DNA from: Prevotella sp.
Lineage (GTDB): Bacteria > Bacteroidota > Bacteroidia > Bacteroidales > Bacteroidaceae
Assembly (NCBI GenBank): GCA_017471465.1
Contig: JAFUTI010000025.1
Coordinates: 1 to 64,000, forward strand
Direction: 5' to 3'
DNA: 64,000 nucleotides
Below, in pieces: positions 1 through 64,000 of the stretch. The notes under the pieces are model-generated. The model had not been told where the DNA came from, ran no database searches, and saw only the letters and a list, made by a program, of their open reading frames with translations. The position numbers were made by a program, and so were the translations under genes. Within the stretch, counting starts at the first letter, position 1; each line of letters opens with the position of its first letter.

Positions 1-1
1 C

Positions 2-25
2 CGCAAGATGAATGCAAAGAAGTAA
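2..25 (+). pseudogene. Possible 3' end of an upstream gene
   Basis: An open frame from the window edge reads RKMNAKK and then stops. Too short to identify; it may be the true C-terminus of a gene cut by the window border or chance. Confidence 0.2.
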
Positions 26-41
26 AAGGGCAAAATAAAAA

Positions 42-121
42 TGACCCCGTCGGTCAGGACTTTACAGGGGTCAAAAATAAAAAGTTTTAAGGGGTCATCG
101 TCGCTTTGCCCTCGGGGGTCA
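42..121. repeat. TGACCCC / GGGGTCA repeats
   Basis: TGACCCC at 42-48 is followed by three direct copies of its complement GGGGTCA at 67-73, 91-97 and 115-121, spaced exactly 24 bp. The first pair can form a 7-bp stem. The word overlaps the GGGGTC arm of the palindromes described elsewhere in this window. Confidence 0.45.
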
Positions 122-326
122 AACTCGCGCGGCTTTTCCAATTCGTGCTACTGGAGGTGTATTGACGTGGGAAAGCATAGGTGTCTATTGGTCCTCATCG
201 CTTAAGACTACTATGGGTGGACAAGGATTCAATTTCAGCGCAAATGGCGGTTCATCAATGAATATCACGGCAAATGATTACAGCCGTAATACAGGAATAA
301 ATGTTCGGGCGGTACTTGAAAAGTAA
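81..326 (+). pseudogene. 3' remnant of a surface-protein C-terminal domain
   Basis: The frame is open from 81 to a TAA at 324-326 but has no start codon. The readable part contains GVYWSSS, then FNFSANGG, then SRNTGINVRAVLEK. That spacing (Y/W-WSSS, later R-x-x-G-x-x-V-R-A-V near the end) is the pattern of the C-terminus of the FISUMP/DUF1566-like surface domains common in Bacteroidota. The upstream two thirds of the gene are missing, so this is a remnant. Family assignment is by eye from the motif and is moderate at best. Confidence 0.4.
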
Positions 327-332
327 ATATCT

Positions 333-413
333 ATGAGGCGATTATCAGTTTTAGCAATGGCTCTTATAATGTTTGCTACTTCCTATGCTCACAAAGTGTC
401 AGACACTTTGTGA
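333..413 (+). pseudogene. Signal-peptide stub of a lost secreted protein
   Basis: ATG at 333 opens MRRLSVLAMALIMFATSYA, a good signal peptide with an A-x-A-like end, but the frame then runs into the palindrome at 384-418 (reading HKVSDTL) and stops at 413. The likely reading is a secreted-protein gene truncated just after its signal sequence by, or next to, a palindromic element. Confidence 0.4.
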
Positions 414-418
414 GCATA
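384..418. repeat. Perfect 35-bp palindrome, GTCaGAC core (REP-like)
   Basis: Arms TATGCTCACAAAGTGTC and its exact complement are separated by one base (401). There is no T-tract, so it is not a typical terminator. The core CACAAAG-GTC-A-GAC-CTTTGTG recurs inside menD at 10077-10103. Confidence 0.8.
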
Positions 419-534
419 CAATTTTAGTGTTTAAGTTGCAAATAAATCAAAGACCTCTTCGATCTTCCTGACATACTGAGACAGACGGATATAAAATTTT
501 GAGGGGATTCTGCGATTATCTCGCGGAAATTGTT

Positions 535-542
535 TATCTTTG
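535..542 (+). promoter_or_regulatory. -7 box of the toxin-antitoxin operon
   Basis: TATCTTTG matches the Bacteroidota -7 consensus TAnnTTTG and lies 27 bp before the ATG at 570. Confidence 0.7.
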
Positions 543-569
543 CAGCCAGAAATTCTAAACGCAAAAGAT

Positions 570-836
570 ATGGCAACAACAACCGCAAAACAACGCACTG
601 CTCATCCCATGAGCTACTATCGCGAAATGGTGAAGGACATGGACGACAGCCAGAAGCTGGAGTTGGTGTCGATACTCATAGAGAGTGTCAAGCCCATACA
701 GACAAGGATGCTGCCTGACATGCCACTCGAGGAGGACTTTCCCGATATGGACAAGGAACTATATACGCCAGAAGAGGCCTACGAACTGACGATGAAGGAC
801 ATCAAGGCCGTCTACGACAAGGAATATGCAGTATAA
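570..836 (+). CDS. Antitoxin of a ParE/RelE-type toxin-antitoxin pair
   Basis: 88-residue acidic protein beginning MATTTAKQRTAHPMSYY. I chose ATG 570 because it lies behind a TATCTTTG promoter; an earlier in-frame TTG at 540 would start inside that promoter box. The protein is rich in Asp/Glu and has a C-terminal stretch (YTPEEAYELTMKDIKAVYDKEY) of the kind antitoxins use to wrap the toxin. The next gene starts 11 bp before this one stops, so the two are translationally coupled. No named DNA-binding fold is recognisable by eye; the antitoxin call rests on size, order and overlap with the toxin. Confidence 0.7.
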   Translation: MATTTAKQRTAHPMSYYREMVKDMDDSQKLELVSILIESVKPIQTRMLPDMPLEEDFPDMDKELYTPEEAYELTMKDIKAVYDKEYAV

Positions 837-1122
837 GTATTTCTACACCAAGCGCACGGCTGCCAAGATAAGAAGTTTCTATCGGAACGTGGCCAAGAAG
901 TACCAGCACACCTATTCCTACGAAGATATGGAGCGTAATGTGCGCGACGCATTCTTCGCCATCTACGCCATAGAGAGAACGCTACCTCGCCGCCGCCCTA
1001 CCATCAGCCGATGGGCGGGCTACCACATGGCGAATACCGACCGATGGTACTATGCCTACACCATCGAAGGCGACACCATTACAGTGGTCGATGCCTGCCA
1101 CGCGCAAAATATGCACGACTGA
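826..1122 (+). CDS. ParE/RelE-superfamily toxin
   Basis: 98-residue basic protein starting MQYKYFYTKRTAAKIRSFY. The length, the basic N-terminal helices and the C-terminal half with RWAGYHMANTDRWYYAYTIEG, then TITVVDACHAQN, match the ParE/RelE fold: strands with a conserved R-W ... W-Y-x-Y, and a final strand V-x-D-x-x-H-x-x-N. Such toxins either inhibit gyrase (ParE) or cleave mRNA on the ribosome (RelE); which applies cannot be told here. It overlaps the antitoxin gene by 11 bp. Confidence 0.75.
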   Translation: MQYKYFYTKRTAAKIRSFYRNVAKKYQHTYSYEDMERNVRDAFFAIYAIERTLPRRRPTISRWAGYHMANTDRWYYAYTIEGDTITVVDACHAQNMHD

Positions 1123-1152
1123 TTCCCCAAAATCCCCCTCAGAAAATAATAT

Positions 1153-1195
1153 CCGCCGAGATTCTCTGGTCAGAGAGCCTCGGCGGTTTGCTTTT
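1153..1195 (+). terminator. Rho-independent terminator of the TA operon
   Basis: CCGCCGAG (1153-1160) and CTCGGCGG (1179-1186) form an 8-bp GC-rich stem, with AGAGA/TCTCT extending inside the loop, followed by TTTGCTTTT. Confidence 0.8.
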
Positions 1196-1262
1196 GTCCG
1201 TCTGTCTCATGTATCGTCAGAAGACAAAAACAACAAAAACAATAATAATTAAAAACAAAACA

Positions 1263-1391
1263 ATGATGAAACAGAAAATCAAATTATTGCTGGCAACCAT
1301 CATGATGCATTAGTCGCTGGGACAGGTACTTGGGTATGACGGCTGCTATGACTCAGGTATCTGTCCCCACGGCTACTTTGTGGCAAAATAA
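1263..1391 (+). pseudogene. Short secreted-protein remnant with internal amber stop
   Basis: ATG ATG at 1263 opens a signal-like segment (MMKQKIKLLLATIMMH) that stops at TAG 1311. The same frame continues SLGQVLGYDGCYDSGICPHG and ends at TAA 1389-1391. Read through, the whole would be a signal peptide followed by a 20-odd residue peptide with two Cys. Most likely a pseudogene remnant; a tiny secreted peptide with a nonsense mutation is the alternative. Confidence 0.3.
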
Positions 1392-1394
1392 CTA

Positions 1395-1589
1395 AGAACG
1401 TCGAACAATAGAAGACAGAAACAATTGCCTTGTGGGTTTTGGACGCTGGACGATCTGCTTTATATTTGGCAAAATGTATGGCTTGTTTCTTGTCCACACT
1501 AACATAGAAACCTGGCCCGAAGTCTTTATACATGAGTGGGCCAAGTCAACATTTATAACCTCAACGTCTGAACCATGATACACTTTCAT
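1395..1589 (-). pseudogene. DUF3990-family gene, frameshifted and truncated
   Basis: From ATG at 1589 the protein begins MKVYHGSDVEVINVDLAHS, then the reading frame changes near 1535 and continues KDFGPGFYVSVDKKQAIHFA ... The two pieces together match the N-terminal part of DUF3990 proteins (K-x-Y-H-G-S ... D-F-G-x-G-F-Y ... Q-A-x-x-F-A), which have an ADP-ribosyltransferase-like fold and are thought to act as toxins. The family is usually about 150 residues; here similarity ends after about 70, near 1395. The start overlaps the stop of the DUF3791 gene (TGATG). Confidence 0.6.
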
Positions 1590-1810
1590 CACAAACGCCC
1601 CCCATAAACTTTGCACACCTCCTGCACATCTTGTATGGCATAGGCAAAATCCATTGTGTGAATAGCATCATAATGTTTATCGACGAAAACTAATCCCTTA
1701 TGAGCATCCAAATAGTTGAACGCCTGCCGTTCAGTAAGTCCGAACTTGTCTGCGAACATCTTCACGAAAATCATGAGGTAGTTCAACTTTTTATAATGTT
1801 TTGCTGACAT
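1589..1810 (-). CDS. DUF3791 family protein
   Basis: 73-residue protein beginning MSAKHYKKLNYLMIFVKMFA. It has the DUF3791 pattern: an N-terminal helix with I-x-F-V-x-x-F-A, a central G-L-T-x-x-Q-A-F-x-Y-L, and a C-terminal H-Y-D-x-x-H-T-M. DUF3791 genes typically sit directly before DUF3990 genes, as here with a 1-bp stop/start overlap, and the pair is suspected to be a toxin-antitoxin system with DUF3791 as antitoxin. The gene looks intact although its partner is broken. Confidence 0.65.
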   Translation of the reverse strand: MSAKHYKKLNYLMIFVKMFADKFGLTERQAFNYLDAHKGLVFVDKHYDAIHTMDFAYAIQDVQEVCKVYGGRL

Positions 1811-1842
1811 ATCTATAAGTCTTAAATCGTCTTAGTCTGCTG

Positions 1843-1850
1843 CAAATATA
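1843..1850 (-). promoter_or_regulatory. -7 box for the DUF3791/DUF3990 pair
   Basis: On the minus strand TATATTTG fits TAnnTTTG and lies 32 bp ahead of the DUF3791 start. Confidence 0.55.
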
Positions 1851-1912
1851 CGCACTTAATTCTAAATTCCAAATAATTCGACATTATTCTGTTATATCCG
1901 GCTCCCTATTAG

Positions 1913-2173
1913 GAACACAAAGGGGGTCTGACCCCACTGTGTCCCAGCATCAAGACGGACGACGGCGTCTATATCCACATCCGTAACCGCGGCATCATCA
2001 ACACCGGCAAGGATGCCAACGGTAAACCCTCGTTCTATTTCAAGGCTGCCCCACAGTTTGAGGCGCCTGCCGACAGCAAATATGCCTGGCTGAACAACAG
2101 CCTCTTCGTCTGTTCTCCAGCCTTCTCGCCCGACTTCAAGGGTATCGTCCTTAACGTCTGGCGGGTGAAGTAA
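1913..2173 (+). pseudogene. C-terminal remnant of a DUF3237 protein
   Basis: An open frame without start ends at TAA 2171-2173. It reads DDGVYIHIRNRGIINTG, then FYFKAAPQFEAP, then KYAWLNNSLFVCS. This order (V-Y-I-H-x-R-N-R-G, then F-x-x-x-P-x-F-E, then Y-x-W-L-N-x-x-L-F-V) is the C-terminal half of DUF3237 beta-barrel proteins, usually about 150 residues. The N-terminal half is gone, and the break coincides with a GTC-T-GAC palindrome at 1916-1942. Confidence 0.6.
1916..1942. repeat. Imperfect palindrome, GGGGTCtGACCCC core
   Basis: GGGGTC and GACCCC (1923-1935) flank one T; outside, CAC and GTG are complementary with a 1-nt offset. It sits exactly at the truncated end of the DUF3237 remnant. 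Confidence 0.6.
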
Positions 2174-2180
2174 GAAACCA

Positions 2181-3041
2181 TCAAGGAATCTTGGGATACT
2201 GCTCGAAGTCGGGCTTGCGCTTCTCGAGGAAGGCCTTGCCACCCTCCTGTGCCTCGTCGAGGAAGTAGTAGAGCATGGTGGCGTCGCCGGCGAGCTGCTG
2301 TATGCCTGCCTGTCCGTCGAGCTCGGCATTGAGGCCGGCCTTGATCATACGCAGGGCGATGGGTGAACGCAGCATCATCTCCTCCGCCCAGCTGACACAC
2401 TCGTCCTCCAGTTGCGACAGGGGCACCACCTTGTTGACAAGTCCCATATCGAGGGCTTCCTGTGCCGAATACTGGCGACAGAGAAACCATATCTCGCGTG
2501 CTTTCTTCTGACCGACGATGCGGGCCAGGTATGAGGAGCCGAAACCGGCATCGAAGGAGCCTACCTTGGGGCCCGTCTGTCCGAAGATGGCATTTTCGCT
2601 GGCGATTGTAAGGTCGCAGACCAGATGGAGCACATGTCCGCCGCCGATGGCGTAGCCACCCACCATCGCGATGACGGGCTTCGGCAGGCGCCGTATCTGC
2701 ATCTGCACATCGAGAACACTGAGGCGGGGCACACCCTCATCGTCGATATAGCCGCCGCGCCCCTTCACATGCATGTCGCCACCGCTGCAGAAGGCGTGCT
2801 TCACGTCCTCCAGCCGCTTTCCAGCCGGCACCTCCGACAGAGCACCCGTGAGCAGCACGACACGGATACGCTGCAGTTCGCGGCACGCGGCGAAGGCCTC
2901 CGACAGCTCCTGTGTCGTCCGCGGCGTGAAGGCGTTGCGGTAGTGCGGTCGGTTGATGGTTATCTTGGCAATGCCATTATACTCTTCGAAGAGAATCTCC
3001 TCGAACTTCCGAATCTCTTTCCACTGTCTTTCTTTCATCAT
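2181..3041 (-). CDS. menB: 1,4-dihydroxy-2-naphthoyl-CoA synthase
   Basis: 286 residues, crotonase superfamily. MenB closes the second ring of the menaquinone precursor by converting o-succinylbenzoyl-CoA to 1,4-dihydroxy-2-naphthoyl-CoA in the cytoplasm. Seen in the sequence: HAFCSGGDM (CoA/oxyanion loop), [20 protein letters not shown] (second oxyanion loop) and [20 protein letters not shown], the MenB signature, plus a C-terminal helix ending FEQYPKIP. Length fits the family (about 270-290). It stands alone here: menF and menD lie in a separate operon about 6.5 kb away, and no menC or menE is in the window. A TAACTTCG element at 3059-3066 on the minus strand is a weak -7 box. Confidence 0.93.
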
Positions 3042-3058
3042 CCTATCGGTTTTGTCGG

Positions 3059-3066
3059 CGAAGTTA
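3059..3066 (-). promoter_or_regulatory. Probable -7 box of menB
   Basis: Minus-strand TAACTTCG, one mismatch to TAnnTTTG, 17 bp before the menB start. Confidence 0.45.
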
Positions 3067-3108
3067 CAAAAAAAAAGCCAATCTTCTGCTTTTTTTCAAA
3101 AATATTTG

Positions 3109-3116
3109 TATCTTTG
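3109..3116 (+). promoter_or_regulatory. -7 box of the MNT/HEPN pair
   Basis: TATCTTTG, 26 bp before the MNT start codon. Confidence 0.7.
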
Positions 3117-3142
3117 CACCAAACTAAATCGTTTTTCCACAA

Positions 3143-3466
3143 ATGGACGAGAGCAAGGTCATAGAGAGCATCAAGCAAGTAGCACGTACCGTACTGCCAA
3201 AAGGCAGCAGTCTCTATCTCTATGGCTCAAGGGCTCGAGGCGACTATCACAAAGACAGCGACTGGGATCTGCTGATACTGCTTGACAAACCGACACGCGA
3301 CATCCATGACTGGGAGAACTATGCCGCTCCTTTTATAGAGAAGGGATGGGATCTGCAAGAGGATATCAGCGCACGTACCTTCACTAAAAACCACTGGTTT
3401 AACGGGCCGCACACCATGTTCTTTTTTAATGTAGAAGAAGATAAGAAATTATTGTATGAGTCTTAA
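3143..3466 (+). CDS. MNT-domain nucleotidyltransferase antitoxin
   Basis: 107-residue minimal nucleotidyltransferase. The diagnostic motif is LYLYGSRARGDYHKDSDWDLLIL at residues about 23-45: G-S-R-A-R-G followed by S-D-x-D with the metal-binding Asp pair. In MNT/HEPN toxin-antitoxin systems the MNT protein neutralises the HEPN partner, in studied cases by adding AMP groups to a tyrosine of the toxin. The HEPN gene starts 11 bp before this stop, so the two form one unit. Alternative roles (a defence or a regulatory nucleotidyltransferase) cannot be excluded. Confidence 0.85.
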   Translation: MDESKVIESIKQVARTVLPKGSSLYLYGSRARGDYHKDSDWDLLILLDKPTRDIHDWENYAAPFIEKGWDLQEDISARTFTKNHWFNGPHTMFFFNVEEDKKLLYES

Positions 3467-3866
3467 GGAGGAAGACAGACGAATCATCGTCACATTAGAG
3501 CTGGAGAGAGTTGAAAAAACCATGAAAGAAATGGAAATCCAACTGCAAAACAAGCTGTGGGGGATGGTTGCCAACCGTCTCTATTATTCTCTGTTCCATG
3601 CTGTCAGTGCTTTGCTCATCAGCGATGGCCACGAGGTTGGAACTCATCGTGGGGCTGTCAACAGATTCAGTTTGTACTATGTAAAAACAGGTGTTTTTTC
3701 CACTGAAGAAGGGCGGCTTTACTCACAGCTTCAGGGGTTGCGAGAGGATGGGGATTACAACTGCTCCATTGACATCCAACAGGATGAAGTCTGCGAGAAG
3801 ATTGAACCTACCCGTCAACTCATTGATAAGATTAAGCAATATATCGCCAATAATAGTAACCAATAA
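3456..3866 (+). CDS. HEPN-domain toxin
   Basis: 136 residues, mostly helical. The HEPN ribonuclease motif is visible in NRLYYSLFHAVSALL: Arg, six residues, His (R-x6-H) preceded by A-N and containing Y-Y. A second helix pair with GVFSTEEGRLY and LREDGDYNCS is typical of the MNT-associated HEPN family (C-terminal D-Y-x-x). It is likely an RNase toxin held in check by the MNT protein encoded just before it, with 11 bp overlap. The pair has its own promoter and lies in a stretch rich in gene remnants, consistent with horizontal acquisition. Confidence 0.83.
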   Translation: MSLKEEDRRIIVTLELERVEKTMKEMEIQLQNKLWGMVANRLYYSLFHAVSALLISDGHEVGTHRGAVNRFSLYYVKTGVFSTEEGRLYSQLQGLREDGDYNCSIDIQQDEVCEKIEPTRQLIDKIKQYIANNSNQ

Positions 3867-3989
3867 AAACAATAATAACAAGAAACAGACAGTACAGATG
3901 AACAACAGGGAGCCACAGCCGGCACCAGGTGCCGCCCTCCCGACAGGGACAAGAGACAAACATAAGCAACAGGTGTTAGGAGTGTCTGT

Positions 3990-4097
3990 ATTGTCGACAT
4001 ATCAAGCCAACAATCATACTCCATCTCCGGCCAGCGCCTATCACAGCCCCGCAAGGGTCTGAACATCGTGGACGGACGGAAGGTGGTGGTGAAGTAA
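3990..4097 (+). pseudogene. C-terminal tail remnant of a secreted protein
   Basis: The frame ending at TAA 4095-4097 reads SYSISGQRLSQPRKGLNIVD followed by GRKVVVK, i.e. the short C-terminal tail found on five intact large secreted proteins of this window. No gene body precedes it; upstream sequence is unrelated. It marks the site of a lost or recombined surface-protein gene. Confidence 0.65.
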
Positions 4098-4124
4098 TCT
4101 TTCGCGCACACCTCTATTATCTTT

Positions 4125-4152
4125 TCGCCAGCCTAAACTCTGAGGCTGGCGA
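4125..4152. terminator. 9-bp perfect stem-loop after the tail remnant
   Basis: TCGCCAGCC (4125-4133) and GGCTGGCGA (4144-4152) with a 10-nt loop; followed by ACTTAACTTTGG, so only a weak T-tract. Probably the terminator of the lost gene. Confidence 0.5.
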
Positions 4153-4362
4153 ACTTAACTTTGGAAATACCTTCATGTTCCATTAAAGATATAAAGACGA
4201 TGAACAATATAATTGATTGCATAACAGAGCGAGGTTTAAGCAAATGATGGTTAAACTTAGTAAAGCTTCTTCTGAAGAAGAAGTTGATGAAATCATCAAT
4301 GAGCATAATCAAATAGGAATGATTTAGGTAGAAAACTATCTTCTATTGTCCTCATTTAAATA
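4153..4362. other. Non-coding stretch with tiny open frames
   Basis: AT-rich. Holds only very short frames, the longest being 27 residues at 4244-4327 (ending EVDEIINEHNQIGMI). I see no promoter for it and no recognisable family; probably a remnant. Confidence 0.3.
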
Positions 4363-6264
4363 TCATTTCTTCGGCAGCCAGATAACGAAGCGGCTGCCAT
4401 CGTGATAGTCGGTGTCGAGGGTCAGTTCGCCACCGAGATTCATGATGTGGCGGTGGGTGAGCGACAGGCCAAGGCCCAGACCCTCTGACAGGTCGTTGAC
4501 CTTGACGAAGGGATTGAACAGGTTTTCGATATACTCCTCGGCAATGCCCGGTCCACGGTCTTCGACGACAAACAGCACACGGTCGGCGGTCTGCGTCAGA
4601 CGCAGCCTGACATGCTGTCTGTCGGAATACTTCGCCGCGTTATAGAGCAGCTCGCGGAGACTGCGCATGAGGTAGAGGCGGTTGGTGTGTATGCAGAGGT
4701 CGTCGGGGAGTTCACTGTCAACCTGCACGGGCATATCAGGGAAATGCAGCATCATGGCGCCAAGGGCACTGTCGGCCACCTCGTTGCACGACACGTATTC
4801 GTTGCGGCGGCAGTTCAGCTCCTCCGAGAAGCCGGTATCGGAACTGTCGAAGAGCATCAGCACCATGCGGTTCAGCGTCTTGGCATTGTAGTCCATCATC
4901 GTCATGACGCTCTTCTCCTCCTCTTCGGGCATCTGGCCATGACTGTCGCGCAGCACCTGGGCGAATCCGGTGATGATGTTCAGTGGCGTACGTATCTGGT
5001 GCGTCATATTCTGGATAAAGGCCGTCTTCTGGCGGTCGGCCTCTTCGGCCATCTGGGTGGCCTTCGCCAGTTCCTCATTACGCAGCGTCGTCTCCTCGGC
5101 CACCTGTTGCTTGTCCTTGGCACGCTGGTCGATGGCCTCCTGCATGGCGACGAAACTGTTCTGCAGTCGTCCCACGACATCACGCCGATGGCTGCGGGGG
5201 ATGGCGGTGTCATACTGCCCGGCGGCAATCTGACGGGTGGTATCCAGCAGATGGTAAAGAGGACTGATGGCCCGCTTGACTATACGCATGCTGAAGAGGA
5301 GGATGAGCAGCAGACCGGCAATGACTATCGGCGCCAGGATGTTAGAGAGGATATAGTGACCCTTGAGGATGTCTCTCTCAGGACATACCAGGGCGAGGCT
5401 CCACGCCGTACCCGGCAACGGGCGGTAGCAGACAACCGTGGAGACGCCATCGATGGTGACCCGTCGGGAGCCCGCCTTCCTGGCGGTCATCTCACGTCCC
5501 AGGTCGGCCACCTCCTGCTGTTGCATGGCTTCAGCATCGGTAAAGATGGTCTTGACAAACAGCCGTGTCGTGTCGGGGTGGATGAAGAAGCGCCCGTCAG
5601 CTCCCGTCATGATAAAATAGGAATTAGGATAGGGGTGCTCGCGGACGATAATCTCGTTGAGCTTACGCAGCGACAGGTCGGTGGAGATGACGGCGAAGAG
5701 ATTTCCGTCTCTGCCGTACAGCGGTTTACAGTACGAGGCAATCATCTCCTTGTTGGAGAGAGTCCCCTCGTTATAGTCGTCGAAGGGGTCTATCCAACAA
5801 GCCTTTCTCAGGGTCTTAGGAACCTTGTACCAAGGTTTTTCGAAATACTCATAGGGCGCCTCAACCGCGGTGACGACAGAATCGCCCTCACGAACGGTGT
5901 AGACCGAGAAATAGCGGCCACGCTGCGGGAAGAAGTCGGGCTCGGTGGTAATGGAGCAGCCACTGATATGCGAGTTGAACATGACAACGCGACGCGAGAC
6001 AGCCAGCAGGGAGTCGGGCGTCGGGTAAGCCGTCGCCAGCCAACTGTTAGAGTTGGTAGCCGTCTCGACAAGCCCCAGTGAGAGTTCCAAGCGCTGCATC
6101 GTGGCGTCCAGCGCACTGTTAGCACGTTCCATCGCCGTCTTGCGGACGATATACTGTGACTGTAGGTACAGGATGCCCAGCGACAGGATGAAGATGGGGA
6201 TAGCCAGCAGCAGGGTGGTGATGCCGAGCTTTGTCGAAAGCGACCTGCGTATATTAAGCTTCAT
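4363..6264 (-). CDS. Cache-domain sensor histidine kinase
   Basis: 633 residues. Domains in order: TM helix about 13-36; extracytoplasmic region about 37-300 of the dCache type (PYEYFEKPWYKVP, then FFIHPDTTRL); TM helix about 307-328; HAMP about 330-385; coiled coil; HisKA with NMTHQIRTPLNI, phospho-acceptor His about 422; HATPase with N-box ELLYNAAKY, DRGPGI and GLGLGLSL, ending near 630. It should sense an extracellular ligand and autophosphorylate. No response regulator is encoded nearby, so its partner is elsewhere. It overlaps the upstream sensor gene by 11 bp and shares its sensory architecture, indicating duplication and joint expression. Confidence 0.9.
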   Translation of the reverse strand: MKLNIRRSLSTKLGITTLLLAIPIFILSLGILYLQSQYIVRKTAMERANSALDATMQRLELSLGLVETATNSNSWLATAYPTPDSLLAVSRRVVMFNSHISGCSITTEPDFFPQRGRYFSVYTVREGDSVVTAVEAPYEYFEKPWYKVPKTLRKACWIDPFDDYNEGTLSNKEMIASYCKPLYGRDGNLFAVISTDLSLRKLNEIIVREHPYPNSYFIMTGADGRFFIHPDTTRLFVKTIFTDAEAMQQQEVADLGREMTARKAGSRRVTIDGVSTVVCYRPLPGTAWSLALVCPERDILKGHYILSNILAPIVIAGLLLILLFSMRIVKRAISPLYHLLDTTRQIAAGQYDTAIPRSHRRDVVGRLQNSFVAMQEAIDQRAKDKQQVAEETTLRNEELAKATQMAEEADRQKTAFIQNMTHQIRTPLNIITGFAQVLRDSHGQMPEEEEKSVMTMMDYNAKTLNRMVLMLFDSSDTGFSEELNCRRNEYVSCNEVADSALGAMMLHFPDMPVQVDSELPDDLCIHTNRLYLMRSLRELLYNAAKYSDRQHVRLRLTQTADRVLFVVEDRGPGIAEEYIENLFNPFVKVNDLSEGLGLGLSLTHRHIMNLGGELTLDTDYHDGSRFVIWLPKK

Positions 6265-7762
6265 CTGTCACCTCCTTTCTCGTCACATCAGCCTCTTCCG
6301 CTATCTTCAGCAGGTCGTTCAGCAAGCCCGTGATGACCTTTCCCTGCTCCGCGATATCGTCTGCCAGCCGCGCCGCCTTCTGCGGGTCCTTGCCGACATC
6401 GAGGTGACACAAGGCATCGACATCCATACAGACAGCCTGCGAGGGGCGCACCATCTGGTTGGTCATGTGATGCAGGAACGCCACCTTCACGCTGTCGGCC
6501 TTCTTCGCCTTGTCGTAGGCTATATGCAGTTCCTCGCCCTTGTTCTTCAGTGTCGTCAGCGACTGCTGCAGTTCGGTGCGATGATTGGCCAGGGCCGACT
6601 GCATCTGCTGGAAATCCTCCTGCAGACAGCCTATCTCATCCTGCTGGCGGCTTTCAGGAATCGGTTCATCATAATGTCCCTCCGCTATACGGCCGGCAGC
6701 ATGCGTCAGCTGTCGCAGAGGCAGCAGCTGACGGTGAATGACGAGTCGGCTGAGGACATAAAGCAATGCCATACCGGCTATGGCGATTGCCAAGACATAG
6801 TAAATCAACCGGTTATACTCACCAAAGATATCATCCTTCGGATAGATGATGCCCGCACTCCACCCCAGGTCGCTGAGGTAACGACCGGGGACTGCCGAGC
6901 GCTTAAAGGGTTTATAAAAGACGTAATAGTCCTTGCCATCCATACGGAAAGGCCTGTAGCCCGTCTCGCCCGACACCATCGCCTTGCCAACCTCCACGAC
7001 AGAGGAGTCGGCACCGATGGCCGTCTGATAGACGCCCCGTTCATAGCGCAGCTTCCTGCTGTCGGGATGAACCATATACAAACCTTCTGCATCGAGGAGT
7101 GTGCAATAGGAGTTCGGCGACGGCTTCGTCTCCAAGACGATACGCGAGAGCAGACTCAGCGACACGTCGACGCCGATGACTCCCACCCGTCGGCCTTCGA
7201 TATTGTAGATAGGCAGACAGAAGGTGTTGAGCGGCTCCACCTTCTCCGACATGCCCTTGGCAGGATTCAGCCAACAAGGGTATCCCGACTGCATCGGAGC
7301 AGTATACCACTCCTGACCGGTATAGGGACCATCGCCAAAGGAGTCGCACTTGACGATTGGTGTCATACCGTCGTCACTGCGGCGGTAGTACGACATGAAC
7401 AGATCGTGGTCTTCAAAGAAATGAGGTTCAAAGGCAATGGCACAACCGGCGATATAGGGATTGGACGCCACCAACTCACGACAGCAGACGTCTATCATGT
7501 CAGGACGGTCGAGATGGGACAAGACCACGAAATACACATTGCCGGTCGACTGCTCCACACCCATCAGGATATTGTCGATACGCTGCACCATGGCTTCCAG
7601 CGTCTGCGACGCTTTCTCCAGAGTCTCCTCCTTCACCACCTTACGCGAATAATACAGCATCACAGCCAGTGAAGCCATCAGCAAAACAGACATTGCCGAG
7701 ACGATTGTCACACTGAGTCGGACGGACAGTGGGATGGTCAGGTTTCTGGTTAGTCGTAACAT
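6254..7762 (-). CDS. Cache-HAMP sensor with degenerate kinase domain (pseudokinase)
   Basis: 502 residues. TM about 17-38, dCache-like extracytoplasmic part with TGQEWYTAPMQSGYPCW and YMVHPDSRKL, TM about 318-340, HAMP about 342-395, coiled coil, then a remnant dimerisation helix. Where the following gene has M-T-H-Q-I-R-T-P, this one has HHMTNQMVRP: the phospho-acceptor His is Asn435, and the protein ends at 502 with no ATPase domain. It therefore cannot autophosphorylate; it may act as a ligand-binding partner that heterodimerises with the full kinase encoded directly downstream with an 11-bp overlap. The ATG is only 7 bp after its -7 box, so its mRNA would have almost no leader. Confidence 0.85.
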   Translation of the reverse strand: MLRLTRNLTIPLSVRLSVTIVSAMSVLLMASLAVMLYYSRKVVKEETLEKASQTLEAMVQRIDNILMGVEQSTGNVYFVVLSHLDRPDMIDVCCRELVASNPYIAGCAIAFEPHFFEDHDLFMSYYRRSDDGMTPIVKCDSFGDGPYTGQEWYTAPMQSGYPCWLNPAKGMSEKVEPLNTFCLPIYNIEGRRVGVIGVDVSLSLLSRIVLETKPSPNSYCTLLDAEGLYMVHPDSRKLRYERGVYQTAIGADSSVVEVGKAMVSGETGYRPFRMDGKDYYVFYKPFKRSAVPGRYLSDLGWSAGIIYPKDDIFGEYNRLIYYVLAIAIAGMALLYVLSRLVIHRQLLPLRQLTHAAGRIAEGHYDEPIPESRQQDEIGCLQEDFQQMQSALANHRTELQQSLTTLKNKGEELHIAYDKAKKADSVKVAFLHHMTNQMVRPSQAVCMDVDALCHLDVGKDPQKAARLADDIAEQGKVITGLLNDLLKIAEEADVTRKEVTDEA

Positions 7763-7769
7763 TCTGCTG

Positions 7770-7777
7770 CAAAGTTA
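7770..7777 (-). promoter_or_regulatory. -7 box of the two-sensor operon
   Basis: Minus-strand TAACTTTG followed after CAGCAGA by the ATG; nearly leaderless. Confidence 0.6.
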
Positions 7778-7840
7778 GCAATTAGTGTTGAATTTACAAA
7801 ATAAAACACCTTTTTCTTTCTCTTTTTCACGATAATTTTG

Positions 7841-7848
7841 TATCTTTG
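7841..7848 (+). promoter_or_regulatory. -7 box of the nucleoside kinase gene
   Basis: TATCTTTG, 20 bp before the ATG at 7869. Confidence 0.75.
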
Positions 7849-7868
7849 CCATCAAAACGCCAGAAACC

Positions 7869-9548
7869 ATGTTGCAAATCCGCTGCAAAAACAACAATGT
7901 GACGAAAAGTTTCCCTGAGGGAACGTCGCTGCTCGACGTCTACCTGGAGTTTGCCGACGAGATAAAGCTCCCCCACCCCGTCGTCTCGGCGAAGGTGAAC
8001 AACGTATCGCAAGGACTGAAGTTCCGGCTCTTCCAGAACCGCGACGTGGAGTTCCTCGACGCCCGCGAGGGCAGTGGCCACCGCGTCTACGTCCGGTCGC
8101 TGTCGTTCGTCCTTTACAAGGCTACGAAGGACCTGTTCCCCGCTTCGAAACTGTTTATCGAGCACTCGCTGTGTCGAGGCTACTACTGCAACTTCAAGAA
8201 GAAGGGCAACGACCCGCTGACGGATGACGATGTGCAACAGATTCGCACGAGGATGCAGGAGATTATCGACCTCGACATGCCGTTCCGCCGCACAGAGGCC
8301 ACCAACGAGGAAGCCATCCGCGTGTTTACCGACCGCGGATTCTCCGACAAGGTGAAACTGCTGGAGACCAGCGGACAGTTATACAGCGACTACTACACCC
8401 TGGGCGACACCGTCGACTACTACTACGGTCCGCTGGTGCCCTCGGCCGGCTACCTGAAGGTGTGGGGTCTGGAGCGTTACGAGGAGGGGCTGCTGCTGCG
8501 AGTGCCCGACTGGAACAACCCGTCGCAGCTGGCCGAGAAGGTGGAGCAGCCGAAGACCTTTGAGATGTTTGCCGAGAAGACGCGCTGGGACATCATCATG
8601 CGGCTGTCGAATGCCGGCGACGTGAACAAGGCCATCATGCGCGGTCATGCCTCAGAGCTGATACAGGTCAGTGAGGCCCTTCAGGAGAAGAAGATCGTAC
8701 AGATAGCCGAGGAGATCGACCGCCGCTTCCACCGCAAGAAAAATCCCGTCAGGCTGGTGCTGATAACAGGTCCGTCAAGCTCGGGCAAGTCGACCTTCTG
8801 CAAGCGACTGTCGGTACAGCTGCTGGCCTGTGGTCTGCGCCCCGTCTCGTTCTCTACCGACGACTATTTCGTGAACCGTGTCGACACGCCGAAGCTGCCT
8901 AACGGCGACTACGACTTCGACAATGTGGAGACCGTCGACTACAAACTGTTAGGCGAGCATCTGTCGAAACTGATGAAGGGCGAAGTGGTGGAGGTGCCTG
9001 AGTACAACTTCGTCACCGGCAAGCGCGAATACAACGGCAAACGGCTCCGGCTGTCGGGCGACACGGTGCTCATCATCGAGGGCATCCACGCCCTGAATCC
9101 GCTGCTGACGAAAGGGGTCGACGACGCCCTGAAATACAAGATCTACATCTCGGCCCTCACCAGCATCTCACTCGACGACCACAACTGGATACCCACCCGC
9201 GACAACCGTCTGCTGCGCCGTATCATCCGCGACTACAATAAAGGCGCCTTCACCGCCCAGCAGACCATCAGCCAGTGGAAGAACGTGTGCCAGGCTGAGG
9301 AGCAGTGGATATTCCCGTTTCAGGAGACGGCCGACGTGATGTTCAACTCGGCGCTGAACATTGAGTTTGCAGTCCTGCGCATCCATGCGGAACTCATCCT
9401 CGCCACCGTGCCGAAGAACTGTCCGGAGTACAGCGAGGCCCATCGTCTGCTGAAGTTCATCCACTTCTTCCTGCCCATCAGCGACAAGGAGATACCGCCC
9501 ACCTCGATTATGCGCGAGTTCGTCGGCGGTTCGTCATTCAAATATTAG
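7869..9548 (+). CDS. TGS-domain nucleoside (uridine) kinase family protein
   Basis: 559 residues. The first 65 residues look like a TGS domain; the next part contains FIEHSLCRGYYCNF, resembling the second additional domain of threonyl-tRNA synthetase; from about residue 293 a phosphoribulokinase/uridine kinase domain follows with Walker A GPSSSGKST (about 301-309) and FSTDDYFVNR. This three-part protein is standard in Bacteroidota and is annotated as nucleoside or uridine kinase, which would phosphorylate uridine/cytidine in salvage; the synthetase-like half has no assigned role. Its stop lies 16 bp from the end of menD on the other strand. Confidence 0.85.
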   Translation: MLQIRCKNNNVTKSFPEGTSLLDVYLEFADEIKLPHPVVSAKVNNVSQGLKFRLFQNRDVEFLDAREGSGHRVYVRSLSFVLYKATKDLFPASKLFIEHSLCRGYYCNFKKKGNDPLTDDDVQQIRTRMQEIIDLDMPFRRTEATNEEAIRVFTDRGFSDKVKLLETSGQLYSDYYTLGDTVDYYYGPLVPSAGYLKVWGLERYEEGLLLRVPDWNNPSQLAEKVEQPKTFEMFAEKTRWDIIMRLSNAGDVNKAIMRGHASELIQVSEALQEKKIVQIAEEIDRRFHRKKNPVRLVLITGPSSSGKSTFCKRLSVQLLACGLRPVSFSTDDYFVNRVDTPKLPNGDYDFDNVETVDYKLLGEHLSKLMKGEVVEVPEYNFVTGKREYNGKRLRLSGDTVLIIEGIHALNPLLTKGVDDALKYKIYISALTSISLDDHNWIPTRDNRLLRRIIRDYNKGAFTAQQTISQWKNVCQAEEQWIFPFQETADVMFNSALNIEFAVLRIHAELILATVPKNCPEYSEAHRLLKFIHFFLPISDKEIPPTSIMREFVGGSSFKY

Positions 9549-9564
9549 ACAGAAAGAAGTCCCG

Positions 9565-11109
9565 TTAACGGGCTAACGCGCTATAATAGTCTTTGAAGAC
9601 ACGCTCGTCCTCGTCGGCATCAGTAAACACTTCGAGGAGGACGGGGCGGTCGATCTCTAAATGTAACAAGGTGTCGATGCCCTGTTGCATCTCCGCCATA
9701 GTCGATGCCTTCAAGTAGACGACACCATTCTGTTGGCAGATGCCTTCGGCTGTGGTATGGTGAGCAGCAGCCACCAGGCGGTCGCGGGCCGGACTTTGCT
9801 CTAAGCCGTGAAGCATATTGAAGATGCCACCCTTGCCGTTGTTCAGCAGGAGAATGCGGAAATTCCCTCGCAGGTTCTGGTTCCACAGGGCGTTCTGGTC
9901 GTAGAAAAAGCTGAGATCGCCAATAACGCAGAACACCTTCTCATCAGAAACGACGGAGAAGCCGGCTGCCGTTGACAGCGAACCTTCGATGCCGTTGACA
10001 CCACGGTTGCACCACACGTGGTGACGGGCATAGATATTCGCCAGGCGGATGGCCATGCTGTTGGCATAGTGAAATCCACACAAAGGGTCAGACACTTTGT
10101 GTGATTCGAGGAATTTGATGGTGGCCAGCTGAGAATAGGCAGGCTGGTAAGCGTCGGCAGCGGCACGGATCTTGGCCACAAGCTCGTCCCAAAGGGTGAC
10201 GAACGGATGAGGCTGCTGTTCGAGCAGGAACCGTATCTGGTCGGCCACCACGGCACCGTCGCCCTGAATGACGTGTGTCAGGTTCTGGAACGTGTCGTTC
10301 ACCTCGCCCGGGTCGTTCACCGCCCACGTCTCCTTGGCCTTTCGCAGGAAATGCTTCAGCCGTTTGCTGACGATGGCGCCGCCGATATACAGCACGAAGT
10401 CAGGCACATAGCGCCCGTCATCGCCAACGAGGGCCACCGCCTCGTCAAGGTTTGCGTTCAAAGGCTGACCGGCAATGAGCATCGGGCGCTTCGACTGCAT
10501 GAACATCCGGCAGACATGGCTCAGCACATGAGGAGGCGTGTCGGCAGGAATCAGCTCTATCTTACGTTCGTGAGGCAGTGCGGCAACGGTGAAGTCGAAC
10601 AGAGGTTCCGTGATGGGCACATTGATATGCACCGGAGCCTGACGAACCATCAGTGCCTCGTTCACCAAGCGGTTGCAGTACCAACACCCTTCGGCGTCGT
10701 GAGGTTCGGGCAAGGCGACGGCACGGCGTACAAAACGTCCGAGGGCATCGGGCTGTGGCAGCGTCTGGCCGTCGAGCTGGTCGATCCACGCCTGGGGACG
10801 GTCGGCAGAGACGACCACCAGGGGGATGTGCTGATAGTAAGCCTCAGCGACGGCAGGAGCGAGGTTGAGCAAGGCCGTACCGCTGGTGACGCAGACGACA
10901 ACCGGCTCTTTCAGACACTGGCTCATGCCCAGTGCATAGAAGCCCGCCGAGCGCTCGTCGGTGACGGGATAGCAGCTGATGTCGGGACATACGCTGAGGT
11001 TGTGGACGATGGGAGCGTTACGGCTGCCAGGACAGACGACAGCATGGCGTATGCCATGAGCGACGAGCAGAGCTGTCAGGATATTGACGTTTTGTTTGTT
11101 GGAATACAC
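9565..11109 (-). CDS. menD: 2-succinyl-5-enolpyruvyl-6-hydroxy-3-cyclohexene-1-carboxylate synthase
   Basis: ThDP enzyme adding 2-oxoglutarate to isochorismate, the first committed step of menaquinone synthesis. HAVVCPGSRNAP near the N-terminus is the ThDP/isochorismate signature, FVRRAVALPEP and VHINVPITEPL follow, and GDLSFFYDQNALWN is the C-terminal ThDP-Mg motif. There is no ATG start: a GTG at 11109 gives MYSNKQNVNILTALLVAHGI, which matches how the family begins; a TTG three codons earlier (11118) is the alternative. A GTC-T-GAC palindrome is inserted in frame (about residue 340, reading HKVSDPLC), and a CATAACGT octamer array abuts the start. Last gene of the ROK-ROK-hotdog-menF-menD operon. 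Confidence 0.92.
   Translation of the reverse strand: MYSNKQNVNILTALLVAHGIRHAVVCPGSRNAPIVHNLSVCPDISCYPVTDERSAGFYALGMSQCLKEPVVVCVTSGTALLNLAPAVAEAYYQHIPLVVVSADRPQAWIDQLDGQTLPQPDALGRFVRRAVALPEPHDAEGCWYCNRLVNEALMVRQAPVHINVPITEPLFDFTVAALPHERKIELIPADTPPHVLSHVCRMFMQSKRPMLIAGQPLNANLDEAVALVGDDGRYVPDFVLYIGGAIVSKRLKHFLRKAKETWAVNDPGEVNDTFQNLTHVIQGDGAVVADQIRFLLEQQPHPFVTLWDELVAKIRAAADAYQPAYSQLATIKFLESHKVSDPLCGFHYANSMAIRLANIYARHHVWCNRGVNGIEGSLSTAAGFSVVSDEKVFCVIGDLSFFYDQNALWNQNLRGNFRILLLNNGKGGIFNMLHGLEQSPARDRLVAAAHHTTAEGICQQNGVVYLKASTMAEMQQGIDTLLHLEIDRPVLLEVFTDADEDERVFKDYYSALAR
10077..10103. repeat. GTC-GAC palindrome inside menD
   Basis: CACACAAAGGGTC, A, GACACTTTGTGTG: 13-bp arms with a single mismatch. 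On the coding strand it translates in frame to HKVSDPLC. Same core as the palindrome at 384-418, where it reads HKVSDTL. Confidence 0.75.
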
Positions 11110-11116
11110 TTTTCGC

Positions 11117-11147
11117 AATGACGTTATGACGTTATGTCGTTATGTCG
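11117..11147. repeat. CATAACGT octamer array at the menD start
   Basis: Minus strand: CATAACGA, CATAACGA, CATAACGT, CATAACGT, then CATTGCG running into the first codons of menD. It fills most of the 54-bp gap between menF and menD. A related array sits at 45781-45812. Confidence 0.7.
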
Positions 11148-11163
11148 GGATACCGGGATGACG

Positions 11164-12264
11164 TTAAGCCGTTAATAAGCGGCGCATGGTTTCCAGTTTG
11201 GCCTCGGTCTCCTGCCACTCCTGCTCCATGACACTGTCGCGCAGCAGTCCGCCACCGGCATAGAGATGGCAGCCATCGCCACCGATGTTCATACAGCGCA
11301 GCGAAACATAGAGATGAGTATCGCCCGCCGGGTCGAGCCACCCCATAAAACCGCTGTAGTAACGACGGGGACGGTACTCGTTGCGGACAATAAACTGGAA
11401 CGCCTCGCGCTTCGGCAGTCCGCAGACGGCCGGTGTGGGGTGCAGACGGGCAATGAGGTCGCCAAGATGGCGGTTGTCGGGCAGGGTAAACGTAAAGTCA
11501 CTCCGCAGGTGGACGAGGTTGGCGGCGCGCACCGTCCGCGGTCCCTCCTCGCTGAAGGAGGTCGAAAACTGTTCCAGGCACTCCGCAACATACGTGGCGA
11601 CGATACGCTGTTCCTCAATGTTCTTCGTACTCCACACAGCACTCTCACCCTCGCCGCGAAGCTGGTCACCCTCCAGCCGCATCGTGCCGGCCAGGGCGAT
11701 GGTGCGCCACTCTTCAGCCACACCCTCCAGCAGGATTTCCGGTGTGGCCGTCAGCCAGAGGCCGCTCTGCGGTGTGTAGACCAGGGCAACAAACAGTCGG
11801 GGGTAGAGCTGGCAGGCTCGGAAGAAGAGCATCTCCGGAGAGAGCGACGGCGGCAACGGTTCGTCGGCACTGCGTGCCAGGACAATCTTGCGGAACGTGC
11901 CCTGCATCAGCTGGGCATAGAAGTTGGCAAAGTCGATGGAATAAGCAGCAGAGGGGCCTGTATCACCAGTTACACTGGAGATACCGGAATCAGCAGAAAC
12001 GCCGGTCTGTCCGGAATCACCGTAAAGTCGTGGTGTCTCAGGGACGGCTATCGTCTCCACCTTGTCGGGCCGTATGACGACGAGGGGCTGTGCGGCCGTC
12101 AGTTCAAAGGGGGCGACGACAAATCCCGCCGCACCGTTCAGCTGGGTATATGTCGACAACTCCCGTGTCTGTCCTTCCAGACGGACATAACGGTCGGCAT
12201 GGGGCAGACGGTAGAGGGCGTATGCCGGCGTCTTGGTATCAGGACTTTCGCTGGCTGATGACAT
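11164..12264 (-). CDS. menF: Isochorismate synthase
   Basis: 366 residues from ATG 12264 (MSSASESPDTKTPAYALYRL). Converts chorismate to isochorismate at the entry of the menaquinone branch. The chorismate-binding fold is clear: KIVLARSADEPLP, LFVALVYTPQSGLWLTATPEILL, then IALAGTMRLEGDQ, HLRSDFTFTLPDN, LHPTPAVCGLPK and YYSGFMGWLDPAGDTHLYVSL, ending HLYAGGGLLRDS...E-W-Q-E-T. An upstream in-frame ATG (12345) would force 107 bp of overlap with the thioesterase gene, so the start overlapping by only 26 bp is preferred. menD follows after 54 bp. Confidence 0.9.
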   Translation of the reverse strand: MSSASESPDTKTPAYALYRLPHADRYVRLEGQTRELSTYTQLNGAAGFVVAPFELTAAQPLVVIRPDKVETIAVPETPRLYGDSGQTGVSADSGISSVTGDTGPSAAYSIDFANFYAQLMQGTFRKIVLARSADEPLPPSLSPEMLFFRACQLYPRLFVALVYTPQSGLWLTATPEILLEGVAEEWRTIALAGTMRLEGDQLRGEGESAVWSTKNIEEQRIVATYVAECLEQFSTSFSEEGPRTVRAANLVHLRSDFTFTLPDNRHLGDLIARLHPTPAVCGLPKREAFQFIVRNEYRPRRYYSGFMGWLDPAGDTHLYVSLRCMNIGGDGCHLYAGGGLLRDSVMEQEWQETEAKLETMRRLLTA

Positions 12265-12655
12265 AGTTGGTGACACGGACATTAGAGATGAGCTCACCAG
12301 AGGAGTCGCGGATATCGACATTCCAAACGTGGAGTGTCGACCCACAGTGCAGCAGTCGTGCGTATGCCGTGACGGTATCGCCCTCGGCGACGGCTTTCAC
12401 ATGACTGCCGCTGACCTCGATGCCCACACAGGCACAGCCGGGGCAGAGCGAACAGGAGCCGACGCCCGCCACATTCTCGGCCAGCGCCAGTGAGGCGCCG
12501 CCACTGAGGAAGCCGAAGGGCTGGCGGTTACGCTCGTCGACCCGCATACGGGCCATACATGTATCGTCCTCGGGAGTGGAGATGAACTCCATGCCGAGGG
12601 CGGTACTGAGATTGGGTGTAGAAGAGACGATATCGTTAATCTTGTCGATGTTCAT
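12239..12655 (-). CDS. Hotdog-fold thioesterase, probable DHNA-CoA thioesterase
   Basis: 138 residues of the PaaI/YbgC-like hotdog group. Key signature: RQPFGFLSGGASLALAENVA (residues about 44-63), where the helix with S-G-G-A-S-x-x-L-x-E carries the catalytic carboxylate, and CVGIEVSGSHVKAVAEGDTV. In a menaquinone operon the expected substrate is 1,4-dihydroxy-2-naphthoyl-CoA, the product of MenB. The order ROK - thioesterase - menF - menD with a 26-bp overlap into menF supports this. The substrate itself is inference. Confidence 0.8.
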   Translation of the reverse strand: MNIDKINDIVSSTPNLSTALGMEFISTPEDDTCMARMRVDERNRQPFGFLSGGASLALAENVAGVGSCSLCPGCACVGIEVSGSHVKAVAEGDTVTAYARLLHCGSTLHVWNVDIRDSSGELISNVRVTNYVISQRKS

Positions 12656-12671
12656 TCTTCACTACTCACTT

Positions 12672-13652
12672 TCACTTAAACAGAGAATACTCCGGCACAC
12701 TCCACGCCAGCACACTCGCACCCAGAACATCGCGCTCGTGGTTGTCAATCTGCGACAGGAGCAGCTTTACCTTTCCGCGCATATTTCCAAAGATATGCGC
12801 CTCAAAGGACTCGTAAGTAGGCTCGTAAAGCCATTTGCCGGCAAGGGCGATACCACCGGTCAGGATGATGGCCTCAGGATCGATGATGGACGCATAGTTG
12901 GCAAGGCCCATGCCCAACAGCTGACCTGTCCTGCGGTACACCTCGATAGCCATCTCATCACCCTGCTCACAGCAGTCGGTAATCAGCTTTGGTGTCAGCT
13001 TACTGATATCACGCATCAGCGACGGCTTGTCGCTGGCCGCCATCAGCTCGCAGGCTGTCTGGACGATACCCTTCGAAGCGACGTATGACTCCAGACAACC
13101 ACGGTGACCGCAGCCGCAGAGACGGCCGTTTTGTTCGACACAAGTATGGCCGAACTCACCGGCAAAACCGTTGTTTCCGAAGTGTTCACGGTCCTCAGAG
13201 AAGAAACAGCTTCCCAGACCGACGCCCAGCGCGACGACAATGAAATTCTTCATGCCGTGGGCAGAGCCGAAGGCATATTCGCCGAGGGCTGAAATATGGG
13301 CGTCGTTAGACAGGCCGACAGCCAGTCCGATGCGCTCGCGCAGCATGACCGCCAGGGGGATGGAACCTTTCCACGGCAGGTTAGCCGCGTTCTCGATATA
13401 TCCTGTCTGCGAGTTAGCGCTGGGTGCGCTGACACCGATGGAGCGTATACTCTCATAGCCTCCATTAGCCTCGATCATGGCAACGACACCTTCGCTGAGA
13501 GCGCCGACGAACGCATCAGGATTGTCAAAGCGCGTTGTATCCAAGTGGTCCTTTGCAAAAATATTGCCACGGATGTCCACAACAGCGTAGGTCGTTCTGT
13601 CATTACTGATATCAACGCCAATGACCTTGGTCTTTACAATATTATAAATCAT
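12672..13652 (-). CDS. ROK-family sugar kinase / regulator, copy 1
   Basis: 326 residues, ROK fold. Seen: N-terminal phosphate loop GVDISNDRTTYAVVD (unusual, lacking the common G-G-T), sugar-site SNDAHISALGE with the catalytic Asp117 intact, GEFGHTCV (the E-x-G-H zinc/sugar motif) and the zinc cluster CGCGHRGCLE. No helix-turn-helix, so it is more like a glucokinase/N-acetylhexosamine kinase than a repressor. It is about half identical to its neighbour copy 2 and ends 16 bp before the thioesterase gene, so it is co-transcribed with menaquinone genes. Substrate unknown. Confidence 0.85.
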   Translation of the reverse strand: MIYNIVKTKVIGVDISNDRTTYAVVDIRGNIFAKDHLDTTRFDNPDAFVGALSEGVVAMIEANGGYESIRSIGVSAPSANSQTGYIENAANLPWKGSIPLAVMLRERIGLAVGLSNDAHISALGEYAFGSAHGMKNFIVVALGVGLGSCFFSEDREHFGNNGFAGEFGHTCVEQNGRLCGCGHRGCLESYVASKGIVQTACELMAASDKPSLMRDISKLTPKLITDCCEQGDEMAIEVYRRTGQLLGMGLANYASIIDPEAIILTGGIALAGKWLYEPTYESFEAHIFGNMRGKVKLLLSQIDNHERDVLGASVLAWSVPEYSLFK

Positions 13653-13674
13653 ATCCTTAACTGTAAAAAATTAT

Positions 13675-14655
13675 CTACTTAAACAAGGAGTACTCCTTCA
13701 CCTTCCATGCCAGTACGCTGGCACCGAGGAGGTTGCACTCACGGTCGTCAAGCTGCGATGCCAGCAGCTTCACCTTTCCCCGGATATTGTGGAAAACATG
13801 TATATCGAACGATTGCCAAGCGGGTTCCAACAGCCATTTCCCAGCCTTCGAGATGCCACCGGTCACGATAATCGCCTCAGGATTGAGCACCGACGCGTAG
13901 TTGGCAAGACCAAGTCCCAGCATCTCACCAGTACGACGGTAGACCTCGATCGCCAGCTCGTCGCCCTGGTCACAGAACTGCGTAATCTTTCCCGGCGTCA
14001 ACTTTTCTTCCTGGCGCATCAGCGAAGGCTTGTCGCTCTCGGCCATCACCTCGCGGGCCGTCCTGACGATTCCTTTTGCCGCTGTATAGGTCTCCAGACA
14101 GCCCGCCTTGCCACAGCCGCAGGTACGGCCGTGGATGTCGACGCAGGTATGACCGATCTCACCGGCGTAGCCTTCGTGGCCGAGCGTCATCTTTCCCTCG
14201 GTAAAGATGCAACTGCCCATACCGGAGCCCAGTGTCACGACGATGAAGTCACGGATGCCGTGGGCACTGCCGAAAGCCTGCTCACCGAGGGCCACCACAT
14301 GGGAGTTGTTGGCCACGGCAACGGCCAGTCCCAGACGGTCGCGGAGCATAGCCGACAGGGGGATGACACCCTTCCACGGCAAGTTGGGAGCGTTGACGAT
14401 GCTGCCGGCAAGGAAATTGGCACTCGACACACTGACGCCTACCGAGCGTACCGTCTCGTAGCCGCCGTTCTGCTCCACCAGGTTCAGGATATGCTCGCTC
14501 AGTGTTGACACGAAGTCGTTTATCTCGGGATAATCCTCTGTGGGAAAGCTGTCTTTAGCCATGATATTACCACGGATATCGACAATAGCGAGAATCGTCA
14601 CATCAAGACTGATATCAACGCCAACGACCCTATCCTTAACCATCATGTCACTCAT
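13675..14655 (-). CDS. ROK-family protein, copy 2, with altered catalytic site
   Basis: 326 residues, tandem paralogue of copy 1, 22 bp upstream of it. The zinc cluster (CGCGKAGCLE) and GEIGHTCV are kept, and both end in the same EYSLFK. However the N-D-A motif that carries the catalytic base is replaced: NNSHVVALGE, so position 117 is Asn rather than Asp. The protein is probably unable to phosphorylate sugars well and may be a sugar-sensing partner or regulator of copy 1. First gene of the operon, behind a TACATTTG promoter. Confidence 0.85.
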   Translation of the reverse strand: MSDMMVKDRVVGVDISLDVTILAIVDIRGNIMAKDSFPTEDYPEINDFVSTLSEHILNLVEQNGGYETVRSVGVSVSSANFLAGSIVNAPNLPWKGVIPLSAMLRDRLGLAVAVANNSHVVALGEQAFGSAHGIRDFIVVTLGSGMGSCIFTEGKMTLGHEGYAGEIGHTCVDIHGRTCGCGKAGCLETYTAAKGIVRTAREVMAESDKPSLMRQEEKLTPGKITQFCDQGDELAIEVYRRTGEMLGLGLANYASVLNPEAIIVTGGISKAGKWLLEPAWQSFDIHVFHNIRGKVKLLASQLDDRECNLLGASVLAWKVKEYSLFK

Positions 14656-14685
14656 TATTTCCGGTTTTTTATAGTTAAACAGCTA

Positions 14686-14693
14686 CAAATGTA
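14686..14693 (-). promoter_or_regulatory. -7 box of the ROK-men operon
   Basis: Minus-strand TACATTTG (TAnnTTTG), 30 bp before the start of ROK copy 2. Confidence 0.65.
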
Positions 14694-14776
14694 AGCAATT
14701 TTCCACAACCGTCCAAATCTTTCTCTATTTTTTTGCAAATATTTACCGAAATCGCAAATAATTCCGAAGAATTTAG

Positions 14777-14784
14777 TATCTTTG
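14777..14784 (+). promoter_or_regulatory. -7 box of lysS
   Basis: TATCTTTG, 32 bp before ATG 14817. Confidence 0.75.
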
Positions 14785-14816
14785 CACCCAACAAGCAAAA
14801 AGATTCAAATTTATAT

Positions 14817-16550
14817 ATGAACATTTTAGAACTTAGCGAACAGGAAATCCTGCGACGTCAGTCGCTTGACGAGTTGCGCCGGATGGGTATCGACCCCTAC
14901 CCCGCAGCAGAGTATACCACCAATGCCTTTTCCACCGACATCCTCAGCACGTTCAGCGACGATGCCGAACCACGCAAAGTGTCGGTAGCCGGCCGTATGA
15001 TGAGCCGCCGCGTGATGGGTAAGGCCTCTTTTGCAGAACTTCAGGACTCCAAAGGCCGCATACAGGTCTACGTCACCCGCGACGACATCTGTCCTGGCGA
15101 GAACAAAGACCTGTACAACGTCGTCTTCAAGAAGCTGCTCGACATTGGCGACTTCATCGGCATCCGCGGTACGGTGTTCCGCACCCAGACGGGCGAGATC
15201 AGTATCCACGCCAAGGAGCTGACGCTGCTGTCGAAGAGTCTGAAGCCCCTGCCTATCGTGAAGTACAAGGACGGTGTGGCCTACGACAAGTTCGACGACC
15301 CGGAGCTACGCTACCGCCAGCGCTACGTCGACCTCGTGGTGAACGAGGGTGTCAAGGACACGTTCCTTAAGCGTGCCGCCATCATCCGCACGATGCGCCG
15401 CATCCTCGATGATGCCGGCTACACGGAGGTCGACACGCCTATTCTCCAGAACATCGCCGGCGGTGCTTCGGCCCGTCCCTTCATCACCCATTTCAATGCG
15501 CTGAATCAGGATATGTATATGCGTATCGCTACGGAGCTCTATCTGAAGCGCCTCATCGTGGGCGGCTTCGAGGGTGTCTACGAGATGGGCAAGAACTTCC
15601 GCAACGAGGGCATGGACAAGACCCACAACCCTGAGTTCACCTGCATGGAACTCTACGTCTCGTATAAGGACCTGCTTTGGGGTATGACCTTTACAGAGAA
15701 TATGCTGGAGCAGATATGCACCGCCGTCAACGGCAAGCCCGAGGTAGAGATCGACGGCAACATCGTCTCGTTCAAGGCGCCCTACCGCCGTTTGCCCATC
15801 CTCGACGCCATCAAGGAGAAGACCGGCTTCGACTGCGACGGCAAGACGGAGGACGAGATCCGTGCTTTCTGTAAGGAGAAGGGCATGGAGGTTGACGAGA
15901 CGATGGGTAAGGGTAAGCTTATCGACGAACTCTTCGGCGAGTTCTGTGAGGGCACCTTCATCCAGCCCACCTTCATCACCGACTATCCTGTTGAGATGTC
16001 GCCGCTGACGAAGATGCACAGGAGCAAGCCCGGCCTCACCGAGCGCTTCGAGCTGATGGTCAACGGTAAGGAACTGGCCAACGCCTACTCCGAGCTCAAC
16101 GACCCGATAGATCAGGAGGAGCGTTTCAAGGAGCAGATGCGCTTGGCCGACAAGGGCGACGACGAGGCGATGATCATCGACCACGACTTCCTCCGCGCCC
16201 TGCAGTACGGTATGCCGCCGACCTTCGGCATCGGCATCGGCATCGACCGTCTGGTGATGCTACTGACCGGAAAGTTTGCCATCGGCGAGATCATGCTCTT
16301 CCCGCAGATGAAACCCGAGAAGAAGGCACCTCAGAGCAGCATCCAGGAGTGGGCAGCCATCGGCGTCAGCGAAGACTGGGTCTACGTACTGCGCAAGGCC
16401 GGCTTCAACCTGATACAGAACATCCGCGACGAGAAACCTCAGGGCTTGCAGCAGAAGATTGGCGAGATTGTCAAGAAATACAAACTCGACCTGCAGAAGC
16501 CCTCGGTCGACGAAATCGGCCAGTGGATAGAGGCTGCTATGCAAGGATAA
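14817..16550 (+). CDS. lysS: Lysyl-tRNA synthetase, class II
   Basis: 577 residues. Charges tRNA-Lys. ATG 14817 (MNILELSEQEILRRQSLDEL) lies downstream of the promoter; the frame extends further up only through the promoter itself. N-terminal OB-fold for anticodon recognition (VAGRMMSRRVMGKASFAELQ), class II motif 2 (GVYEMGKNFRNEGMDKTHNPEFT) and motif 3 (GIGIGIDRLVMLLT). A C-terminal extension of about 75 residues after motif 3 is usual in Bacteroidota LysS. gpsA follows after 10 bp. Confidence 0.96.
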   Translation: MNILELSEQEILRRQSLDELRRMGIDPYPAAEYTTNAFSTDILSTFSDDAEPRKVSVAGRMMSRRVMGKASFAELQDSKGRIQVYVTRDDICPGENKDLYNVVFKKLLDIGDFIGIRGTVFRTQTGEISIHAKELTLLSKSLKPLPIVKYKDGVAYDKFDDPELRYRQRYVDLVVNEGVKDTFLKRAAIIRTMRRILDDAGYTEVDTPILQNIAGGASARPFITHFNALNQDMYMRIATELYLKRLIVGGFEGVYEMGKNFRNEGMDKTHNPEFTCMELYVSYKDLLWGMTFTENMLEQICTAVNGKPEVEIDGNIVSFKAPYRRLPILDAIKEKTGFDCDGKTEDEIRAFCKEKGMEVDETMGKGKLIDELFGEFCEGTFIQPTFITDYPVEMSPLTKMHRSKPGLTERFELMVNGKELANAYSELNDPIDQEERFKEQMRLADKGDDEAMIIDHDFLRALQYGMPPTFGIGIGIDRLVMLLTGKFAIGEIMLFPQMKPEKKAPQSSIQEWAAIGVSEDWVYVLRKAGFNLIQNIRDEKPQGLQQKIGEIVKKYKLDLQKPSVDEIGQWIEAAMQG

Positions 16551-16560
16551 TAATGAAGGC

Positions 16561-17556
16561 ATGTACGACTGCGGTAGAATAGCAATTATCGGTGGCGGAA
16601 GTTGGGCGACGGCCATTGCCAAGATTGTGGTGCAGCACACGCACCACATCGGCTGGTATATGCGCCGCGACGACCAGATAGAGGAGTTCCGCCGCATGGG
16701 TCATAACCCACGCTATCTTACCAGCGTCCACTTCAACATCGACGAGATACACTTCGAGAGCGATCTCAACCACATCGTACAACTCTACGACACACTGGTG
16801 TTCGTCGTCCCGTCGCCCTATCTGAAGAACCACCTCAAGAAGCTCAAGACGCGTCTGAAGGACAAGTTCATCATCACCGCCATCAAGGGCATCGTCCCCG
16901 ACGAGAACCTCATCTGCTCAGAGTATTTCCACCAGGTGTTCGACGTGCCTCACAGCAACCTGGCCTGTCTCGGCGGACCCTCCCATGCCGAGGAGGTGGC
17001 CCTGGAGCGACTCTCCTACCTCACCGTCGGCTGTGCCGACATCGAGAAGGCACAGGCCTTTGCCGACGTGCTGTCGAGCGACTTCATCAAGACGAAGACC
17101 AGCGACGACGTCATCGGCATCGAGTACTCGTCGGTGCTGAAGAACGTCTACGCCATCGCCGCCGGCATCTGTTCGGGTCTGAAATACGGCGACAACTTCC
17201 AGGCGGTCCTTATGTCAAATGCCGTACAGGAGATGGCACGTTTCCTGACGGCCGTCCACCCCATCGAGCGCAACCCCTACGACTCCGTCTATCTGGGCGA
17301 CCTGCTGGTGACGGGCTACTCCAACTTCTCGCGCAACCGCACCTTTGGCACGATGATTGGCAAGGGCTACTCCGTGAAGTCCGCCCAGATGGAGATGGAG
17401 ATGATTGCCGAGGGGTTCTTCGGCACGAAATGTATGAAGGAGATCAACCGCCACTGGCATGTCAACATGCCCATCCTCGATGCTGTCTACAACATCCTCT
17501 ACGAGCGCATCAGCCCGCAGATAGAAATCAAGTTGCTCACCGACTCGTTCCGGTAA
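16561..17556 (+). CDS. gpsA: Glycerol-3-phosphate dehydrogenase [NAD(P)+]
   Basis: 331 residues. Reduces dihydroxyacetone phosphate to sn-glycerol 3-phosphate, the backbone for membrane lipids. N-terminal Rossmann motif IAIIGGGSWATAIAK, HNPRYL, then TAIKGIVPDE and LGGPSHAEEVA, and the catalytic Lys region SSVLKNVYAIAAGICSGL. Co-transcribed with lysS. In many relatives pgi comes next; here two large secreted-protein genes intervene. Confidence 0.95.
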   Translation: MYDCGRIAIIGGGSWATAIAKIVVQHTHHIGWYMRRDDQIEEFRRMGHNPRYLTSVHFNIDEIHFESDLNHIVQLYDTLVFVVPSPYLKNHLKKLKTRLKDKFIITAIKGIVPDENLICSEYFHQVFDVPHSNLACLGGPSHAEEVALERLSYLTVGCADIEKAQAFADVLSSDFIKTKTSDDVIGIEYSSVLKNVYAIAAGICSGLKYGDNFQAVLMSNAVQEMARFLTAVHPIERNPYDSVYLGDLLVTGYSNFSRNRTFGTMIGKGYSVKSAQMEMEMIAEGFFGTKCMKEINRHWHVNMPILDAVYNILYERISPQIEIKLLTDSFR

Positions 17557-17602
17557 CAGGCGGCTTGCCACTTTCTAACTATAACTAACATCCTTATTTC
17601 CT

Positions 17603-20600
17603 ATGAGATTACTTACTATTACCCTTATCTGTCTTCTGTCGGCAATGACAGCCAGTGCCGATCCCATCACCCGCGAACAGGCCCGCAAGAAAGCCGAGAC
17701 ATTCATGGCCGGACAAGACAGCCGGCAGCTGCTCGTCCCCGTGGAGAGCGCCAAGAAGCTGGCGCCGCGGCGCAAGGCCGGACGTGCCGGTGACGTCACG
17801 AGCGAATACTACGTCTTCAACAAAGGTGTTCAGCAAGGTTTTGTCATCGTGTCGGGCGACGACCAGACGGAACCCATCCTCGGCTATTGCGACGCTGGCG
17901 AGTTCGACTACGCCGTCCTGCCGCCGAACATGAAAGAGTGGCTCGACGGCTATGCCCGTCAGATAGCGCGCATCCAGACGGAGGGTGCACCAGTCATCCG
18001 CGATGCCATCCCCACCCATCCCAAGGTCGACGAGCTGATGAAGAGCCGATGGAGCCAGGGCTATCCCTACAACCTCACCTGCCCCGAGTATTTCTCGCTG
18101 GGCCGTTCGGTGACGGGCTGTGTGGCTACGGCCATGGCCCAGTTGCTATACTATAACCGCGAGAAGTCGGTGTCGGAGACGACGACAGACATGCCCGCCT
18201 ACGACACGTGGACAGCCCACGCCACCTACGGCCACCTGCATGTGGAGGGCATCCCCGAGGGTTCGCCCATCGACTGGGAGAACATGAAGGACGAGTACGG
18301 CTCTGCCACCGAGAAGCAGCGCAAGGCCGTTGCCGACCTCATGCACTACTGCGGCGTGGCAGTGAAGATGGACTATACCAACGCCTCGTCGGGTGCCCAG
18401 TCGTACGATGCCTACCAGGCTTTCGGCAAGTATTTCGGCTACGGCTCGTCGGTGCGCTACGTCAGCGCCTCGTCGGTGAGCAGCGACACGCAGTGGGACG
18501 ACATCATCTACAAGGAGATAGCGGCAGGTCGTCCTATCTATATCAGCGGTGCCAACAGCGGCGGCGGCCATGCCTTCGTGGCCGACGGCTACGACGGCAA
18601 CCTCCGCTATCATATCAACTGGGGCTGGGGCGGCACGAGCAACGGCTACTACCTGCTGACGAACCTCACCCCCGGCCAGCAGGGCATCGGCGGTTCCAAC
18701 GACGGCTACAACGACTATCGTGAGGTCATCATCGGTATCGAGCCCGAGAACTACGGGGAGAAGGAGATGACGATTGCCGACCTGACGGTACGCCGTATCT
18801 GTCTGGAGCACTTCGACACCGACGGCGACGGCAAGCTGACCTACGGCGAGGCCGCTGCCGTGGAGCGTCTGGGGACGGTCTTCAAGGGCAGCACTATCAA
18901 GACCTTCACGGAACTCTACTATTTCACCGGACTCACCGAACTGTCCGACGACGCCTTCAGCGGCTGCAGCCAGCTGACGACGCTGCGACTGCCTAAGAAC
19001 ATCCAGCGTATCGGCGCACAGGCCCTGATGGGATGTGCCCGTCTGTCGAAGCTCGACATGCCCAACCACGTGACGGCCATCGGTGCACGCGCCTTCCAGG
19101 GATGCGTCCTACTGAAGAGTCTGTCGCTGCCCGATGATATGACCGTCATCGAGGACGGCACCTTCGCCCAGACAGGACTGACAGCCGTCACACTGCCTAC
19201 CACGGTGACGGCGATAGGTGCCGAGGCCTTCGCGAATTGCCAGAGTCTGTCACGCATCGAGGTGAAGACCTACCGGCCGTCGGCTATCAGCCTCAGTCCG
19301 TCGGCCTTCAACGGCACCGACCTGTCACGCGTCACCCTCAGCTGTATGCAGGGCCTGCGTACCTATTTCTCTTCTACACCTGTCTGGCAGGACTTCGGCA
19401 ACATCAGCGAGCAGCGCGAACTGTCGGGCGGCCGCTTTGCCGAACTGGAGGCCCAGCAGACCTACTACCTCTATCACGTGGGCACGGGACAGTATCTGAC
19501 CAAGGGCGAGGCCTACGGCACACAGGCCGTTGTCGGCGACAGTCCCATGCGCTTCGTCATCAACCACACGGCGACGATGGCCGACGGTGTCTACTACCTC
19601 ACATCGCCCGACACCGGCAGGGAGGGTAACCTCCTCTTCCGCACGTCGGCCGACGGTAATGTCGGCAAGGGCGTGAAGGCCACCTTCGTCGACGGGGCCC
19701 TCTCCGCCAACCGCGCCAACGCCTACTGGACCATCCTGTCTATTGGCGACGACACCTACACCATCCAGGTGCCCACCACGGCAACGGGCTACGAGGACGG
19801 GAAGTTCCTGGGTGTCCTCAGCAGCCACGAGAGCAATGCCGCCTCACCCACCTATGGTGTCTACAGCGACATCGACTACGCCACACACCCGCTGAACTGC
19901 CAATGGCGGCTTGTGCGCTACGACGAACAGGCGGCCCAGACCTATGCCGCCGTCAAGGAGCTGGGCAACCTGCTTGACATTGCCGCCACGCGCTACCTCG
20001 CCGTCGATGCCGAGCAGGCCGTCTACGACCGTCTTGAGAGCACCTACGACGAACTGCGGCAGGCCCAGCGCTCCCTGCGTAAGAAGCTGAAGTTTGTTGA
20101 CTTCGCCGACGATGCCGTGCGCACCGTCAGCATCTCGAAGTGGGATATCGACAGCAATGGTGAGCTGAGCTACACCGAGGCTGCCAAGGTCAGCGATTTC
20201 GACATCTCGTTCCAGAACAACACGACGCTGACGAGCGTCGACGAGTTGCAGTATTTCACCAGTGTCAACGACATCTACGGCAACACCTTCAGCGGCTGTA
20301 CCAACCTGACGTCCGTCGTGCTGCCCCCGAACCTCGTACATATTTATTATTATGCGTTCCGCAACTGCAGCAGTCTGCAGTCCATCGCCCTGCCGGAGTA
20401 TGTCAATACCATCGGCGATGGCTGTTTCCTGGGCTGCACGGCCCTGCGCTCGGTGACGCTCGGCACCCCCGACCCGTCGGTCATCAGCCTCGGCACCAAT
20501 GCGTTCAACGGCATCAACCTGTCGCTGTGCACCCTCTATGTGCCGCAAGGGTCGAAGGCCGTCTACGAACAGACGCCCGTCTGGAGGAGCTTCGGACAGA

Positions 20601-22294
20601 TTGTCGAGGTACGCGGCCATACACAGCCGAAGTTCTCGGCCGTGACACCCGATGTCGCCGGCTACATCATGAATACGGCCACACGTAAGTACATCGCTAC
20701 GGGTGAAGCCTACGGCACACAGTCGGTGGTGGCCGCCAACGGCTTGCAGTACCAGTTCAAGCACACCAGCGCCATGGCCGACGGTGTCTACTATCTGACG
20801 ACGGGCAGCAAGTGTCTCTTCCGCAGCGATACCGACACGAAGGTAGGCACAGGCGTCAAGACCTGTTTCGGCGACGGCAGTGTCTCGGCGAAGGCTTACT
20901 GGAAGGTCGTCATGAACGATGACGGCACCTTCACGATGCAGGTGCCGCAGACCGATGCCAGCTACGTCGCCGACGAGTACCTCGGCACACAGGACAGCCA
21001 TCGCAGCGACTTCAGCAGTCCCACCTACGGACTGTACTGGGATGTCAAGGGCGCTGGCACGCGCTGGGCTTTCATCACCGCCGACGACATGCGTGAGGCC
21101 CAGGAGCTCGACACCAAGTTCACGCAGCTTGCCGACCTGCTGAAACGTGCCGGCGAGGCCGGCGTCGACGTCAGCCGTGAGCAGGCCGTCTACGACAATA
21201 TCCACAGCACCGTCGCCGACCTCGACGACGCACGTCAGTCCCTACGTCAGAAGCTGCACTACATCGATTTCGTCGATGCGAAGGCCAAGACACTCTGTGT
21301 GGCTTTCTGGGACAGCAATGCCGACGAGGAGCTGTCGCTGGAGGAGGCGGCTGCCGTCACCGACATCGGCACCACCTTCAGCAACATCGCTAATCTGAAG
21401 AGTCTGGAAGACCTGCGCTACTTCACGTCGCTGACAGCCGTTCCCGACAATGCGTTCCGCGGCTCGACGGTGTTGGAGACGGTCTATCTGCCTGAGAATG
21501 TCACCTCTATCGGCACGTACGCCTTCCTGCAGACCTCTGTCAAGAATCTCGTGCTGCTCAACGGCCGGTCGCTTGTTGCCAAGGGGATGTCAAACCTGGC
21601 CAACAACGCGCTGGTGTTCGTGCCCGTCGCGATGGTCGACGCCTACAATGCCGACGCGTCATGGGCGGAGCGCTGCACCATTGTCGACTATACGGGTCAG
21701 CCGGTCGTCACTGGCGAGGCCAGCCGCGTCTACGGTCGCAGCTCGACTACTTTCAAGATGAAGGTGACGGGAGCCCCCGTCGACGGTGAGGCGGCTTTCG
21801 AGTGCGAGGCTGCCGGCAACAGCAAACTGCCTGTTGGCGACTATCCCATCACCGTGCTGCCAGGAACCATCACGACGGCCAATGTGACGTACCGTGAGGG
21901 TGTGCTGACCATCGAGCCGGCGCCCGTCACTATCACGGCCAAGAGCTACACCCGGCAGGTGGGAGAGCCCAACCCGGCGTTCGAGGTCACCTTCTCCAGT
22001 TTCCGCAATAGGGAGACCGACACCGTGCTGACGGTACGACCGGTCGTCACCTGTGAGGCGACGATCGACAGTCCGGCAGGTGAGTACGACATCGTGCCCA
22101 GTGGTGCCGATGCCCTCAACTATGCTTTCAAGTATGTGTCAGGGAAGCTCACCGTCGTCGCCAATCCCGATGCCATCGTCTCCGTCGAGGCCGACGGGCG
22201 CCTGCAGACCGTCTACGACCTGCAGGGGCGCCGCGTCGCCACTCCTCGTCGTGGCATCTACCTCCGCGACCGGCGGAAGGTCGTTGTCAGATAG
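17603..22294 (+). CDS. Secreted C10-family cysteine protease with EF-hand/leucine-rich repeats
   Basis: 1,563 residues. Signal peptide (LLTITLICLLSAMTASA), Spi-like propeptide (PITREQARKKAETFM ... EYYVFNKG ... FVIVSGDD), then a streptopain-type C10 domain: catalytic Cys173 in SVTGCVATAMAQ, catalytic His323 in GGGHAFVADGY, followed by HINWGWGG. After about residue 390 a unit appears three times: an EF-hand-like loop (DTDGDGKLTYGEA; DIDSNGELSYTEA; DSNADEELSLEEA), then BspA-type leucine-rich repeats, and after the first two a carbohydrate-binding-like segment (G-Q-Y/Y-I ... T-G-E-A-Y-G-T-Q). An MBG-like domain (ITAKSYTRQVGEPNPAFEV) and the short tail GRRVATPRRGIYLRD close it. Likely exported or surface-bound and host- or food-protein degrading. 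No own promoter seen. Confidence 0.85.
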   Translation: MRLLTITLICLLSAMTASADPITREQARKKAETFMAGQDSRQLLVPVESAKKLAPRRKAGRAGDVTSEYYVFNKGVQQGFVIVSGDDQTEPILGYCDAGEFDYAVLPPNMKEWLDGYARQIARIQTEGAPVIRDAIPTHPKVDELMKSRWSQGYPYNLTCPEYFSLGRSVTGCVATAMAQLLYYNREKSVSETTTDMPAYDTWTAHATYGHLHVEGIPEGSPIDWENMKDEYGSATEKQRKAVADLMHYCGVAVKMDYTNASSGAQSYDAYQAFGKYFGYGSSVRYVSASSVSSDTQWDDIIYKEIAAGRPIYISGANSGGGHAFVADGYDGNLRYHINWGWGGTSNGYYLLTNLTPGQQGIGGSNDGYNDYREVIIGIEPENYGEKEMTIADLTVRRICLEHFDTDGDGKLTYGEAAAVERLGTVFKGSTIKTFTELYYFTGLTELSDDAFSGCSQLTTLRLPKNIQRIGAQALMGCARLSKLDMPNHVTAIGARAFQGCVLLKSLSLPDDMTVIEDGTFAQTGLTAVTLPTTVTAIGAEAFANCQSLSRIEVKTYRPSAISLSPSAFNGTDLSRVTLSCMQGLRTYFSSTPVWQDFGNISEQRELSGGRFAELEAQQTYYLYHVGTGQYLTKGEAYGTQAVVGDSPMRFVINHTATMADGVYYLTSPDTGREGNLLFRTSADGNVGKGVKATFVDGALSANRANAYWTILSIGDDTYTIQVPTTATGYEDGKFLGVLSSHESNAASPTYGVYSDIDYATHPLNCQWRLVRYDEQAAQTYAAVKELGNLLDIAATRYLAVDAEQAVYDRLESTYDELRQAQRSLRKKLKFVDFADDAVRTVSISKWDIDSNGELSYTEAAKVSDFDISFQNNTTLTSVDELQYFTSVNDIYGNTFSGCTNLTSVVLPPNLVHIYYYAFRNCSSLQSIALPEYVNTIGDGCFLGCTALRSVTLGTPDPSVISLGTNAFNGINLSLCTLYVPQGSKAVYEQTPVWRSFGQIVEVRGHTQPKFSAVTPDVAGYIMNTATRKYIATGEAYGTQSVVAANGLQYQFKHTSAMADGVYYLTTGSKCLFRSDTDTKVGTGVKTCFGDGSVSAKAYWKVVMNDDGTFTMQVPQTDASYVADEYLGTQDSHRSDFSSPTYGLYWDVKGAGTRWAFITADDMREAQELDTKFTQLADLLKRAGEAGVDVSREQAVYDNIHSTVADLDDARQSLRQKLHYIDFVDAKAKTLCVAFWDSNADEELSLEEAAAVTDIGTTFSNIANLKSLEDLRYFTSLTAVPDNAFRGSTVLETVYLPENVTSIGTYAFLQTSVKNLVLLNGRSLVAKGMSNLANNALVFVPVAMVDAYNADASWAERCTIVDYTGQPVVTGEASRVYGRSSTTFKMKVTGAPVDGEAAFECEAAGNSKLPVGDYPITVLPGTITTANVTYREGVLTIEPAPVTITAKSYTRQVGEPNPAFEVTFSSFRNRETDTVLTVRPVVTCEATIDSPAGEYDIVPSGADALNYAFKYVSGKLTVVANPDAIVSVEADGRLQTVYDLQGRRVATPRRGIYLRDRRKVVVR

Positions 22295-22448
22295 AGAGGA
22301 GCTGTTCCCACTCAGACGGATAGAAGTCCAGCTCGCGCGACAGGTTTCCCTCTGTCGTGTCGGTGGTGCCTGCTGTGCTCACAGCTATCATCTGCTGTAA
22401 CTGTATGTTGACGCAGGTGGTGGTAGGTGTCTGATATTTCCGTTTCAT
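22287..22448 (-). CDS. Small peptide of the MK-x-x-Y-x-x-P ... QMIAxS family (copy 3)
   Basis: 53 residues, not previously obvious because of its size. Begins MKRKYQTPTTTCVNIQLQQM and continues IAVSTAGTTDTTEGNLSREL, ending DFYPSEWEQLLSI. The first 24 residues align with the two peptides at 34943 and 37996 (conserved M-K, Y, P, V-N, Q, Q-M-I-A, S), and the S-R-E plus aromatic/acidic end also recurs. It starts 20 bp after the stop of the PL11 gene on the same strand and is preceded by a strong Shine-Dalgarno-like AAAGGAGG, rare in this phylum. Its stop overlaps the C10 protease stop by 8 bp (convergent). I recall similar short hypothetical proteins in Bacteroidales but know no function. Confidence 0.7.
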   Translation of the reverse strand: MKRKYQTPTTTCVNIQLQQMIAVSTAGTTDTTEGNLSRELDFYPSEWEQLLSI

Positions 22449-22457
22449 ATTGTGATC

Positions 22458-22465
22458 CTCCTTTC
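22458..22465 (-). promoter_or_regulatory. Strong Shine-Dalgarno before peptide copy 3
   Basis: On the minus strand AAAGGAGG precedes ATCACAAT and the ATG at 22448. This is a near-perfect match to the 16S anti-SD, unlike the other genes in the window. Confidence 0.6.
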
Positions 22466-22468
22466 GCG

Positions 22469-25400
22469 TTATTTGACGATTACCTTACGGCCGTCTCTGA
22501 TGTAGATGCCGTTTGTGGGCTTGCTGACGCGCTGGCCCTTCAGGTTGTAGACATTCGCCTTTTCACCATTCGTCAGCGAAGTGCCGTTGATGGCGGTGGC
22601 CTCATCCGTCAGCGGATAGAAGCGTGCTTCCGCAGGAGCGAAATCGGCCGGCAGGTAGGCCGTCTGTGCACCCACGGTGAAGGCATTGTTGTTGAGGAAG
22701 AATCCCGTCGTGCCCTGTTCCTGGAGCAGCACGTAGACAGTGCCTGCCTCCTTGACGGTCTGCTCCGTCACACCCACCAGCTTGTTGGCTGAGGTGTCGG
22801 TGGTGCCGCCTGCCACGACGGGGATAACGCAGGTGCCCTGGCCCTTCAGCAGCAGTCCGGTGCCTGCGGGCACGGTGCCGTCGACGGTCTGTAGTGTCAG
22901 TGTGGTGCCGTTAGCCTCGACGCCTGTGACGAGGTAGGCCTGTGTCAGGTTCGTGATAGCGCTGCTGAAGTCGAGTGCGTAGGGGCTGCAGTAGGTGGCC
23001 CATCCGGCGCTGCTGATGGTCTTCAAGATCGACGTCAAGACATCGAGCACCTCGACGGAGTAGACAACGGAGTATCGTGTGAGGTTCACGGTATTGATGC
23101 CTGTCGATTTCACCTTATATATACGGGTATTACCATAGTCCAGACCCATCGCCTCCAGACCTGACACGTCGTTCACCGTCCCACTCAGTGTGATGCGCAC
23201 ATACTGTCCCTCGTTGGCCTGGATGGCAATGTTACGGCCACCGCTGAATGCCATGTAAAGGCCACCGTTGTGGATATAGGCATTATTGTTGCTGGTGCCG
23301 TCGCCGGGGACGCCGAAGTTGGCGTTCAGCAGGTCGTCGGCGTTGTCCTTCAGCACCGTGTAGCTGCCGAGTTTCGTATCGGAGTAGCTCGTCGACGAAA
23401 TCTTTGTGAAGTCGATGTTCCAGACATTGGCAAAGACGGGCATCACGTCTAGCACGGTCTCAGCCGGTTCAGAGTCGTTGTAGCCCTCGGCCACGGCGTA
23501 GGCCGACAGCGTAGAGCCGCAGAAGACGCTGACGGCACTGCCGGCGGTACAGCGCAAGGTCTCTTCACCGTCGATGGTGTAGTAGATGATGACCTCCGAT
23601 GGAGCGGCAGCCAGCGACGACTGGTTGCTGCCGATGACTATTTCATATTTACCGTCGGCATAGCCCGTCTTCGTGAAGAAGGGCGCTGCGAGTGTAAGGG
23701 TGCTGCCGGCCTCCACAGCTACGGAAGCGGGGGTGCTGGCCTCGTCGACGATATACGACACGGCCTTGACGGTGCACGATGCCGTCACGTCGAAAGGTTT
23801 GGTGTAGAGCTGGCGGGCGGCGTTGGCGGCGTCAGCAGGATCGCTGCCGTTGAGCGTGTAGTAGGTCTCGGTGGCTGCCGTACCATGGCTGCCTGCACCC
23901 GGCGTAATTTCGACGGTGCGCGTGCCGCCGTTGGCTGCCAGGATCTTGATGACAGGCTCGCTGACGGTCTCTTCCGTTGCCGATGTCTTGATGACGACCT
24001 TAGTGATACGGGTGCTCTGTCCGATGCCCGAGAGGTCGAGATGCGTCGTTGCATCGGTCGTACTGATGGTGTACTCCGTTCCGCTGACAAGCGTGCTGTT
24101 GGCACTCATGCCGCTGACGTTTGTCGAGAGCAGTGTCAGGTTGCCGTTAGAGATGTAGAACGTCACCTTGTCGCCGTCCTTCAGGTTGAGCACCGACAGG
24201 TAGTAGGTGTTCGGGTTTCCCGTGTAGGTCAGCAGGCAGTTCCAGCCCGTGCCGCTGCGTATCCACCAGTCCTGGTACTCCGAGTCGGTGCGACGGCTCT
24301 TCGAAGTGGCGAAGCGGTTACCGAGGGTGTAATCGCCGTATGCTGCCTGATAGACCTTTGCTTCAGAGGTTTCCTGAGTGATGGCATCGTCCGACAGGGT
24401 GGCATTTTTGTTTCCGGCCTCGGTAGCGATAGCTGCGAAGTCGTAGGTCTCCGTCACCAACCCGTCGAAGTAGACCTGGGTAGCAGCGCTGACACCACCG
24501 GCCGATGAGACGGTGTAGAAGTAGTAGGTTGTCTCGTTAGGCATCTTGACATAGCTCTTCTCCATCTTCGTGCCGTCCACGGCGGGGTTCGTCGAGGGCG
24601 CGGTGGTGTAGTAGACGGAGACGTCGTTGCCGAGCGACGACTCACCGGGCGTCACGGTCTTGACCTTTCCTTCGCCGCTGACGGCGGGTGCCGTCACCTT
24701 CTCCAGTCCGGCCATCAGCACGAGTTTACCGTCCTCGATGGCGAGTTTGCTGTCGTCGCCGGCGCCCTCAACGATGATGTCGCTGAGTGCACCCTCACCG
24801 AGACTGCCGATAGTACCTAAGACGTAGGTGGCACTGCTCAGTGCGGAGACGGGCTGTATCTCGATGACGGGCTTCAGCAGCTGGGGGCCGTACTGTTCCC
24901 AGGCCTCACCGCTGCGTGTGCGGATGTTCAGGGTGCCGATGTTCACCTGGTCGAACTGCGAGTTCTTCGGGTCGAGCTGCATGACGATGCGGGCTCCCTC
25001 GTGCAGGTTCAGCGTGCCGACGGTGGTCGTGCCGTAGCTGACGGCGTCGGCATCGTTCACGTCGCCGCCCGTGGGATAGAGCGTCGAGCCATACTCCATG
25101 GTGAGCGACTTCTTGATCGTTGCACCCGAGAAGAAGCTGGTGTGGCGGTTCATCCACACGTCGCTGCCCGTCAGCGTACCGCGGAAGCGCAGTGTGCCGC
25201 CCCAGATGTCGGTCTGGCCAGTATAGCTGAAGTCACGGTTCGTCAGTTTCAGCAGACCGTTGCCCTGTTTCACCAGACGTGTGGTGCCGGTGATGTCGCC
25301 CTTGTCGCTACCGTTGCCCAGCTGCGTGGCTTTAACGCTGGTAGAGATGCTGTTGTTATTGTCGTTGCCCGACACCACGGCGTTGACGTTGACGGTGATG

Positions 25401-27487
25401 ACCTCGGGGCTGACGCCGGCACTGGCGATGCCTACCGCCGAGGCGTCGCACAGCAGGACATGCTGACTGTTATGCGAGGTGCCGATGGTTCCGCCATCGG
25501 CCACGATGGTGCGGCCGCGGGTGGTGAGTGGCGGCGGGGCGATGGTGATGTTCTCCATCTCACCGAGGAAGTAGCTCACGTGAGGCGGCTGGTTGTAGGC
25601 CATCATCTGCCACACCATTGCCTGGCGGTACTGGTGGTCGAACCACAGCGAGGGCATCGAGTAGGTGGTGCCGTAGCCGCTGGTGTAGACGCGCAGTCCT
25701 GTGCCGCGGCGCACGACGATCTCCTCGCGCCAGTCGCCGATGATGTCGCCCTGGAAGCAGGGGTTGTTCTTCGAACTGTTGTTCATGTTACAGCCGTTGG
25801 AGGTGAAGAGTCGTCCCGTGCCGGGCTTGATGACACAGGCTTCCTTGGCGGTGCCCGGACTGTCCAGAATCTCCGAACAGAGGTCGCCATCCCAGTAGAT
25901 GCGGAAGTTCAGGTTGCCCCAGGCTATGTAGCTGTCGCCACTGTATTTGTCGATGGTCGCATCAGTGACGCTGCTGATCATACTTCCACCTACCGATCGG
26001 CCGACAGAGCCGGGGTAGGTATTCGAGAAGTTGGCCATCAGACAGCGGCCGTCGTCACTGCCGCCATCATACTTGTAGTACACCTGTGCGGTGGTGGCAT
26101 TGCGGTAGTTGAAGCCATAGTTGCCGCGTTTCTCCTCCAGACAGCCCATGAACTCCAGTCCCTTGCGGTAGGGGTCGAAGTCGCCGACGTGCTGGGCGTC
26201 GCCGTGGCCATAGCCGGTGGTGGAGAGGCCCTTGCCGTTGTCGTCGATGACCATCGAACCGTAGACTATCTCGTCGCGGCCATCCTCATCAACGTCGGCA
26301 ACGATGAAGTTATGGTAACCGTTGCCGTACCATGCACTGGAACTGTTGTTACAGGTCCAACGCCAGCGCTCACTCCAGGTGTGCGAGGCAGCATCGAGGT
26401 CCATCGCCATCATCTTGTGGCGGGTGTAGATGCCGCGTGCCAGGAAGAGGCTGGCCTTACGGCCGTCGAGGAAGGGTGCGCCGAAGAAGTACTTCGACGA
26501 GCGGTGACCGTAGTTGTCGCCCCAGGCCTTCTTCAAGTCGGTCTCGCCGCTCTCCAGTCGTTTCAGCGGATAGTCGGTCTTTTGGTAGAGGGCGCCCGTC
26601 TGTCCGTTCATATAGAGAAGGTACTCTGCGCCCGTATGCGTCCAGGCGTACTGTGCGTCAGTGGCAGTAAACTCATTGCGGGTGTTCACCGTCATGTCGC
26701 CGATGGTGTAGAGCTGTGTCTGTCCGTCAGCGCCGTAGACAATCATGTTGTCGGCACCGCGCAGCACGACTTCAGCCTTGCCGTCCTCGTCCCAGTCGTA
26801 AGCGATGATGTCGATCTCGGTAGAGTTCAGACTCACCATGTTCGGACCGCAGTCGATGCGCCACAGCAGTGTGGCGGCACCTGTCTGCCAGTCGACGTCG
26901 TAGGCGTCGAGCACTACAAACTGCGTCGACTCCTGCGGATAGAGCTTGCCCGTCTGCGCCGTCGAGGCGTCATAGGTGTTCAGGCGCTTGATGATGATTT
27001 CCAGCTGTCCGTCGCCGTCGAGGTCGGCCATCTCGGCGTCGTTAGGGCTGTAGTTGGCCGTCACGTCGGCTCCAGTGCGGTCGTAGACGGGAGCGAGGTC
27101 AATGTCGAGATAGCCTGTTGGACAGCGTTGTACGAGACTATACACATACTGTGACCACGGCGTCACGGCTGCACACTTCGTCTGCTCCACGCCGTTCACG
27201 ACGGCTGCCACCTGGTAGCTCGTCGTCGCCGTGGCATTGCTCCCGTCGCTGTAGGTCGTAGTCGTCAGGTTCGAGGCCACCTTCGTCCCGTTCTTATAAA
27301 GGTTGTAGGTCACGTTGTAGTACTCATTGGCCAGGCGTCGCCAGCTCACCATGTTACTTTTACTGTTGCCTGCTGCACCCGTCGGTACTGCCACGAGTCC
27401 GCGGTCCAGGTTGTCGGTAAACCGTTGTGCCGTCATCGTGTGGCAACAGGCCACCAGGACGGTCAGCATCATCAATAGTCTTTTCAT
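22469..27487 (-). CDS. PL11 rhamnogalacturonan lyase with C-terminal accessory domains
   Basis: 1,672 residues. Signal peptide MKRLLMMLTVLVACCHTMTA, then a PL11-type beta-propeller over about residues 22-640: RLANEYYNVTYNLYKNG, NDAEMADLDGDGQLEIIIKR, DYDWDEDGKAEVVLRG-like, FIVADVDEDGRDEIVYG and DIIGDWREEIVVRRG (Ca-binding D-x-D-G-D-G loops). PL11 enzymes cleave the rhamnogalacturonan I backbone of pectin. Beyond the catalytic part come an autotransporter-like repeat (FSYTGQTDIWGGTLRFRG), a chitobiase-C-like domain (TYYTLNGSDP), and the tail LKGQRVSKPTNGIYI. PL11 enzymes are usually about 600-700 residues, so this one is much enlarged. Followed by the peptide gene at 22448. Confidence 0.88.
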   Translation of the reverse strand: MKRLLMMLTVLVACCHTMTAQRFTDNLDRGLVAVPTGAAGNSKSNMVSWRRLANEYYNVTYNLYKNGTKVASNLTTTTYSDGSNATATTSYQVAAVVNGVEQTKCAAVTPWSQYVYSLVQRCPTGYLDIDLAPVYDRTGADVTANYSPNDAEMADLDGDGQLEIIIKRLNTYDASTAQTGKLYPQESTQFVVLDAYDVDWQTGAATLLWRIDCGPNMVSLNSTEIDIIAYDWDEDGKAEVVLRGADNMIVYGADGQTQLYTIGDMTVNTRNEFTATDAQYAWTHTGAEYLLYMNGQTGALYQKTDYPLKRLESGETDLKKAWGDNYGHRSSKYFFGAPFLDGRKASLFLARGIYTRHKMMAMDLDAASHTWSERWRWTCNNSSSAWYGNGYHNFIVADVDEDGRDEIVYGSMVIDDNGKGLSTTGYGHGDAQHVGDFDPYRKGLEFMGCLEEKRGNYGFNYRNATTAQVYYKYDGGSDDGRCLMANFSNTYPGSVGRSVGGSMISSVTDATIDKYSGDSYIAWGNLNFRIYWDGDLCSEILDSPGTAKEACVIKPGTGRLFTSNGCNMNNSSKNNPCFQGDIIGDWREEIVVRRGTGLRVYTSGYGTTYSMPSLWFDHQYRQAMVWQMMAYNQPPHVSYFLGEMENITIAPPPLTTRGRTIVADGGTIGTSHNSQHVLLCDASAVGIASAGVSPEVITVNVNAVVSGNDNNNSISTSVKATQLGNGSDKGDITGTTRLVKQGNGLLKLTNRDFSYTGQTDIWGGTLRFRGTLTGSDVWMNRHTSFFSGATIKKSLTMEYGSTLYPTGGDVNDADAVSYGTTTVGTLNLHEGARIVMQLDPKNSQFDQVNIGTLNIRTRSGEAWEQYGPQLLKPVIEIQPVSALSSATYVLGTIGSLGEGALSDIIVEGAGDDSKLAIEDGKLVLMAGLEKVTAPAVSGEGKVKTVTPGESSLGNDVSVYYTTAPSTNPAVDGTKMEKSYVKMPNETTYYFYTVSSAGGVSAATQVYFDGLVTETYDFAAIATEAGNKNATLSDDAITQETSEAKVYQAAYGDYTLGNRFATSKSRRTDSEYQDWWIRSGTGWNCLLTYTGNPNTYYLSVLNLKDGDKVTFYISNGNLTLLSTNVSGMSANSTLVSGTEYTISTTDATTHLDLSGIGQSTRITKVVIKTSATEETVSEPVIKILAANGGTRTVEITPGAGSHGTAATETYYTLNGSDPADAANAARQLYTKPFDVTASCTVKAVSYIVDEASTPASVAVEAGSTLTLAAPFFTKTGYADGKYEIVIGSNQSSLAAAPSEVIIYYTIDGEETLRCTAGSAVSVFCGSTLSAYAVAEGYNDSEPAETVLDVMPVFANVWNIDFTKISSTSYSDTKLGSYTVLKDNADDLLNANFGVPGDGTSNNNAYIHNGGLYMAFSGGRNIAIQANEGQYVRITLSGTVNDVSGLEAMGLDYGNTRIYKVKSTGINTVNLTRYSVVYSVEVLDVLTSILKTISSAGWATYCSPYALDFSSAITNLTQAYLVTGVEANGTTLTLQTVDGTVPAGTGLLLKGQGTCVIPVVAGGTTDTSANKLVGVTEQTVKEAGTVYVLLQEQGTTGFFLNNNAFTVGAQTAYLPADFAPAEARFYPLTDEATAINGTSLTNGEKANVYNLKGQRVSKPTNGIYIRDGRKVIVK

Positions 27488-27547
27488 CTTGCTGATTGGA
27501 AGATTAGTTTTAAGTCGTTATTTCTATAGTCGCATCTTATTCTGCCG

Positions 27548-27555
27548 CAAAGGTA
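27548..27555 (-). promoter_or_regulatory. -7 box of the PL11 gene
   Basis: Minus-strand TACCTTTG, 60 bp upstream of the start codon. Confidence 0.6.
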
Positions 27556-27684
27556 CGGGAAAAAGGCGGAATTCTGCCTGCAATATTTGATTTTCTGCCA
27601 CAACTTTTGACAGCACGGACAGAAAAGTGCGAAGCCGAAAGACTGATTTTTCTGACTTTCTTTGGCGGTACCAAAAAAAAGCCG

Positions 27685-27692
27685 TAACTTTG
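27685..27692 (+). promoter_or_regulatory. -7 box of pgi
   Basis: TAACTTTG, 26 bp before ATG 27719. Confidence 0.7.
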
Positions 27693-27718
27693 TGGCAGCT
27701 TTTTAACGAATACGAACA

Positions 27719-29074
27719 ATGAAGAACATCAGTCTTGACATCACAAAGGCCGCCTGTTTCCTTCAGGCAGGCGCCGTGGAGGCTTTCGAGCCGCAAGTGA
27801 AGGCCGCACAGCAGGCCTTGGAAGAGGGCACATGCCCGGGTAACGACTTCTTGGGATGGCTCCACCTGCCATCGAGCATCACACCCCAGTTCCTCGACGA
27901 GGTGCAGGCCGTGGCCGACACGCTGCGCTCTAAGTGCGAGGTTGTCGTCGTCGCCGGCATCGGCGGCAGCTACCTCGGTGCCCGTGCCGTCATCGAGGCA
28001 TTAGGCAACACCTTTGCCTGGCTCATCCAGGACAAGCAGAACCCGACGATCCTCTTCGCCGGCAACAACATCGGCGAGGACTACCTCTCGGAGATGACGG
28101 AGTACCTCAAGGGTAAGAAGTTCGGCGTCATCAACATCTCGAAGTCGGGCACGACGACGGAGACCGCCCTCACCTTCCGTCTGCTGAAGAAGCAGTGCGA
28201 GGCCCAGATGGGCAAGGACGTGGCCCGCGATGTCATCGTCGCCGTCACCGATGCCAAGCGCGGTGCCGCCCGCACCTGTGCCGACAAGGAGGGTTATAAG
28301 TCGTTCATCATCCCCGACAACGTCGGCGGCCGCTTCTCGGTGCTCACCCCCGTTGGTCTGCTGCCCATCGCCTGTGCCGGCTTCGACATCAAGCAGCTGG
28401 TGGCCGGTGCCCAGGAGATGGAGAAGCAGTGCGGCAAGGACGTGCCTTTCGCAGAGAACCTCGCAGCACAGTATGCTGCCGTGCGCAACGCCCTCTACCA
28501 GAAGGGTAAGAAGATTGAGATTATGGTCAACTACCAGCCGAAGCTCCACTTCGTCAGCGAGTGGTGGAAGCAGCTCTACGGCGAGTCTGAGGGTAAGGAC
28601 AAGAAGGGTATCTTCCCTGCCTCGGTCGACTTCACCACCGACCTCCACTCGATGGGTCAGTGGATACAGGACGGCGAGCGCACCATCTTCGAGACGGTCA
28701 TCTCCGTCGAGGAGCCTGAGCGCAAGCTGCTGTTCCCCAGCGACGAGGAGAATCTCGACGGTCTGAACTTCCTGGCCGGCAAGCGTGTCGACGAGGTGAA
28801 CAAGATGGCCGAGCTGGGCACCCGTCTGGCTCATGTCGACGGTGGTGTACCCAACATCCGCATCTCGGTGCCCCAGCTGAACGCCTACTACATCGGACAG
28901 CTCATCTACTTCTTCGAGATTGCCTGCGGCATCAGCGGCAACGTGCTCGGCGTGAACCCGTTCAACCAGCCCGGCGTCGAGGCTTATAAGAAGAATATGT
29001 TCGCCCTGCTGAACAAGCCCGGCTACGAGGCTGAGAGCAAGGCTATTCAGGAGCGGCTGGCTTCTGGCTGTTAG
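27719..29074 (+). CDS. pgi: Glucose-6-phosphate isomerase
   Basis: 451 residues, the shorter form common in Firmicutes and Bacteroidota. Interconverts glucose 6-phosphate and fructose 6-phosphate. Phosphate-binding [19 protein letters not shown], second site [18 protein letters not shown], and the family signature [29 protein letters not shown] with the C-terminal catalytic region. The last codons (LASGC) run into a micro-repeat region before the HAD gene. Confidence 0.95.
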
Positions 29075-29122
29075 CTGTTTGCAATGCCAAAAGCCAAAAG
29101 CTAAATGCCAAAAGCCAAAAAG
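29056..29122. repeat. Inverted GCCAAAA heptamer array between pgi and the HAD gene
   Basis: GGCTGGCTTCTGGCTGTTAG ... on one side and repeated GCCAAAAGCCAAAAGC on the other are complementary. The right arm has four GCCAAAA units and supplies the first codons of the HAD gene (MPKAKK). Confidence 0.6.
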
Positions 29123-29818
29123 TTATACTTAGAGAAGCACGGCTTTGAGCGGTTTGAGCCCAAAGCCGTGCTCTTTGACATGGACGGCGTACTCTACGAC
29201 TCTATGCCTCGCCACGCCATTGCGTGGCAGCGGTCGATGGCGTCGTTCGGCATCCACATGACTGAGGCCGATGCCTATGCCACCGAGGGGGCACGCGGCA
29301 TCGACACCATCCGCCGCATGGTGCGCCAGCAGCGGGGCGAGGACATCACGCTGGAGGAGGCCCAGCGGATGTACGACGAGAAGACACGCCTCTTCCACCT
29401 CATGGGCGAGGCACCACTTATGCCCGGCATCCTGGAGTTGATGGATCTCATCCACCGGCAGCATATCACCATCGGCGTCGTCACCGGCAGTGGTCAGCGA
29501 CCGCTCATCAACCGCCTCATCAAAGACTTCGACGGGTTCCTCGACGAGCACCACATCGTGACGGCCTACGATGTCACCCACGGCAAGCCCAATCCTGAAC
29601 CCTACCTCATGGGTATGAAAAAGGCAGGAGTCACCCCCAGCCAGACTATTGTTGTTGAGAACGCGCCCCTCGGCGTCGCCGCCGGCACGGCAGCACAGGC
29701 TTTTACCATCGCCGTCAACACCGGTCCGCTGCCCGACGAGGTTTTGCTATCCGCTGGCTGCGACCTGCTCTTTGCCAAGATGACCGACCTGCGCGACCAC
29801 TGGCCCCAGCTGTTCTAA
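29105..29818 (+). CDS. HAD-superfamily phosphatase/phosphoglucomutase-like
   Basis: 237 residues. HAD motif I AVLFDMDGVLYDSM (nucleophile Asp about 24), motif II IGVVTGSGQ, motif III Lys in HGKPNPEPYLMGMKKAG and motif IV VVENAPLGVAAG. The cap resembles beta-phosphoglucomutase and its relatives, which act on small phosphosugars. Substrate cannot be told. It follows pgi by 30 bp, so it is probably in the same transcript. Its first six codons are made of repeat units; the family homology only starts near residue 19. Confidence 0.85.
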   Translation: MPKAKKLYLEKHGFERFEPKAVLFDMDGVLYDSMPRHAIAWQRSMASFGIHMTEADAYATEGARGIDTIRRMVRQQRGEDITLEEAQRMYDEKTRLFHLMGEAPLMPGILELMDLIHRQHITIGVVTGSGQRPLINRLIKDFDGFLDEHHIVTAYDVTHGKPNPEPYLMGMKKAGVTPSQTIVVENAPLGVAAGTAAQAFTIAVNTGPLPDEVLLSAGCDLLFAKMTDLRDHWPQLF

Positions 29819-30384
29819 ACCTCGTCGTCATCGTCGTCGTGCTCACCGCTGCCGTTGGTGTCCAGCTCGGAGTCGCGTTCTATCTTCACATTGCCGAAAT
29901 TGTCGATCTTCACCTCCAGCGGGATATACTCGTCTGTCTGGGGCAGACTGACGCTGGCGGCAAACTCCAGGGTGTTGCCGTCGACCTCGTCAAACACCAG
30001 CCCTTCGAGGATGCCCATCTTACGGTAGTTGGCGTCAACATAGACATCGAACGACGCCTTCGTAAACGTCTTCTCGATGGCTACCGAACCGTCGGCGCGG
30101 CGGACGACCACGCGGATGGTGTTGTCGACGAACTGCTGTCCCGTCTCGTCCTTCACCAGCGGCAGGCTCTCGTCGGGCGTCCGCTTGACCTCCACCTTAT
30201 ACTGCTTGCCCAGCCATGCCACGTCGCGCGTGTCGCTATAGGTCTGCATCTTGATTGGCCCCGACGGCTTTGTCTCCACCACCTTCGGTGCGATGATATC
30301 CTCTGATTGTTTCTTCTCTTTACAGCCGGCCAGCAGCGTCAGGGCTGCCAGCAGCGTCAGCATGGTTTTGTTGCTCATGTTCAT
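29815..30384 (-). CDS. DUF4738-like lipoprotein
   Basis: 189 residues. Lipobox LTLLAGC about residues 16-21 gives a lipid-anchored mature protein from Cys21 with a charged start (KEKKQSED). Mature part is beta-rich with VKRTPDESLPLVKDETGQ, RADGSVAIEKTFTKASF and LEGLVFDEVDG, consistent with DUF4738, a Bacteroidota family of unknown function. Ends in an acidic run (GSGEHDDDDDEV). The gene overlaps the HAD stop by 4 bp tail-to-tail. Confidence 0.7.
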   Translation of the reverse strand: MNMSNKTMLTLLAALTLLAGCKEKKQSEDIIAPKVVETKPSGPIKMQTYSDTRDVAWLGKQYKVEVKRTPDESLPLVKDETGQQFVDNTIRVVVRRADGSVAIEKTFTKASFDVYVDANYRKMGILEGLVFDEVDGNTLEFAASVSLPQTDEYIPLEVKIDNFGNVKIERDSELDTNGSGEHDDDDDEV

Positions 30385-30404
30385 TGGGTTTTGTCTTACG
30401 ACTG

Positions 30405-30412
30405 CAAAAGTA
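30405..30412 (-). promoter_or_regulatory. -7 box of the DUF4738-like gene
   Basis: Minus-strand TACTTTTG, 20 bp before the start and directly behind the T-tract of the upstream terminator. Confidence 0.6.
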
Positions 30413-30453
30413 CAAAAAAAACTCCCAAACCACGCATGATTTGGGAGATTTTT
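30413..30453. terminator. Bidirectional stem-loop terminator
   Basis: CTCCCAAA (30422-30429) and TTTGGGAG (30440-30447) with T-runs on both strands outside. It ends the DUF4890 gene on the minus strand. Confidence 0.8.
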
Positions 30454-30936
30454 TTATTTCTCGCGGCGCTGGCCACCGCGGCGCCCGCCGTCAGGACGGC
30501 GTTTCTCCTGGTCGGCCTTGTAGGCCTTGTACTGCTCGGGAGTCAGGATCTGCTGCAACTCGGCGTCGTACTCCTCCATCGCCTTCTGGCGGGCCTGGCG
30601 CTCGGCTGCCATCTGCTGCTTCTGCTCCTCGGTCAGCTCAGGACGCTGGCCCTGCTGCTGACTATCGCCGTTGCCACCGCGACGGGCGCCGGGGCGCTGG
30701 CCGCGCGGTCCGCCCATGCGGGGACCCATCTTGTCGGCATATTTCTTGTTCAGCTCCAGCAGCTTGGCGGCCTGCTGCTCGTCGAGCCCGTATTGCTTGA
30801 CTACTTCGTCGGTGCGGTGCTTTGCCATCTCGGTCTTGTCCATCTGGCGGCGCTCGCCTCTCTGTCGGTTACCATCCTGTGCCTGTGCGGCGGTCATACT
30901 CATCACGGCTACGAGAGCCAGAATCATCTTTTTCAT
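30454..30936 (-). CDS. DUF4890 periplasmic protein
   Basis: 160 residues. Signal peptide MKKMILALVAVMSMTAAQA, then a charged helical protein: MAKHRTDEVVKQYGLDEQQA, ELNKKYADKMGPRMG, a Gly/Arg/Gln-rich linker (GPRGQRPGARRGG), then LTEEQKQQMAAERQA and ILTPEQYKAYKADQEKR. The L-T-x-x-Q and paired helices resemble the Spy/CpxP stress proteins and DUF4890. Possibly a periplasmic chaperone or metal/stress sensor; function is inference. No clear TAnnTTTG box upstream. Confidence 0.75.
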   Translation of the reverse strand: MKKMILALVAVMSMTAAQAQDGNRQRGERRQMDKTEMAKHRTDEVVKQYGLDEQQAAKLLELNKKYADKMGPRMGGPRGQRPGARRGGNGDSQQQGQRPELTEEQKQQMAAERQARQKAMEEYDAELQQILTPEQYKAYKADQEKRRPDGGRRGGQRREK

Positions 30937-31111
30937 TTTCTTCAGATTTTTATTAGTTAATACTTTTCGTTATGTTTAGTTGTTGTAAGTGTTGCTCAGC
31001 CCCGGGTAGCCTTGCTTGCTAAAACTATCTATCTGACGTCCGGGCGGGCGGAAAGTTTAATCGCCGACGAAAAAATTTTTCCGTTTTTGCGGCCAACTCA
31101 CGATTTTTTCG
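30937..31111. other. Divergent intergenic region before agcS
   Basis: No gene. Contains GCCCGGGC-like GC stretches around 31000-31050 and an A/T-rich tract; no hairpin with T-run and no second promoter I can support. Confidence 0.35.
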
Positions 31112-31119
31112 TACCTTTG
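31112..31119 (+). promoter_or_regulatory. -7 box of the symporter gene
   Basis: TACCTTTG ends only 5 bp before the ATG, so the transcript would be leaderless or nearly so. Confidence 0.6.
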
Positions 31120-31124
31120 GCCGC

Positions 31125-32474
31125 ATGGAACGACTCAACGCGATACTGACCGAGGTGAGCGGCTGGCTGTGGGGCTGGCCCATGATTGTATTATTATTAG
31201 GTACGCACGTATACCTTACTATACTATTACGCTTCCCGCAGCGGAAGATCCTGACCGCCATACGCCTCTCCGTACGCCGCGACCCCAACGCTACGGGCGA
31301 CGTGTCGCAGTTTGGCTCCTTAGCCACAGCCCTGGCCGCCACCATCGGCACGGGCAACATCATCGGCGTGGCCACGGCCATCGCCCTCGGCGGACCGGGG
31401 GCCGTGCTCTGGTGCTGGCTGACGGGCGTCTTCGGCATCTCGACGAAGTATGCCGAGGGTCTGCTGGCCATCAAGTACCGTGTAAAAACGCCGCAGGGCC
31501 GTATGCTCGGCGGACCGATGTATGCCCTGGAGCGCGGTCTCGGCTGGCGCTGGGCGGCCATCCTCTTCGCCGTCTTCACGGCTCTGGCCTCCTTCGGCAT
31601 CGGCAACACCGTGCAGGCCAACGCCATAGCCACCGTCGCCTACGAGACCTACGCGATAGACCCGGCCCTGACGGGCGCCGTCATCTGTCTGCTCGCCGGC
31701 ACCGTCGTCCTTGGCGGCGTCAAGAGCATCGCCCGCGTCTGCGGACTGCTGGTGCCGTTCATGGCGCTGTTCTACGTCGCCGGCTGTCTCTACATCCTCT
31801 GCGTCAACGCCCCCTACCTCTGGCCGGCGCTGAAGCTCATCGTCGTCTCGGCCTTCTCGCCGCAGGCCGCCGGCGGCGGTTTCGTGGGCACCACGGTGAT
31901 GATGGCCGCCCGCTACGGCATCGCCCGCGGCCTGTTCAGCAACGAGTCGGGCATGGGCTCGGCACCCATCGTCGCTGCCGCCGCACAAACGCGCAACCCC
32001 GTGCGCCAGGCGCTGGTCAGCAGCAGCGGCACCTTCTGGGACACCGTCGTCATCTGCGCCCTCACCGGCCTCGTCATCGTCAGCAGCGTTCTGGCCTACC
32101 CCGACATCACGTTCGACAACGGTGCCACCCTGACCAAGGCGGCATTCTCAAAGATTCCCGTTGTAGGCACACCCCTGCTCACCTTCGGTCTGCTCACCTT
32201 CGCCTTCTCCACCATCCTCGGCTGGTGCTACTACGGCGAACGGGCCGTCGAGTACCTACGCGGCCGTCGCTGGGTCATCGTCTACCGCCTGCTCTACATC
32301 GCCGCCCTCTTCGTCGGCAGCATCATGAACCTCACCGTCGTCTGGAACCTCGCCGACTGCATGAACGCCCTCATGGCCATCCCCAACCTCCTCTCGCTCC
32401 TCTTCCTCAGCGGCATCCTCGTCCACGAGACGCGCAAATACCTCTGGCGCGGCCGGTTAGACCGAGAAATGTGA
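31125..32474 (+). CDS. Alanine/glycine:cation symporter family protein
   Basis: 449 residues, about ten hydrophobic segments. AgcS family signature: FGSLATALAATIGTGNIIGVATAIALGGPGAVLW (residues about 63-96), FGISTKYAEGLLAIKYR, GGPMYALE, FSNESGMGSAPIVAAAA and FGLLTFAFSTILGWCYYGERA. Transports alanine or glycine with Na+ or H+ across the inner membrane. The N-terminus MERLNAILTEVSGWLWGWPM aligns with the family start, so ATG 31125 is right even though it lies just after the promoter box. Confidence 0.93.
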   Translation: MERLNAILTEVSGWLWGWPMIVLLLGTHVYLTILLRFPQRKILTAIRLSVRRDPNATGDVSQFGSLATALAATIGTGNIIGVATAIALGGPGAVLWCWLTGVFGISTKYAEGLLAIKYRVKTPQGRMLGGPMYALERGLGWRWAAILFAVFTALASFGIGNTVQANAIATVAYETYAIDPALTGAVICLLAGTVVLGGVKSIARVCGLLVPFMALFYVAGCLYILCVNAPYLWPALKLIVVSAFSPQAAGGGFVGTTVMMAARYGIARGLFSNESGMGSAPIVAAAAQTRNPVRQALVSSSGTFWDTVVICALTGLVIVSSVLAYPDITFDNGATLTKAAFSKIPVVGTPLLTFGLLTFAFSTILGWCYYGERAVEYLRGRRWVIVYRLLYIAALFVGSIMNLTVVWNLADCMNALMAIPNLLSLLFLSGILVHETRKYLWRGRLDREM

Positions 32475-32548
32475 GAAGGAAAAACCGCGATTTTTGACTT
32501 TTTCGAATAATTTTTGCGAATTGCCTTGGCAGTTCGCAATTTATTTTG

Positions 32549-32556
32549 TATTTTTG
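32549..32556 (+). promoter_or_regulatory. -7 box of secreted protein A
   Basis: TATTTTTG, 53 bp before ATG 32610. Confidence 0.6.
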
Positions 32557-32609
32557 CCGTCACATTGCAAGCATACTTTTTCTTTTTAATAACTAACAAT
32601 TTAAAAACA

Positions 32610-34862
32610 ATGAAACAAAAACTACTCAAAACAATGAGAGGGTTCCTCGTGGCAGCTTTGCTCGGCGTGGGGACAACGAGTGCGTGGGCAGATGGCAACA
32701 AACGTGTGCTTAACTCACAAAACTATGAAACTGCTGATGCGACAGACTGGACATGTACTAATGGTGTCGCTACTTTACAGACTGGTGATGCCACCTATGG
32801 TAAATATGCTCAATGTTACCCTAGTGGTTCAGGTAATCGCACTATCTCCAAGTCCGTAACTTTAAGTTCCGAACCAGATGGAAGCACTACAGCAGCCATG
32901 ACAACAGATGGATACAACGTTGAGTTTGACTTCGTTCTCGTTGGTGGCAATGTGGTTCAAAGAAGTGAATCTCAATTTACTGTAAATACTTCGGGAGATC
33001 CTTTATTTACTCTTTCACAGCCCTTGCTTGCAGCAGAAGGTGCAAATGAGGGAAAAAACGCTGGAAACACAGGTAAAGCTGTGACCACTTGGTATGTTAA
33101 TGACCTAACGAATGCTACTGACGAAACAGTAGATCTTGGTGGAAGCACTTGGTATCACCTAAAGTTGGTGGTTACAGCAACTTCGGCTGCTTACACCATT
33201 ACAAGCAACACCACTTCGGAAGAAGTTAAGAGTGGCTCAAAAACTATCACAGGTATCTCTAAGATAACTGGTTTTGGTGGACAGGTAGGCCGTGGGTCTG
33301 GTAAGCTCAATTTCGACAATCTTGAGATTTATGACTACACTGCAACTGTTTCGGTAACAGCTCCTACATTCAAGTTCAATAAGGTTGACGGTGCAAAACG
33401 TAACTACACCATCACCAATCCTAACGGTAGCGGTACGCTCTACTATACGACAGCTCCAGCAGACGTTGCACCCGCAGAAGGCGATGCTGCTTACTCATCA
33501 ACGACAGAGGCCACAGCAACCGTTGACTTCAGCGAGAGCGGCACATATTATGCATACGTGCTACACACCAACGGTACGACAACTTCACCTGTAACTCCTC
33601 AGGCTGTTACTGCCGGTACCCTGACGCTTACTGCTCCTGTGTTCACCGTTACAGATATGGTGGAAGCTACCGACGGATTCTTCTATCCTGTTATCACATT
33701 TGCATCTAACAACTCATCGCTGGAGGGTGCTCCTACAGCTACCTTCGACGTTGCAAGTCCCTATACCTTCACCAGCACAGGCTCTATCACCGTAACGGCT
33801 TCTGCCGAAGGCTACACATCAAGCAGCAGCACATTTACTGTTAACAACAAGTATTCGCTTAGCAAAACTATAGACTTCGGTGCATTGACCGCTTCTGATT
33901 TCGATGGTGCTACTTGGACCACCGCTACAGGCGCTCCCCGCGACTATTGGACAAGCCGTGCTGCTGCTATTCCCGCTGATGTTACTTATTACAAGTTGAC
34001 AAACACCAGTGCTACCGCTGGCGACCCTGATAACTCTGCAGTGCTCGATGGTATTACTATTTCCAACTACAATCAGCGTGCACCTGAGGTGTATATCGGC
34101 TACGGTCTGCTGACCCCGTATTCTTCTATCAGTGGTTCTAGTAACTATATGAATTTCAAGGTGAACGGCGGGGCTGCCACAGACTACATTGTCTACAACG
34201 GCTGGAACAACTACGGAAGTGGCACGTTCAATACCGTTCTTGCTGGTGACGCTACCTTCGGTCTATATCGTTATGACACCATGTTGCGCACCATCAATGT
34301 GTACTCGCCTGCTTCCGTCCCCGTCACCATCCCCGCCAGCGGCTACGCTACGCTTGCAAGTGCTTACAACCTCAACCTGAGCAGTGTGTCGCTTTTTGCC
34401 TACACGGTGAGCAGCATCAGCAACACTGCCGTGACGCTGAGCCCTATTTCGAACAACCTGATTCCTGCCAACACCGGTGTTATCCTGACAGGCGAAGCTG
34501 GCAACTATAATATCGACGTGCAGGCCGACGCTATCGAAGCCATCACCGGCAATAAGCTGCAGGCTGCCGTGACGGCTACCGCCGTCGAGGCCAACGCTGC
34601 CTACATCCTGCAGGACGGTGAGTTCCACATCGTGAAGAACGCCAGCACCATCCCCGCCGGCAAGGCCTATCTGCTGGCAACGGACGTGCCCGAAGGTGCT
34701 CGCTCGCTGACCTTCGACTTCGGCGACGCTACAGGCATCAGCGCTATTGCCAAGAGCCAAGAGCCAAATGCTAACGGCTATTACAACCTCGCTGGTCAGC
34801 GCGTAGCTCAGCCTCAGAAGGGCCTGTACATCCAGGACGGTAAGAAAGTGATTATAAAATAA
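32610..34862 (+). CDS. Secreted protein A with short C-terminal tail, AT-rich body
   Basis: 750 residues from ATG 32610 (MKQKLLKTMRGFLVAALLGV, signal peptide ending TSAWA). An earlier in-frame start would lie in the promoter. No catalytic domain recognised. Residues about 30-250 look like a jelly-roll/LamG-like fold (WYHLKLVVTATSAAYTITS; KLNFDNLEIYDYT). Two chitobiase-C/FN3-like beta domains follow (YYTTAPADVAPAEGDAAYSS; VFTVTDMVEATDGFFYPVI). The end carries AKSQEPNANGYYNLAGQRV, then a K-G-L-Y-I tail. Codon use is far more AT-rich than in its neighbours until about the last 500 bp. A hairpin and a 59-residue peptide gene follow, repeated almost exactly after secreted protein B. Confidence 0.8.
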   Translation: MKQKLLKTMRGFLVAALLGVGTTSAWADGNKRVLNSQNYETADATDWTCTNGVATLQTGDATYGKYAQCYPSGSGNRTISKSVTLSSEPDGSTTAAMTTDGYNVEFDFVLVGGNVVQRSESQFTVNTSGDPLFTLSQPLLAAEGANEGKNAGNTGKAVTTWYVNDLTNATDETVDLGGSTWYHLKLVVTATSAAYTITSNTTSEEVKSGSKTITGISKITGFGGQVGRGSGKLNFDNLEIYDYTATVSVTAPTFKFNKVDGAKRNYTITNPNGSGTLYYTTAPADVAPAEGDAAYSSTTEATATVDFSESGTYYAYVLHTNGTTTSPVTPQAVTAGTLTLTAPVFTVTDMVEATDGFFYPVITFASNNSSLEGAPTATFDVASPYTFTSTGSITVTASAEGYTSSSSTFTVNNKYSLSKTIDFGALTASDFDGATWTTATGAPRDYWTSRAAAIPADVTYYKLTNTSATAGDPDNSAVLDGITISNYNQRAPEVYIGYGLLTPYSSISGSSNYMNFKVNGGAATDYIVYNGWNNYGSGTFNTVLAGDATFGLYRYDTMLRTINVYSPASVPVTIPASGYATLASAYNLNLSSVSLFAYTVSSISNTAVTLSPISNNLIPANTGVILTGEAGNYNIDVQADAIEAITGNKLQAAVTATAVEANAAYILQDGEFHIVKNASTIPAGKAYLLATDVPEGARSLTFDFGDATGISAIAKSQEPNANGYYNLAGQRVAQPQKGLYIQDGKKVIIK

Positions 34863-35010
34863 AGACAACCAAGACAACAAGGACAACCTTATGACGGATA
34901 GTTGTTTAAGTTGTTCTAGTTGTCGTTAAAAACAAGAAGATAATGAAAAAGACATATTTGAATCCGGAAATAACAATCGTCAACGTGCAGGTAGCACAGA
35001 TGATTGCAGC
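34718..35010 (+). repeat. 293-bp cassette repeat, copy 1
   Basis: Spans the last 145 bp of secreted protein A, the hairpin and the first 68 bp of peptide copy 1. It matches 37771-38063 without gaps (constant offset 3,053 bp) with about 16 mismatches by hand count. Confidence 0.85.
34864..34924 (+). promoter_or_regulatory. Long RNA hairpin between protein A and peptide 1
   Basis: Right after the TAA: GACAAC, ACAAC, ACAAC on the left and GTTGT, GTTGT, GTTGTC on the right, separated by a 13-nt loop. The three blocks pair in register with short internal loops. No T-run follows, so it is more likely a processing, stability or translation-control element than a terminator. Confidence 0.6.
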
Positions 35011-35122
35011 CTCGACAGAGACACTGGGCATCGGCGAGCCCATTGATGATGCAACAGGCGCCGAATCGCGCGAGAGCGTATTCCCCTGGGAGGACGACCT
35101 CACCTCGATCATCGGACTCTAA
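34943..35122 (+). CDS. Small peptide of the QMIAxS family (copy 1)
   Basis: 59 residues. Starts MKKTYLNPEITIVNVQVAQM, continues IAASTETLGIGEPIDD, and ends AESRESVFPWEDDLTSIIGL. The first 24 residues are nearly the same as copy 2 and alignable with copy 3; after Ala-Ser the sequences diverge until an S-R plus acidic/aromatic end. No signal peptide: the conserved region is polar-amphipathic. It lies 80 bp after secreted protein A on the same strand, separated by the hairpin, and is followed by a terminator, so it shares the transcript. Leader-plus-variable-core is one reading; a chaperone or regulator of the upstream protein is another. Confidence 0.75.
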   Translation: MKKTYLNPEITIVNVQVAQMIAASTETLGIGEPIDDATGAESRESVFPWEDDLTSIIGL

Positions 35123-35142
35123 GCCCATCAGCCTCACAGCTA

Positions 35143-35177
35143 CCTCACAGGGGGTCTGCCCCCTGTGAGGTTTTTTT
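35143..35177 (+). terminator. Terminator after peptide copy 1
   Basis: CCTCACAGGGGG and CCCCCTGTGAGG (12-bp perfect arms) around TCTG, followed by seven T. The loop-proximal GGGGTCTG resembles the palindrome family of this genome. Confidence 0.9.
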
Positions 35178-35594
35178 ATTTTTCGTTTTTGTCGTCACAT
35201 AGCACCTAACAGACTGACAATCAACAACTTACAGCGTGACGACAAATGATGGCGTGTCGACACGCTTTGCCACATTATTTTGCAAACAACCAGAGGGCGT
35301 GACGTAAAAAAATATAGGCGCAAGAGAAAAATTTCGCGACGCGAGAGAAATTTTTCGCGGCGCAAGAAGTAAGGCAAGCATTTGTCGTCACTCCGCTTTT
35401 TGCCGTCACTCCGCAACACCCTCTATTTCAATGCATTATACCAGAAGTGACGACAAAACGACAAAAAAACTGTAAGAGTTGCAATGATGAGATTTGATTC
35501 TCGATATATTTTGCAGTATCAAACAAGCACAACAAGGAAAACGTTTACGTAAAAGATTTCGGGCGCCCCCTTTGGCGTTTAATTTTATTCTTCG
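35178..35594. other. 417-bp non-coding region with repeated GTGACGACAAA words
   Basis: No gene. Six copies of GTGACGACAAA or its complement, some degenerate (35186-35198, 35236-35246, 35299-35309, 35381-35391, 35397-35409, 35447-35458); a perfect palindrome GCGTGTCGACACGC at 35252-35265; and a tandem pair GAGAAAAATTTCGCG / GAGAAATTTTTCGCG at about 35320-35360. Looks like a regulatory region or protein-binding array ahead of secreted protein B. Confidence 0.5.
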
Positions 35595-35602
35595 TATCTT
35601 TG
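35595..35602 (+). promoter_or_regulatory. -7 box of secreted protein B
   Basis: TATCTTTG, 45 bp before ATG 35648. Confidence 0.7.
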
Positions 35603-35647
35603 CGCTCAAAACCAATCATTTTACTAACAAAACAAACTAAAACTATT

Positions 35648-37915
35648 ATGAAAAAACTTTTTACTTTATTGACGCTACTCCTCACCTTGGGGGGGGCAAC
35701 TTCTGCGTGGGGTGAAGCTACCACCATCTATTCAATGACTAATGTGACAGGGCCGACAACAAACGTTGAATCAAAAACAACGGTGGACATTGTAGCTACT
35801 TTTGTTGGCGGTTCAGCTCAGGCATATAATGGCAAAAGCTCTTCAGCTGCATTAGCAGATAAAAGTGGAAATATTAAACTAAGCGGTTCAAGTGACAGCT
35901 ATTTCCATGCAATCTTAACAGGTACTGAGACTATAGCCGAAGGCGATATTATCACTTGTGCAAGTGGAACGCTGAAGGTCAGTGCCACATCAACAAAGGG
36001 TTCATCTGTTACCTTCCCCTATACCGTGCCGAGTGGTTCTCCCCTGATTGGCCAAAAGGATGTCTATCTTTGGAAAGATGGTGCGAATTCTTTTACGTCG
36101 TTCACCATCACCCGTCCCGGTGCTGACGACGTTGCCAACCCCGTCATCACTCAGAGCGGCAGCAGTGTGACCATCACCTGCAGCACCGACGGTGCTACCA
36201 TCTACTACACCACCGACGGTTCTGAGCCAACCTCTTCCAGCACGGCCTACAGTGATGCTATCACCATTGACAATCCTTGTACCGTGCGTGCCATCGCCAT
36301 CAAGGGTGAGAATGCTTCCAGCCTGATGCTCAAGGACTGCTATGTGTCGCACGCCTCTGCAAAGGTCGTTCTCGGCTATAGCGGCGGCAGCGTTTCTGGC
36401 GATGTCTGGACAAGTACTGACGGCAACTACATTCTTACTGATAATGTAGCAGACCGTGGAATAAACGCAGCTACTCTTGCTGCAACAAATGATGCTTTCA
36501 AGCTGAACCATACCGACACCTATACCCTTAAGATTAGCAACAACATCAAGGTAACAAAAATTGTCGTGGTTGGTAAGTCTTGGTTGAAGGGTAGCGCAGG
36601 CAATGCCTCTACTCTTGCATTCGACGGCTTTACGCCAGCTTCCGGTTCTTTCTTCGACTTTGTTGACGAGACCTATGTAAATACCATTGAATTCACGCCT
36701 GAATCTGAACTTGGCTATGGCGCGTCCATCATTATGCGTCCAAGCACCAACCAGTTGGGTGCATACATTGAGATTTACGGTGAAGAATACGCATCGTCCG
36801 TTACTACGTATGATACTCCCGTAACTTGGGACTTCACCTCTTGGAGTGATGCTACTATTACAGGAGTAACTGGCGACGGAACTAACTGGTATACTAATGA
36901 AAAGTCAGACAACAGTGGTGTTGATATGACAGGAAATATCGGTCGCACAAATATAGGTTCACTTAGCAACAACTCGCTATCCTACAGCGGCACTAATATT
37001 GCTGAGACAGATGGTTTGAAGTTTTCTAGTGATGCTTATGGATTAGCTTTGCTCTTTAATTTACAAGAATTGTCGGGAATGTCTCCCGATGGTGGATATC
37101 ACAGCGGTAAATACATTTGGTTGTATAATACAAATACAAAGATTAAGATAGAGAATGTTACCAAAGGCTCTATCATTGAAATTGGTTTAGAGCCGCACAA
37201 GAAAAATGATGCTCGTGGCTTAACATTGACCAATAGTACGCAGACGCAGGGTGACGCCAAGCCAAATGCTTATCAGGTATGCAAATGGACTGTTACTGCT
37301 GACGGCGACGTGACCATCACGCCCACCAAGGGTCTACACATTTATTATATTACTCTGACGAAGGCCAATGAGGCTGTTTCCATCACTCCCGCCAAGGCAA
37401 CGACAACATACGTTACTACCAAGGCTCTCGACTTCTCGGCTGTTGAAGGTCTGAAGGCATACGCTGCTACAACAGCCTCTGCTTCTGCCGTCACGCTGAC
37501 AGAGGTAGGTGCTGTTCCTGCCGGCACTCCGCTGGTGCTCATCGGTACAGCTTCTACTGAGTACACTGTTCCCGTGGCTGCTTCCGCCTCCGCTCCTGCA
37601 GCGAACCTGCTCGTAGCTGGCGACGGCACGACTGAAATCGGCGGCGACAGCAAATATGACTACGTGCTGAGCAGCGGTGTGTTCCATCGTGCAAATGCTG
37701 GTACGGTGGCCGTCGGCAAGGCTTACCTGCATCTCGACAGCGCTCCTGCTGCTCGTGAACTGACCATCAGCTTCGGCGACGCTACCGTCATCAGCGCTAT
37801 TGCCAAGAGCCAAGAGCCAAATGCTAACGGCTATTACAACCTCGCTGGTCAGCGCGTGGCTCAGCCCACGAAGGGCCTGTACATCAAGGACGGTAAGAAA
37901 GTGATTATAAAATAA
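35648..37915 (+). CDS. Secreted protein B with short C-terminal tail, AT-rich body
   Basis: 755 residues from ATG 35648; signal peptide MKKLFTLLTLLLTLGGATSA. The mature part has a chitobiase/hexosaminidase C-terminal-like domain (ITCSTDGATIYYTTDGSEPT, TVRAIAIKG), two beta-sandwich-like stretches (VTWDFTSWSDATITG) and the same C-terminal tail as protein A (KSQEPNANGYYNLAGQRV, G-L-Y-I-K-D-G-K-K). No catalytic motif recognised. The body is not closely similar to protein A, but the last 145 bp are nearly identical. AT-rich compared with flanking genes. Followed by the conserved hairpin and peptide copy 2. Confidence 0.8.
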   Translation: MKKLFTLLTLLLTLGGATSAWGEATTIYSMTNVTGPTTNVESKTTVDIVATFVGGSAQAYNGKSSSAALADKSGNIKLSGSSDSYFHAILTGTETIAEGDIITCASGTLKVSATSTKGSSVTFPYTVPSGSPLIGQKDVYLWKDGANSFTSFTITRPGADDVANPVITQSGSSVTITCSTDGATIYYTTDGSEPTSSSTAYSDAITIDNPCTVRAIAIKGENASSLMLKDCYVSHASAKVVLGYSGGSVSGDVWTSTDGNYILTDNVADRGINAATLAATNDAFKLNHTDTYTLKISNNIKVTKIVVVGKSWLKGSAGNASTLAFDGFTPASGSFFDFVDETYVNTIEFTPESELGYGASIIMRPSTNQLGAYIEIYGEEYASSVTTYDTPVTWDFTSWSDATITGVTGDGTNWYTNEKSDNSGVDMTGNIGRTNIGSLSNNSLSYSGTNIAETDGLKFSSDAYGLALLFNLQELSGMSPDGGYHSGKYIWLYNTNTKIKIENVTKGSIIEIGLEPHKKNDARGLTLTNSTQTQGDAKPNAYQVCKWTVTADGDVTITPTKGLHIYYITLTKANEAVSITPAKATTTYVTTKALDFSAVEGLKAYAATTASASAVTLTEVGAVPAGTPLVLIGTASTEYTVPVAASASAPAANLLVAGDGTTEIGGDSKYDYVLSSGVFHRANAGTVAVGKAYLHLDSAPAARELTISFGDATVISAIAKSQEPNANGYYNLAGQRVAQPTKGLYIKDGKKVIIK

Positions 37916-38063
37916 AGACAACCCAGACAACAAGGACAACCTTATGACGGATAGTTGTTTAAGTTGTTCTAGTTGTCGTTAAAAACAGAAAGAAGATGAA
38001 AAAGATATATCAGAATCCAGAAATAACAATCGTCAACGTGCAGGTAGCACAGATGATTGCAGC
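37771..38063 (+). repeat. 293-bp cassette repeat, copy 2
   Basis: Matches 34718-35010 without gaps; covers the 3' end of secreted protein B, the hairpin and the first 68 bp of peptide copy 2. Confidence 0.85.
37917..37977 (+). promoter_or_regulatory. Long RNA hairpin between protein B and peptide 2
   Basis: Same three-block ACAAC / GTTGT hairpin as at 34864-34924, with a single base change in an internal loop. Confidence 0.6.
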
Positions 38064-38151
38064 GTCAGTTGACTTAAGCGAAGAAACTGTTAATCCTTCT
38101 GCTGCCGAGAGCCGCTTCTTCGGCCTCGACGAGGAGTCACTGCTTTGGTAA
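37996..38151 (+). CDS. Small peptide of the QMIAxS family (copy 2)
   Basis: 51 residues. Starts MKKIYQNPEITIVNVQVAQM, then IAASVDLSEETVNPSAAESR and ends FFGLDEESLLW. Identical to copy 1 at residues 7-24; variable afterwards except for A-E-S-R and an acidic, aromatic end. It lies 80 bp behind secreted protein B on the same strand and has a strong terminator after it, so it is co-transcribed. No transporter, peptidase or modification enzyme is encoded nearby. Confidence 0.75.
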   Translation: MKKIYQNPEITIVNVQVAQMIAASVDLSEETVNPSAAESRFFGLDEESLLW

Positions 38152-38177
38152 GCCGCCGACAGGCACATCATGACAGC

Positions 38178-38222
38178 AATGTCGCCACCCCACACACAAG
38201 ACGGGGTGGCGACATTCGTTTT
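38178..38222 (+). terminator. Terminator after peptide copy 2
   Basis: AATGTCGCCACCCC (38178-38191) and GGGGTGGCGACATT (38203-38216), 14-bp perfect arms, followed by CGTTTT. Confidence 0.85.
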
Positions 38223-38288
38223 CACACCGTCATGCGGCGAAGAACCACTTTTTCAAGACTATTATTTGCTTGTTTCAACAGAAAAGCG

Positions 38289-38296
38289 TATCTTTG
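38289..38296 (+). promoter_or_regulatory. -7 box of the unknown two-gene unit
   Basis: TATCTTTG, 33 bp before ATG 38330. Confidence 0.7.
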
Positions 38297-38329
38297 CACG
38301 CAAATGTGCACAAACAACTATTTGAAACT

Positions 38330-38752
38330 ATGCTGACCCCATATAAGATAAGTGCCTATAGCGAGGAATACAAGCCTAAGTGGGCTTGCGAGATGCCGGA
38401 TGGTTGTCCGCCTGAGGATATTTTGATTCCTAGTGAACATCCTTTCTTCCGTCTCGCTAAACAAGCAGGTACTTATACGGTAGATGATTTTAAGTCTTAT
38501 GCCGAAGCCGACCCTCAGAGGAATTGGGGAGAAAAACTTCCATTAGCTGTTGGACTGTCACTCATCGACAACGAAGTTAAGGCTCGCAAGAACTTAAAAT
38601 TACCTATGTTTCGCCAATTCAATGGTATTATCGCAATAACATTGAATCCCACTGATGGTGTAGTGAAACAGACGGGTGTACACCTTTCCCATTTCACATG
38701 GTGGAGAACAGAATCTTTCAAAATGTCAAACCTAACAATGCTGCAATTATGA
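38330..38752 (+). CDS. Unknown protein, first of a coupled pair
   Basis: 140 residues starting MLTPYKISAYSEEYKPKWAC. I do not recognise a family. Visible: a Cys-containing Pro-rich N-terminus (CEMPDGCPPEDI), SEHPFFRLAKQAGTYTVDDF, a helical middle (LAVGLSLIDNEVKARKNL) and a beta end with GIIAITLNPTDGVVKQTG then HFTWWRTESF. No signal peptide or TM helix. It has its own TATCTTTG promoter and its stop overlaps the next start (ATGA). Base composition is AT-rich relative to flanking housekeeping genes, hinting at transfer. A toxin/immunity, toxin/antitoxin or defence pair is possible but unproven. Confidence 0.7.
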   Translation: MLTPYKISAYSEEYKPKWACEMPDGCPPEDILIPSEHPFFRLAKQAGTYTVDDFKSYAEADPQRNWGEKLPLAVGLSLIDNEVKARKNLKLPMFRQFNGIIAITLNPTDGVVKQTGVHLSHFTWWRTESFKMSNLTMLQL

Positions 38753-39240
38753 GACCGCTTACATTAATCAATACACTAGAATATTACGATGTGCCACAGA
38801 TTCTGGTGGCAGCCGATGCAACAGGAACGAACTACCTCTGTACTCTGTATGAGAATAATGCAGAGGACGGCTATCTTTATTTGGGCGTGCAGATTTCCGA
38901 ACCTCGTCTGATGGCATTTGTAGGTGGTCAACTTGACCTTCGTGAAGCATATATTCATCCTGAAGTTGAGAATGCCCTTTATATAGTCACTGCCAAACAG
39001 GAGGTTTTGACAGCAACATCAATATTGCAGTCGCAAGACCTTACTGAGAATATGCTGCCAGAGCCAGGTTATTACTACGACGCATCCGATTTGGCTGATG
39101 AGGCTGACCTTCAGACAGACACCTATCAATTGGAAGTTCCAGCCCAAGACCGTGTCACTTTTTCCACCTTAATAGGTAGGATGGGATGGCGTGCAATGTC
39201 ATTACATAATGTGTTGAAAGGGAAAGCTGCCATTTTTTAA
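38749..39240 (+). CDS. Unknown protein, second of a coupled pair (DUF6575-like?)
   Basis: 163 residues from the ATG overlapping the previous stop (MRPLTLINTLEYYDVPQILV). An in-frame start at 38698 would overlap the first gene by 55 bp and is less likely. N-terminal half reads L-E-Y-Y-D-V-P-Q-I-L-V-A, then NYLCTLYENN and YLYLGVQISEPRL, reminiscent of DUF6575 (E-Y-Y-D-x-P ... D). The C-terminal part (YYYDASDLADEADLQTDTYQ) is acidic. Cytoplasmic by appearance. Function unknown; tight coupling suggests it acts with the preceding protein. Confidence 0.65.
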   Translation: MRPLTLINTLEYYDVPQILVAADATGTNYLCTLYENNAEDGYLYLGVQISEPRLMAFVGGQLDLREAYIHPEVENALYIVTAKQEVLTATSILQSQDLTENMLPEPGYYYDASDLADEADLQTDTYQLEVPAQDRVTFSTLIGRMGWRAMSLHNVLKGKAAIF

Positions 39241-39280
39241 GGCCTTAACCCTATATTCTGTGTAATTTTTAATTAGATTT

Positions 39281-39973
39281 TTAACTTTCGCAAGCTCTGG
39301 TCGCTTGCAAGGCAAGAACGACGGTGACGAGGCCGTCGGCGACGCGGAAGCGGACATCGCGGCCAGCGAAGGGCATGCCGTAGAGACGCTCGGGGTCGTC
39401 GTGGTAACGGGGACGAGGGTCCTGGGCGAGCACCTCGCGCAACGTCTGTAGCTCGGCATCAGTGAAAAGAGCGGCGACATCGGCGGGGATGACGACCTGA
39501 AGCGGCTGCCACCCGTGGCTGTCGACGAAACCGCTGCAAGCCTCGGGATGGGCGTCGGCATAGGCGACATAAGGCTTGACATCGTAGATGGGCGTGCCGT
39601 CCATCAGGTCGGCGCCGAGGACATGGATGACGGGCGCCTCGGCCCCTGTCAGTTCCACCTTCTCTATACGAACGCACGAGAGGCCAAGCCGGTTGGGACG
39701 GAAAGGCGAGCGCGAAGCGAAGACCCCTACCCGCTCGTTGCCGCCGAGACGGGGCGGCCGGACGGTGAGTCCCTGCCCTTCGTCGTTGGCGGAGAACTCC
39801 CAGATGAGCCAGAGGTAGTCGAAGGCGTCGAGACCGCGGACGGCTTCGGCGTGGCGGTACTGCGGCGTGAAGACGATGCGGCCGGGCAACGCCGGCGCAA
39901 GCCCACTCTGGCGGGGGATGCCAAACTTCGACGTCAGCGGCGAACGGAAAAAGGCTATCGGCTCGATATTCAT
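39281..39973 (-). CDS. trmO: tRNA (adenine(37)-N6)-methyltransferase, TsaA/TrmO family
   Basis: 230 residues from ATG 39973 (MNIEPIAFFRSPLTSKFGIP); an upstream in-frame start would cross the promoter. TrmO methylates N6 of t6A37 in certain tRNAs using S-adenosylmethionine. Family motifs: FRSPLTSKFGIPRQ, FDYLWLIWEFS, GVFASRSPFRPNRLGLSCV, LGADLMDGTPIYDVKPYVAYAD, and the C-terminal domain with QDPRPRYHDDPERLYGMPFAGRDVRF. Length is normal. The ATG is 5 bp after the -7 box. Confidence 0.92.
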   Translation of the reverse strand: MNIEPIAFFRSPLTSKFGIPRQSGLAPALPGRIVFTPQYRHAEAVRGLDAFDYLWLIWEFSANDEGQGLTVRPPRLGGNERVGVFASRSPFRPNRLGLSCVRIEKVELTGAEAPVIHVLGADLMDGTPIYDVKPYVAYADAHPEACSGFVDSHGWQPLQVVIPADVAALFTDAELQTLREVLAQDPRPRYHDDPERLYGMPFAGRDVRFRVADGLVTVVLALQATRACES

Positions 39974-39978
39974 CGCTG

Positions 39979-39986
39979 CAAAAATA
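39979..39986 (-). promoter_or_regulatory. -7 box of trmO (near-leaderless)
   Basis: Minus-strand TATTTTTG, then CAGCG and the ATG. Confidence 0.55.
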
Positions 39987-40019
39987 GTAAAAAAATTTGG
40001 ATAATACAAAATTATTACG

Positions 40020-40027
40020 TATTTTTG
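40020..40027 (+). promoter_or_regulatory. -7 box of the TPR histidine kinase
   Basis: TATTTTTG, 32 bp before ATG 40060; divergent from the trmO promoter. Confidence 0.6.
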
Positions 40028-40059
40028 CAGCACCATACCTGTAACATAGATTCTACTTC

Positions 40060-41805
40060 ATGAAACGACTATTCCTTATTCTGACGTTATTAGCAGGCTA
40101 TATCACCATAAACGCTGCCGACGACTACAAACAGTCGAAGGAATACCTGACACTGCGCGACTCCATGCACCACGCCTTCAACAGCGGCGACAGTGCCCGT
40201 TTCTTCCCCGCCCTGAAGAACCTGCAGGACTACCTGCTGGCACAGGGCGACCTGCATGCCTACTATACGCAGCGATGCAACGAGATTGTGTTCCAGATGA
40301 ACCGCCAGCGCATCTTCGAGGCCTATAAGCTGGCACGCGAACTGACGAAGGAACTGTCAGAGAAGAAGCTCGACAAGGAGATGTACATGGCCTACAACAT
40401 GCTGGGACACCTGAACCGCTACTGCGGCAACAGGGAGACGGCGAAGGAGAACTTCCGCAAGGTCATCGGCATGATGGAAGAGGCAGGCTACTACGAGAGT
40501 ATGCCGCCCATCTACATGAACATCGTCAACGTGTCGCTGAACGACAACCCCGAGGAGGCCTCCGAGATGCTCGACAAAGCGAAGGAGATAGCCGAGAAAT
40601 ACGCACCGGAGCGCGTGTTCGACATCGAGACGCGTAAGACGCTGAGCTACTTCAACCGCGGCGACATACCACAGTTCCTGGAGGGCTACAAGAAATACCG
40701 CGAGGGCGTGGCCCAGGGCAAGAGCAGCGTCCACGGCCGTTCGATGGACGTCTACTACCAGGCCTGCATGGGCAATACCGACAAGGCGGTGGCAATGGCC
40801 CGCGAGGCCCTCGGCGAGGATGCCCACGAGGCGGTGACACTCATCTACGAACGGGCGGGCCGCTGGCGTGAGGCCTACGCGTCGCTGAAGAAGGAGGCCA
40901 CGGCCAACGACTCCATCAACAACGTCATCCTGAGCAACTCCATGCAGGGCTTCGGCGACGAGTTGCGCGTCTACGACGTCGAGCGGAAGGCCACCCACCA
41001 GCGGGCCGTCACGATGGCGGTCATCATCGTCCTGCTGCTGCTGCTCATCGTCGCCTTCATCTACATCACCCTCATCCGCCAGCGCCATATCAAACAGCTG
41101 AAGCGGGCCTACGAGCACGCTATGGAGTCGGACCGCATGAAGGACGCCTTCATCCGCAACATGAGCCATGAGGTGCGCACGCCGCTGAACGTCATCGCCG
41201 GCTTCGCCCAGGTGCTGGCCGACCCCGACCTGAGTCCTGACGCCGAGAAGCGCAAGGAGATGGCAGAGATCATCCAGAGGAACAACTACCTGATAACGAG
41301 TCATATAGACGAGATGATAGAGCTGGCTTTCAGCGAGTCGACGGGCGACATCGCCATGAACGACAAGGTGAGCATCAACACACTGCTGCAGCGACTGAAG
41401 AGTGAGAAGGAGAAATATGCTGCCGAGGGCGTCAGCATGGTGGTCAGCACGACACTGGGCGACGACTACACCATCACCACCAACCGCGACATGCTGCGCC
41501 GCACACTGACGAACCTGGTAGACAACGCACTGAAATACACAGAGAAGGGCACCATCACCCTGGGCGCCACCACCAGCGACGGCCGGCTGACGCTGACCGT
41601 CGAGGACACGGGCTGCGGCATACCGCCGGCAGAGGCCGAACATATCTTTGAGCGCTTCGTCAAGCTCGACACGTTCAAAGAGGGACTCGGACTGGGACTG
41701 CCCCTCTGCCGCATCATCGTCACACGTCTGGGCGGCACCATCAGTCTGGACACGACCTACCGGCGAGGAGCACGGTTCGTCATCACGCTGAACGCAGCAC
41801 TTTGA
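40060..41805 (+). CDS. TPR-containing sensor histidine kinase
   Basis: 581 residues. Signal peptide MKRLFLILTLLAGYITINA, periplasmic helical repeats of the TPR kind over about 25-310 (MAYNMLGHLNRYCGNRETAKENFRKV; DNPEEASEMLDKAKEIAEKY; GNTDKAVAMAREAL), one TM helix about 322-345 (MAVIIVLLLLLIVAFIYI), a short coiled coil, HisKA with NMSHEVRTPLNVIAGFAQVL (phospho-His about 371) and HATPase with LVDNALKYTE, VEDTGCGIP and GLGLGLPLCR. This layout is typical of Bacteroidota kinases. No partner regulator lies nearby. The kinase half resembles the one at 4363-6264. Confidence 0.9.
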   Translation: MKRLFLILTLLAGYITINAADDYKQSKEYLTLRDSMHHAFNSGDSARFFPALKNLQDYLLAQGDLHAYYTQRCNEIVFQMNRQRIFEAYKLARELTKELSEKKLDKEMYMAYNMLGHLNRYCGNRETAKENFRKVIGMMEEAGYYESMPPIYMNIVNVSLNDNPEEASEMLDKAKEIAEKYAPERVFDIETRKTLSYFNRGDIPQFLEGYKKYREGVAQGKSSVHGRSMDVYYQACMGNTDKAVAMAREALGEDAHEAVTLIYERAGRWREAYASLKKEATANDSINNVILSNSMQGFGDELRVYDVERKATHQRAVTMAVIIVLLLLLIVAFIYITLIRQRHIKQLKRAYEHAMESDRMKDAFIRNMSHEVRTPLNVIAGFAQVLADPDLSPDAEKRKEMAEIIQRNNYLITSHIDEMIELAFSESTGDIAMNDKVSINTLLQRLKSEKEKYAAEGVSMVVSTTLGDDYTITTNRDMLRRTLTNLVDNALKYTEKGTITLGATTSDGRLTLTVEDTGCGIPPAEAEHIFERFVKLDTFKEGLGLGLPLCRIIVTRLGGTISLDTTYRRGARFVITLNAAL

Positions 41806-41816
41806 GATATTTTATT

Positions 41817-41841
41817 CGAGGTACGAAGTGCGAGGTACCAA
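41817..41841. repeat. CGAGGTR heptamer array
   Basis: CGAGGTA, CGAAGTG, CGAGGTA, C just after the kinase stop. Same word as in alaS and near 63621. Confidence 0.7.
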
Positions 41842-41845
41842 CAAC

Positions 41846-43264
41846 TTAACGGACGGTCAGCCGGCGCACACCGCGATAGCTGACCGTCTGCTGTTTCTCC
41901 AGATAACGGATAATCAGGTCGTGCGTCAGGTCGTCGTAGGTGCGGCTCTCAACACCGTCCTGCTTGTTGGTAGAAGCCACGTAGCTGTTGGTCACCACAC
42001 GATACTTCTGCTTCATCTTCAGCGGACGGCCGTCGGCCGTCAGCAGACGGACACTGCCCACAAGGGTGGAGTCGGCAGCGTCGGGCGTCAGCTCGCAGCG
42101 CACACCGCTGACAAAGGGGAAGCTGCGCAGGCGATGCTGACTGCAGCTGACCATCAGGTCGGCAAGCTGCCGACCGGTGAGCGTCAGCACCACCGTCTTG
42201 TTGTCGAAGGGATCGAGGCGCAGCACGTCGAGCACGGTGATGTCGCCGGCAGGCAGCTGACCCAGGCGCACGCCGCCCGGGTTGGTCAGGGCGATGTCGG
42301 CCTCGAAGGCGTCGCGATAGGCATCGCAGATCATGCTGCCCAGCTCCTCCTTCACACCGAAGGGGGTCTCGGCACGGCCGACGACGCGGCTGAACCGCGG
42401 ACTCTCGCCAAAGGACGCCACGACGGAGGCCACCACACTATTTTTTCGCGGGTAGTCCCTGACGTCGAGATACTCCACACGCTTGTCGGTGACACGTCCG
42501 CTGTCGACGCCAAGGGTGACGTAGGCGGCACGGTTCAGGTAGCCGTTCGTCTGGGTGATGAGCACACCGTTATGCAGTGACTCGTCGGCCGACAGCTGCT
42601 TGTGGGTGTGGCCGCCGAGGATGACGTCGAACCACGGAAACTGGTCGGCCGTCTCGACATCGGTGAAATAGCCGAGATGCGACAGCAGGATGACGACGTC
42701 GCACTGGCGGCGCATCCACTCATACTGTCCCAACACCGTCGAGGCCTGCACGAAACGGATGCCGTGGAGGTTGTCGGGATGACTGCTGGGGATGCCGCTG
42801 GCTCCCACCTGGATGGCACCGACGACACCGACGCGGATGCCACCGACATCGAATGTCTGGCAGGGGGCCGTCGTGATGCCCACCGTGTCGTCGACCAGGA
42901 TGTTGGCACAGAGATAGCGGAAACCGCTGAGGCCGACGAGACGCGGCAGCGAACCGCTGTCGAACTCGTGGTTGCCGAGGGCGGAGGCATTGAAGCCCAC
43001 CAGATTCATCAGCGACACCATCGGGTACGCCGGTATCTCGTACTGGTCGTTAAGGGGGTTGCCCGTTCGGTTGTCGCCGGCGGAAAAGACGAGCAGGCCC
43101 GGGTCGACACTGCGCAGGCTGTCGACGAGCGCCGCCAGCTGGGGGAAGCGCTCGATGGAGGCGTGCATGTCGTTAGTGGCCAGAATGTGAATCTCACGCC
43201 GTTCGCCGTAGGTGGCGACGGTCAGCAGCAGGACTGCCATCAGCAGCATTGTTTTCTTTATCAT
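41846..43264 (-). CDS. 5'-nucleotidase / UshA-family metallophosphatase
   Basis: 472 residues. Signal peptide MIKKTMLLMAVLLLTVATYG, then a calcineurin-like phosphoesterase domain with metal ligands in HILATNDMHA, FSAGDNRTGN, SALGNHEFDSG, LLSHLGY and LGGHTHKQL, followed by a 5'-nucleotidase C-terminal domain (IALTNPGGVRLGQLPAGDIT). Expected to hydrolyse nucleotides or sugar nucleotides in the periplasm. Last gene of the minus-strand operon starting with the deacetylase. The canonical N-D-x-H-G reads N-D-M-H-A here. Confidence 0.9.
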   Translation of the reverse strand: MIKKTMLLMAVLLLTVATYGERREIHILATNDMHASIERFPQLAALVDSLRSVDPGLLVFSAGDNRTGNPLNDQYEIPAYPMVSLMNLVGFNASALGNHEFDSGSLPRLVGLSGFRYLCANILVDDTVGITTAPCQTFDVGGIRVGVVGAIQVGASGIPSSHPDNLHGIRFVQASTVLGQYEWMRRQCDVVILLSHLGYFTDVETADQFPWFDVILGGHTHKQLSADESLHNGVLITQTNGYLNRAAYVTLGVDSGRVTDKRVEYLDVRDYPRKNSVVASVVASFGESPRFSRVVGRAETPFGVKEELGSMICDAYRDAFEADIALTNPGGVRLGQLPAGDITVLDVLRLDPFDNKTVVLTLTGRQLADLMVSCSQHRLRSFPFVSGVRCELTPDAADSTLVGSVRLLTADGRPLKMKQKYRVVTNSYVASTNKQDGVESRTYDDLTHDLIIRYLEKQQTVSYRGVRRLTVR

Positions 43265-43266
43265 AT

Positions 43267-43291
43267 ATCTAAACTCCTAAACTCCTAAACT
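43267..43291. repeat. CTAAACTC octamer array
   Basis: Three CTAAACTC units between the nucleotidase and hydrolase genes. Its complement AGGAGTTT is close to the AGGAGTTA array at 55750. Confidence 0.65.
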
Positions 43292-43292
43292 C

Positions 43293-44471
43293 CTACAAAT
43301 TCCTCCCAAAGAACTGCAGAATTCGCTCCTGAGCTCGCAACGGACAGCTGTGAGGCATGTCCCAGATTTCAGTCTCCAGCCGGTCGTCGGCCCCCTGCGA
43401 GCGCCAGACGTCGTGCATCATAGCAAAGGCCTTCTCCACCCCCGGCACGTGAAACAGCTTGTCCTGCGAACCGTTGATGAAGAGCATGGCCCGCGGACAG
43501 GCCAGCGAGGCCACATGCGGGTGGTCGAGCCAGCGGCGCAGACCGGGGAAGCAGTTGGCAAAGCCGCCATTCTCGGTGCGGCTGTACTTGAACGACATTT
43601 GCTCGTCGGTGGTCGTCATCCAGCAGATGGCGGCGCCGGCCTTGATGCGGTCGCTCAGGGCGGCGAGCATCCACGCCCGGTAGCCGCCCATCGAACAGCC
43701 GGCACAGCCGATGCGCCTGGCGTCCACCTCGGGCATCTGCGCCAGCAGCTCCGTTCCACTCAGGTCGTCGTAGGTCATATAGGCACTGAGGTCGATGCCG
43801 TACATCATCATGTTGCCGGCAATCATGTCATAGCGGTCGCGACGTGGTCCCTCCTGCTGACCGCGCTCGCCCCACATCGGGGCGTCGGCGGAGAAGACGA
43901 CATAGCCGTGGCGCGCCAGATAGTCGCCCAGGAACTGACTTTCATAGAGGCTCCGCACCCACTCGTCGGCATCCTTGATGACCGTCGAGTCTTCACAGGC
44001 CAGAGGGCGGATCATCTTCTCCTTGCCGATGAAGAGGTGGCCGCCGTGGTCGTGGAGCAGGTTGACGGCAGGGAAGGGGCCCTCGCCGTCGGGTATCAGC
44101 ACGTAGGCCGGCACGGTATAGTAGCGCGACAGGCGCAGCTCGAGCTTGCGGGCGGTATAGCCGTCGCGCCGCTCCTCGAAGAGCACCTTCACGTCGTAAC
44201 CGTCGGAAGCCGGAGGCGGCGTGAGCATACAGTCGAAGACACGCTGGCGGGCGGCACGTCGCCACTCGTCGAAATCGGTGATAGGGCTGTTGCCCCAGGC
44301 CATCGGGAATGTCAGGTCCTTCAGCAGCGAGTCGGCATAGACAGGGAGGTTGCGTTTGAACTCATACTTCGTCCGCTTCTGCGCCACAGCACAGAAGCTA
44401 AAGGCGAAAAGCCAAAAGCCAACGACAAACAGGCGGCGGCCCTTGACAGCAAGAAACAAGCGGCGCCTCAT
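43293..44471 (-). CDS. Secreted alpha/beta-hydrolase (Abhydrolase_7 / dienelactone hydrolase-like)
   Basis: 392 residues. N-terminal export signal with core FVVGFWLFAFSFCAVA, whose codons are built from a GCTTTTG heptamer repeat. Catalytic triad: nucleophile Ser in IGCAGCSMGGYRAW (about 248), Asp in FINGSQDKLFHVPG, His in WDMPHSCPLRAQE. The long N-terminal region (FPAVNLLHDHGGHLFIGKEK) is as in Abhydrolase_7 family proteins, some of which act as acetyl-xylan or other carbohydrate esterases. Substrate unknown. Its start overlaps the MerR regulator stop by 4 bp, so the two are translationally coupled. Confidence 0.82.
   Translation of the reverse strand: MRRRLFLAVKGRRLFVVGFWLFAFSFCAVAQKRTKYEFKRNLPVYADSLLKDLTFPMAWGNSPITDFDEWRRAARQRVFDCMLTPPPASDGYDVKVLFEERRDGYTARKLELRLSRYYTVPAYVLIPDGEGPFPAVNLLHDHGGHLFIGKEKMIRPLACEDSTVIKDADEWVRSLYESQFLGDYLARHGYVVFSADAPMWGERGQQEGPRRDRYDMIAGNMMMYGIDLSAYMTYDDLSGTELLAQMPEVDARRIGCAGCSMGGYRAWMLAALSDRIKAGAAICWMTTTDEQMSFKYSRTENGGFANCFPGLRRWLDHPHVASLACPRAMLFINGSQDKLFHVPGVEKAFAMMHDVWRSQGADDRLETEIWDMPHSCPLRAQERILQFFGRNL
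44391..44424. repeat. GCCAAAA heptamer array within the hydrolase signal peptide
   Basis: Plus strand CTAAAGGCGAAAAGCCAAAAGCCAACG; on the coding strand it gives G-F-W-L-F-A-F-S-F, the hydrophobic core of the signal peptide. Confidence 0.6.
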
Positions 44472-44818
44472 TGCAGATAGTCGAGTTGGTGCTTCAGCGC
44501 CTGCAGCTCGTCGCGCACACCGATGAGGCGTGTCAGCACGTCGGCCGTGCGGTCGGCACCGTCGCGGTTGCTGTTGATAACCTTCTTCGCAGCAGCCAAC
44601 TTGAAGCCGCGCACCTTCACCAGGTTGTGGATGAGCCTGATCTGCTCGATATCCTTCTCCTGATACTGGCGCACCTTGGCCGATCCGCTGGTCTTCGGCT
44701 TCAGGAAGGGGAACTCCGTCTCCCAGTAGCGTAACGTGCTCTCGTTAAGGCCAAACATCGCGGCTACCTCCTTGATGCTGTAATAGAGCTTCTGTGGTTT
44801 GTATTCGTTCAGTGCCAT
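44468..44818 (-). CDS. MerR-family transcriptional regulator
   Basis: 116 residues. Winged helix with YYSIKEVAAMFGLNESTLRYWETEFPFLKP (residues about 12-41), the MerR helix-turn-helix and R-Y-W-E-x-E-F, then RQYQEKDIEQIRLIHNLVKVRGFKLAAAKKVI and a C-terminal dimerisation coil. No Cys-based effector domain, so effector unknown. Small MerR proteins of this type are widely conserved in Bacteroidota. It sits between GT2 and the hydrolase gene in the operon (3-bp gap upstream, 4-bp overlap downstream). Confidence 0.9.
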   Translation of the reverse strand: MALNEYKPQKLYYSIKEVAAMFGLNESTLRYWETEFPFLKPKTSGSAKVRQYQEKDIEQIRLIHNLVKVRGFKLAAAKKVINSNRDGADRTADVLTRLIGVRDELQALKHQLDYLQ

Positions 44819-44821
44819 ATA

Positions 44822-45766
44822 TTAGTTCTTTAAGATTTCCTGTATATGATACAGCGGACGCTGTTTCACCTCGATAAAGATCTTGCCGATATAAGCACCC
44901 ATGATGCCCATCGAGATGAGGATGAAGCCGCCGACCAACCAGATGGAGAGGATGAGCGACGCCCAGCCAGGAACGGCTGTACCGTTGATGAGCGAATAAG
45001 CCACGTAGACAGCGATGCCGAAAGCGATGACCAGAAACAGCAGACCGATGTTGAAGATGAGATACAGCGGCTTGACAGAGAAGGCCGTGATACCGTTGAG
45101 GGCCAGACTGAGCATCTTTCCTAATGTGTACTTCGACTGTCCGGCATAACGTTCACTGATGACATCGTCGACGGTGGTATGCGGCAGACCTATCATGGGA
45201 ATCAGACCGCGCAGGTAGAGGTTATGCTCAGGATAGGTGGCGAGCATGTCGAGGGCGCGGCGGCTGAGGAGACGGAAGTCGGCATGGTTGTAGATGCTCT
45301 CGACGTCCATCGAACTCTGAATCTTATAAAAGGCCTGGGCCGTCAGCCGCTTCAGCAGCGGGTCGGCCTGCCGCGACACCTTCACACCGTAGACGATGTC
45401 GTGGCCGGCAGCCAGCTCCTTCACCATCTGGGGGATACACTCGATGTCGTCCTGCAGGTCGGCATCGATGGTGACGATGGCGTCGGCCCATTCGCGGACG
45501 GTCATCATGCCGGCCATGATGGCGTTCTGATGGCCTACGTTATGGGCCAGGTTGATGCCGCACACATACTTGTTCTCACGGTGCTGTTCGCTGATAATCT
45601 CCCACGTACGGTCGCGGCTGCCATCGTTGACGAACACCATCATCGAGTCTTCACTGATGAGCTTTTCCTTGATCATACGCTCGAAGAGAGCCGTCAGCCG
45701 CTCCACGCTGTGGCGCAGCACCTCCTCTTCGTTATAGCATGGCGAAACAGTTGCTAACTTAATCAT
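44822..45766 (-). CDS. Family 2 glycosyltransferase, GtrB/dolichyl-phosphate mannose synthase-like
   Basis: 314 residues. GT-A domain: LATVSPCYNEEEVLRHS, VNDGSRDRTWEII, IVTIDADLQDDIECIPQMV (D-x-D) and VYGVKVSRQADP, KRLTAQAFYKI. Two C-terminal TM helices (LIFNIGLLFLVIAFGIAVYV; LIVGGFILISMGIMGAYIG-like), ending KQRPLYHIQEI. Such enzymes move a sugar from a nucleotide donor to polyprenyl phosphate for later use in glycan modification. With the deacetylase upstream it suggests a cell-surface glycan or lipid A modification role. Confidence 0.9.
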   Translation of the reverse strand: MIKLATVSPCYNEEEVLRHSVERLTALFERMIKEKLISEDSMMVFVNDGSRDRTWEIISEQHRENKYVCGINLAHNVGHQNAIMAGMMTVREWADAIVTIDADLQDDIECIPQMVKELAAGHDIVYGVKVSRQADPLLKRLTAQAFYKIQSSMDVESIYNHADFRLLSRRALDMLATYPEHNLYLRGLIPMIGLPHTTVDDVISERYAGQSKYTLGKMLSLALNGITAFSVKPLYLIFNIGLLFLVIAFGIAVYVAYSLINGTAVPGWASLILSIWLVGGFILISMGIMGAYIGKIFIEVKQRPLYHIQEILKN

Positions 45767-45780
45767 TCTTTTTATTTCGT

Positions 45781-45812
45781 TATCACGTCATGACGCCATC
45801 ACGTTATGACGA
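45781..45812. repeat. CATAACGT-type octamer array at the deacetylase stop
   Basis: Minus strand CATAACGT, GATGGCGT, CATGACGT, GATAACG. It encodes the last residues (HNVMAS) and stop of the deacetylase. The same word lies at the menD start. Confidence 0.65.
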
Positions 45813-46576
45813 TTCACAAATTCATTATAGGTGATAAACTCGTGGCCACGGCCCTTGAGCATCTTGACCAGACGGTCGAGACGGTCGCACATCTGCTGCC
45901 CGCTGTGGTTGCGGATGATGAACGGCATCTTGAACTCCGGGTGCTCCTTCAGCTGGAAAAACTCCCACGGATGGAAATAGGTGACGAAATAACCGTCGTG
46001 GCGCAGCACGCGGCGCACCATCGCGTGATACAGTCCCTCGGGCAGGTTGTGCAGCGACAGCCAGAAGAGCGGGAAACGCAGCCAGGGCGTCACCGAGGCC
46101 GGAATCTGCATGACACCGTCCTTCATAAACCACGTGCGGGGCGCCGTCAAGTGCATATAACGGCCAGGGATGAAGGCGGGGTTGAGCGATGAGTTGTAGC
46201 GGTAGCCCACACGCTTGATCTCGGACTCGACGACAGGGAACATGCGCGGCTGACGATAGCCGGTGACGGTACGGCCGGTGACACGCTCGACAATCTCCTT
46301 GGAACGGGCGAAGTCGGTCTCACAGGGTTGCCAGTGGTCGACGCCGTGGCAGGCCACCTCGTGTCCCTCGTCCATGATGCGCTGCATCACCTCGGGAGCG
46401 TTCTCGGCAAAATTGCCGGTGCAGAAGAACGTCGCCCTGACGCCATTCTGCTTCAACACGTCGAGGATACGGTTCGTGCCGACCTTCGAGACGGCCATCC
46501 CCTGCTCCAGCGAGAAGTCTACCCCGTGCTCGCGGGGCACATCGAACTCCTCGGTGTCAAAACTCAGTAGTATCAT
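45788..46576 (-). CDS. Polysaccharide deacetylase (NodB-like)
   Basis: 262 residues, no signal peptide. NodB-fold motifs: ILLSFDTEEFD (catalytic D-T-E), ATFFCTGNFAE, HEVACHGVDHWQP (H-x-x-x-H metal site, here H-G-V-D-H), TGYRQPRMFP and FHPWEF. The internal pattern fits deacetylases that act on polysaccharide or lipid-linked sugar intermediates (PgaB/ArnD-like). First gene of the operon with GT2, MerR, hydrolase and nucleotidase. Its last six codons are made of an octamer repeat. Confidence 0.88.
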   Translation of the reverse strand: MILLSFDTEEFDVPREHGVDFSLEQGMAVSKVGTNRILDVLKQNGVRATFFCTGNFAENAPEVMQRIMDEGHEVACHGVDHWQPCETDFARSKEIVERVTGRTVTGYRQPRMFPVVESEIKRVGYRYNSSLNPAFIPGRYMHLTAPRTWFMKDGVMQIPASVTPWLRFPLFWLSLHNLPEGLYHAMVRRVLRHDGYFVTYFHPWEFFQLKEHPEFKMPFIIRNHSGQQMCDRLDRLVKMLKGRGHEFITYNEFVNRHNVMAS

Positions 46577-46601
46577 ATTGCCTAAAGCTTACTTTCGACT
46601 G

Positions 46602-46609
46602 CAAAATTA
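46602..46609 (-). promoter_or_regulatory. -7 box of the deacetylase operon
   Basis: Minus-strand TAATTTTG, 25 bp before the start codon. Confidence 0.6.
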
Positions 46610-46651
46610 TATAAAAAAATCAAGAATCGGCAGATTTTAAGAAATATTTCG

Positions 46652-46659
46652 TACCTTTG
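46652..46659 (+). promoter_or_regulatory. -7 box of alaS
   Basis: TACCTTTG, 30 bp before ATG 46690. Confidence 0.7.
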
Positions 46660-46689
46660 CAGCCAAATTATCAAATCGTAAAGAAAAAG

Positions 46690-49482
46690 ATGACAGCAAA
46701 AGAAATCCGCGACTCGTTCAAACAGTTCTTCGAGTCGAAGCAGCATGCCATCGTGCCTTCGGCACCGATGGTCATTAAAGACGACCCCACGCTGATGTTC
46801 ACCAATGCCGGCATGAACCAGTGGAAGGATATCATCCTCGGCACCCGCGACCCGGAGCCGCGCCGACGCGCCGACACACAGAAATGCCTGCGCGTCAGCG
46901 GTAAGCACAACGACCTGGAGGAGGTGGGCCACGACACGTACCACCACACGATGTTCGAGATGCTCGGCAACTGGTCGTTCGGCGACTACTTCAAGGAGGG
47001 CGCTATCGACATGGCCTGGGAATACCTGGTCGACGTGCTGAAACTGAACCCCGAAGACCTGTACGTCACCGTCTTCGAGGGCGACCCGAAGGAGGGACTG
47101 GAGCGCGACGACGAGGCCGCCGGCTACTGGCTGAAGCACGTGCCTGCCGACCACATCATCAACGGCAACAAGCACGACAACTTCTGGGAGATGGGCGACA
47201 CGGGACCCTGCGGTCCCTGCTCGGAGATTCATGTCGACTCACGTCCCGAAGATGAGAAGAAGACCGGCAAACCCGGCCGTGAGCTGGTGAACCAGGACGA
47301 CCCGCAGGTCATCGAGATATGGAACCTCGTCTTCATGCAATATAACCGCAAGGCCGACGGCTCACTGGAGAAACTCTCCATGAATGTCATCGACACGGGT
47401 ATGGGCTTCGAGCGTCTGGTGCGTATGCTGCAGGGTAAGCACTCGAACTACGACACCGACGTGTTCCAGCCCATCATCAAGGCTGAACAGCAGATTACCG
47501 GCCTGAAATACACGACGTATGAAGAGGATATGTCGAGGTGCGAGGTACGAGGTGCGAGGTGCGAGAATAGTTCAAATGCAGAAGAAGAGGACGTACAAGG
47601 TAATCTCGTACCTCGTACCTCGAACCTCGAACCTCGAGAACAAGAACAAATCAATGTCGCCATGCGCGTCTGCGCCGACCACCTGCGCGCCGTCAGCTTC
47701 TCCATAGCCGACGGCCAGCTGCCGTCGAACGCCAAGGCCGGCTACGTCATCCGCCGCATCCTGCGCCGCGCCGTCCGCTATGCCTACACGTTCCTCGGAC
47801 AGAAGGAGGCCTTCCTCTACAAACTCCTGCCGACGCTCGTCGAGGAGATGGGCGACGCCTTCCCCGAACTGAAAGCCCAGCAGACGCTCATCGCCAAGGT
47901 AATCAAGGAGGAGGAAGACAGCTTCCTGCGTACTCTCGACAAGGGTATCCAGCTGTTGGATAAAGCCATGAGTGAAATAAAAGAGAAGGCGGCAGCCAAC
48001 TCTCAACTTTCAACTCTCAACTCTCAACTGGTTTTGGATGGCGTTCAGGCCTTCCGCCTCTTCGACACCTACGGCTTCCCCCTCGACCTGACGGAGCTCA
48101 TCTGCCGCGAAAACGGTTTTTCTGTCGACGAGGAGCAGTTCCAGGTGGAGATGCAGAAGCAGAAGGAGCGCGCCCGCAATGCCGCTCAGGTCGAGAACAG
48201 CGACTGGGTGACTGTGGGCGGCGATTCTGTCGCTGCCACCGAACAGCAGTTCGTAGGCTACGACTACTCGGAATACACGTGCCATATCCTGCGCTACCGC
48301 AAGGTGACACAGAAGAAGAACGAATACTACGAGCTGGTGCTCGACTACACCCCGTTCTACGGTGAGATGGGCGGACAGGTGGGCGACCAGGGTGTACTCG
48401 TCTCTGAGAACGAGACCATTGAGGTTATCGATTCGAAGCGCGAGAACGGCCAGACCGTACATATCGTCAGGCAGCTGCCGAAAGAGCCGACAGCCGAGTT
48501 CATGGCCTGCGTCGACACCGACAAGCGCAACGCCTCGGCAGCCAACCACACGGCAACACACCTGTTGGACTATGCCCTGAAGCAGGTGCTGGGCGACCAT
48601 GTGGAGCAGAAGGGTTCGTTCGTCAGCCCCGACACCCTGCGTTTCGACTTCTCGCACTTCGAGAAGGTCAGCGACGAGCAGCTGCGTGAGGTAGAACGTA
48701 TCGTCAACGACATGATCCGTCAGGACCTGCCTCGCGACGAACACCGCGACATGCCGATGGAAGAAGCGAAGAAGCTGGGCGCCATCGCCCTGTTTGGCGA
48801 GAAGTACGGCGACAAGGTTCGCGTGATGCGCTTCGGTCCGTCGTGCGAGCTCTGCGGTGGTATCCACGCCACCTCGACGGGTCGTATCGGCTTCTTCAAG
48901 ATCATCAGCGAGAGCAGTGTGGCCGCCGGCATCCGACGCATTGAGGCCAAGACAGGCCGCGAATGTGAGGAACTGCTCTATCAGATGGAGGACATGCTAA
49001 AGGACATCAAGTCGTTCTTCAACAACGCCAAGGACCTGCAGGCTGTCATCCAGAAATATATAGAGGAACACGACCACATGAAGAAGGAAATCGAAGGTTT
49101 CCAGGCACAGGCCGTGGAGCGTGCCGCCAAGCAGTTGGTAGAGAAAGCTCGCACCATCAACGGTGTAACGGTCATTGCCAAAGTCATCCCGATGTCGCCT
49201 GCTGCCGCCAAGGATCTGGCTTTCAAGGTGCGTGCTACGGTCGAAGGGTCGCTGCTCTGTGTCATCGGCTCTCACGACAACAACAAGCCCCAGCTCACCA
49301 TCATGATGAGCGACGATATGGTATCAGAACACGGCCTGAACGCCGGACAGATGGTGCGCGAGGCTGCCAAGCTTATTCAGGGTGGCGGTGGCGGACAGCC
49401 GCACTTCGCCCAGGCTGGCGGCAAGTGCGCCGACGGGCTGAGCGCTGCCGTGGACAAAGTCATCGAACTGGCAAATTTGTAA
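46690..49482 (+). CDS. alaS: Alanyl-tRNA synthetase
   Basis: 930 residues from ATG 46690 ([20 protein letters not shown]). Class II core: [55 protein letters not shown]; editing domain with [15 protein letters not shown] and [16 protein letters not shown] (H-x3-H plus C-x3-H zinc site); C-Ala domain ending [15 protein letters not shown]. Two in-frame insertions of repeat DNA stand out: residues about 281-317, reading [11 protein letters not shown] ... [12 protein letters not shown], made of inverted CGAGGTR heptamers; and about 438-447, reading [11 protein letters not shown], made of TCTCAAC heptamers. Both fall between conserved blocks, so the enzyme is probably active. Confidence 0.95.
47534..47640. 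repeat. Inverted CGAGGTR heptamer arrays inside alaS
   Basis: Left arm: CGAGGTG, CGAGGTA, CGAGGTG, CGAGGTG, CGAG. Right arm: CTCGTAC-type units (CTCGTAC, CTCGTAC, CTCGAAC, CTCGAAC, CTCGAG). A 45-bp centre separates them. All in frame with alaS. Confidence 0.85.
47998..48031. repeat. TCTCAAC heptamer array inside alaS
   Basis: TCTCAAC, TTTCAAC, TCTCAAC, TCTCAAC, TGG: four heptamer units in frame, encoding [10 protein letters not shown]. Confidence 0.8.
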
Positions 49483-49509
49483 ATCTGACACTTATACACA
49501 CTTTTTGAG

Positions 49510-49542
49510 AAAGGAGCCGGCAGCTGTCGGCTCCTTTCTTGT
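49510..49542 (+). terminator. Terminator of alaS
   Basis: AAAGGAGCCG (49510-49519) and CGGCTCCTTT (49528-49537) with an 8-nt loop, then CTTGTT. Confidence 0.85.
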
Positions 49543-49594
49543 TAATAATCATTAAACAAACAGGGGCTATAAACATTGTGTCAATAAAATTCCT

Positions 49595-49602
49595 TACATT
49601 TG
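49595..49602 (+). promoter_or_regulatory. -7 box of the fimbrial operon
   Basis: TACATTTG with a TTG at 49576-49578 as the -33 element; 24 bp before ATG 49627. Confidence 0.7.
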
Positions 49603-49626
49603 TTGATTGCAATAATAATCCCGACT

Positions 49627-51171
49627 ATGACAAAACGCCGGCTACTAACCATCATTATCACGGCGACCATTTCATTACCTGCCATCGCTCAGACAACCGC
49701 TCTGAAGACGAATCTGGTCTATGACGCCACTCTGACGCCCAACATCGGCATTGAGCAAAAAATCGACAGTCTGTCGACGGTACAGCTATTCTATGGCCTC
49801 AACCCATGGCGGCTAAGCGACACCAAACGGCTGCGACACTGGTCGCTGATGCCGGAATACCGCCGCTGGTTCAAAGAAGCCTTCCGTGGACACTTCGTGG
49901 GCATACACGCCCTCGGAGGCGAGTATAACATTGCCGGCATTGGCCCCTCGGCCAGCATCCGCGACTACCACTACGAAGGGTGGTACATCGGCGGCGGACT
50001 GACCTACGGCTACGCCTGGCGACTCTGCGACCACTGGAACCTGGAGGCTGCCATCGGCGTAGGCTATATTCACACCGCCTACGACAAATACGAGAACGAA
50101 GTCTGCGGACGTCCGCTGGGCAGCGGCAACAGAAACTATGTCGGTCCGACGAAACTGGCCCTGAACGTCGCCTGGCTTCTCGGCACCAAGAAGCCTGAGC
50201 CACCAGCACCCGTCATTGTCGAGGAGATCTATCAGCCGCACTACCGGCTGGCCTATATGACACCGCAGGCCGAACAGGAGAAGACACGTCAGCTCAGCGG
50301 CCGCGCCTTCCTCGACTTCGTGGTCAACAAGACCGACATACGTCCCGACTACCGCGGCAATGCCGCTGAACTGGCCAAGGTGCTGCAGACCATCGACGTG
50401 GTGCGCCGCGACTCCTTCACGACCATCACCCATATCTTGATTCACGGCTACGCCTCGCCTGAGAGCCCTTACCAGCACAACGCCTATCTGGCCCAGGCCC
50501 GTGCCGAAGCCTTTGCGGCCTATGTGCAGGGCCTCATCAGTCTGCCGAAGAACCTCTTCACCATCCAGTCGACACCCGAGGACTGGGAGGGGCTGAGCGC
50601 CGCGCTGATGGATAATGGAAAATGGATAACGGATGATGTCAGAGCCATTGTCGCTTCCGATGACGATCCCGACGCCAAGGAGCGTCAATTAAAAAAGATG
50701 TACCCGCGCGAGTGGCGCTGGATGCTCGACAGCATCTTCCCCGCCCTGCGCCACAGCGACTATGAGGTCAGCTACACCGTGCGGCCCTTCACCGTCGAGG
50801 AGGCCGCCCGCATCATCCGTGAGAAGCCTCAGCACCTGAGCCTCAACGAGATGTTCCTCGTGGCCAACACCTACGAGCCCGGCTCTCAAGACTATAACGA
50901 CGTATTCGAGACCGCCGTCCGCATGTATCCCAACGACGCCACGGCCAACCTCAATGCCGCCGTCATCGCCCTCGGCAAGAACAACCTCGACGATGCCAAG
51001 CGCTATCTCTCGAAGGCCGGCACCTCGGCCGAGGCCCAGAACGCCCGCGCCGTCCTGGCCATCCACGAGAACCGACTCGACGATGCCGAGCGCCTGCTGC
51101 GTCAGCTCTCCCTACCGCAGGCCGCCCATAACCTCCGCGAGCTGGAGCTATATCGCCAGTCGATAGAATAG
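49627..51171 (+). CDS. DUF3575 / OmpA-like outer-membrane protein of the fimbrial locus
   Basis: 514 residues from ATG 49627 (MTKRRLLTIIITATISLPAI, signal ending AIA-Q). Residues about 25-190 are a DUF3575 beta-barrel-like domain (LKTNLVYDATLTPNIGIEQK, GGLTYGYAWRLCDHWNLEAAIGVGYI). Then an OmpA-like domain (FLDFVVNKTDIRPDYRGNAAEL, ILIHGYASPESPYQHNAYLAQARAEAF), and TPR-like repeats at the end (DATANLNAAVIALGKNNLDDAKRYL). DUF3575 genes are the usual first gene of FimA/Mfa1-type fimbrial operons and may help outer-membrane assembly or wall anchoring. The major subunit follows after 53 bp. Confidence 0.85.
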   Translation: MTKRRLLTIIITATISLPAIAQTTALKTNLVYDATLTPNIGIEQKIDSLSTVQLFYGLNPWRLSDTKRLRHWSLMPEYRRWFKEAFRGHFVGIHALGGEYNIAGIGPSASIRDYHYEGWYIGGGLTYGYAWRLCDHWNLEAAIGVGYIHTAYDKYENEVCGRPLGSGNRNYVGPTKLALNVAWLLGTKKPEPPAPVIVEEIYQPHYRLAYMTPQAEQEKTRQLSGRAFLDFVVNKTDIRPDYRGNAAELAKVLQTIDVVRRDSFTTITHILIHGYASPESPYQHNAYLAQARAEAFAAYVQGLISLPKNLFTIQSTPEDWEGLSAALMDNGKWITDDVRAIVASDDDPDAKERQLKKMYPREWRWMLDSIFPALRHSDYEVSYTVRPFTVEEAARIIREKPQHLSLNEMFLVANTYEPGSQDYNDVFETAVRMYPNDATANLNAAVIALGKNNLDDAKRYLSKAGTSAEAQNARAVLAIHENRLDDAERLLRQLSLPQAAHNLRELELYRQSIE

Positions 51172-51224
51172 AACAAGACAAGAACATATACAATTCATTT
51201 TATAACCCTTTAAAACAAACAATT

Positions 51225-53000
51225 ATGAAAAAGTTATTTTTCTATGCAGCATTGTTCGCAGCTGGGTTTGCTGTGACGAGCTGTTCGAGTGACAAGGATG
51301 TGGCTGATGTCAATCAGACTCCAACGGGCAAGAGTTTTGTTAGCCTTGCCATCAATCTTCCGACAAATCCTAGTGTGACGAGAGCTAACGATGTGTTTGA
51401 TGACGGATTAGCAAAGGAATATGCAGTAAAAGACGCTACACTTATCCTATTTGAAGGAACGGCACCTGCTACTGCTACCTACAAAGGCAATTGGGCTTTG
51501 AATCTATCTTGGGCTAACTCTTCCCCCGCTAATGATCAAATTACAACGACGGCTCAGATTGTACAAGAGGTTGATAACCGTACAAGCGCTTCAAACAATT
51601 ACTATGCTTATGTGGTTTTAAATAAGCCTGCAAGCTTGACCACGATTCTTGAAGGAGCTACAGTTGGTACAAGTACCTTTTCTACTCTTTTTGGGACGTC
51701 AGCCACACTCTCTACCACAAATCTGATTGAGACGGTTGACGGTACTACAAATTACATTCCTATGACCAATGCTCCATTGGCAAAGTACGCAGGCGGTTCA
51801 TCAGTTCCAACTGACGGAACCTATTCTGTACTATCTGTCATAGATAAAGACTTAATTTTCCCAACTGAGATTGAGGCAAAAAACCACGCTGCAACAGATG
51901 TATACGTTGAAAGACTGTATGCAAAAGCTACCATTACCAATAGTTCTGAAAGCAAATTGAAGGATAAAGATGGTAATGCTATTAAAGATGATAGTGACCA
52001 TGACATAACATTCACAATTAACGGATGGACTCTCGACAACACTAATAAGAGTTCTTACTTTCAGCACCAGTTAGATGGCACGTTCCCTTCCTACACTTGG
52101 TACAATTATCATTCGGATGCTACAGGTGTTACAGGAAACAACATCTACAGATTTGCCGGATATACAGAAGTTTCATCAGGCAAAGGCTATCGCATTTATT
52201 GGGCATTGGATCCTAACTATAGTAGCTTTACAACAGGCACCTTTAATCTTGCCACGACCTCAAGTACTTTTGGAAGTATAGACGATCCTCAGTATTGCTA
52301 TGAAAACACATTTAACATTGCCAATCAGAAAGAGCAGAGCACAACTCGTGCACTACTTAAAACAACGTTCAATGGTGGGGTTGATTTTTATTCCATTAAC
52401 GATGATCCCAAGACTTTCTACACAGAAGCCAACCTAAAGGGTAAGGTCATTGAGTTCTTAATGGCTGATCCGACCATTTTTGCTGCTGCAGGTACAGCTG
52501 GATTATCAACACCCACAGTTGCGAACTCAACCATTACTTTAGACAGTTCAACAGACCCAAGCAAGGTTACTGTTAGCACCACTCTGACATTAAGTGACGG
52601 TACAAAGAGTCTTGACTGTAGTTCGTATACAACCATTATCAACAATTTGTTTAATGCTGAGAATCCTTCTAAACGTATAAAGTTCTATGATGATGGCGTT
52701 GCTTATTATCCCATTCTCATTAAGCATTTTGGTGACGATGCTTGTCCTTGGAACAGTGCAGACCATCTTGCAACAACTTCATATAGTGATGAAGGAACTG
52801 CACCCGTCTCACGTTATCTTGGACGTTGGGGAATGGTTCGTAATAACTGGTATAGTCTGACTATTAGCAAGGTGATGAATCTGGGTTCTCCAAAAATTCC
52901 CACTCCAACAACTGATGACGATGACAAGGTTAAGAGTTATATCTCTGTTCAGATTAACATCCTCAGCTGGGCTAAGCGCACACAAAGTGTAGACCTCTAA
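51225..53000 (+). CDS. Major fimbrial subunit, Mfa1/FimA-like (type V pilin)
   Basis: 591 residues. Lipoprotein signal with lipobox GFAVTSCSS (Cys20). An Arg site NPSVTRAND near residue 50 matches the protease cleavage that starts polymerisation in type V pilins. The C-terminal third carries the family pattern YPILIKHFGDD, RYLGRWGMVRNNWYSLTI and finally YISVQINILSWAKRTQ, the likely donor strand. It is notably AT-rich and uses different codons from the GC-rich genes around it, suggesting replacement of this surface-exposed subunit by recombination. A stem-loop follows at 53026-53048. Confidence 0.88.
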   Translation: MKKLFFYAALFAAGFAVTSCSSDKDVADVNQTPTGKSFVSLAINLPTNPSVTRANDVFDDGLAKEYAVKDATLILFEGTAPATATYKGNWALNLSWANSSPANDQITTTAQIVQEVDNRTSASNNYYAYVVLNKPASLTTILEGATVGTSTFSTLFGTSATLSTTNLIETVDGTTNYIPMTNAPLAKYAGGSSVPTDGTYSVLSVIDKDLIFPTEIEAKNHAATDVYVERLYAKATITNSSESKLKDKDGNAIKDDSDHDITFTINGWTLDNTNKSSYFQHQLDGTFPSYTWYNYHSDATGVTGNNIYRFAGYTEVSSGKGYRIYWALDPNYSSFTTGTFNLATTSSTFGSIDDPQYCYENTFNIANQKEQSTTRALLKTTFNGGVDFYSINDDPKTFYTEANLKGKVIEFLMADPTIFAAAGTAGLSTPTVANSTITLDSSTDPSKVTVSTTLTLSDGTKSLDCSSYTTIINNLFNAENPSKRIKFYDDGVAYYPILIKHFGDDACPWNSADHLATTSYSDEGTAPVSRYLGRWGMVRNNWYSLTISKVMNLGSPKIPTPTTDDDDKVKSYISVQINILSWAKRTQSVDL

Positions 53001-53025
53001 TCCCATCTAACCCTCTCATAATGGC

Positions 53026-53048
53026 GGGGGCAGATGTGCTCTGCCCCC
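53026..53048 (+). terminator. Stem-loop after the major subunit (attenuator-like)
   Basis: GGGGGCAG and CTGCCCCC, 8-bp perfect arms, 7-nt loop, weak T content after. May reduce read-through so that the first subunit is made in excess. Confidence 0.6.
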
Positions 53049-53142
53049 ACCATAACGATAATCGATCTTTGACTTTATGGAACCCCTGTGCAAATAGGAG
53101 GAAAAAAGACTGCCATTATTTGGTTGTCTCAGAATTTCTACG

Positions 53143-53150
53143 TATCTTTG
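53143..53150 (+). promoter_or_regulatory. -7 box of the PIN toxin-antitoxin pair
   Basis: TATCTTTG, 28 bp before ATG 53179; independent of the fimbrial promoter. Confidence 0.7.
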
Positions 53151-53178
53151 CAGCCGTAGAACGAAAACATCAAAAGCT

Positions 53179-53394
53179 ATGACTGCAAAAACGCTAACTC
53201 CTGCCCAGCTACACCTGCTGAAACTGTTCTCTATCGACGGCAGCGACGAGTTCGTGCAAGAAATTCAAGAAGTGCTCACTCGTCATTTCAAGGCAAAACT
53301 CGACAAAGAAATCGACCGTCTGTGGGACGAAGGAATCCTCAGCGACGAAATCCTTGACAAGATTGCCCAAGAAGACCTTCATGCGAAAAACTGA
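53179..53394 (+). CDS. Antitoxin of the PIN toxin-antitoxin pair
   Basis: 71 residues starting MTAKTLTPAQLHLLKLFSID. Helical throughout: DEFVQEIQEVLTRHFKAKLDKEIDRLWDEG then ILSDEILDKIAQEDLHAKN. The pattern of short helical protein with W-D-E-G-x-L-x-x-E-x-L before a PIN-domain gene is that of the antitoxin partner in COG1569-type pairs. Stop and start overlap (TGATGG), ensuring coupled translation. Confidence 0.75.
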   Translation: MTAKTLTPAQLHLLKLFSIDGSDEFVQEIQEVLTRHFKAKLDKEIDRLWDEGILSDEILDKIAQEDLHAKN

Positions 53395-53819
53395 TGGCAA
53401 GATTAGTCCTTGACACGAACAGCCTTCTACAATGTGTAGCAAGGCGTAACAGCAATCATGACTTATGGCTGTCAATTCTTGACGGGCGTAACCAGTTATG
53501 TGTCACTACAGAGATTTTGGAAGAATACGCTGAAATTCTGGAAAAGAAAGCTTCAACAAGTTTTGCAATCACGCTCTTGGACATCATTACAAACCTTTCC
53601 AACACCCTGTTTGTCAATCCCGTCTTCCGTTTCAATGTAATTGAAGAAGACCCTGATGACAATAAGTTTGTGGATTGTGCCGTGGCTGCCAAAGCTCTTT
53701 GCATCGTAACAGACGATAAGCATTTCCGTCATCTGTCAAAATATGAGTTCCCCTACGTGGAGATAGTTAAGCTGACCGATGCCGTGGCTATGCTATTAGA
53801 TGTTAAAGGTTTAGCCTAA
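53394..53819 (+). CDS. PIN-domain toxin (putative ribonuclease)
   Basis: 141 residues. PIN fold with acidic metal-binding residues: LVLDTNSLLQCVA (first Asp), VTTEILEEYAEIL (Glu), ADPD-like EDPDDNKFVDCAVAA (Asp cluster) and LCIVTDDKHFRHL (last Asp). This is the 'toxin component, PIN family' (COG1569) typical in Bacteroidota. PIN toxins cleave RNA, often tRNA or rRNA. The pair lies between two fimbrial subunit genes with its own promoter and no co-orientation requirement, so it looks inserted. Confidence 0.85.
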   Translation: MARLVLDTNSLLQCVARRNSNHDLWLSILDGRNQLCVTTEILEEYAEILEKKASTSFAITLLDIITNLSNTLFVNPVFRFNVIEEDPDDNKFVDCAVAAKALCIVTDDKHFRHLSKYEFPYVEIVKLTDAVAMLLDVKGLA

Positions 53820-53878
53820 TCACCCCCTACTTTGTGCAGCGGTTCCTTTAGTCAATGATGACGAGTAAAGAGAAACTG

Positions 53879-55750
53879 ATGCACAAGACACTTTTAACAA
53901 TGTGTTACCTATTGTGCATGCTGCTGACAACGGCATGCTACAACGACTACGACGCCTCGGAAAAGGTGGCGCGGATGGACATACTCTCACGTTTCAACGC
54001 CGAGGGTAAGGCCTACTTGACCGTGCAGATACCATTGGGAGGAGGAGCTGGAACACGCGCAGTGACGTTTGATGACGGCGACGGCGACGAATGGAAAGTG
54101 AGGAACATCTACATCCTGATATTTGCAGGCACCAGCGAATCGAACGCAAAGTTCGCCAGTGCCTACAAAGTGGAGTCGCCCTCACTCAGTCTCTCTGCCT
54201 TCGAGCAGGTAACGGCCACCGCCACCATCACCATCAACGATGCCAACCTGAACACCGGCGACAAGCTATTCCCCTTCATCGTGGTGAACAACAATACAAG
54301 CGCCATCACCACAAGCGCGTTCCCAGCCACCAGCGTCGCCTTCGCCAACGGCGGCTCGCCGGTGGTACTCACCAGCTCGTCGACCTTCGCCGACCTGGCC
54401 AACGTCACCATTGCCGACATCAAGGACGCCAGCGGCTACTTCCTGATGACCAACGCCACGCTGGCCGACGGCAACACAACAAGTGCCAACATCTTCCGTC
54501 TGCCGGAGATGTCGCCCACCTTCTTCTTCCCCACCGAAGCAGAGTCGCAAGGCAACCCCGCCGCCCACATCAGCGTGGAGCGACTGGCCGCCAAGACCAC
54601 CGTGACCAACAGCATCACGAGCCACTACATACTGGGCAACCCGCGTGCCACCTTCGCCTCCGACGGCAGCGACATGGCATTTGCCCTCGACAACTACAAC
54701 ACACGAAGCTATGCCTACCGCCACCTGCCGGCAGTGAGCTACCAGCGCTTTGTGGAGACAGCGTCCATCGACGGCCACAGCCCACTGGCCTACCGCACCT
54801 ACTGGGGCGAGGACGTGAACTACAGCGGCAACAGCGGCTTGGCCTATACGTCCCATGCGACCTATCTGGCCTACACCGACGAGCAGAAGACCGCCTTCTG
54901 GCACGCCATGGGCAGCAATGCCTACTGCGCCGAGAACACCTTCAACGTCAGTAACATGAAGGACGACTGCACCACCTCCGTGCTGGTGCGCCTGCAGCTG
55001 AACAGCGGCCTCGACTTCTACACCACCTCGGTGACCGGCCAGGACATCGTGTTCCAGCTGCCGCGCAACGAGGTGAGCGAGGAGGGCACCAGCGCCTCGT
55101 CGTCGTTCAGCCGCAGGAGGTCGGGCAAGGTAACCTACGACGGCACGGACTACGCCACCATCGACGACTACCTGCGCACGTGGCTGATGGAGAACAGCAG
55201 TGCCTTCCGCACATGGGTCAGCACCTACGCCGCCGGAGATCCGCGACACGTGAACATTGCCGTCAGCACACCGGCAGGCGGCGGCACGGCCACCGTCACG
55301 GCCGTCACACAGACGGCCCGCAGCAGCGGGACAACTGGGGCGACGGCCTTCAACACACTCGAGACAACGGGTCTCGCCGCCTATATCAACAACAACGTGA
55401 CCCTGAAGTTCTACGACGACGGCTACTGCTACTACCGCGTACCCATCCGCCACTTCACCAATACGGAGACGCCGTGGCAGTCGACACCGGCAATGACGAA
55501 CAACACCACCGCCCAGGCCTACAGCGCCGCTGCCGCCACGGCGGCCGGCGGCTCAGGCGCTGACGCCACCTTCCTCGGGCGCTACGGCATGGTGCGCAAC
55601 AACTGGTACGACATCAGCATCACCAGCGTCACCCACATCGGCTCGCCCGTCATCCCCGCGCTGACTACCAATGCCGACGACAAGGTGGAACAGCTGCTGA
55701 ACACCACGCTGAGCATCAGCGGGTGGACGACGCATAACCAGAACTTATAG
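53879..55750 (+). CDS. Fimbrial subunit 2, Mfa1-like lipoprotein
   Basis: 623 residues from ATG 53879 (MHKTLLTMCYLLCMLLTTAC, lipobox LTTAC); an in-frame ATG 24 bp upstream is possible. Arg site GGAGTRAVTF near residue 60, then RNIYILIFAGTSES. The C-terminal part has YYRVPIRHFTN, RYGMVRNNWYDISI and LNTTLSISGWTTHNQNL, as in subunit 1. GC-rich, unlike subunit 1. Likely a second stalk or an accessory subunit. Confidence 0.85.
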   Translation: MHKTLLTMCYLLCMLLTTACYNDYDASEKVARMDILSRFNAEGKAYLTVQIPLGGGAGTRAVTFDDGDGDEWKVRNIYILIFAGTSESNAKFASAYKVESPSLSLSAFEQVTATATITINDANLNTGDKLFPFIVVNNNTSAITTSAFPATSVAFANGGSPVVLTSSSTFADLANVTIADIKDASGYFLMTNATLADGNTTSANIFRLPEMSPTFFFPTEAESQGNPAAHISVERLAAKTTVTNSITSHYILGNPRATFASDGSDMAFALDNYNTRSYAYRHLPAVSYQRFVETASIDGHSPLAYRTYWGEDVNYSGNSGLAYTSHATYLAYTDEQKTAFWHAMGSNAYCAENTFNVSNMKDDCTTSVLVRLQLNSGLDFYTTSVTGQDIVFQLPRNEVSEEGTSASSSFSRRRSGKVTYDGTDYATIDDYLRTWLMENSSAFRTWVSTYAAGDPRHVNIAVSTPAGGGTATVTAVTQTARSSGTTGATAFNTLETTGLAAYINNNVTLKFYDDGYCYYRVPIRHFTNTETPWQSTPAMTNNTTAQAYSAAAATAAGGSGADATFLGRYGMVRNNWYDISITSVTHIGSPVIPALTTNADDKVEQLLNTTLSISGWTTHNQNL

Positions 55751-55795
55751 ATAAGGAGTTAAGGAGTTAAGAAGTTAAGAAGTTAAGGAGTAAGA
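55750..55795. repeat. AGGAGTTA octamer array
   Basis: AAGGAGTT, AAGGAGTT, AAGAAGTT, AAGAAGTT, AAGGAGTA directly after the subunit 2 stop. Resembles the complement of the array at 43267. Confidence 0.75.
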
Positions 55796-55807
55796 ACGAA
55801 TAACAAA

Positions 55808-57253
55808 GTGAAACGGACGAAAAGGCACATACAGATTCTTAGCCTGCTGACAGCACTGCTGCTGACAGCCTGCTACGACTTTGACCGCTACGAGAACGTG
55901 GCGGCCGGGGAGCAGCCTGTGAGCCATGATAGCAGCGTCGATTCGTCATATATCAATCTGCATATCGTCAACAACGCAACGACCACCCGCGCCACCGCTG
56001 CCGAGGAGAACGCCATCTACGACGGCATCCTGGCCATCTTTGAAGGCAACGGGGAGTCGGCTGCCACGCTGAAGAGTGCAGTTGTTATCGACCAACTCAT
56101 CAACAACCCAGGCAACAGCAGCAGCATCACCGTCACTCAGCGGCTGGCAGGCACACACAACTACAACGGAAATAAACTCTATGCGCTGGTTCTGCTGAAC
56201 ACCACCTCGACAGGATTCAATGTTCAGAACAACATGCTCTACCTGAACGGCTCATCGCTCAGCGGAAAGACCAGGGCCGAGATACAGTCGATGACCATCA
56301 ACAGCGTGGGAAGCCCTGACGAGCATGTGGGGCTGTATATGACCAACACCGTAAAGGATGACAACACCGTGCTCCGCATTATTTATCACAACGACCCGTC
56401 GAAACAATCTTACCTCTACGACACGCCGGAGGCAGCAGCCGGTGGCAACCGTCAGACCATCAACGTGGAGAGGGCTGCGGCGAAGGTGAGCGTGACGAAC
56501 AATGCCACATCACAATTGACTAGCATCAGACTCAATCCTCGTAGTAGTGACTCCGAAAACAGGAACCCATACGTCCATAAGATGACGTGGACACTCAACA
56601 AATATAACACTAAGAGTTACGCCATTCGCACGGGTTCGACCACTTCCAATAACTGGGCAACCTCCTTGAACGAACTCACCACACATACTGCTAAAGACTT
56701 CAGTCTGTATCCACAGCAGTCACACAGCCAGGATGTGGTTTACATCGGCGAGAACACAACTGGCAATAACACGGAGGCCATTGTCGAGGTACAGTTGAAA
56801 GACAACAATAACATGTTGATACACGAAGCCTATGTATTCCGCCCCTTCGACGACTCTTTCGTTGAGAACGCCTATACAGACATCTATACCAGCGCAGAGC
56901 AATATATCGCGTATCTCAGGGATGAGCTTCCACCTGCAAACAAGGTTGGCTATAGTTTAGGGACTGTTGACAATGCTGACATCTTCAAGTACGCAACCGT
57001 CACTCTTGGTGACAACGGAGCTGTAACGATAACGCTGGTAAATAGCGACTTGACGGCTGTTCAACAGACGGGACTTACAGGTCTGGCAGAGTTCCTCAGC
57101 AGTCATACCACCGGTTTCCGTGATGGAAAGATGTACTACACATACAAAATAAAGCACAATGATACGCCCACATACGGCGTCGTCAGAAATAACGTCTACA
57201 ACCTGACGCTCCAGAGTTCGAGCATCACCCGTATCGGACGCCCGACCCCGTGA
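55808..57253 (+). CDS. Fimbrial subunit 3, Mfa1-like lipoprotein lacking the C-terminal strand
   Basis: 481 residues, GTG start at 55808 (MKRTKRHIQILSLLTALLLT, lipobox LLTAC). Arg site NATTTRATAAE near residue 60 and YDGILAIFEG. It ends TYGVVRNNVYNLTLQSSSIT followed by R-I-G-R-P-T-P. The other subunits continue for 30 or more residues with a strand ending in S-W; this one stops before it. Such a protein could cap the fibre (tip) or be an accessory subunit. Second half is less GC-rich than subunit 2. Confidence 0.8.
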   Translation: MKRTKRHIQILSLLTALLLTACYDFDRYENVAAGEQPVSHDSSVDSSYINLHIVNNATTTRATAAEENAIYDGILAIFEGNGESAATLKSAVVIDQLINNPGNSSSITVTQRLAGTHNYNGNKLYALVLLNTTSTGFNVQNNMLYLNGSSLSGKTRAEIQSMTINSVGSPDEHVGLYMTNTVKDDNTVLRIIYHNDPSKQSYLYDTPEAAAGGNRQTINVERAAAKVSVTNNATSQLTSIRLNPRSSDSENRNPYVHKMTWTLNKYNTKSYAIRTGSTTSNNWATSLNELTTHTAKDFSLYPQQSHSQDVVYIGENTTGNNTEAIVEVQLKDNNNMLIHEAYVFRPFDDSFVENAYTDIYTSAEQYIAYLRDELPPANKVGYSLGTVDNADIFKYATVTLGDNGAVTITLVNSDLTAVQQTGLTGLAEFLSSHTTGFRDGKMYYTYKIKHNDTPTYGVVRNNVYNLTLQSSSITRIGRPTP

Positions 57254-57317
57254 GCACAATAATTGAGAAATGAAGTTGAAGAACCCATATATATTAATGA
57301 ATAATTCGTGGTCATTT

Positions 57318-58403
57318 ATGATAATTCGCGTTAAGAAGACAATAACCGCCGTGGCGACATTCATGTCGCTGATGCTCACTGCCACTTCCTGCTCGATGAT
57401 GCAGGAAGACCGCTCAGACTGTCCCGACTGCCGCAACACACTACGCATCATGCTGCGCTACGACTACAACACAGCCCGCGCCAACATGTTTGCCGACCAC
57501 GTGAAGGAGGCCACGGTTTACGTGGTAGACCCGACAACCGACACCGTCGTCGACACACAGACCGCCCGCAACGACGACAGCAACCGGCCGTGGTCGCCGT
57601 CGTTTGCCTTCAACTTCGAGGAACTGGCTCCCGGCAATTACCGTCTCTATGCCACCGGCCGCTCGAAGGCCGACGCCACCATCAGCACCGTGGAGCCGCT
57701 GACGGCCGACGCCATCAGCCGTCTGCAGTTCACAGTGCCTGTCGACAGCACTGGCAACGTGACCGCCGAGCGGCTCGACACCCTCTGGAACACGCTGGCT
57801 CCCGTCGATATCCGTGTACTGGAGTCAGAACCTACCGAAGCCACCATCCCCCTGATGCGTCTGACTAACGACCTGAACATCGTGGTGTTCCGCCGCGACG
57901 GGTCCTTGGCGGGCGGCCATGAGCGCTACGACGTCAGCGTCACCGACGAGAATGTGACACTGGGCTATGACAACACGACGACAGCCACCGCACCGCTCGT
58001 CTACCGCCCCTTCGCCGCCTGGACCACTGAGAGCACCGTGTCCGACGGTTCCACGATCGGGACCCCCGACGGTTCCGCGGTCGCCGAGCGCAACGCCCAC
58101 TACGACCTGTCGCTCTTCCGGCTCGTCAGCCATGACGATGCCCGTCGCAACGCGCGCCTCATCATCCGCAACCGCGAGACGGCTCACGAGATAGTGAACA
58201 TCGACCTCTGCCACTACCTGGCGCTGGCGCGCAACGCCTACGAGACACGGCACTACGGTGTGCAGGAATACTTAGACCGTGAATACGACTACCGCCTCGA
58301 CTTCGGTATCGAAGGTACGGGCCCGAGTGAGACCTGGAAATATATCACCATCAGTATTAACGTGCTCTCCTGGAGCATCCGCATACAGAACGAAGAACTA
58401 TGA
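57318..58403 (+). CDS. FimB/Mfa2-like fimbrial anchor
   Basis: 361 residues from ATG 57318 (MIIRVKKTITAVATFMSLML, lipobox TATSC). An in-frame ATG at 57270 would add an atypical 16-residue lead. Mature start SMMQEDRSDCPDCRNTLRIM and LRYDYNTARANMFADHVKEA fit the FimB/Mfa2 family, which anchors the fibre to the outer membrane and limits its length. C-terminus EYDYRLDFGIEG then ITISINVLSWSIRIQNEEL is also family-typical. It overlaps the next gene by 4 bp (ATGA). Confidence 0.85.
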   Translation: MIIRVKKTITAVATFMSLMLTATSCSMMQEDRSDCPDCRNTLRIMLRYDYNTARANMFADHVKEATVYVVDPTTDTVVDTQTARNDDSNRPWSPSFAFNFEELAPGNYRLYATGRSKADATISTVEPLTADAISRLQFTVPVDSTGNVTAERLDTLWNTLAPVDIRVLESEPTEATIPLMRLTNDLNIVVFRRDGSLAGGHERYDVSVTDENVTLGYDNTTTATAPLVYRPFAAWTTESTVSDGSTIGTPDGSAVAERNAHYDLSLFRLVSHDDARRNARLIIRNRETAHEIVNIDLCHYLALARNAYETRHYGVQEYLDREYDYRLDFGIEGTGPSETWKYITISINVLSWSIRIQNEEL

Positions 58404-61400
58404 TGAAAGCGCTGAGAAGAATCCGCACCGCTGCCTTTCTGCTGCTGCTGACAGCAGGAGCGGGATGGACATGGGCTGCCGACGGCATCACGACCACGAA
58501 CTATCAGACCGACTTCGCCAGCAGCATTGAACCTTTCGACGCAGGCGACATCGCTGCGGGAACAAATGTCAGTGGCGTGCTGCGTGTCACGAACACGACA
58601 GCGACGGCCAACTTTGCCAACACCCATCAGCTGAACGCCAACGAGACGGTGACAGTGCAGTTCAGTGCCTATCACGGCTATCTGTACGGCAACAGCACAT
58701 CGAAGGTACAACTCGTCAACAGCGACGGCCAAGTATTGGTAGGATATACCTATAACCATCATAGCGTTCAGATTACGGATGTGACGATAGGCGGAACTAC
58801 CGTCAGTGGATTTACAGCCTTCGATGGTGCTTCGTACTGGAACACTTCTGGAGACAAATTCCAGAACGCCAACGGTCTCACGGGAGGCAACAGCGGTAAG
58901 CCTTACCTTAATGATGACAATGCCAATCCCAAGGTGACGATGACGGTGAATGGCGGTGGCAGCGCGACGTTATACATCGTGATAGGAAAGAAATCCATTT
59001 ACCAGTGGTACAGCGGTTCTGTAAACGGTTTGACGAAGGACTTGTCGAAGTTGGAAATCATCAGCACGTGCAGCAATTCCGACCGCACCATCTGCATTGA
59101 CAATCTCAGTATCTGGAGCAGCGCTTACGGCAACGACTACGAGTCGGGCAACCTGGACTGGACGACCAGTGTGTCAGGCCGCTACGACCCTGTCATCCTC
59201 GAGGAGTCTGGGAATCACTACCTGTCGGTCACCCAGGACAAGCGCTCATCATCCAACAACAATGGTGCGACACTGAAGAGCTCGTCGCTGGGCGTTACGG
59301 CAGGTTCCAGCTATCAGCTGACTTTCGACCTGAAGGTGTCAAGCTCCAATGGAGCGAACTCTCAGGCGGGCACAAAGTTTACTGTCTATGATGCCAACAA
59401 CAGTGGGGAGGTGTTCTCGCTGCAAGCCACCGCCGTGGGTGCTACGACATGGATTCTGAATGGTGATACTGAGAACCCTGTCTCATTACCCAATACGAGC
59501 CAAGGGACAGAGGACATCTCTACAGTTCCCTGGTATCGTGTCACCGTTCTCCGTAGTGGGACAGGCACCTGGGTAACCATCAAAGATGGTGCTGACAATG
59601 TGATTGTCAACGGGAAGTCCGTCGCTGCGAGCACAACGGGTGGGCTGGGAATCATGGAGTTTGTCACGATGCGCTATAACGCCAACTTCGCCATCGACAA
59701 CATCTTTGTCACGCCAATCCTCGACTGGTCGGCCGGCAACACCACTGTCAACATCAAAGACGTGGGCGATGCAAACCCAAATATGACAAGTTCCCTGCCC
59801 TACATACATTCCAACTATTACGCCATCAGTTCGCTCAGCAGCAGTAACACGAACGTGGCATCGTTCTGGAGCGACGGCAAGATCCACATCAAGGGAGTGG
59901 GTTCGACGACACTGACGGTGACCGATGTCAGTGGTTATACCGCCACCACCACGCTCACCGTCAGCGGCACGCAGGTAGAGCCCACGCAAACGGCCAACAC
60001 GCTGACCTTCGGCACTACGGGTTACATTGTGAACAACGCCAGTGCGACGGGCTCGTCGTATACCCTGTCGACAGGTCTTCGGATAGACTTCGGATACAGC
60101 GGTGAGACGTCTGTCGTCGTGAATAACGGCTCTTACAACGTTGTGAAGATTATCGATGCCAACGGTTTTTCGCACCCGAACCTAGCGGGAAGCGGTCTGC
60201 CCTATATAGGGGCCTACGGCGGCACTTTCGTGACGCTGACTCCCTTGAACAGCGGCTCCCTGACTGTTGTGGGTAACGTCAGTGCGGAAAAGACGAAACT
60301 ATACCGCAAGGACGGTGTCCTGATGGACACCGACATCGATGAGGAGAGGCACACACTTTCGGCCACACTTACGGGCGGCTCCGTCTATTACCTCTATAAC
60401 GGCCGTACCTCCGAGGATGAGGCAGCAGGGAGCTACAGTTCGCCGGTGCATGCCGTCAGCTTTGCCAACCCGCTGTTTGTCAGCAGTACGGCAGTCATTG
60501 AGATACCCTCCGACGGCAGCTATACTGTTCCCGCCGTAGGAAGTCTTACCCCGACATCATATACACTGACGAAATACGGCGAGCTGGCTGACGTCACGCT
60601 CACCGTCAGTGGCAGTGGCGTCATCTCGGGCATCACCGCCGGCGGGGCTATCCTCGTCAGGCTGTCTGACGGCACAAGCACCGCATACCACCTGGTGACT
60701 GTAGCCTACCCCTCGACGGAGTATCCCGGTCATCTGTGGGACTTTAACATTGAAGGTGAACGGATGACCACTGCAGCAGCACTGCGGAACGTCCCTGTGC
60801 CAACGACGACCATCACTGCTGAAGACAACAACAGCTGGACAGCGCTCTACAAGGTGAATACTGGGGGGTATACCCGTGCTCCGGAATGGCGTCTGAACCG
60901 AAGGCTGTCGAACGACAACGCTATCGTAGTGCCTGAGACGGCGGGGCTGCTGTTCTCTGCCAAGAGTCAGGGATTCTACATGCGCAATGACGATGAGTCA
61001 TTCCGTCATGTCGGCATCCACGGCGACGGCACGTCGTTCACCATCCCCTACCTAAAGCGGGGTGACATTGTCGAGCTGAACTGGAAACACGACGCCGCCA
61101 ATTCCGGCTCTACGTTCATTGCCACCAACCTGACGGACCTGCGTAACAAGCCCGTCAGCGAGCAGTTTCTCATCACAGAGTCAGCCTACCGCACCCAATA
61201 CAACCATCCCGGACGGTATTCGTTCATCGTAGCCGCTGACGGTGACGTCACTTTCACCCTTAAGGACGCGGGATTCACCGACATTCTCTCTATCCGCATC
61301 TACCGAGGGCCTTACCGGTCGACCATGCGGAACATCAATGCTGAGGGTAACGTGACGGCTGAGACGACCATGCTGCTTGACAATGCCGAGCAGGAGTATT

Positions 61401-63739
61401 CCTACAACTACTGCAACCAGCTGTACTCGACGGCCACCGGTCCTGCCTTCTACGTGCTGAAAGGCTGGCGTAAGGGCATAGACCCTGCCGAGAACGTGAC
61501 AGGAGCTGACGCTGGAAAGACTCCCACGCCCTTCACCGACGACGACGAGAGCTACCCCGCCTATCCAGTCACTGATGATGAGAGTCAGCGTCTTTACGAT
61601 TTGCGTAAGAACATCCAGGGTCTGGAGATGTACAACCATGTGTGGCAGTCGAAGAACAACTCCTACAGTTTCGGTCGTATCAAGGCTACTGGCGGCTGGG
61701 GTAAGGTGACCATCCGCATGAACAACTATACGAACGATATGAAGTACGTCATCGGCTATACGCCTGACTACACGCTTACCGTCGGTTCTGCTCCCCACCA
61801 GAGCTATCCCTACACATGGGACTTCACGAACATCTCTGCCCAGGCTGAGCGTGGCAAGTCCAGCAATGCCTACAACACGATTATGAACCAAGACCTATAC
61901 GGCACCAATTGGGAGAACCTGAGCAACGGTGTGTTCTCGATAGACGTTGACAACGCTGGTTCGCTTGGTTCCCAGTATGTGCCTGGGGCAGTTCTTGTGA
62001 CCACCGACCGTGCTCTGAGCAAGATTACCGGTGTCGTGGGTGCTGCTGGCGTCATCTATGCCCTTGACGAGTTCGACGGTTTAGGAGTGAACGGCAAGAT
62101 CTCGTTTGACAGTGACAGCCAGCCGTCGGGCAGTTCGAGGAAGCGGTTGCGTCGTGGTGTCAGGGCGGGCAGTGTCAGTCTGCTGTCGTTTACCCTTGAT
62201 GACTATAAGATTGCGAACACGAGTGATGAGGTTGATGGTGAGACCGTTGTCACGGACTGGAGGAACGCTACGGGCATCTATCAGTCAGCTGGCAACGGAT
62301 GGGTGAAGTTTGGCGCCGACAAGATTACGGAGACGACGATATCCTCTTGCGGTTTCGCTTATAAGTGTGACCTCGACGCCTGGAACACCGACAGGGGTGT
62401 TTATCTGCGTCCTGCTCGAAAGTTGAAGATTGGCGATGTGATTACCGTCAAGATTTTCGCCACCAGTTCGCCCAGTGGCAGCAACTACGGTGTGTCGCTC
62501 TATGGTGAGGACAGCGACACTCCTTCGGCGACTCTTTACCTTGGCAATAAGCAGAAGAATACCGAAGTGACGCTGTCGTATACGTTGACGGAGGGTGACG
62601 GTCTTGTTGACGCGAGTATGATCAAGCTTTTCAGGAACGCGAGCTATTCGGTTTATCTTTCCGAGGTCCAGATCACGGGTGATGGTAGCAGCGACCCTGT
62701 CCGTCGTGAGCTGTACTGTGAGACTGCGACGACGCTGACCATTCCCGATGTCGGTGCCGGTCACCGCATCTATGTGAGTTCCTCGGTTGCTCCTGAGTCG
62801 GTGAGCGGTGCCACGCTGGTGGTTGACGACAGTGATGCTGCCGATGGTGTGTGGCGCTATGATGTCGCCGCTGCGGGCAATGTCTACCTCACCTTTCCTA
62901 TTGGCAGTCGGATATATAAGATAGGAGTCACCGACATACTGAAGACGATGCACGCCGTGGCTGCTACGGGCTGGGCGACGGAAAGTCGCAACCATAGCAT
63001 CGACCACACTCTCACGGGCTACTTCACTCTGAACGATGCCAATGCCTACAGCGTCAGCTGGGACAGTTACGACCTGGAGACGGCCACGGTGGCTCTGACT
63101 GCCGTTGAGGACTCGGGTTACGTGTCAGCTGGCACCGGTATTGTTCTCCGTCAGGACAACAACGTTGTCGGTGGTGTGTACGAGGTGCCGCTTTTCTATC
63201 CGTCGTACACTCGTCGTGCGGCTACTGTTGCGAGCGACAACATGATGGTTCCGGTCGTCACTGGGGGTCGTCAATGGCTGGAGGTTAATGCCGATGGTAA
63301 GCAGAAGTTTATATTGACCAACGTGCACTGGCGCTACAGCATCGGCGGCGGTTGGGGTGTGGAGGTCACCGATACCGATGCCGCAGGTTTCTACCGCCTG
63401 CACGTGTGGGGCGATGCGTCGAAGGATGTGCTTCCTGACAACTGTGCCTACCTCGGTGTGCCTGAGGGTGAGTTGCCTGTGAGTGTCTGGAACGCTGCTG
63501 CGGGGACGTCTCGCGAAGGCACCCTTGGCATCCGTGACGTGGGGGACGGGCCGACGTCTGTCGGCGTTGCTGCTGTCGGTGGTGGTGATGGCGGTGCTGC
63601 TGTCGGTGGTGCCGTGGTGCGAGGTACGTGGTACGAGGTGCGAGGTCCGTGGTACAGTCTCGACGGCACGCGTCTGTCGTCGGCTCCCACGAAGGCAGGG
63701 ATTTACGTCTGTGGCGGGAAGCGAGTTGTCGTCAGGTGA
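58400..63739 (+). CDS. 1,779-residue secreted surface protein, possible fimbrial tip adhesin
   Basis: Signal peptide MMKALRRIRTAAFLLLLTAG. Contains LamG/jelly-roll-like segments (FTAFDGASYWNTSGDK; YQLTFDLKVSSSNGAN; WYRVTVLRSGTGTWVTI), a Big_2-like bacterial Ig domain (KIHIKGVGSTTLTVTDVSGY), several further beta segments and the short tail LDGTRLSSAPTKAGIYVCG. No Mfa1-type domain or Arg-site. Overlaps the anchor gene by 4 bp, so it is translated with it. In other type V systems the last genes encode tip proteins; here the tail instead suggests separate export. A CGAGGTR heptamer array (about 63621-63655) lies just before the tail, encoding VRGTWYEVRGPW. Confidence 0.75.
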   Translation: MMKALRRIRTAAFLLLLTAGAGWTWAADGITTTNYQTDFASSIEPFDAGDIAAGTNVSGVLRVTNTTATANFANTHQLNANETVTVQFSAYHGYLYGNSTSKVQLVNSDGQVLVGYTYNHHSVQITDVTIGGTTVSGFTAFDGASYWNTSGDKFQNANGLTGGNSGKPYLNDDNANPKVTMTVNGGGSATLYIVIGKKSIYQWYSGSVNGLTKDLSKLEIISTCSNSDRTICIDNLSIWSSAYGNDYESGNLDWTTSVSGRYDPVILEESGNHYLSVTQDKRSSSNNNGATLKSSSLGVTAGSSYQLTFDLKVSSSNGANSQAGTKFTVYDANNSGEVFSLQATAVGATTWILNGDTENPVSLPNTSQGTEDISTVPWYRVTVLRSGTGTWVTIKDGADNVIVNGKSVAASTTGGLGIMEFVTMRYNANFAIDNIFVTPILDWSAGNTTVNIKDVGDANPNMTSSLPYIHSNYYAISSLSSSNTNVASFWSDGKIHIKGVGSTTLTVTDVSGYTATTTLTVSGTQVEPTQTANTLTFGTTGYIVNNASATGSSYTLSTGLRIDFGYSGETSVVVNNGSYNVVKIIDANGFSHPNLAGSGLPYIGAYGGTFVTLTPLNSGSLTVVGNVSAEKTKLYRKDGVLMDTDIDEERHTLSATLTGGSVYYLYNGRTSEDEAAGSYSSPVHAVSFANPLFVSSTAVIEIPSDGSYTVPAVGSLTPTSYTLTKYGELADVTLTVSGSGVISGITAGGAILVRLSDGTSTAYHLVTVAYPSTEYPGHLWDFNIEGERMTTAAALRNVPVPTTTITAEDNNSWTALYKVNTGGYTRAPEWRLNRRLSNDNAIVVPETAGLLFSAKSQGFYMRNDDESFRHVGIHGDGTSFTIPYLKRGDIVELNWKHDAANSGSTFIATNLTDLRNKPVSEQFLITESAYRTQYNHPGRYSFIVAADGDVTFTLKDAGFTDILSIRIYRGPYRSTMRNINAEGNVTAETTMLLDNAEQEYSYNYCNQLYSTATGPAFYVLKGWRKGIDPAENVTGADAGKTPTPFTDDDESYPAYPVTDDESQRLYDLRKNIQGLEMYNHVWQSKNNSYSFGRIKATGGWGKVTIRMNNYTNDMKYVIGYTPDYTLTVGSAPHQSYPYTWDFTNISAQAERGKSSNAYNTIMNQDLYGTNWENLSNGVFSIDVDNAGSLGSQYVPGAVLVTTDRALSKITGVVGAAGVIYALDEFDGLGVNGKISFDSDSQPSGSSRKRLRRGVRAGSVSLLSFTLDDYKIANTSDEVDGETVVTDWRNATGIYQSAGNGWVKFGADKITETTISSCGFAYKCDLDAWNTDRGVYLRPARKLKIGDVITVKIFATSSPSGSNYGVSLYGEDSDTPSATLYLGNKQKNTEVTLSYTLTEGDGLVDASMIKLFRNASYSVYLSEVQITGDGSSDPVRRELYCETATTLTIPDVGAGHRIYVSSSVAPESVSGATLVVDDSDAADGVWRYDVAAAGNVYLTFPIGSRIYKIGVTDILKTMHAVAATGWATESRNHSIDHTLTGYFTLNDANAYSVSWDSYDLETATVALTAVEDSGYVSAGTGIVLRQDNNVVGGVYEVPLFYPSYTRRAATVASDNMMVPVVTGGRQWLEVNADGKQKFILTNVHWRYSIGGGWGVEVTDTDAAGFYRLHVWGDASKDVLPDNCAYLGVPEGELPVSVWNAAAGTSREGTLGIRDVGDGPTSVGVAAVGGGDGGAAVGGAVVRGTWYEVRGPWYSLDGTRLSSAPTKAGIYVCGGKRVVVR
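63621..63655. repeat. CGAGGTR heptamer array in the large surface protein
   Basis: CGAGGTA, CGTGGTA, CGAGGTG, CGAGGTC, CGTGGTA: five units in frame, joining the body of the protein to its tail. Confidence 0.8.
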
Positions 63740-63759
63740 CTTTGCCTCTATTTCTGTAG

Positions 63760-64000
63760 TCAGTGTTTTTTTCTCGTCTGCCATATCTCTATGGAGTTGA
63801 CGATGTTCTGCCAGAGGACGTAACATCCGGCTCCGATAGAGGCGACGGGGTTGAGGTACATATAGGCGACCCAGATGCTGAGTGCCGTGTTTTTCTGGAA
63901 GAGCGCCTGTCCGGCATTGAGTTCTTCTCCCTTCCATCTTCCCACGGCTCGTCCGATGACGAACTGTAGGAAGCAGAGGGTGAGTGTTGTGGCTGCTATT
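63760..64000 (-). CDS. C-terminal end of a membrane transporter (bile acid:sodium symporter family?)
   Basis: Partial gene cut by the window edge; the last 79 residues are visible. LTLCFLQFVIGRAVGRW is a TM helix, then LNAGQALFQKNTALSIWVAY and YLNPVASIGAGCYVLWQNIVNS, ending EIWQTRKKH. G-Q-x-x-x-Q-K-N-T followed by N-P-x-A-x-x-x-x-x-x-x-x-W-x-N is the pattern at the end of BASS-family (bile acid:sodium symporter-like) proteins. The family call is moderate because only the end is seen. Confidence 0.55.
   Translation of the reverse strand, partial: IAATTLTLCFLQFVIGRAVGRWKGEELNAGQALFQKNTALSIWVAYMYLNPVASIGAGCYVLWQNIVNSIEIWQTRKKH

Follow-up and report, generated by a model that had tools for sequence, protein, structure and literature searches.

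The type IX secretion system (T9SS) cargo SprB has a dedicated downstream partner, SprF, which is a large outer-membrane protein. Linear polyphosphorylated peptides (LPPs) form a family of RiPPs that was described from Bacillota in 2026 and, according to that description, is restricted to this phylum (PMC13381572). Their leader consensus is YxxPxVLxHQxIxFETxxS, with a K two residues before the Tyr and the core Ser, S3, 18 residues after it (PMC13381572). We analyzed a 64,000-nucleotide stretch (the window) of a Prevotella sp. assembly, from a Prevotella-like bacterium of the rumen, in which three short genes encode peptides with a common front. Comparative genomics demonstrated a peptide family that is linked to a C-terminal tail and an adjoining domain (domain X) of upstream proteins, covaries with domain X, co-occurs with an archaeal-type signal peptidase (SpI), and clusters with candidate enzyme genes in some other families. 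We consider it probable that these peptides are dispersed, cargo-paired precursors of an LPP-like RiPP pathway of Bacteroidales, a reading that includes both the enzymes and a role with the cargo.

Three window peptides of a large Bacteroidales family

All three short ORFs translated as given in the initial annotation, and a six-frame scan allowing up to 5 substitutions found the common front exactly three times in the window, at peptides 1, 2, and 3 (Table 1). Each gene also proved to lie, as described there, behind a same-strand tail-bearing protein, with 80, 80, and 20 bp from stop to start. Because a 305-bp duplicated block, with copies 94% identical, spans the peptide 1 and peptide 2 loci, these two peptides are not independent cases; peptide 3 has diverged from both. 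The peptides are about 55 residues long and show no signal sequence visible by eye. No family in Pfam, NCBIfam, or PHROGs covers the three peptides, and the single weak hit, PF24178 for peptide 1 (E 0.019), fell below cut-off. In a structure model of peptide 2, the front is extended (pLDDT about 88) and the remainder is loose, without a fold.

Table 1. Features of the window
Feature	Position	Strand	Description
Peptide 1	34943..35122	+	59 aa, proposed precursor; leader about residues 1-21, conserved Ser24; K3-x-Y5-x-x-P8
Peptide 2	37996..38151	+	51 aa, proposed precursor
Peptide 3	22287..22448	-	53 aa, proposed precursor
Duplicated block, copy 1	34707..35010	+	Cargo end, spacer, peptide codons 1-23
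Duplicated block, copy 2	37760..38063	+	Cargo end, spacer, peptide codons 1-23
Secreted cargo 1	32610..34862	+	ATG start read from sequence (ORF list: TTG at 32514); no Pfam match
Secreted cargo 2	35648..37915	+	ATG start read from sequence (ORF list: TTG at 35600); CHB_HEX_C_1 / Fn3_assoc domain
Secreted cargo 3	22469..27487	-	Rhamnogalacturonan lyase family 11 protein, 1672 aa
Domain X + tail, cargo 1	34275..34859	+	92.3 bits (HMM from other genomes)
Domain X + tail, cargo 2	37328..37912	+	86.6 bits (HMM from other genomes); model mean pLDDT 90.8
Domain X + tail, cargo 3	22472..23056	-	65.9 bits (HMM from other genomes)

The window peptides are members of a large Bacteroidales family with at least 22 matches in their own assembly. 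A three-sequence model gave 19 matches in the whole assembly at E<=10, and 18 of these follow a tail-bearing ORF as judged by eye (measured distances, 17-84 bp). Of 301 sampled genomes of the host's bacterial family, 189 contain members, with copy numbers per genome that are lower bounds (best 22 candidates per genome). The proposed pattern of a conserved front and a variable rest was confirmed for the front but is incomplete for the rest, where many members have common ends, reading either S-R ... W-D-D-E or R-R-G-x-W-G-N-L-W.

Neutral evolution of the reading frame, which would have spoken against a peptide family, was not found in sufficiently diverged pairs. We compared 19 pairs, with some sequences common to several pairs and one pair being the same locus twice. 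dN/dS was 0.09-0.44 in 12 of the 13 pairs with dS>0.1, and dS was saturated in the remaining one. The six pairs with dS<0.1 comprised three at 0.93-0.99, one at 0.29, one without synonymous change, and the duplicate. The one comparison that includes a window peptide, between peptide 2 and its relative L079 from rumen Prevotellaceae RUG200 (92% identity), belongs to these uninformative pairs; with 2 synonymous and 7 non-synonymous differences (ratio 0.93), it is too close to show selection.

Linkage to domain X and possible type IX secretion

Random placement of homologues, the other outcome that would have spoken against the family, was likewise not observed. In 75 of 85 distinct testable loci in relatives, the peptide lies directly behind a protein with the tail and/or domain X, a region of about 140 residues just before the C-terminal tail. 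Both are present upstream at 72 loci, the tail only at 2, and domain X only at 1; the other 10 peptides have neither upstream, and some precede a lipoprotein-like ORF. These counts come from 88 loci (89 before merging L036 and L159, which are the same), with 3 excluded for having <400 bp upstream. None of 134 control ORFs of >=150 aa (32 on the same strand and 102 on the other) had a tail or domain X; because many of them are probably not genes, these are weak controls, and a contrast within the window's own assembly is the better one. There, domain X was found in 26 of 26 peptide-followed tails versus 5 of 44 other tails, among the best 70 of 101 tail matches (E<=2e-7) and with a domain X model built from other genomes only. 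The tail match at C51:100824 was a regex false positive and was removed by hand.

Covariation between peptide and upstream protein, suggested as a check, was positive. Among paralogues in the own assembly, both the front (r=0.54) and the back (r=0.71) of the peptide correlate with domain X (n=26), as they do without near duplicates (n=21; front, r=0.36, p 0.0012; back, r=0.33, p 0.0004). For the front, there is also a correlation with the 150 residues preceding domain X (r=0.22, n=24), and peptide-domain X covariation may be plain co-inheritance. Of the idea that the peptide is a dedicated partner of the secreted protein, these results support the genetic pairing, in linkage and covariation with domain X, as known from sequence alone.

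SprA, the T9SS translocon, is present in the own genome and in 171 of 189 peptide-positive versus 58 of 112 peptide-negative genomes of the family sample. Pfam and NCBIfam recognized no T9SS domain in the window cargo tails. Profile comparison (hhalign) of the window-type tail with a T9SS domain gave a probability of 22%, and 7 of 67 proteins with domain X and tail matched TIGR04183 weakly (best E 0.003). The L298 and L300 peptides, from other families, lie behind T9SS cargo recognized above cut-off, with the L300 cargo cut by the contig end.

Candidate maturation enzymes and their distribution

The motif Y/F-x-x-P occurs in all 85 family peptides, 83 of which have K/R at Y-2; 83 also have a Ser 19 residues after the Tyr (Y+19). 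Only 39 of the 85 have L/V/I/F/A at Y+5. The full LPP leader consensus is not matched, with H-Q and F-E-T absent from the family fronts; only the Y, the P, the final Ser, and some of the hydrophobic positions correspond.

The initial annotation had noted no processing enzyme nearby, which holds within the window, and likely enzymes are encoded elsewhere in relatives. In related genomes, a central locus, next to rpoD in some, encodes a PqqD-type RRE, SpI, and an HprK-like kinase. N35 is invariant and D73 near-invariant in 19 RREs, and both align with N and D of TfuB1, an alignment by which they would be equivalent to LppB N33 and D70. S40, H78, and D93 of SpI are invariant; SpI genes match TIGR02228 and kinase genes match HprK_rel_A, each below cut-off. 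SpI lies <=2.5 kb and an HprK-like gene <=3 kb away in 28 of 33 RRE loci, and a home-made model placed an HprK-like gene within 3 kb in 31 of 33, the models for both counts being built partly from these loci. PF14907 (NTP transferase) is present in L301 and L303, and ABC domains are present in L226 and L301. A motif scan beside RRE loci flagged no ABC gene and also missed that of L226. In L303, an ABC gene was assigned by eye. The own assembly (63% complete) gave no SpI match, and its single PqqD sits in a different radical-SAM cluster; the small ORF adjacent to this PqqD ranked 1 of 2704 by the front model, weakly (E 0.15).

We read 17 regions picked around SpI genes or model hits, 15 of them with SpI. 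In these 15 loci from other Bacteroidales families, the peptide lies inside the cluster in 4 (L298, L300, L301, and L303) and within about 4 kb in 2 more (L299 and L302, with no RRE detected in L302); the other 9 have no peptide within about 4 kb. Ten YxxP ORFs were the top 10 of 631 small ORFs with a family-only model, and six of them are the peptides of L298 to L303.

In raw counts that ignore phylogeny and genome completeness, SpI was present in 9 of 12 peptide-positive versus 23 of 283 peptide-negative genomes of the order sample, or in 8 of 11 positives without one genome used in the SpI model. The three positives without SpI are 63, 65, and 89% complete. A broad model, applied to SpI-positive genomes and 48 SpI-negative controls taken in handle order, found peptides in 15/32 versus 2/48 at E<=0.01, 18/32 versus 2/48 at E<=0.1 (a cut-off chosen after the list was seen), and 19/32 versus 12/48 at E<=1. 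For SpI-positive genomes not used to build the model, the corresponding counts were 6/23 versus 2/48, 9/23 versus 2/48, and 10/23 versus 12/48, the last not significant (p 0.17). In the family sample, peptides were present in 160 of 199 genomes with SpI and SprA, 16 of 41 with SpI only, 11 of 30 with SprA only, and 2 of 31 with neither; among the 189 peptide-positive genomes, 13 lack SpI, 13 lack PqqD, and 18 lack SprA. The RRE-type YxxP front, enzyme co-occurrence, and physical linkage in some families together support the earlier suggestion of leader-core peptides.

Proposed pathway, alternatives, and known systems

In the pathway that we propose, a stand-alone RRE (PqqD fold) would bind the front K-x-Y-x-x-P-x-x-x-V-V-x-I as an additional beta strand, the HprK-like kinase would phosphorylate near-invariant Ser24, and SpI (Ser-His-Asp) would cut the leader a few residues before Ser24, around residues 20-22, leaving a product some 30-38 residues long that would then be exported. 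One central enzyme locus would serve many dispersed precursors in Prevotella-type genomes, with most precursors encoded directly behind a tail-bearing, probably T9SS-type, domain X surface protein. The product would be made together with this cargo and most likely act with it at the cell surface.

More tentatively, each T9SS-type cargo may have a private RiPP, matured by the shared RRE, kinase, and peptidase, that binds or decorates domain X at the surface. We regard as somewhat unlikely a RiPP product unrelated to the cargo, such as an antagonistic or signaling peptide, with linkage reflecting co-expression or joint duplication of a tail-plus-peptide cassette. The joint movement of tail end, spacer, and peptide front in the 305-bp block would fit such a product, as would peptides that precede lipoprotein-like ORFs instead and covariation arising from co-inheritance. 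However, the own-assembly link is specific to domain X and not to the tail (26/26 versus 5/44), 72 of 85 loci in relatives again have tail plus domain X, the peptide follows recognized T9SS cargo in two other families, and its distribution follows that of both SprA and SpI.

Pairing and covariation with domain X could also suit an unprocessed small partner or chaperone of this domain that resembles RRE leaders in its YxxP by chance, and the window holds no enzyme, the own assembly no peptidase, and no peptide product has been observed. We nevertheless find such a protein improbable considering the co-clustering with RRE, SpI, and HprK in L298, L300, L301, and L303, the co-occurrence with SpI, the near-invariant Ser at an LPP-like spacing, and the peptide 2 model with its extended front and loose, unfolded rest. 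A double-glycine-type bacteriocin identity, with cleavage by a C39 peptidase transporter, is very improbable for these precursors. Although the front ends in A-G-S in some members and GG leaders with PCATs are reported in Bacteroidales RiPPs (PMC10352776), conservation falls on K, Y, P, and S rather than on G-G, and linkage, where seen, is to RRE, SpI, and HprK.

A cargo-paired, LPP-like pathway provides an unannotated peptide family of a major gut and rumen bacterial family with an identity that can be tested. If this reading is true, an RRE/signal-peptidase/kinase pathway known from Bacillota extends to Bacteroidales, and peptide natural products are joined to type IX secretion. On the more tentative reading, with a private RiPP for each cargo, the RiPP system would serve individual proteins as an accessory of secretion and would not make a free natural product. 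Our results also suggest a possible use for the PqqD gene present in 262 of the 301 family genomes. Searching one open-access literature collection for RiPPs and type IX secretion together returned titles and abstracts with neither term.

Compared with LPPs, the Bacteroidales system has the same conserved YxxP front and variable rest in its precursors, a conserved Ser close to where cleavage is presumed (Y+19 here versus Y+18), a discrete RRE, an archaeal-type signal peptidase with Ser/His/Asp, and an HprK-like kinase. The NTP_transf_5 and ABC genes of some Bacteroidales families may correspond to the NTP transferase and MsbA-like exporter of LPP clusters. The system differs in host phylum, our search having covered Bacteroidales. 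Its precursors are dispersed and mostly paired with tail/domain X cargo, and the enzymes of Prevotella-type genomes are central and have no obvious adjacent precursor. B1/RRE-dependent lasso peptides share the [Y/W]xxP leader and PqqD-type RRE. An Asn-synthetase-like (macrolactam synthetase) gene was flagged by a crude motif scan in only 1 of 34 RRE loci, the separate L230 cluster, whose WxxP small ORF the front model did not match. As with SprB and SprF, each cargo gene has one gene immediately downstream, but in place of a large outer-membrane protein this gene encodes a peptide of about 55 residues.

Sequence and spread of the peptide family

The three short ORFs described in the initial annotation were recovered on translation of the window, and the pattern of their conserved first ~24 residues (the front) matched only these three ORFs there with up to five substitutions allowed. 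Because a 305-bp block, 94% identical, is common to peptides 1 and 2 and to the ends of their upstream genes, these two look like the result of a recent duplication or conversion; judged by sequence, peptide 3 is their older relative. No curated family covers the three peptides.

A model of these peptides gave 19 matches at E<=10 in the window's assembly (2.40 Mb in 53 contigs, 63% complete); on visual inspection, 18 lay immediately downstream of an ORF bearing the tail, the common C-terminal end of the large secreted proteins (cargos) encoded upstream. With a model of 18 peptides from this assembly, at least 22 matches were found there at E<=0.001 (22 candidates scored). The pattern first noticed in the window is real and general, with matches at E<=0.001 in 189 of the 301 genomes of the bacterial family, 99 of 168 high-quality genomes, and 20 of 30 genera; at the order level, 12 of 295 genomes matched at E<=0.01. 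Where relatives are named, they are assemblies of rumen Prevotella or Prevotellaceae.

Among 19 pairs from the peptide family, dN/dS was 0.09-0.44 in 12 of the 13 pairs with dS above 0.1, the remaining pair having a saturated dS. Six close pairs were uninformative on selection; three had values near 1, and the single pair with a window peptide was one of these. The spacers before peptides 1 and 2 both contain an inverted repeat by eye, and a relative (L079) has a spacer of only 19 bp compared with these.

Features of the window, of an enzyme cluster elsewhere in its genome, and of clusters in other genomes
Feature	Position (strand)	Remarks
Peptide 1	34943..35122 (+)	
Peptide 2	37996..38151 (+)	
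Peptide 3	22287..22448 (-)	
Spacer, peptide 1	34863-34942	GACAAC...GTTGTC
Spacer, peptide 2	37916-37995	GACAAC...GTTGTC
Tail-bearing protein	17603-22294 (+)	end overlaps peptide 3 end by a few bases
L222	G000:C34:25000-42000	window's own assembly
L222 RRE	8112-8363 (-)	
L222 small ORF	7957-8100 (-)	47 residues, Tyr-rich, YxxP front
L230 small ORF	8636 (-)	WxxP type
L298		cargo, RRE, peptide, kinase, peptidase
L300		same order as L298
L301		peptide, kinase, peptidase, RRE, NTP transferase, ABC
L303		peptide, lipoprotein-like ORF, kinase, peptidase, RRE, NTP transferase, ABC-like gene (ABC by eye)

Pairing with domain X

A search for the tail in the window's assembly yielded 101 hits at E<=1; among the best 70, a peptide lay behind 26 and none behind 44. 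Domain X, the ~140 residues before the tail with a motif around K/R-A-Y-L/F, scored at least 25 bits in all 26 peptide-followed tail proteins versus 5 of the 44 others (Fisher p 1.5e-14), with a model trained on other genomes alone. Domain X, and not the tail, tells the two groups apart. Upstream of the peptides at 85 distinct relatives' loci with enough upstream sequence, we observed tail and domain X in 72, tail only in 2, domain X only in 1, and neither in 10; none of 134 other ORFs in the same loci, many of them probably not genes, carried either. The median spacing was 22 bp. The tail-bearing protein that overlaps peptide 3 on the opposite strand did not score for domain X, and behind it we found no peptide. 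A minority of peptides (L031, L141, L167, L183, L185, and L019) precede a lipoprotein-like or secreted-looking ORF and have no tail protein upstream.

Among paralogues in the window's assembly, the peptide and its domain X vary together, also when near duplicates are removed. Correlation of the front with the 150 residues ahead of domain X was weaker (r 0.22), and domain X itself correlated with those residues at r 0.66; because these residues correlate too, co-inheritance accounts for at least part of the covariation. Domain X is confidently predicted as an all-beta unit, and we found no solved structure clearly related to it.

Enzyme loci and co-occurrence

A gene for a PqqD-type RRE occurs in 262 of 301 family genomes. 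We read 34 such loci (33 from the bacterial family, one from family f111), and a home-made model recognized the RRE in 33. By models built partly from these loci, 28 of the 33 had two further enzymes close by, an archaeal-type signal peptidase at no more than 2.5 kb and an HprK-like kinase at no more than 3 kb; 11 of the 28 had rpoD within 6 kb, and we found no small ORF with YxxP next to the enzymes in the rpoD-linked loci. Ser, His, and Asp are retained in the peptidase; the RRE retains Asn and Asp, both aligning with those of a lasso RRE whose structure is known. In the central clusters of L223, L224, L225, L227, L229, L232, L234, and L235, the kinase is preceded by a protein of 138-204 residues that looks exported. 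L230 (genome G005) is a lasso-like cluster with PqqD and, by motif, an Asn-synthetase-like gene; its RRE carries Glu where other aligned RREs mostly carry Asp.

We read 15 loci with the peptidase in other genomes. The peptide lay within the enzyme cluster in 4 of them (L298, L300, L301, and L303), within ~4 kb of the peptidase in L299 and L302, and farther away or absent in 9. With a model of family peptides only, the top ten of 631 small ORFs were ten YxxP ORFs (E<=0.01), six being the peptides of L298 to L303. Selection of these loci started from peptidase genes or from model hits, so they are not a blind sample. T9SS type A sorting domains were recognized in the L298 and L300 cargos (TIGR04183; 39.5 and 40.7 bits, cut-off 23).

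In the order sample, the peptidase was present in 9 of 12 peptide-positive genomes versus 23 of 283 peptide-negative genomes, and in 8 of 11 positives when the genome used in the peptidase model was removed. A broad peptide model at E<=0.1, a cut-off picked after the match list was known, matched 18 of the 32 genomes with the peptidase and 2 of the 48 without it. Among the peptidase-positive genomes outside model-building, it matched 9 of 23 (p 0.0004), compared with 6 of 23 versus 2 of 48 at E<=0.01 (p 0.012) and 10 of 23 versus 12 of 48 at E<=1 (p 0.17). In the family sample, uncorrected for phylogeny or completeness, peptides occurred in 160 of the 199 genomes that have both peptidase and SprA (the T9SS translocon), in 16 of 41 that have the peptidase but no SprA, in 11 of 30 that have SprA but no peptidase, and in 2 of the 31 that lack both. 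These counts fit a precursor that would need the enzymes and be paired with a T9SS-type cargo; 13 positive family genomes lacked the peptidase and 18 lacked SprA.

Likeness to linear polyphosphorylated peptides

Observations from the window's own genome weigh against assigning the family to a pathway of this type. The peptidase had no match in the 63%-complete assembly, the window's cargo tails were not recognized as T9SS domains, and the assembly's only PqqD lies in a radical-SAM cluster, beside a Tyr-rich small ORF itself with a YxxP front. This separate cluster (L222) also has an HprK-like gene; one radical-SAM protein has SPASM by Pfam, and the others and a transporter were assigned by eye.

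The front argues for likeness to linear polyphosphorylated peptides (LPP), a RiPP family reported from Bacillota. According to that report (PMC13381572, 2026), LPP precursors have a conserved YxxP front and a variable remainder. Their leader is bound by the RRE at K, Y, P, and one hydrophobic position and is cleaved by an archaeal-type signal peptidase; Ser3 of the core, 18 residues after Tyr, is phosphorylated by an HprK-like kinase. Y/F-x-x-P is present in all 85 family peptides; 83 have K/R two residues before Tyr, and 83 have a Ser 19 residues past it. An alignment of 36 peptides selected across the order shows no variation at Y5, P8, and S24. Structure prediction for peptide 2 gave an extended, confident front and no fold beyond it. 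Relative to LPP as described there, the Bacteroidales Ser is at 19 rather than 18 residues, and parts of the leader consensus are absent. A product acting on the cargo would be the least certain step. The best reading, and quite probably the right one, is that Bacteroidales have their own variant of an LPP-type RiPP pathway, which these dispersed precursors, paired with cargos, would feed.
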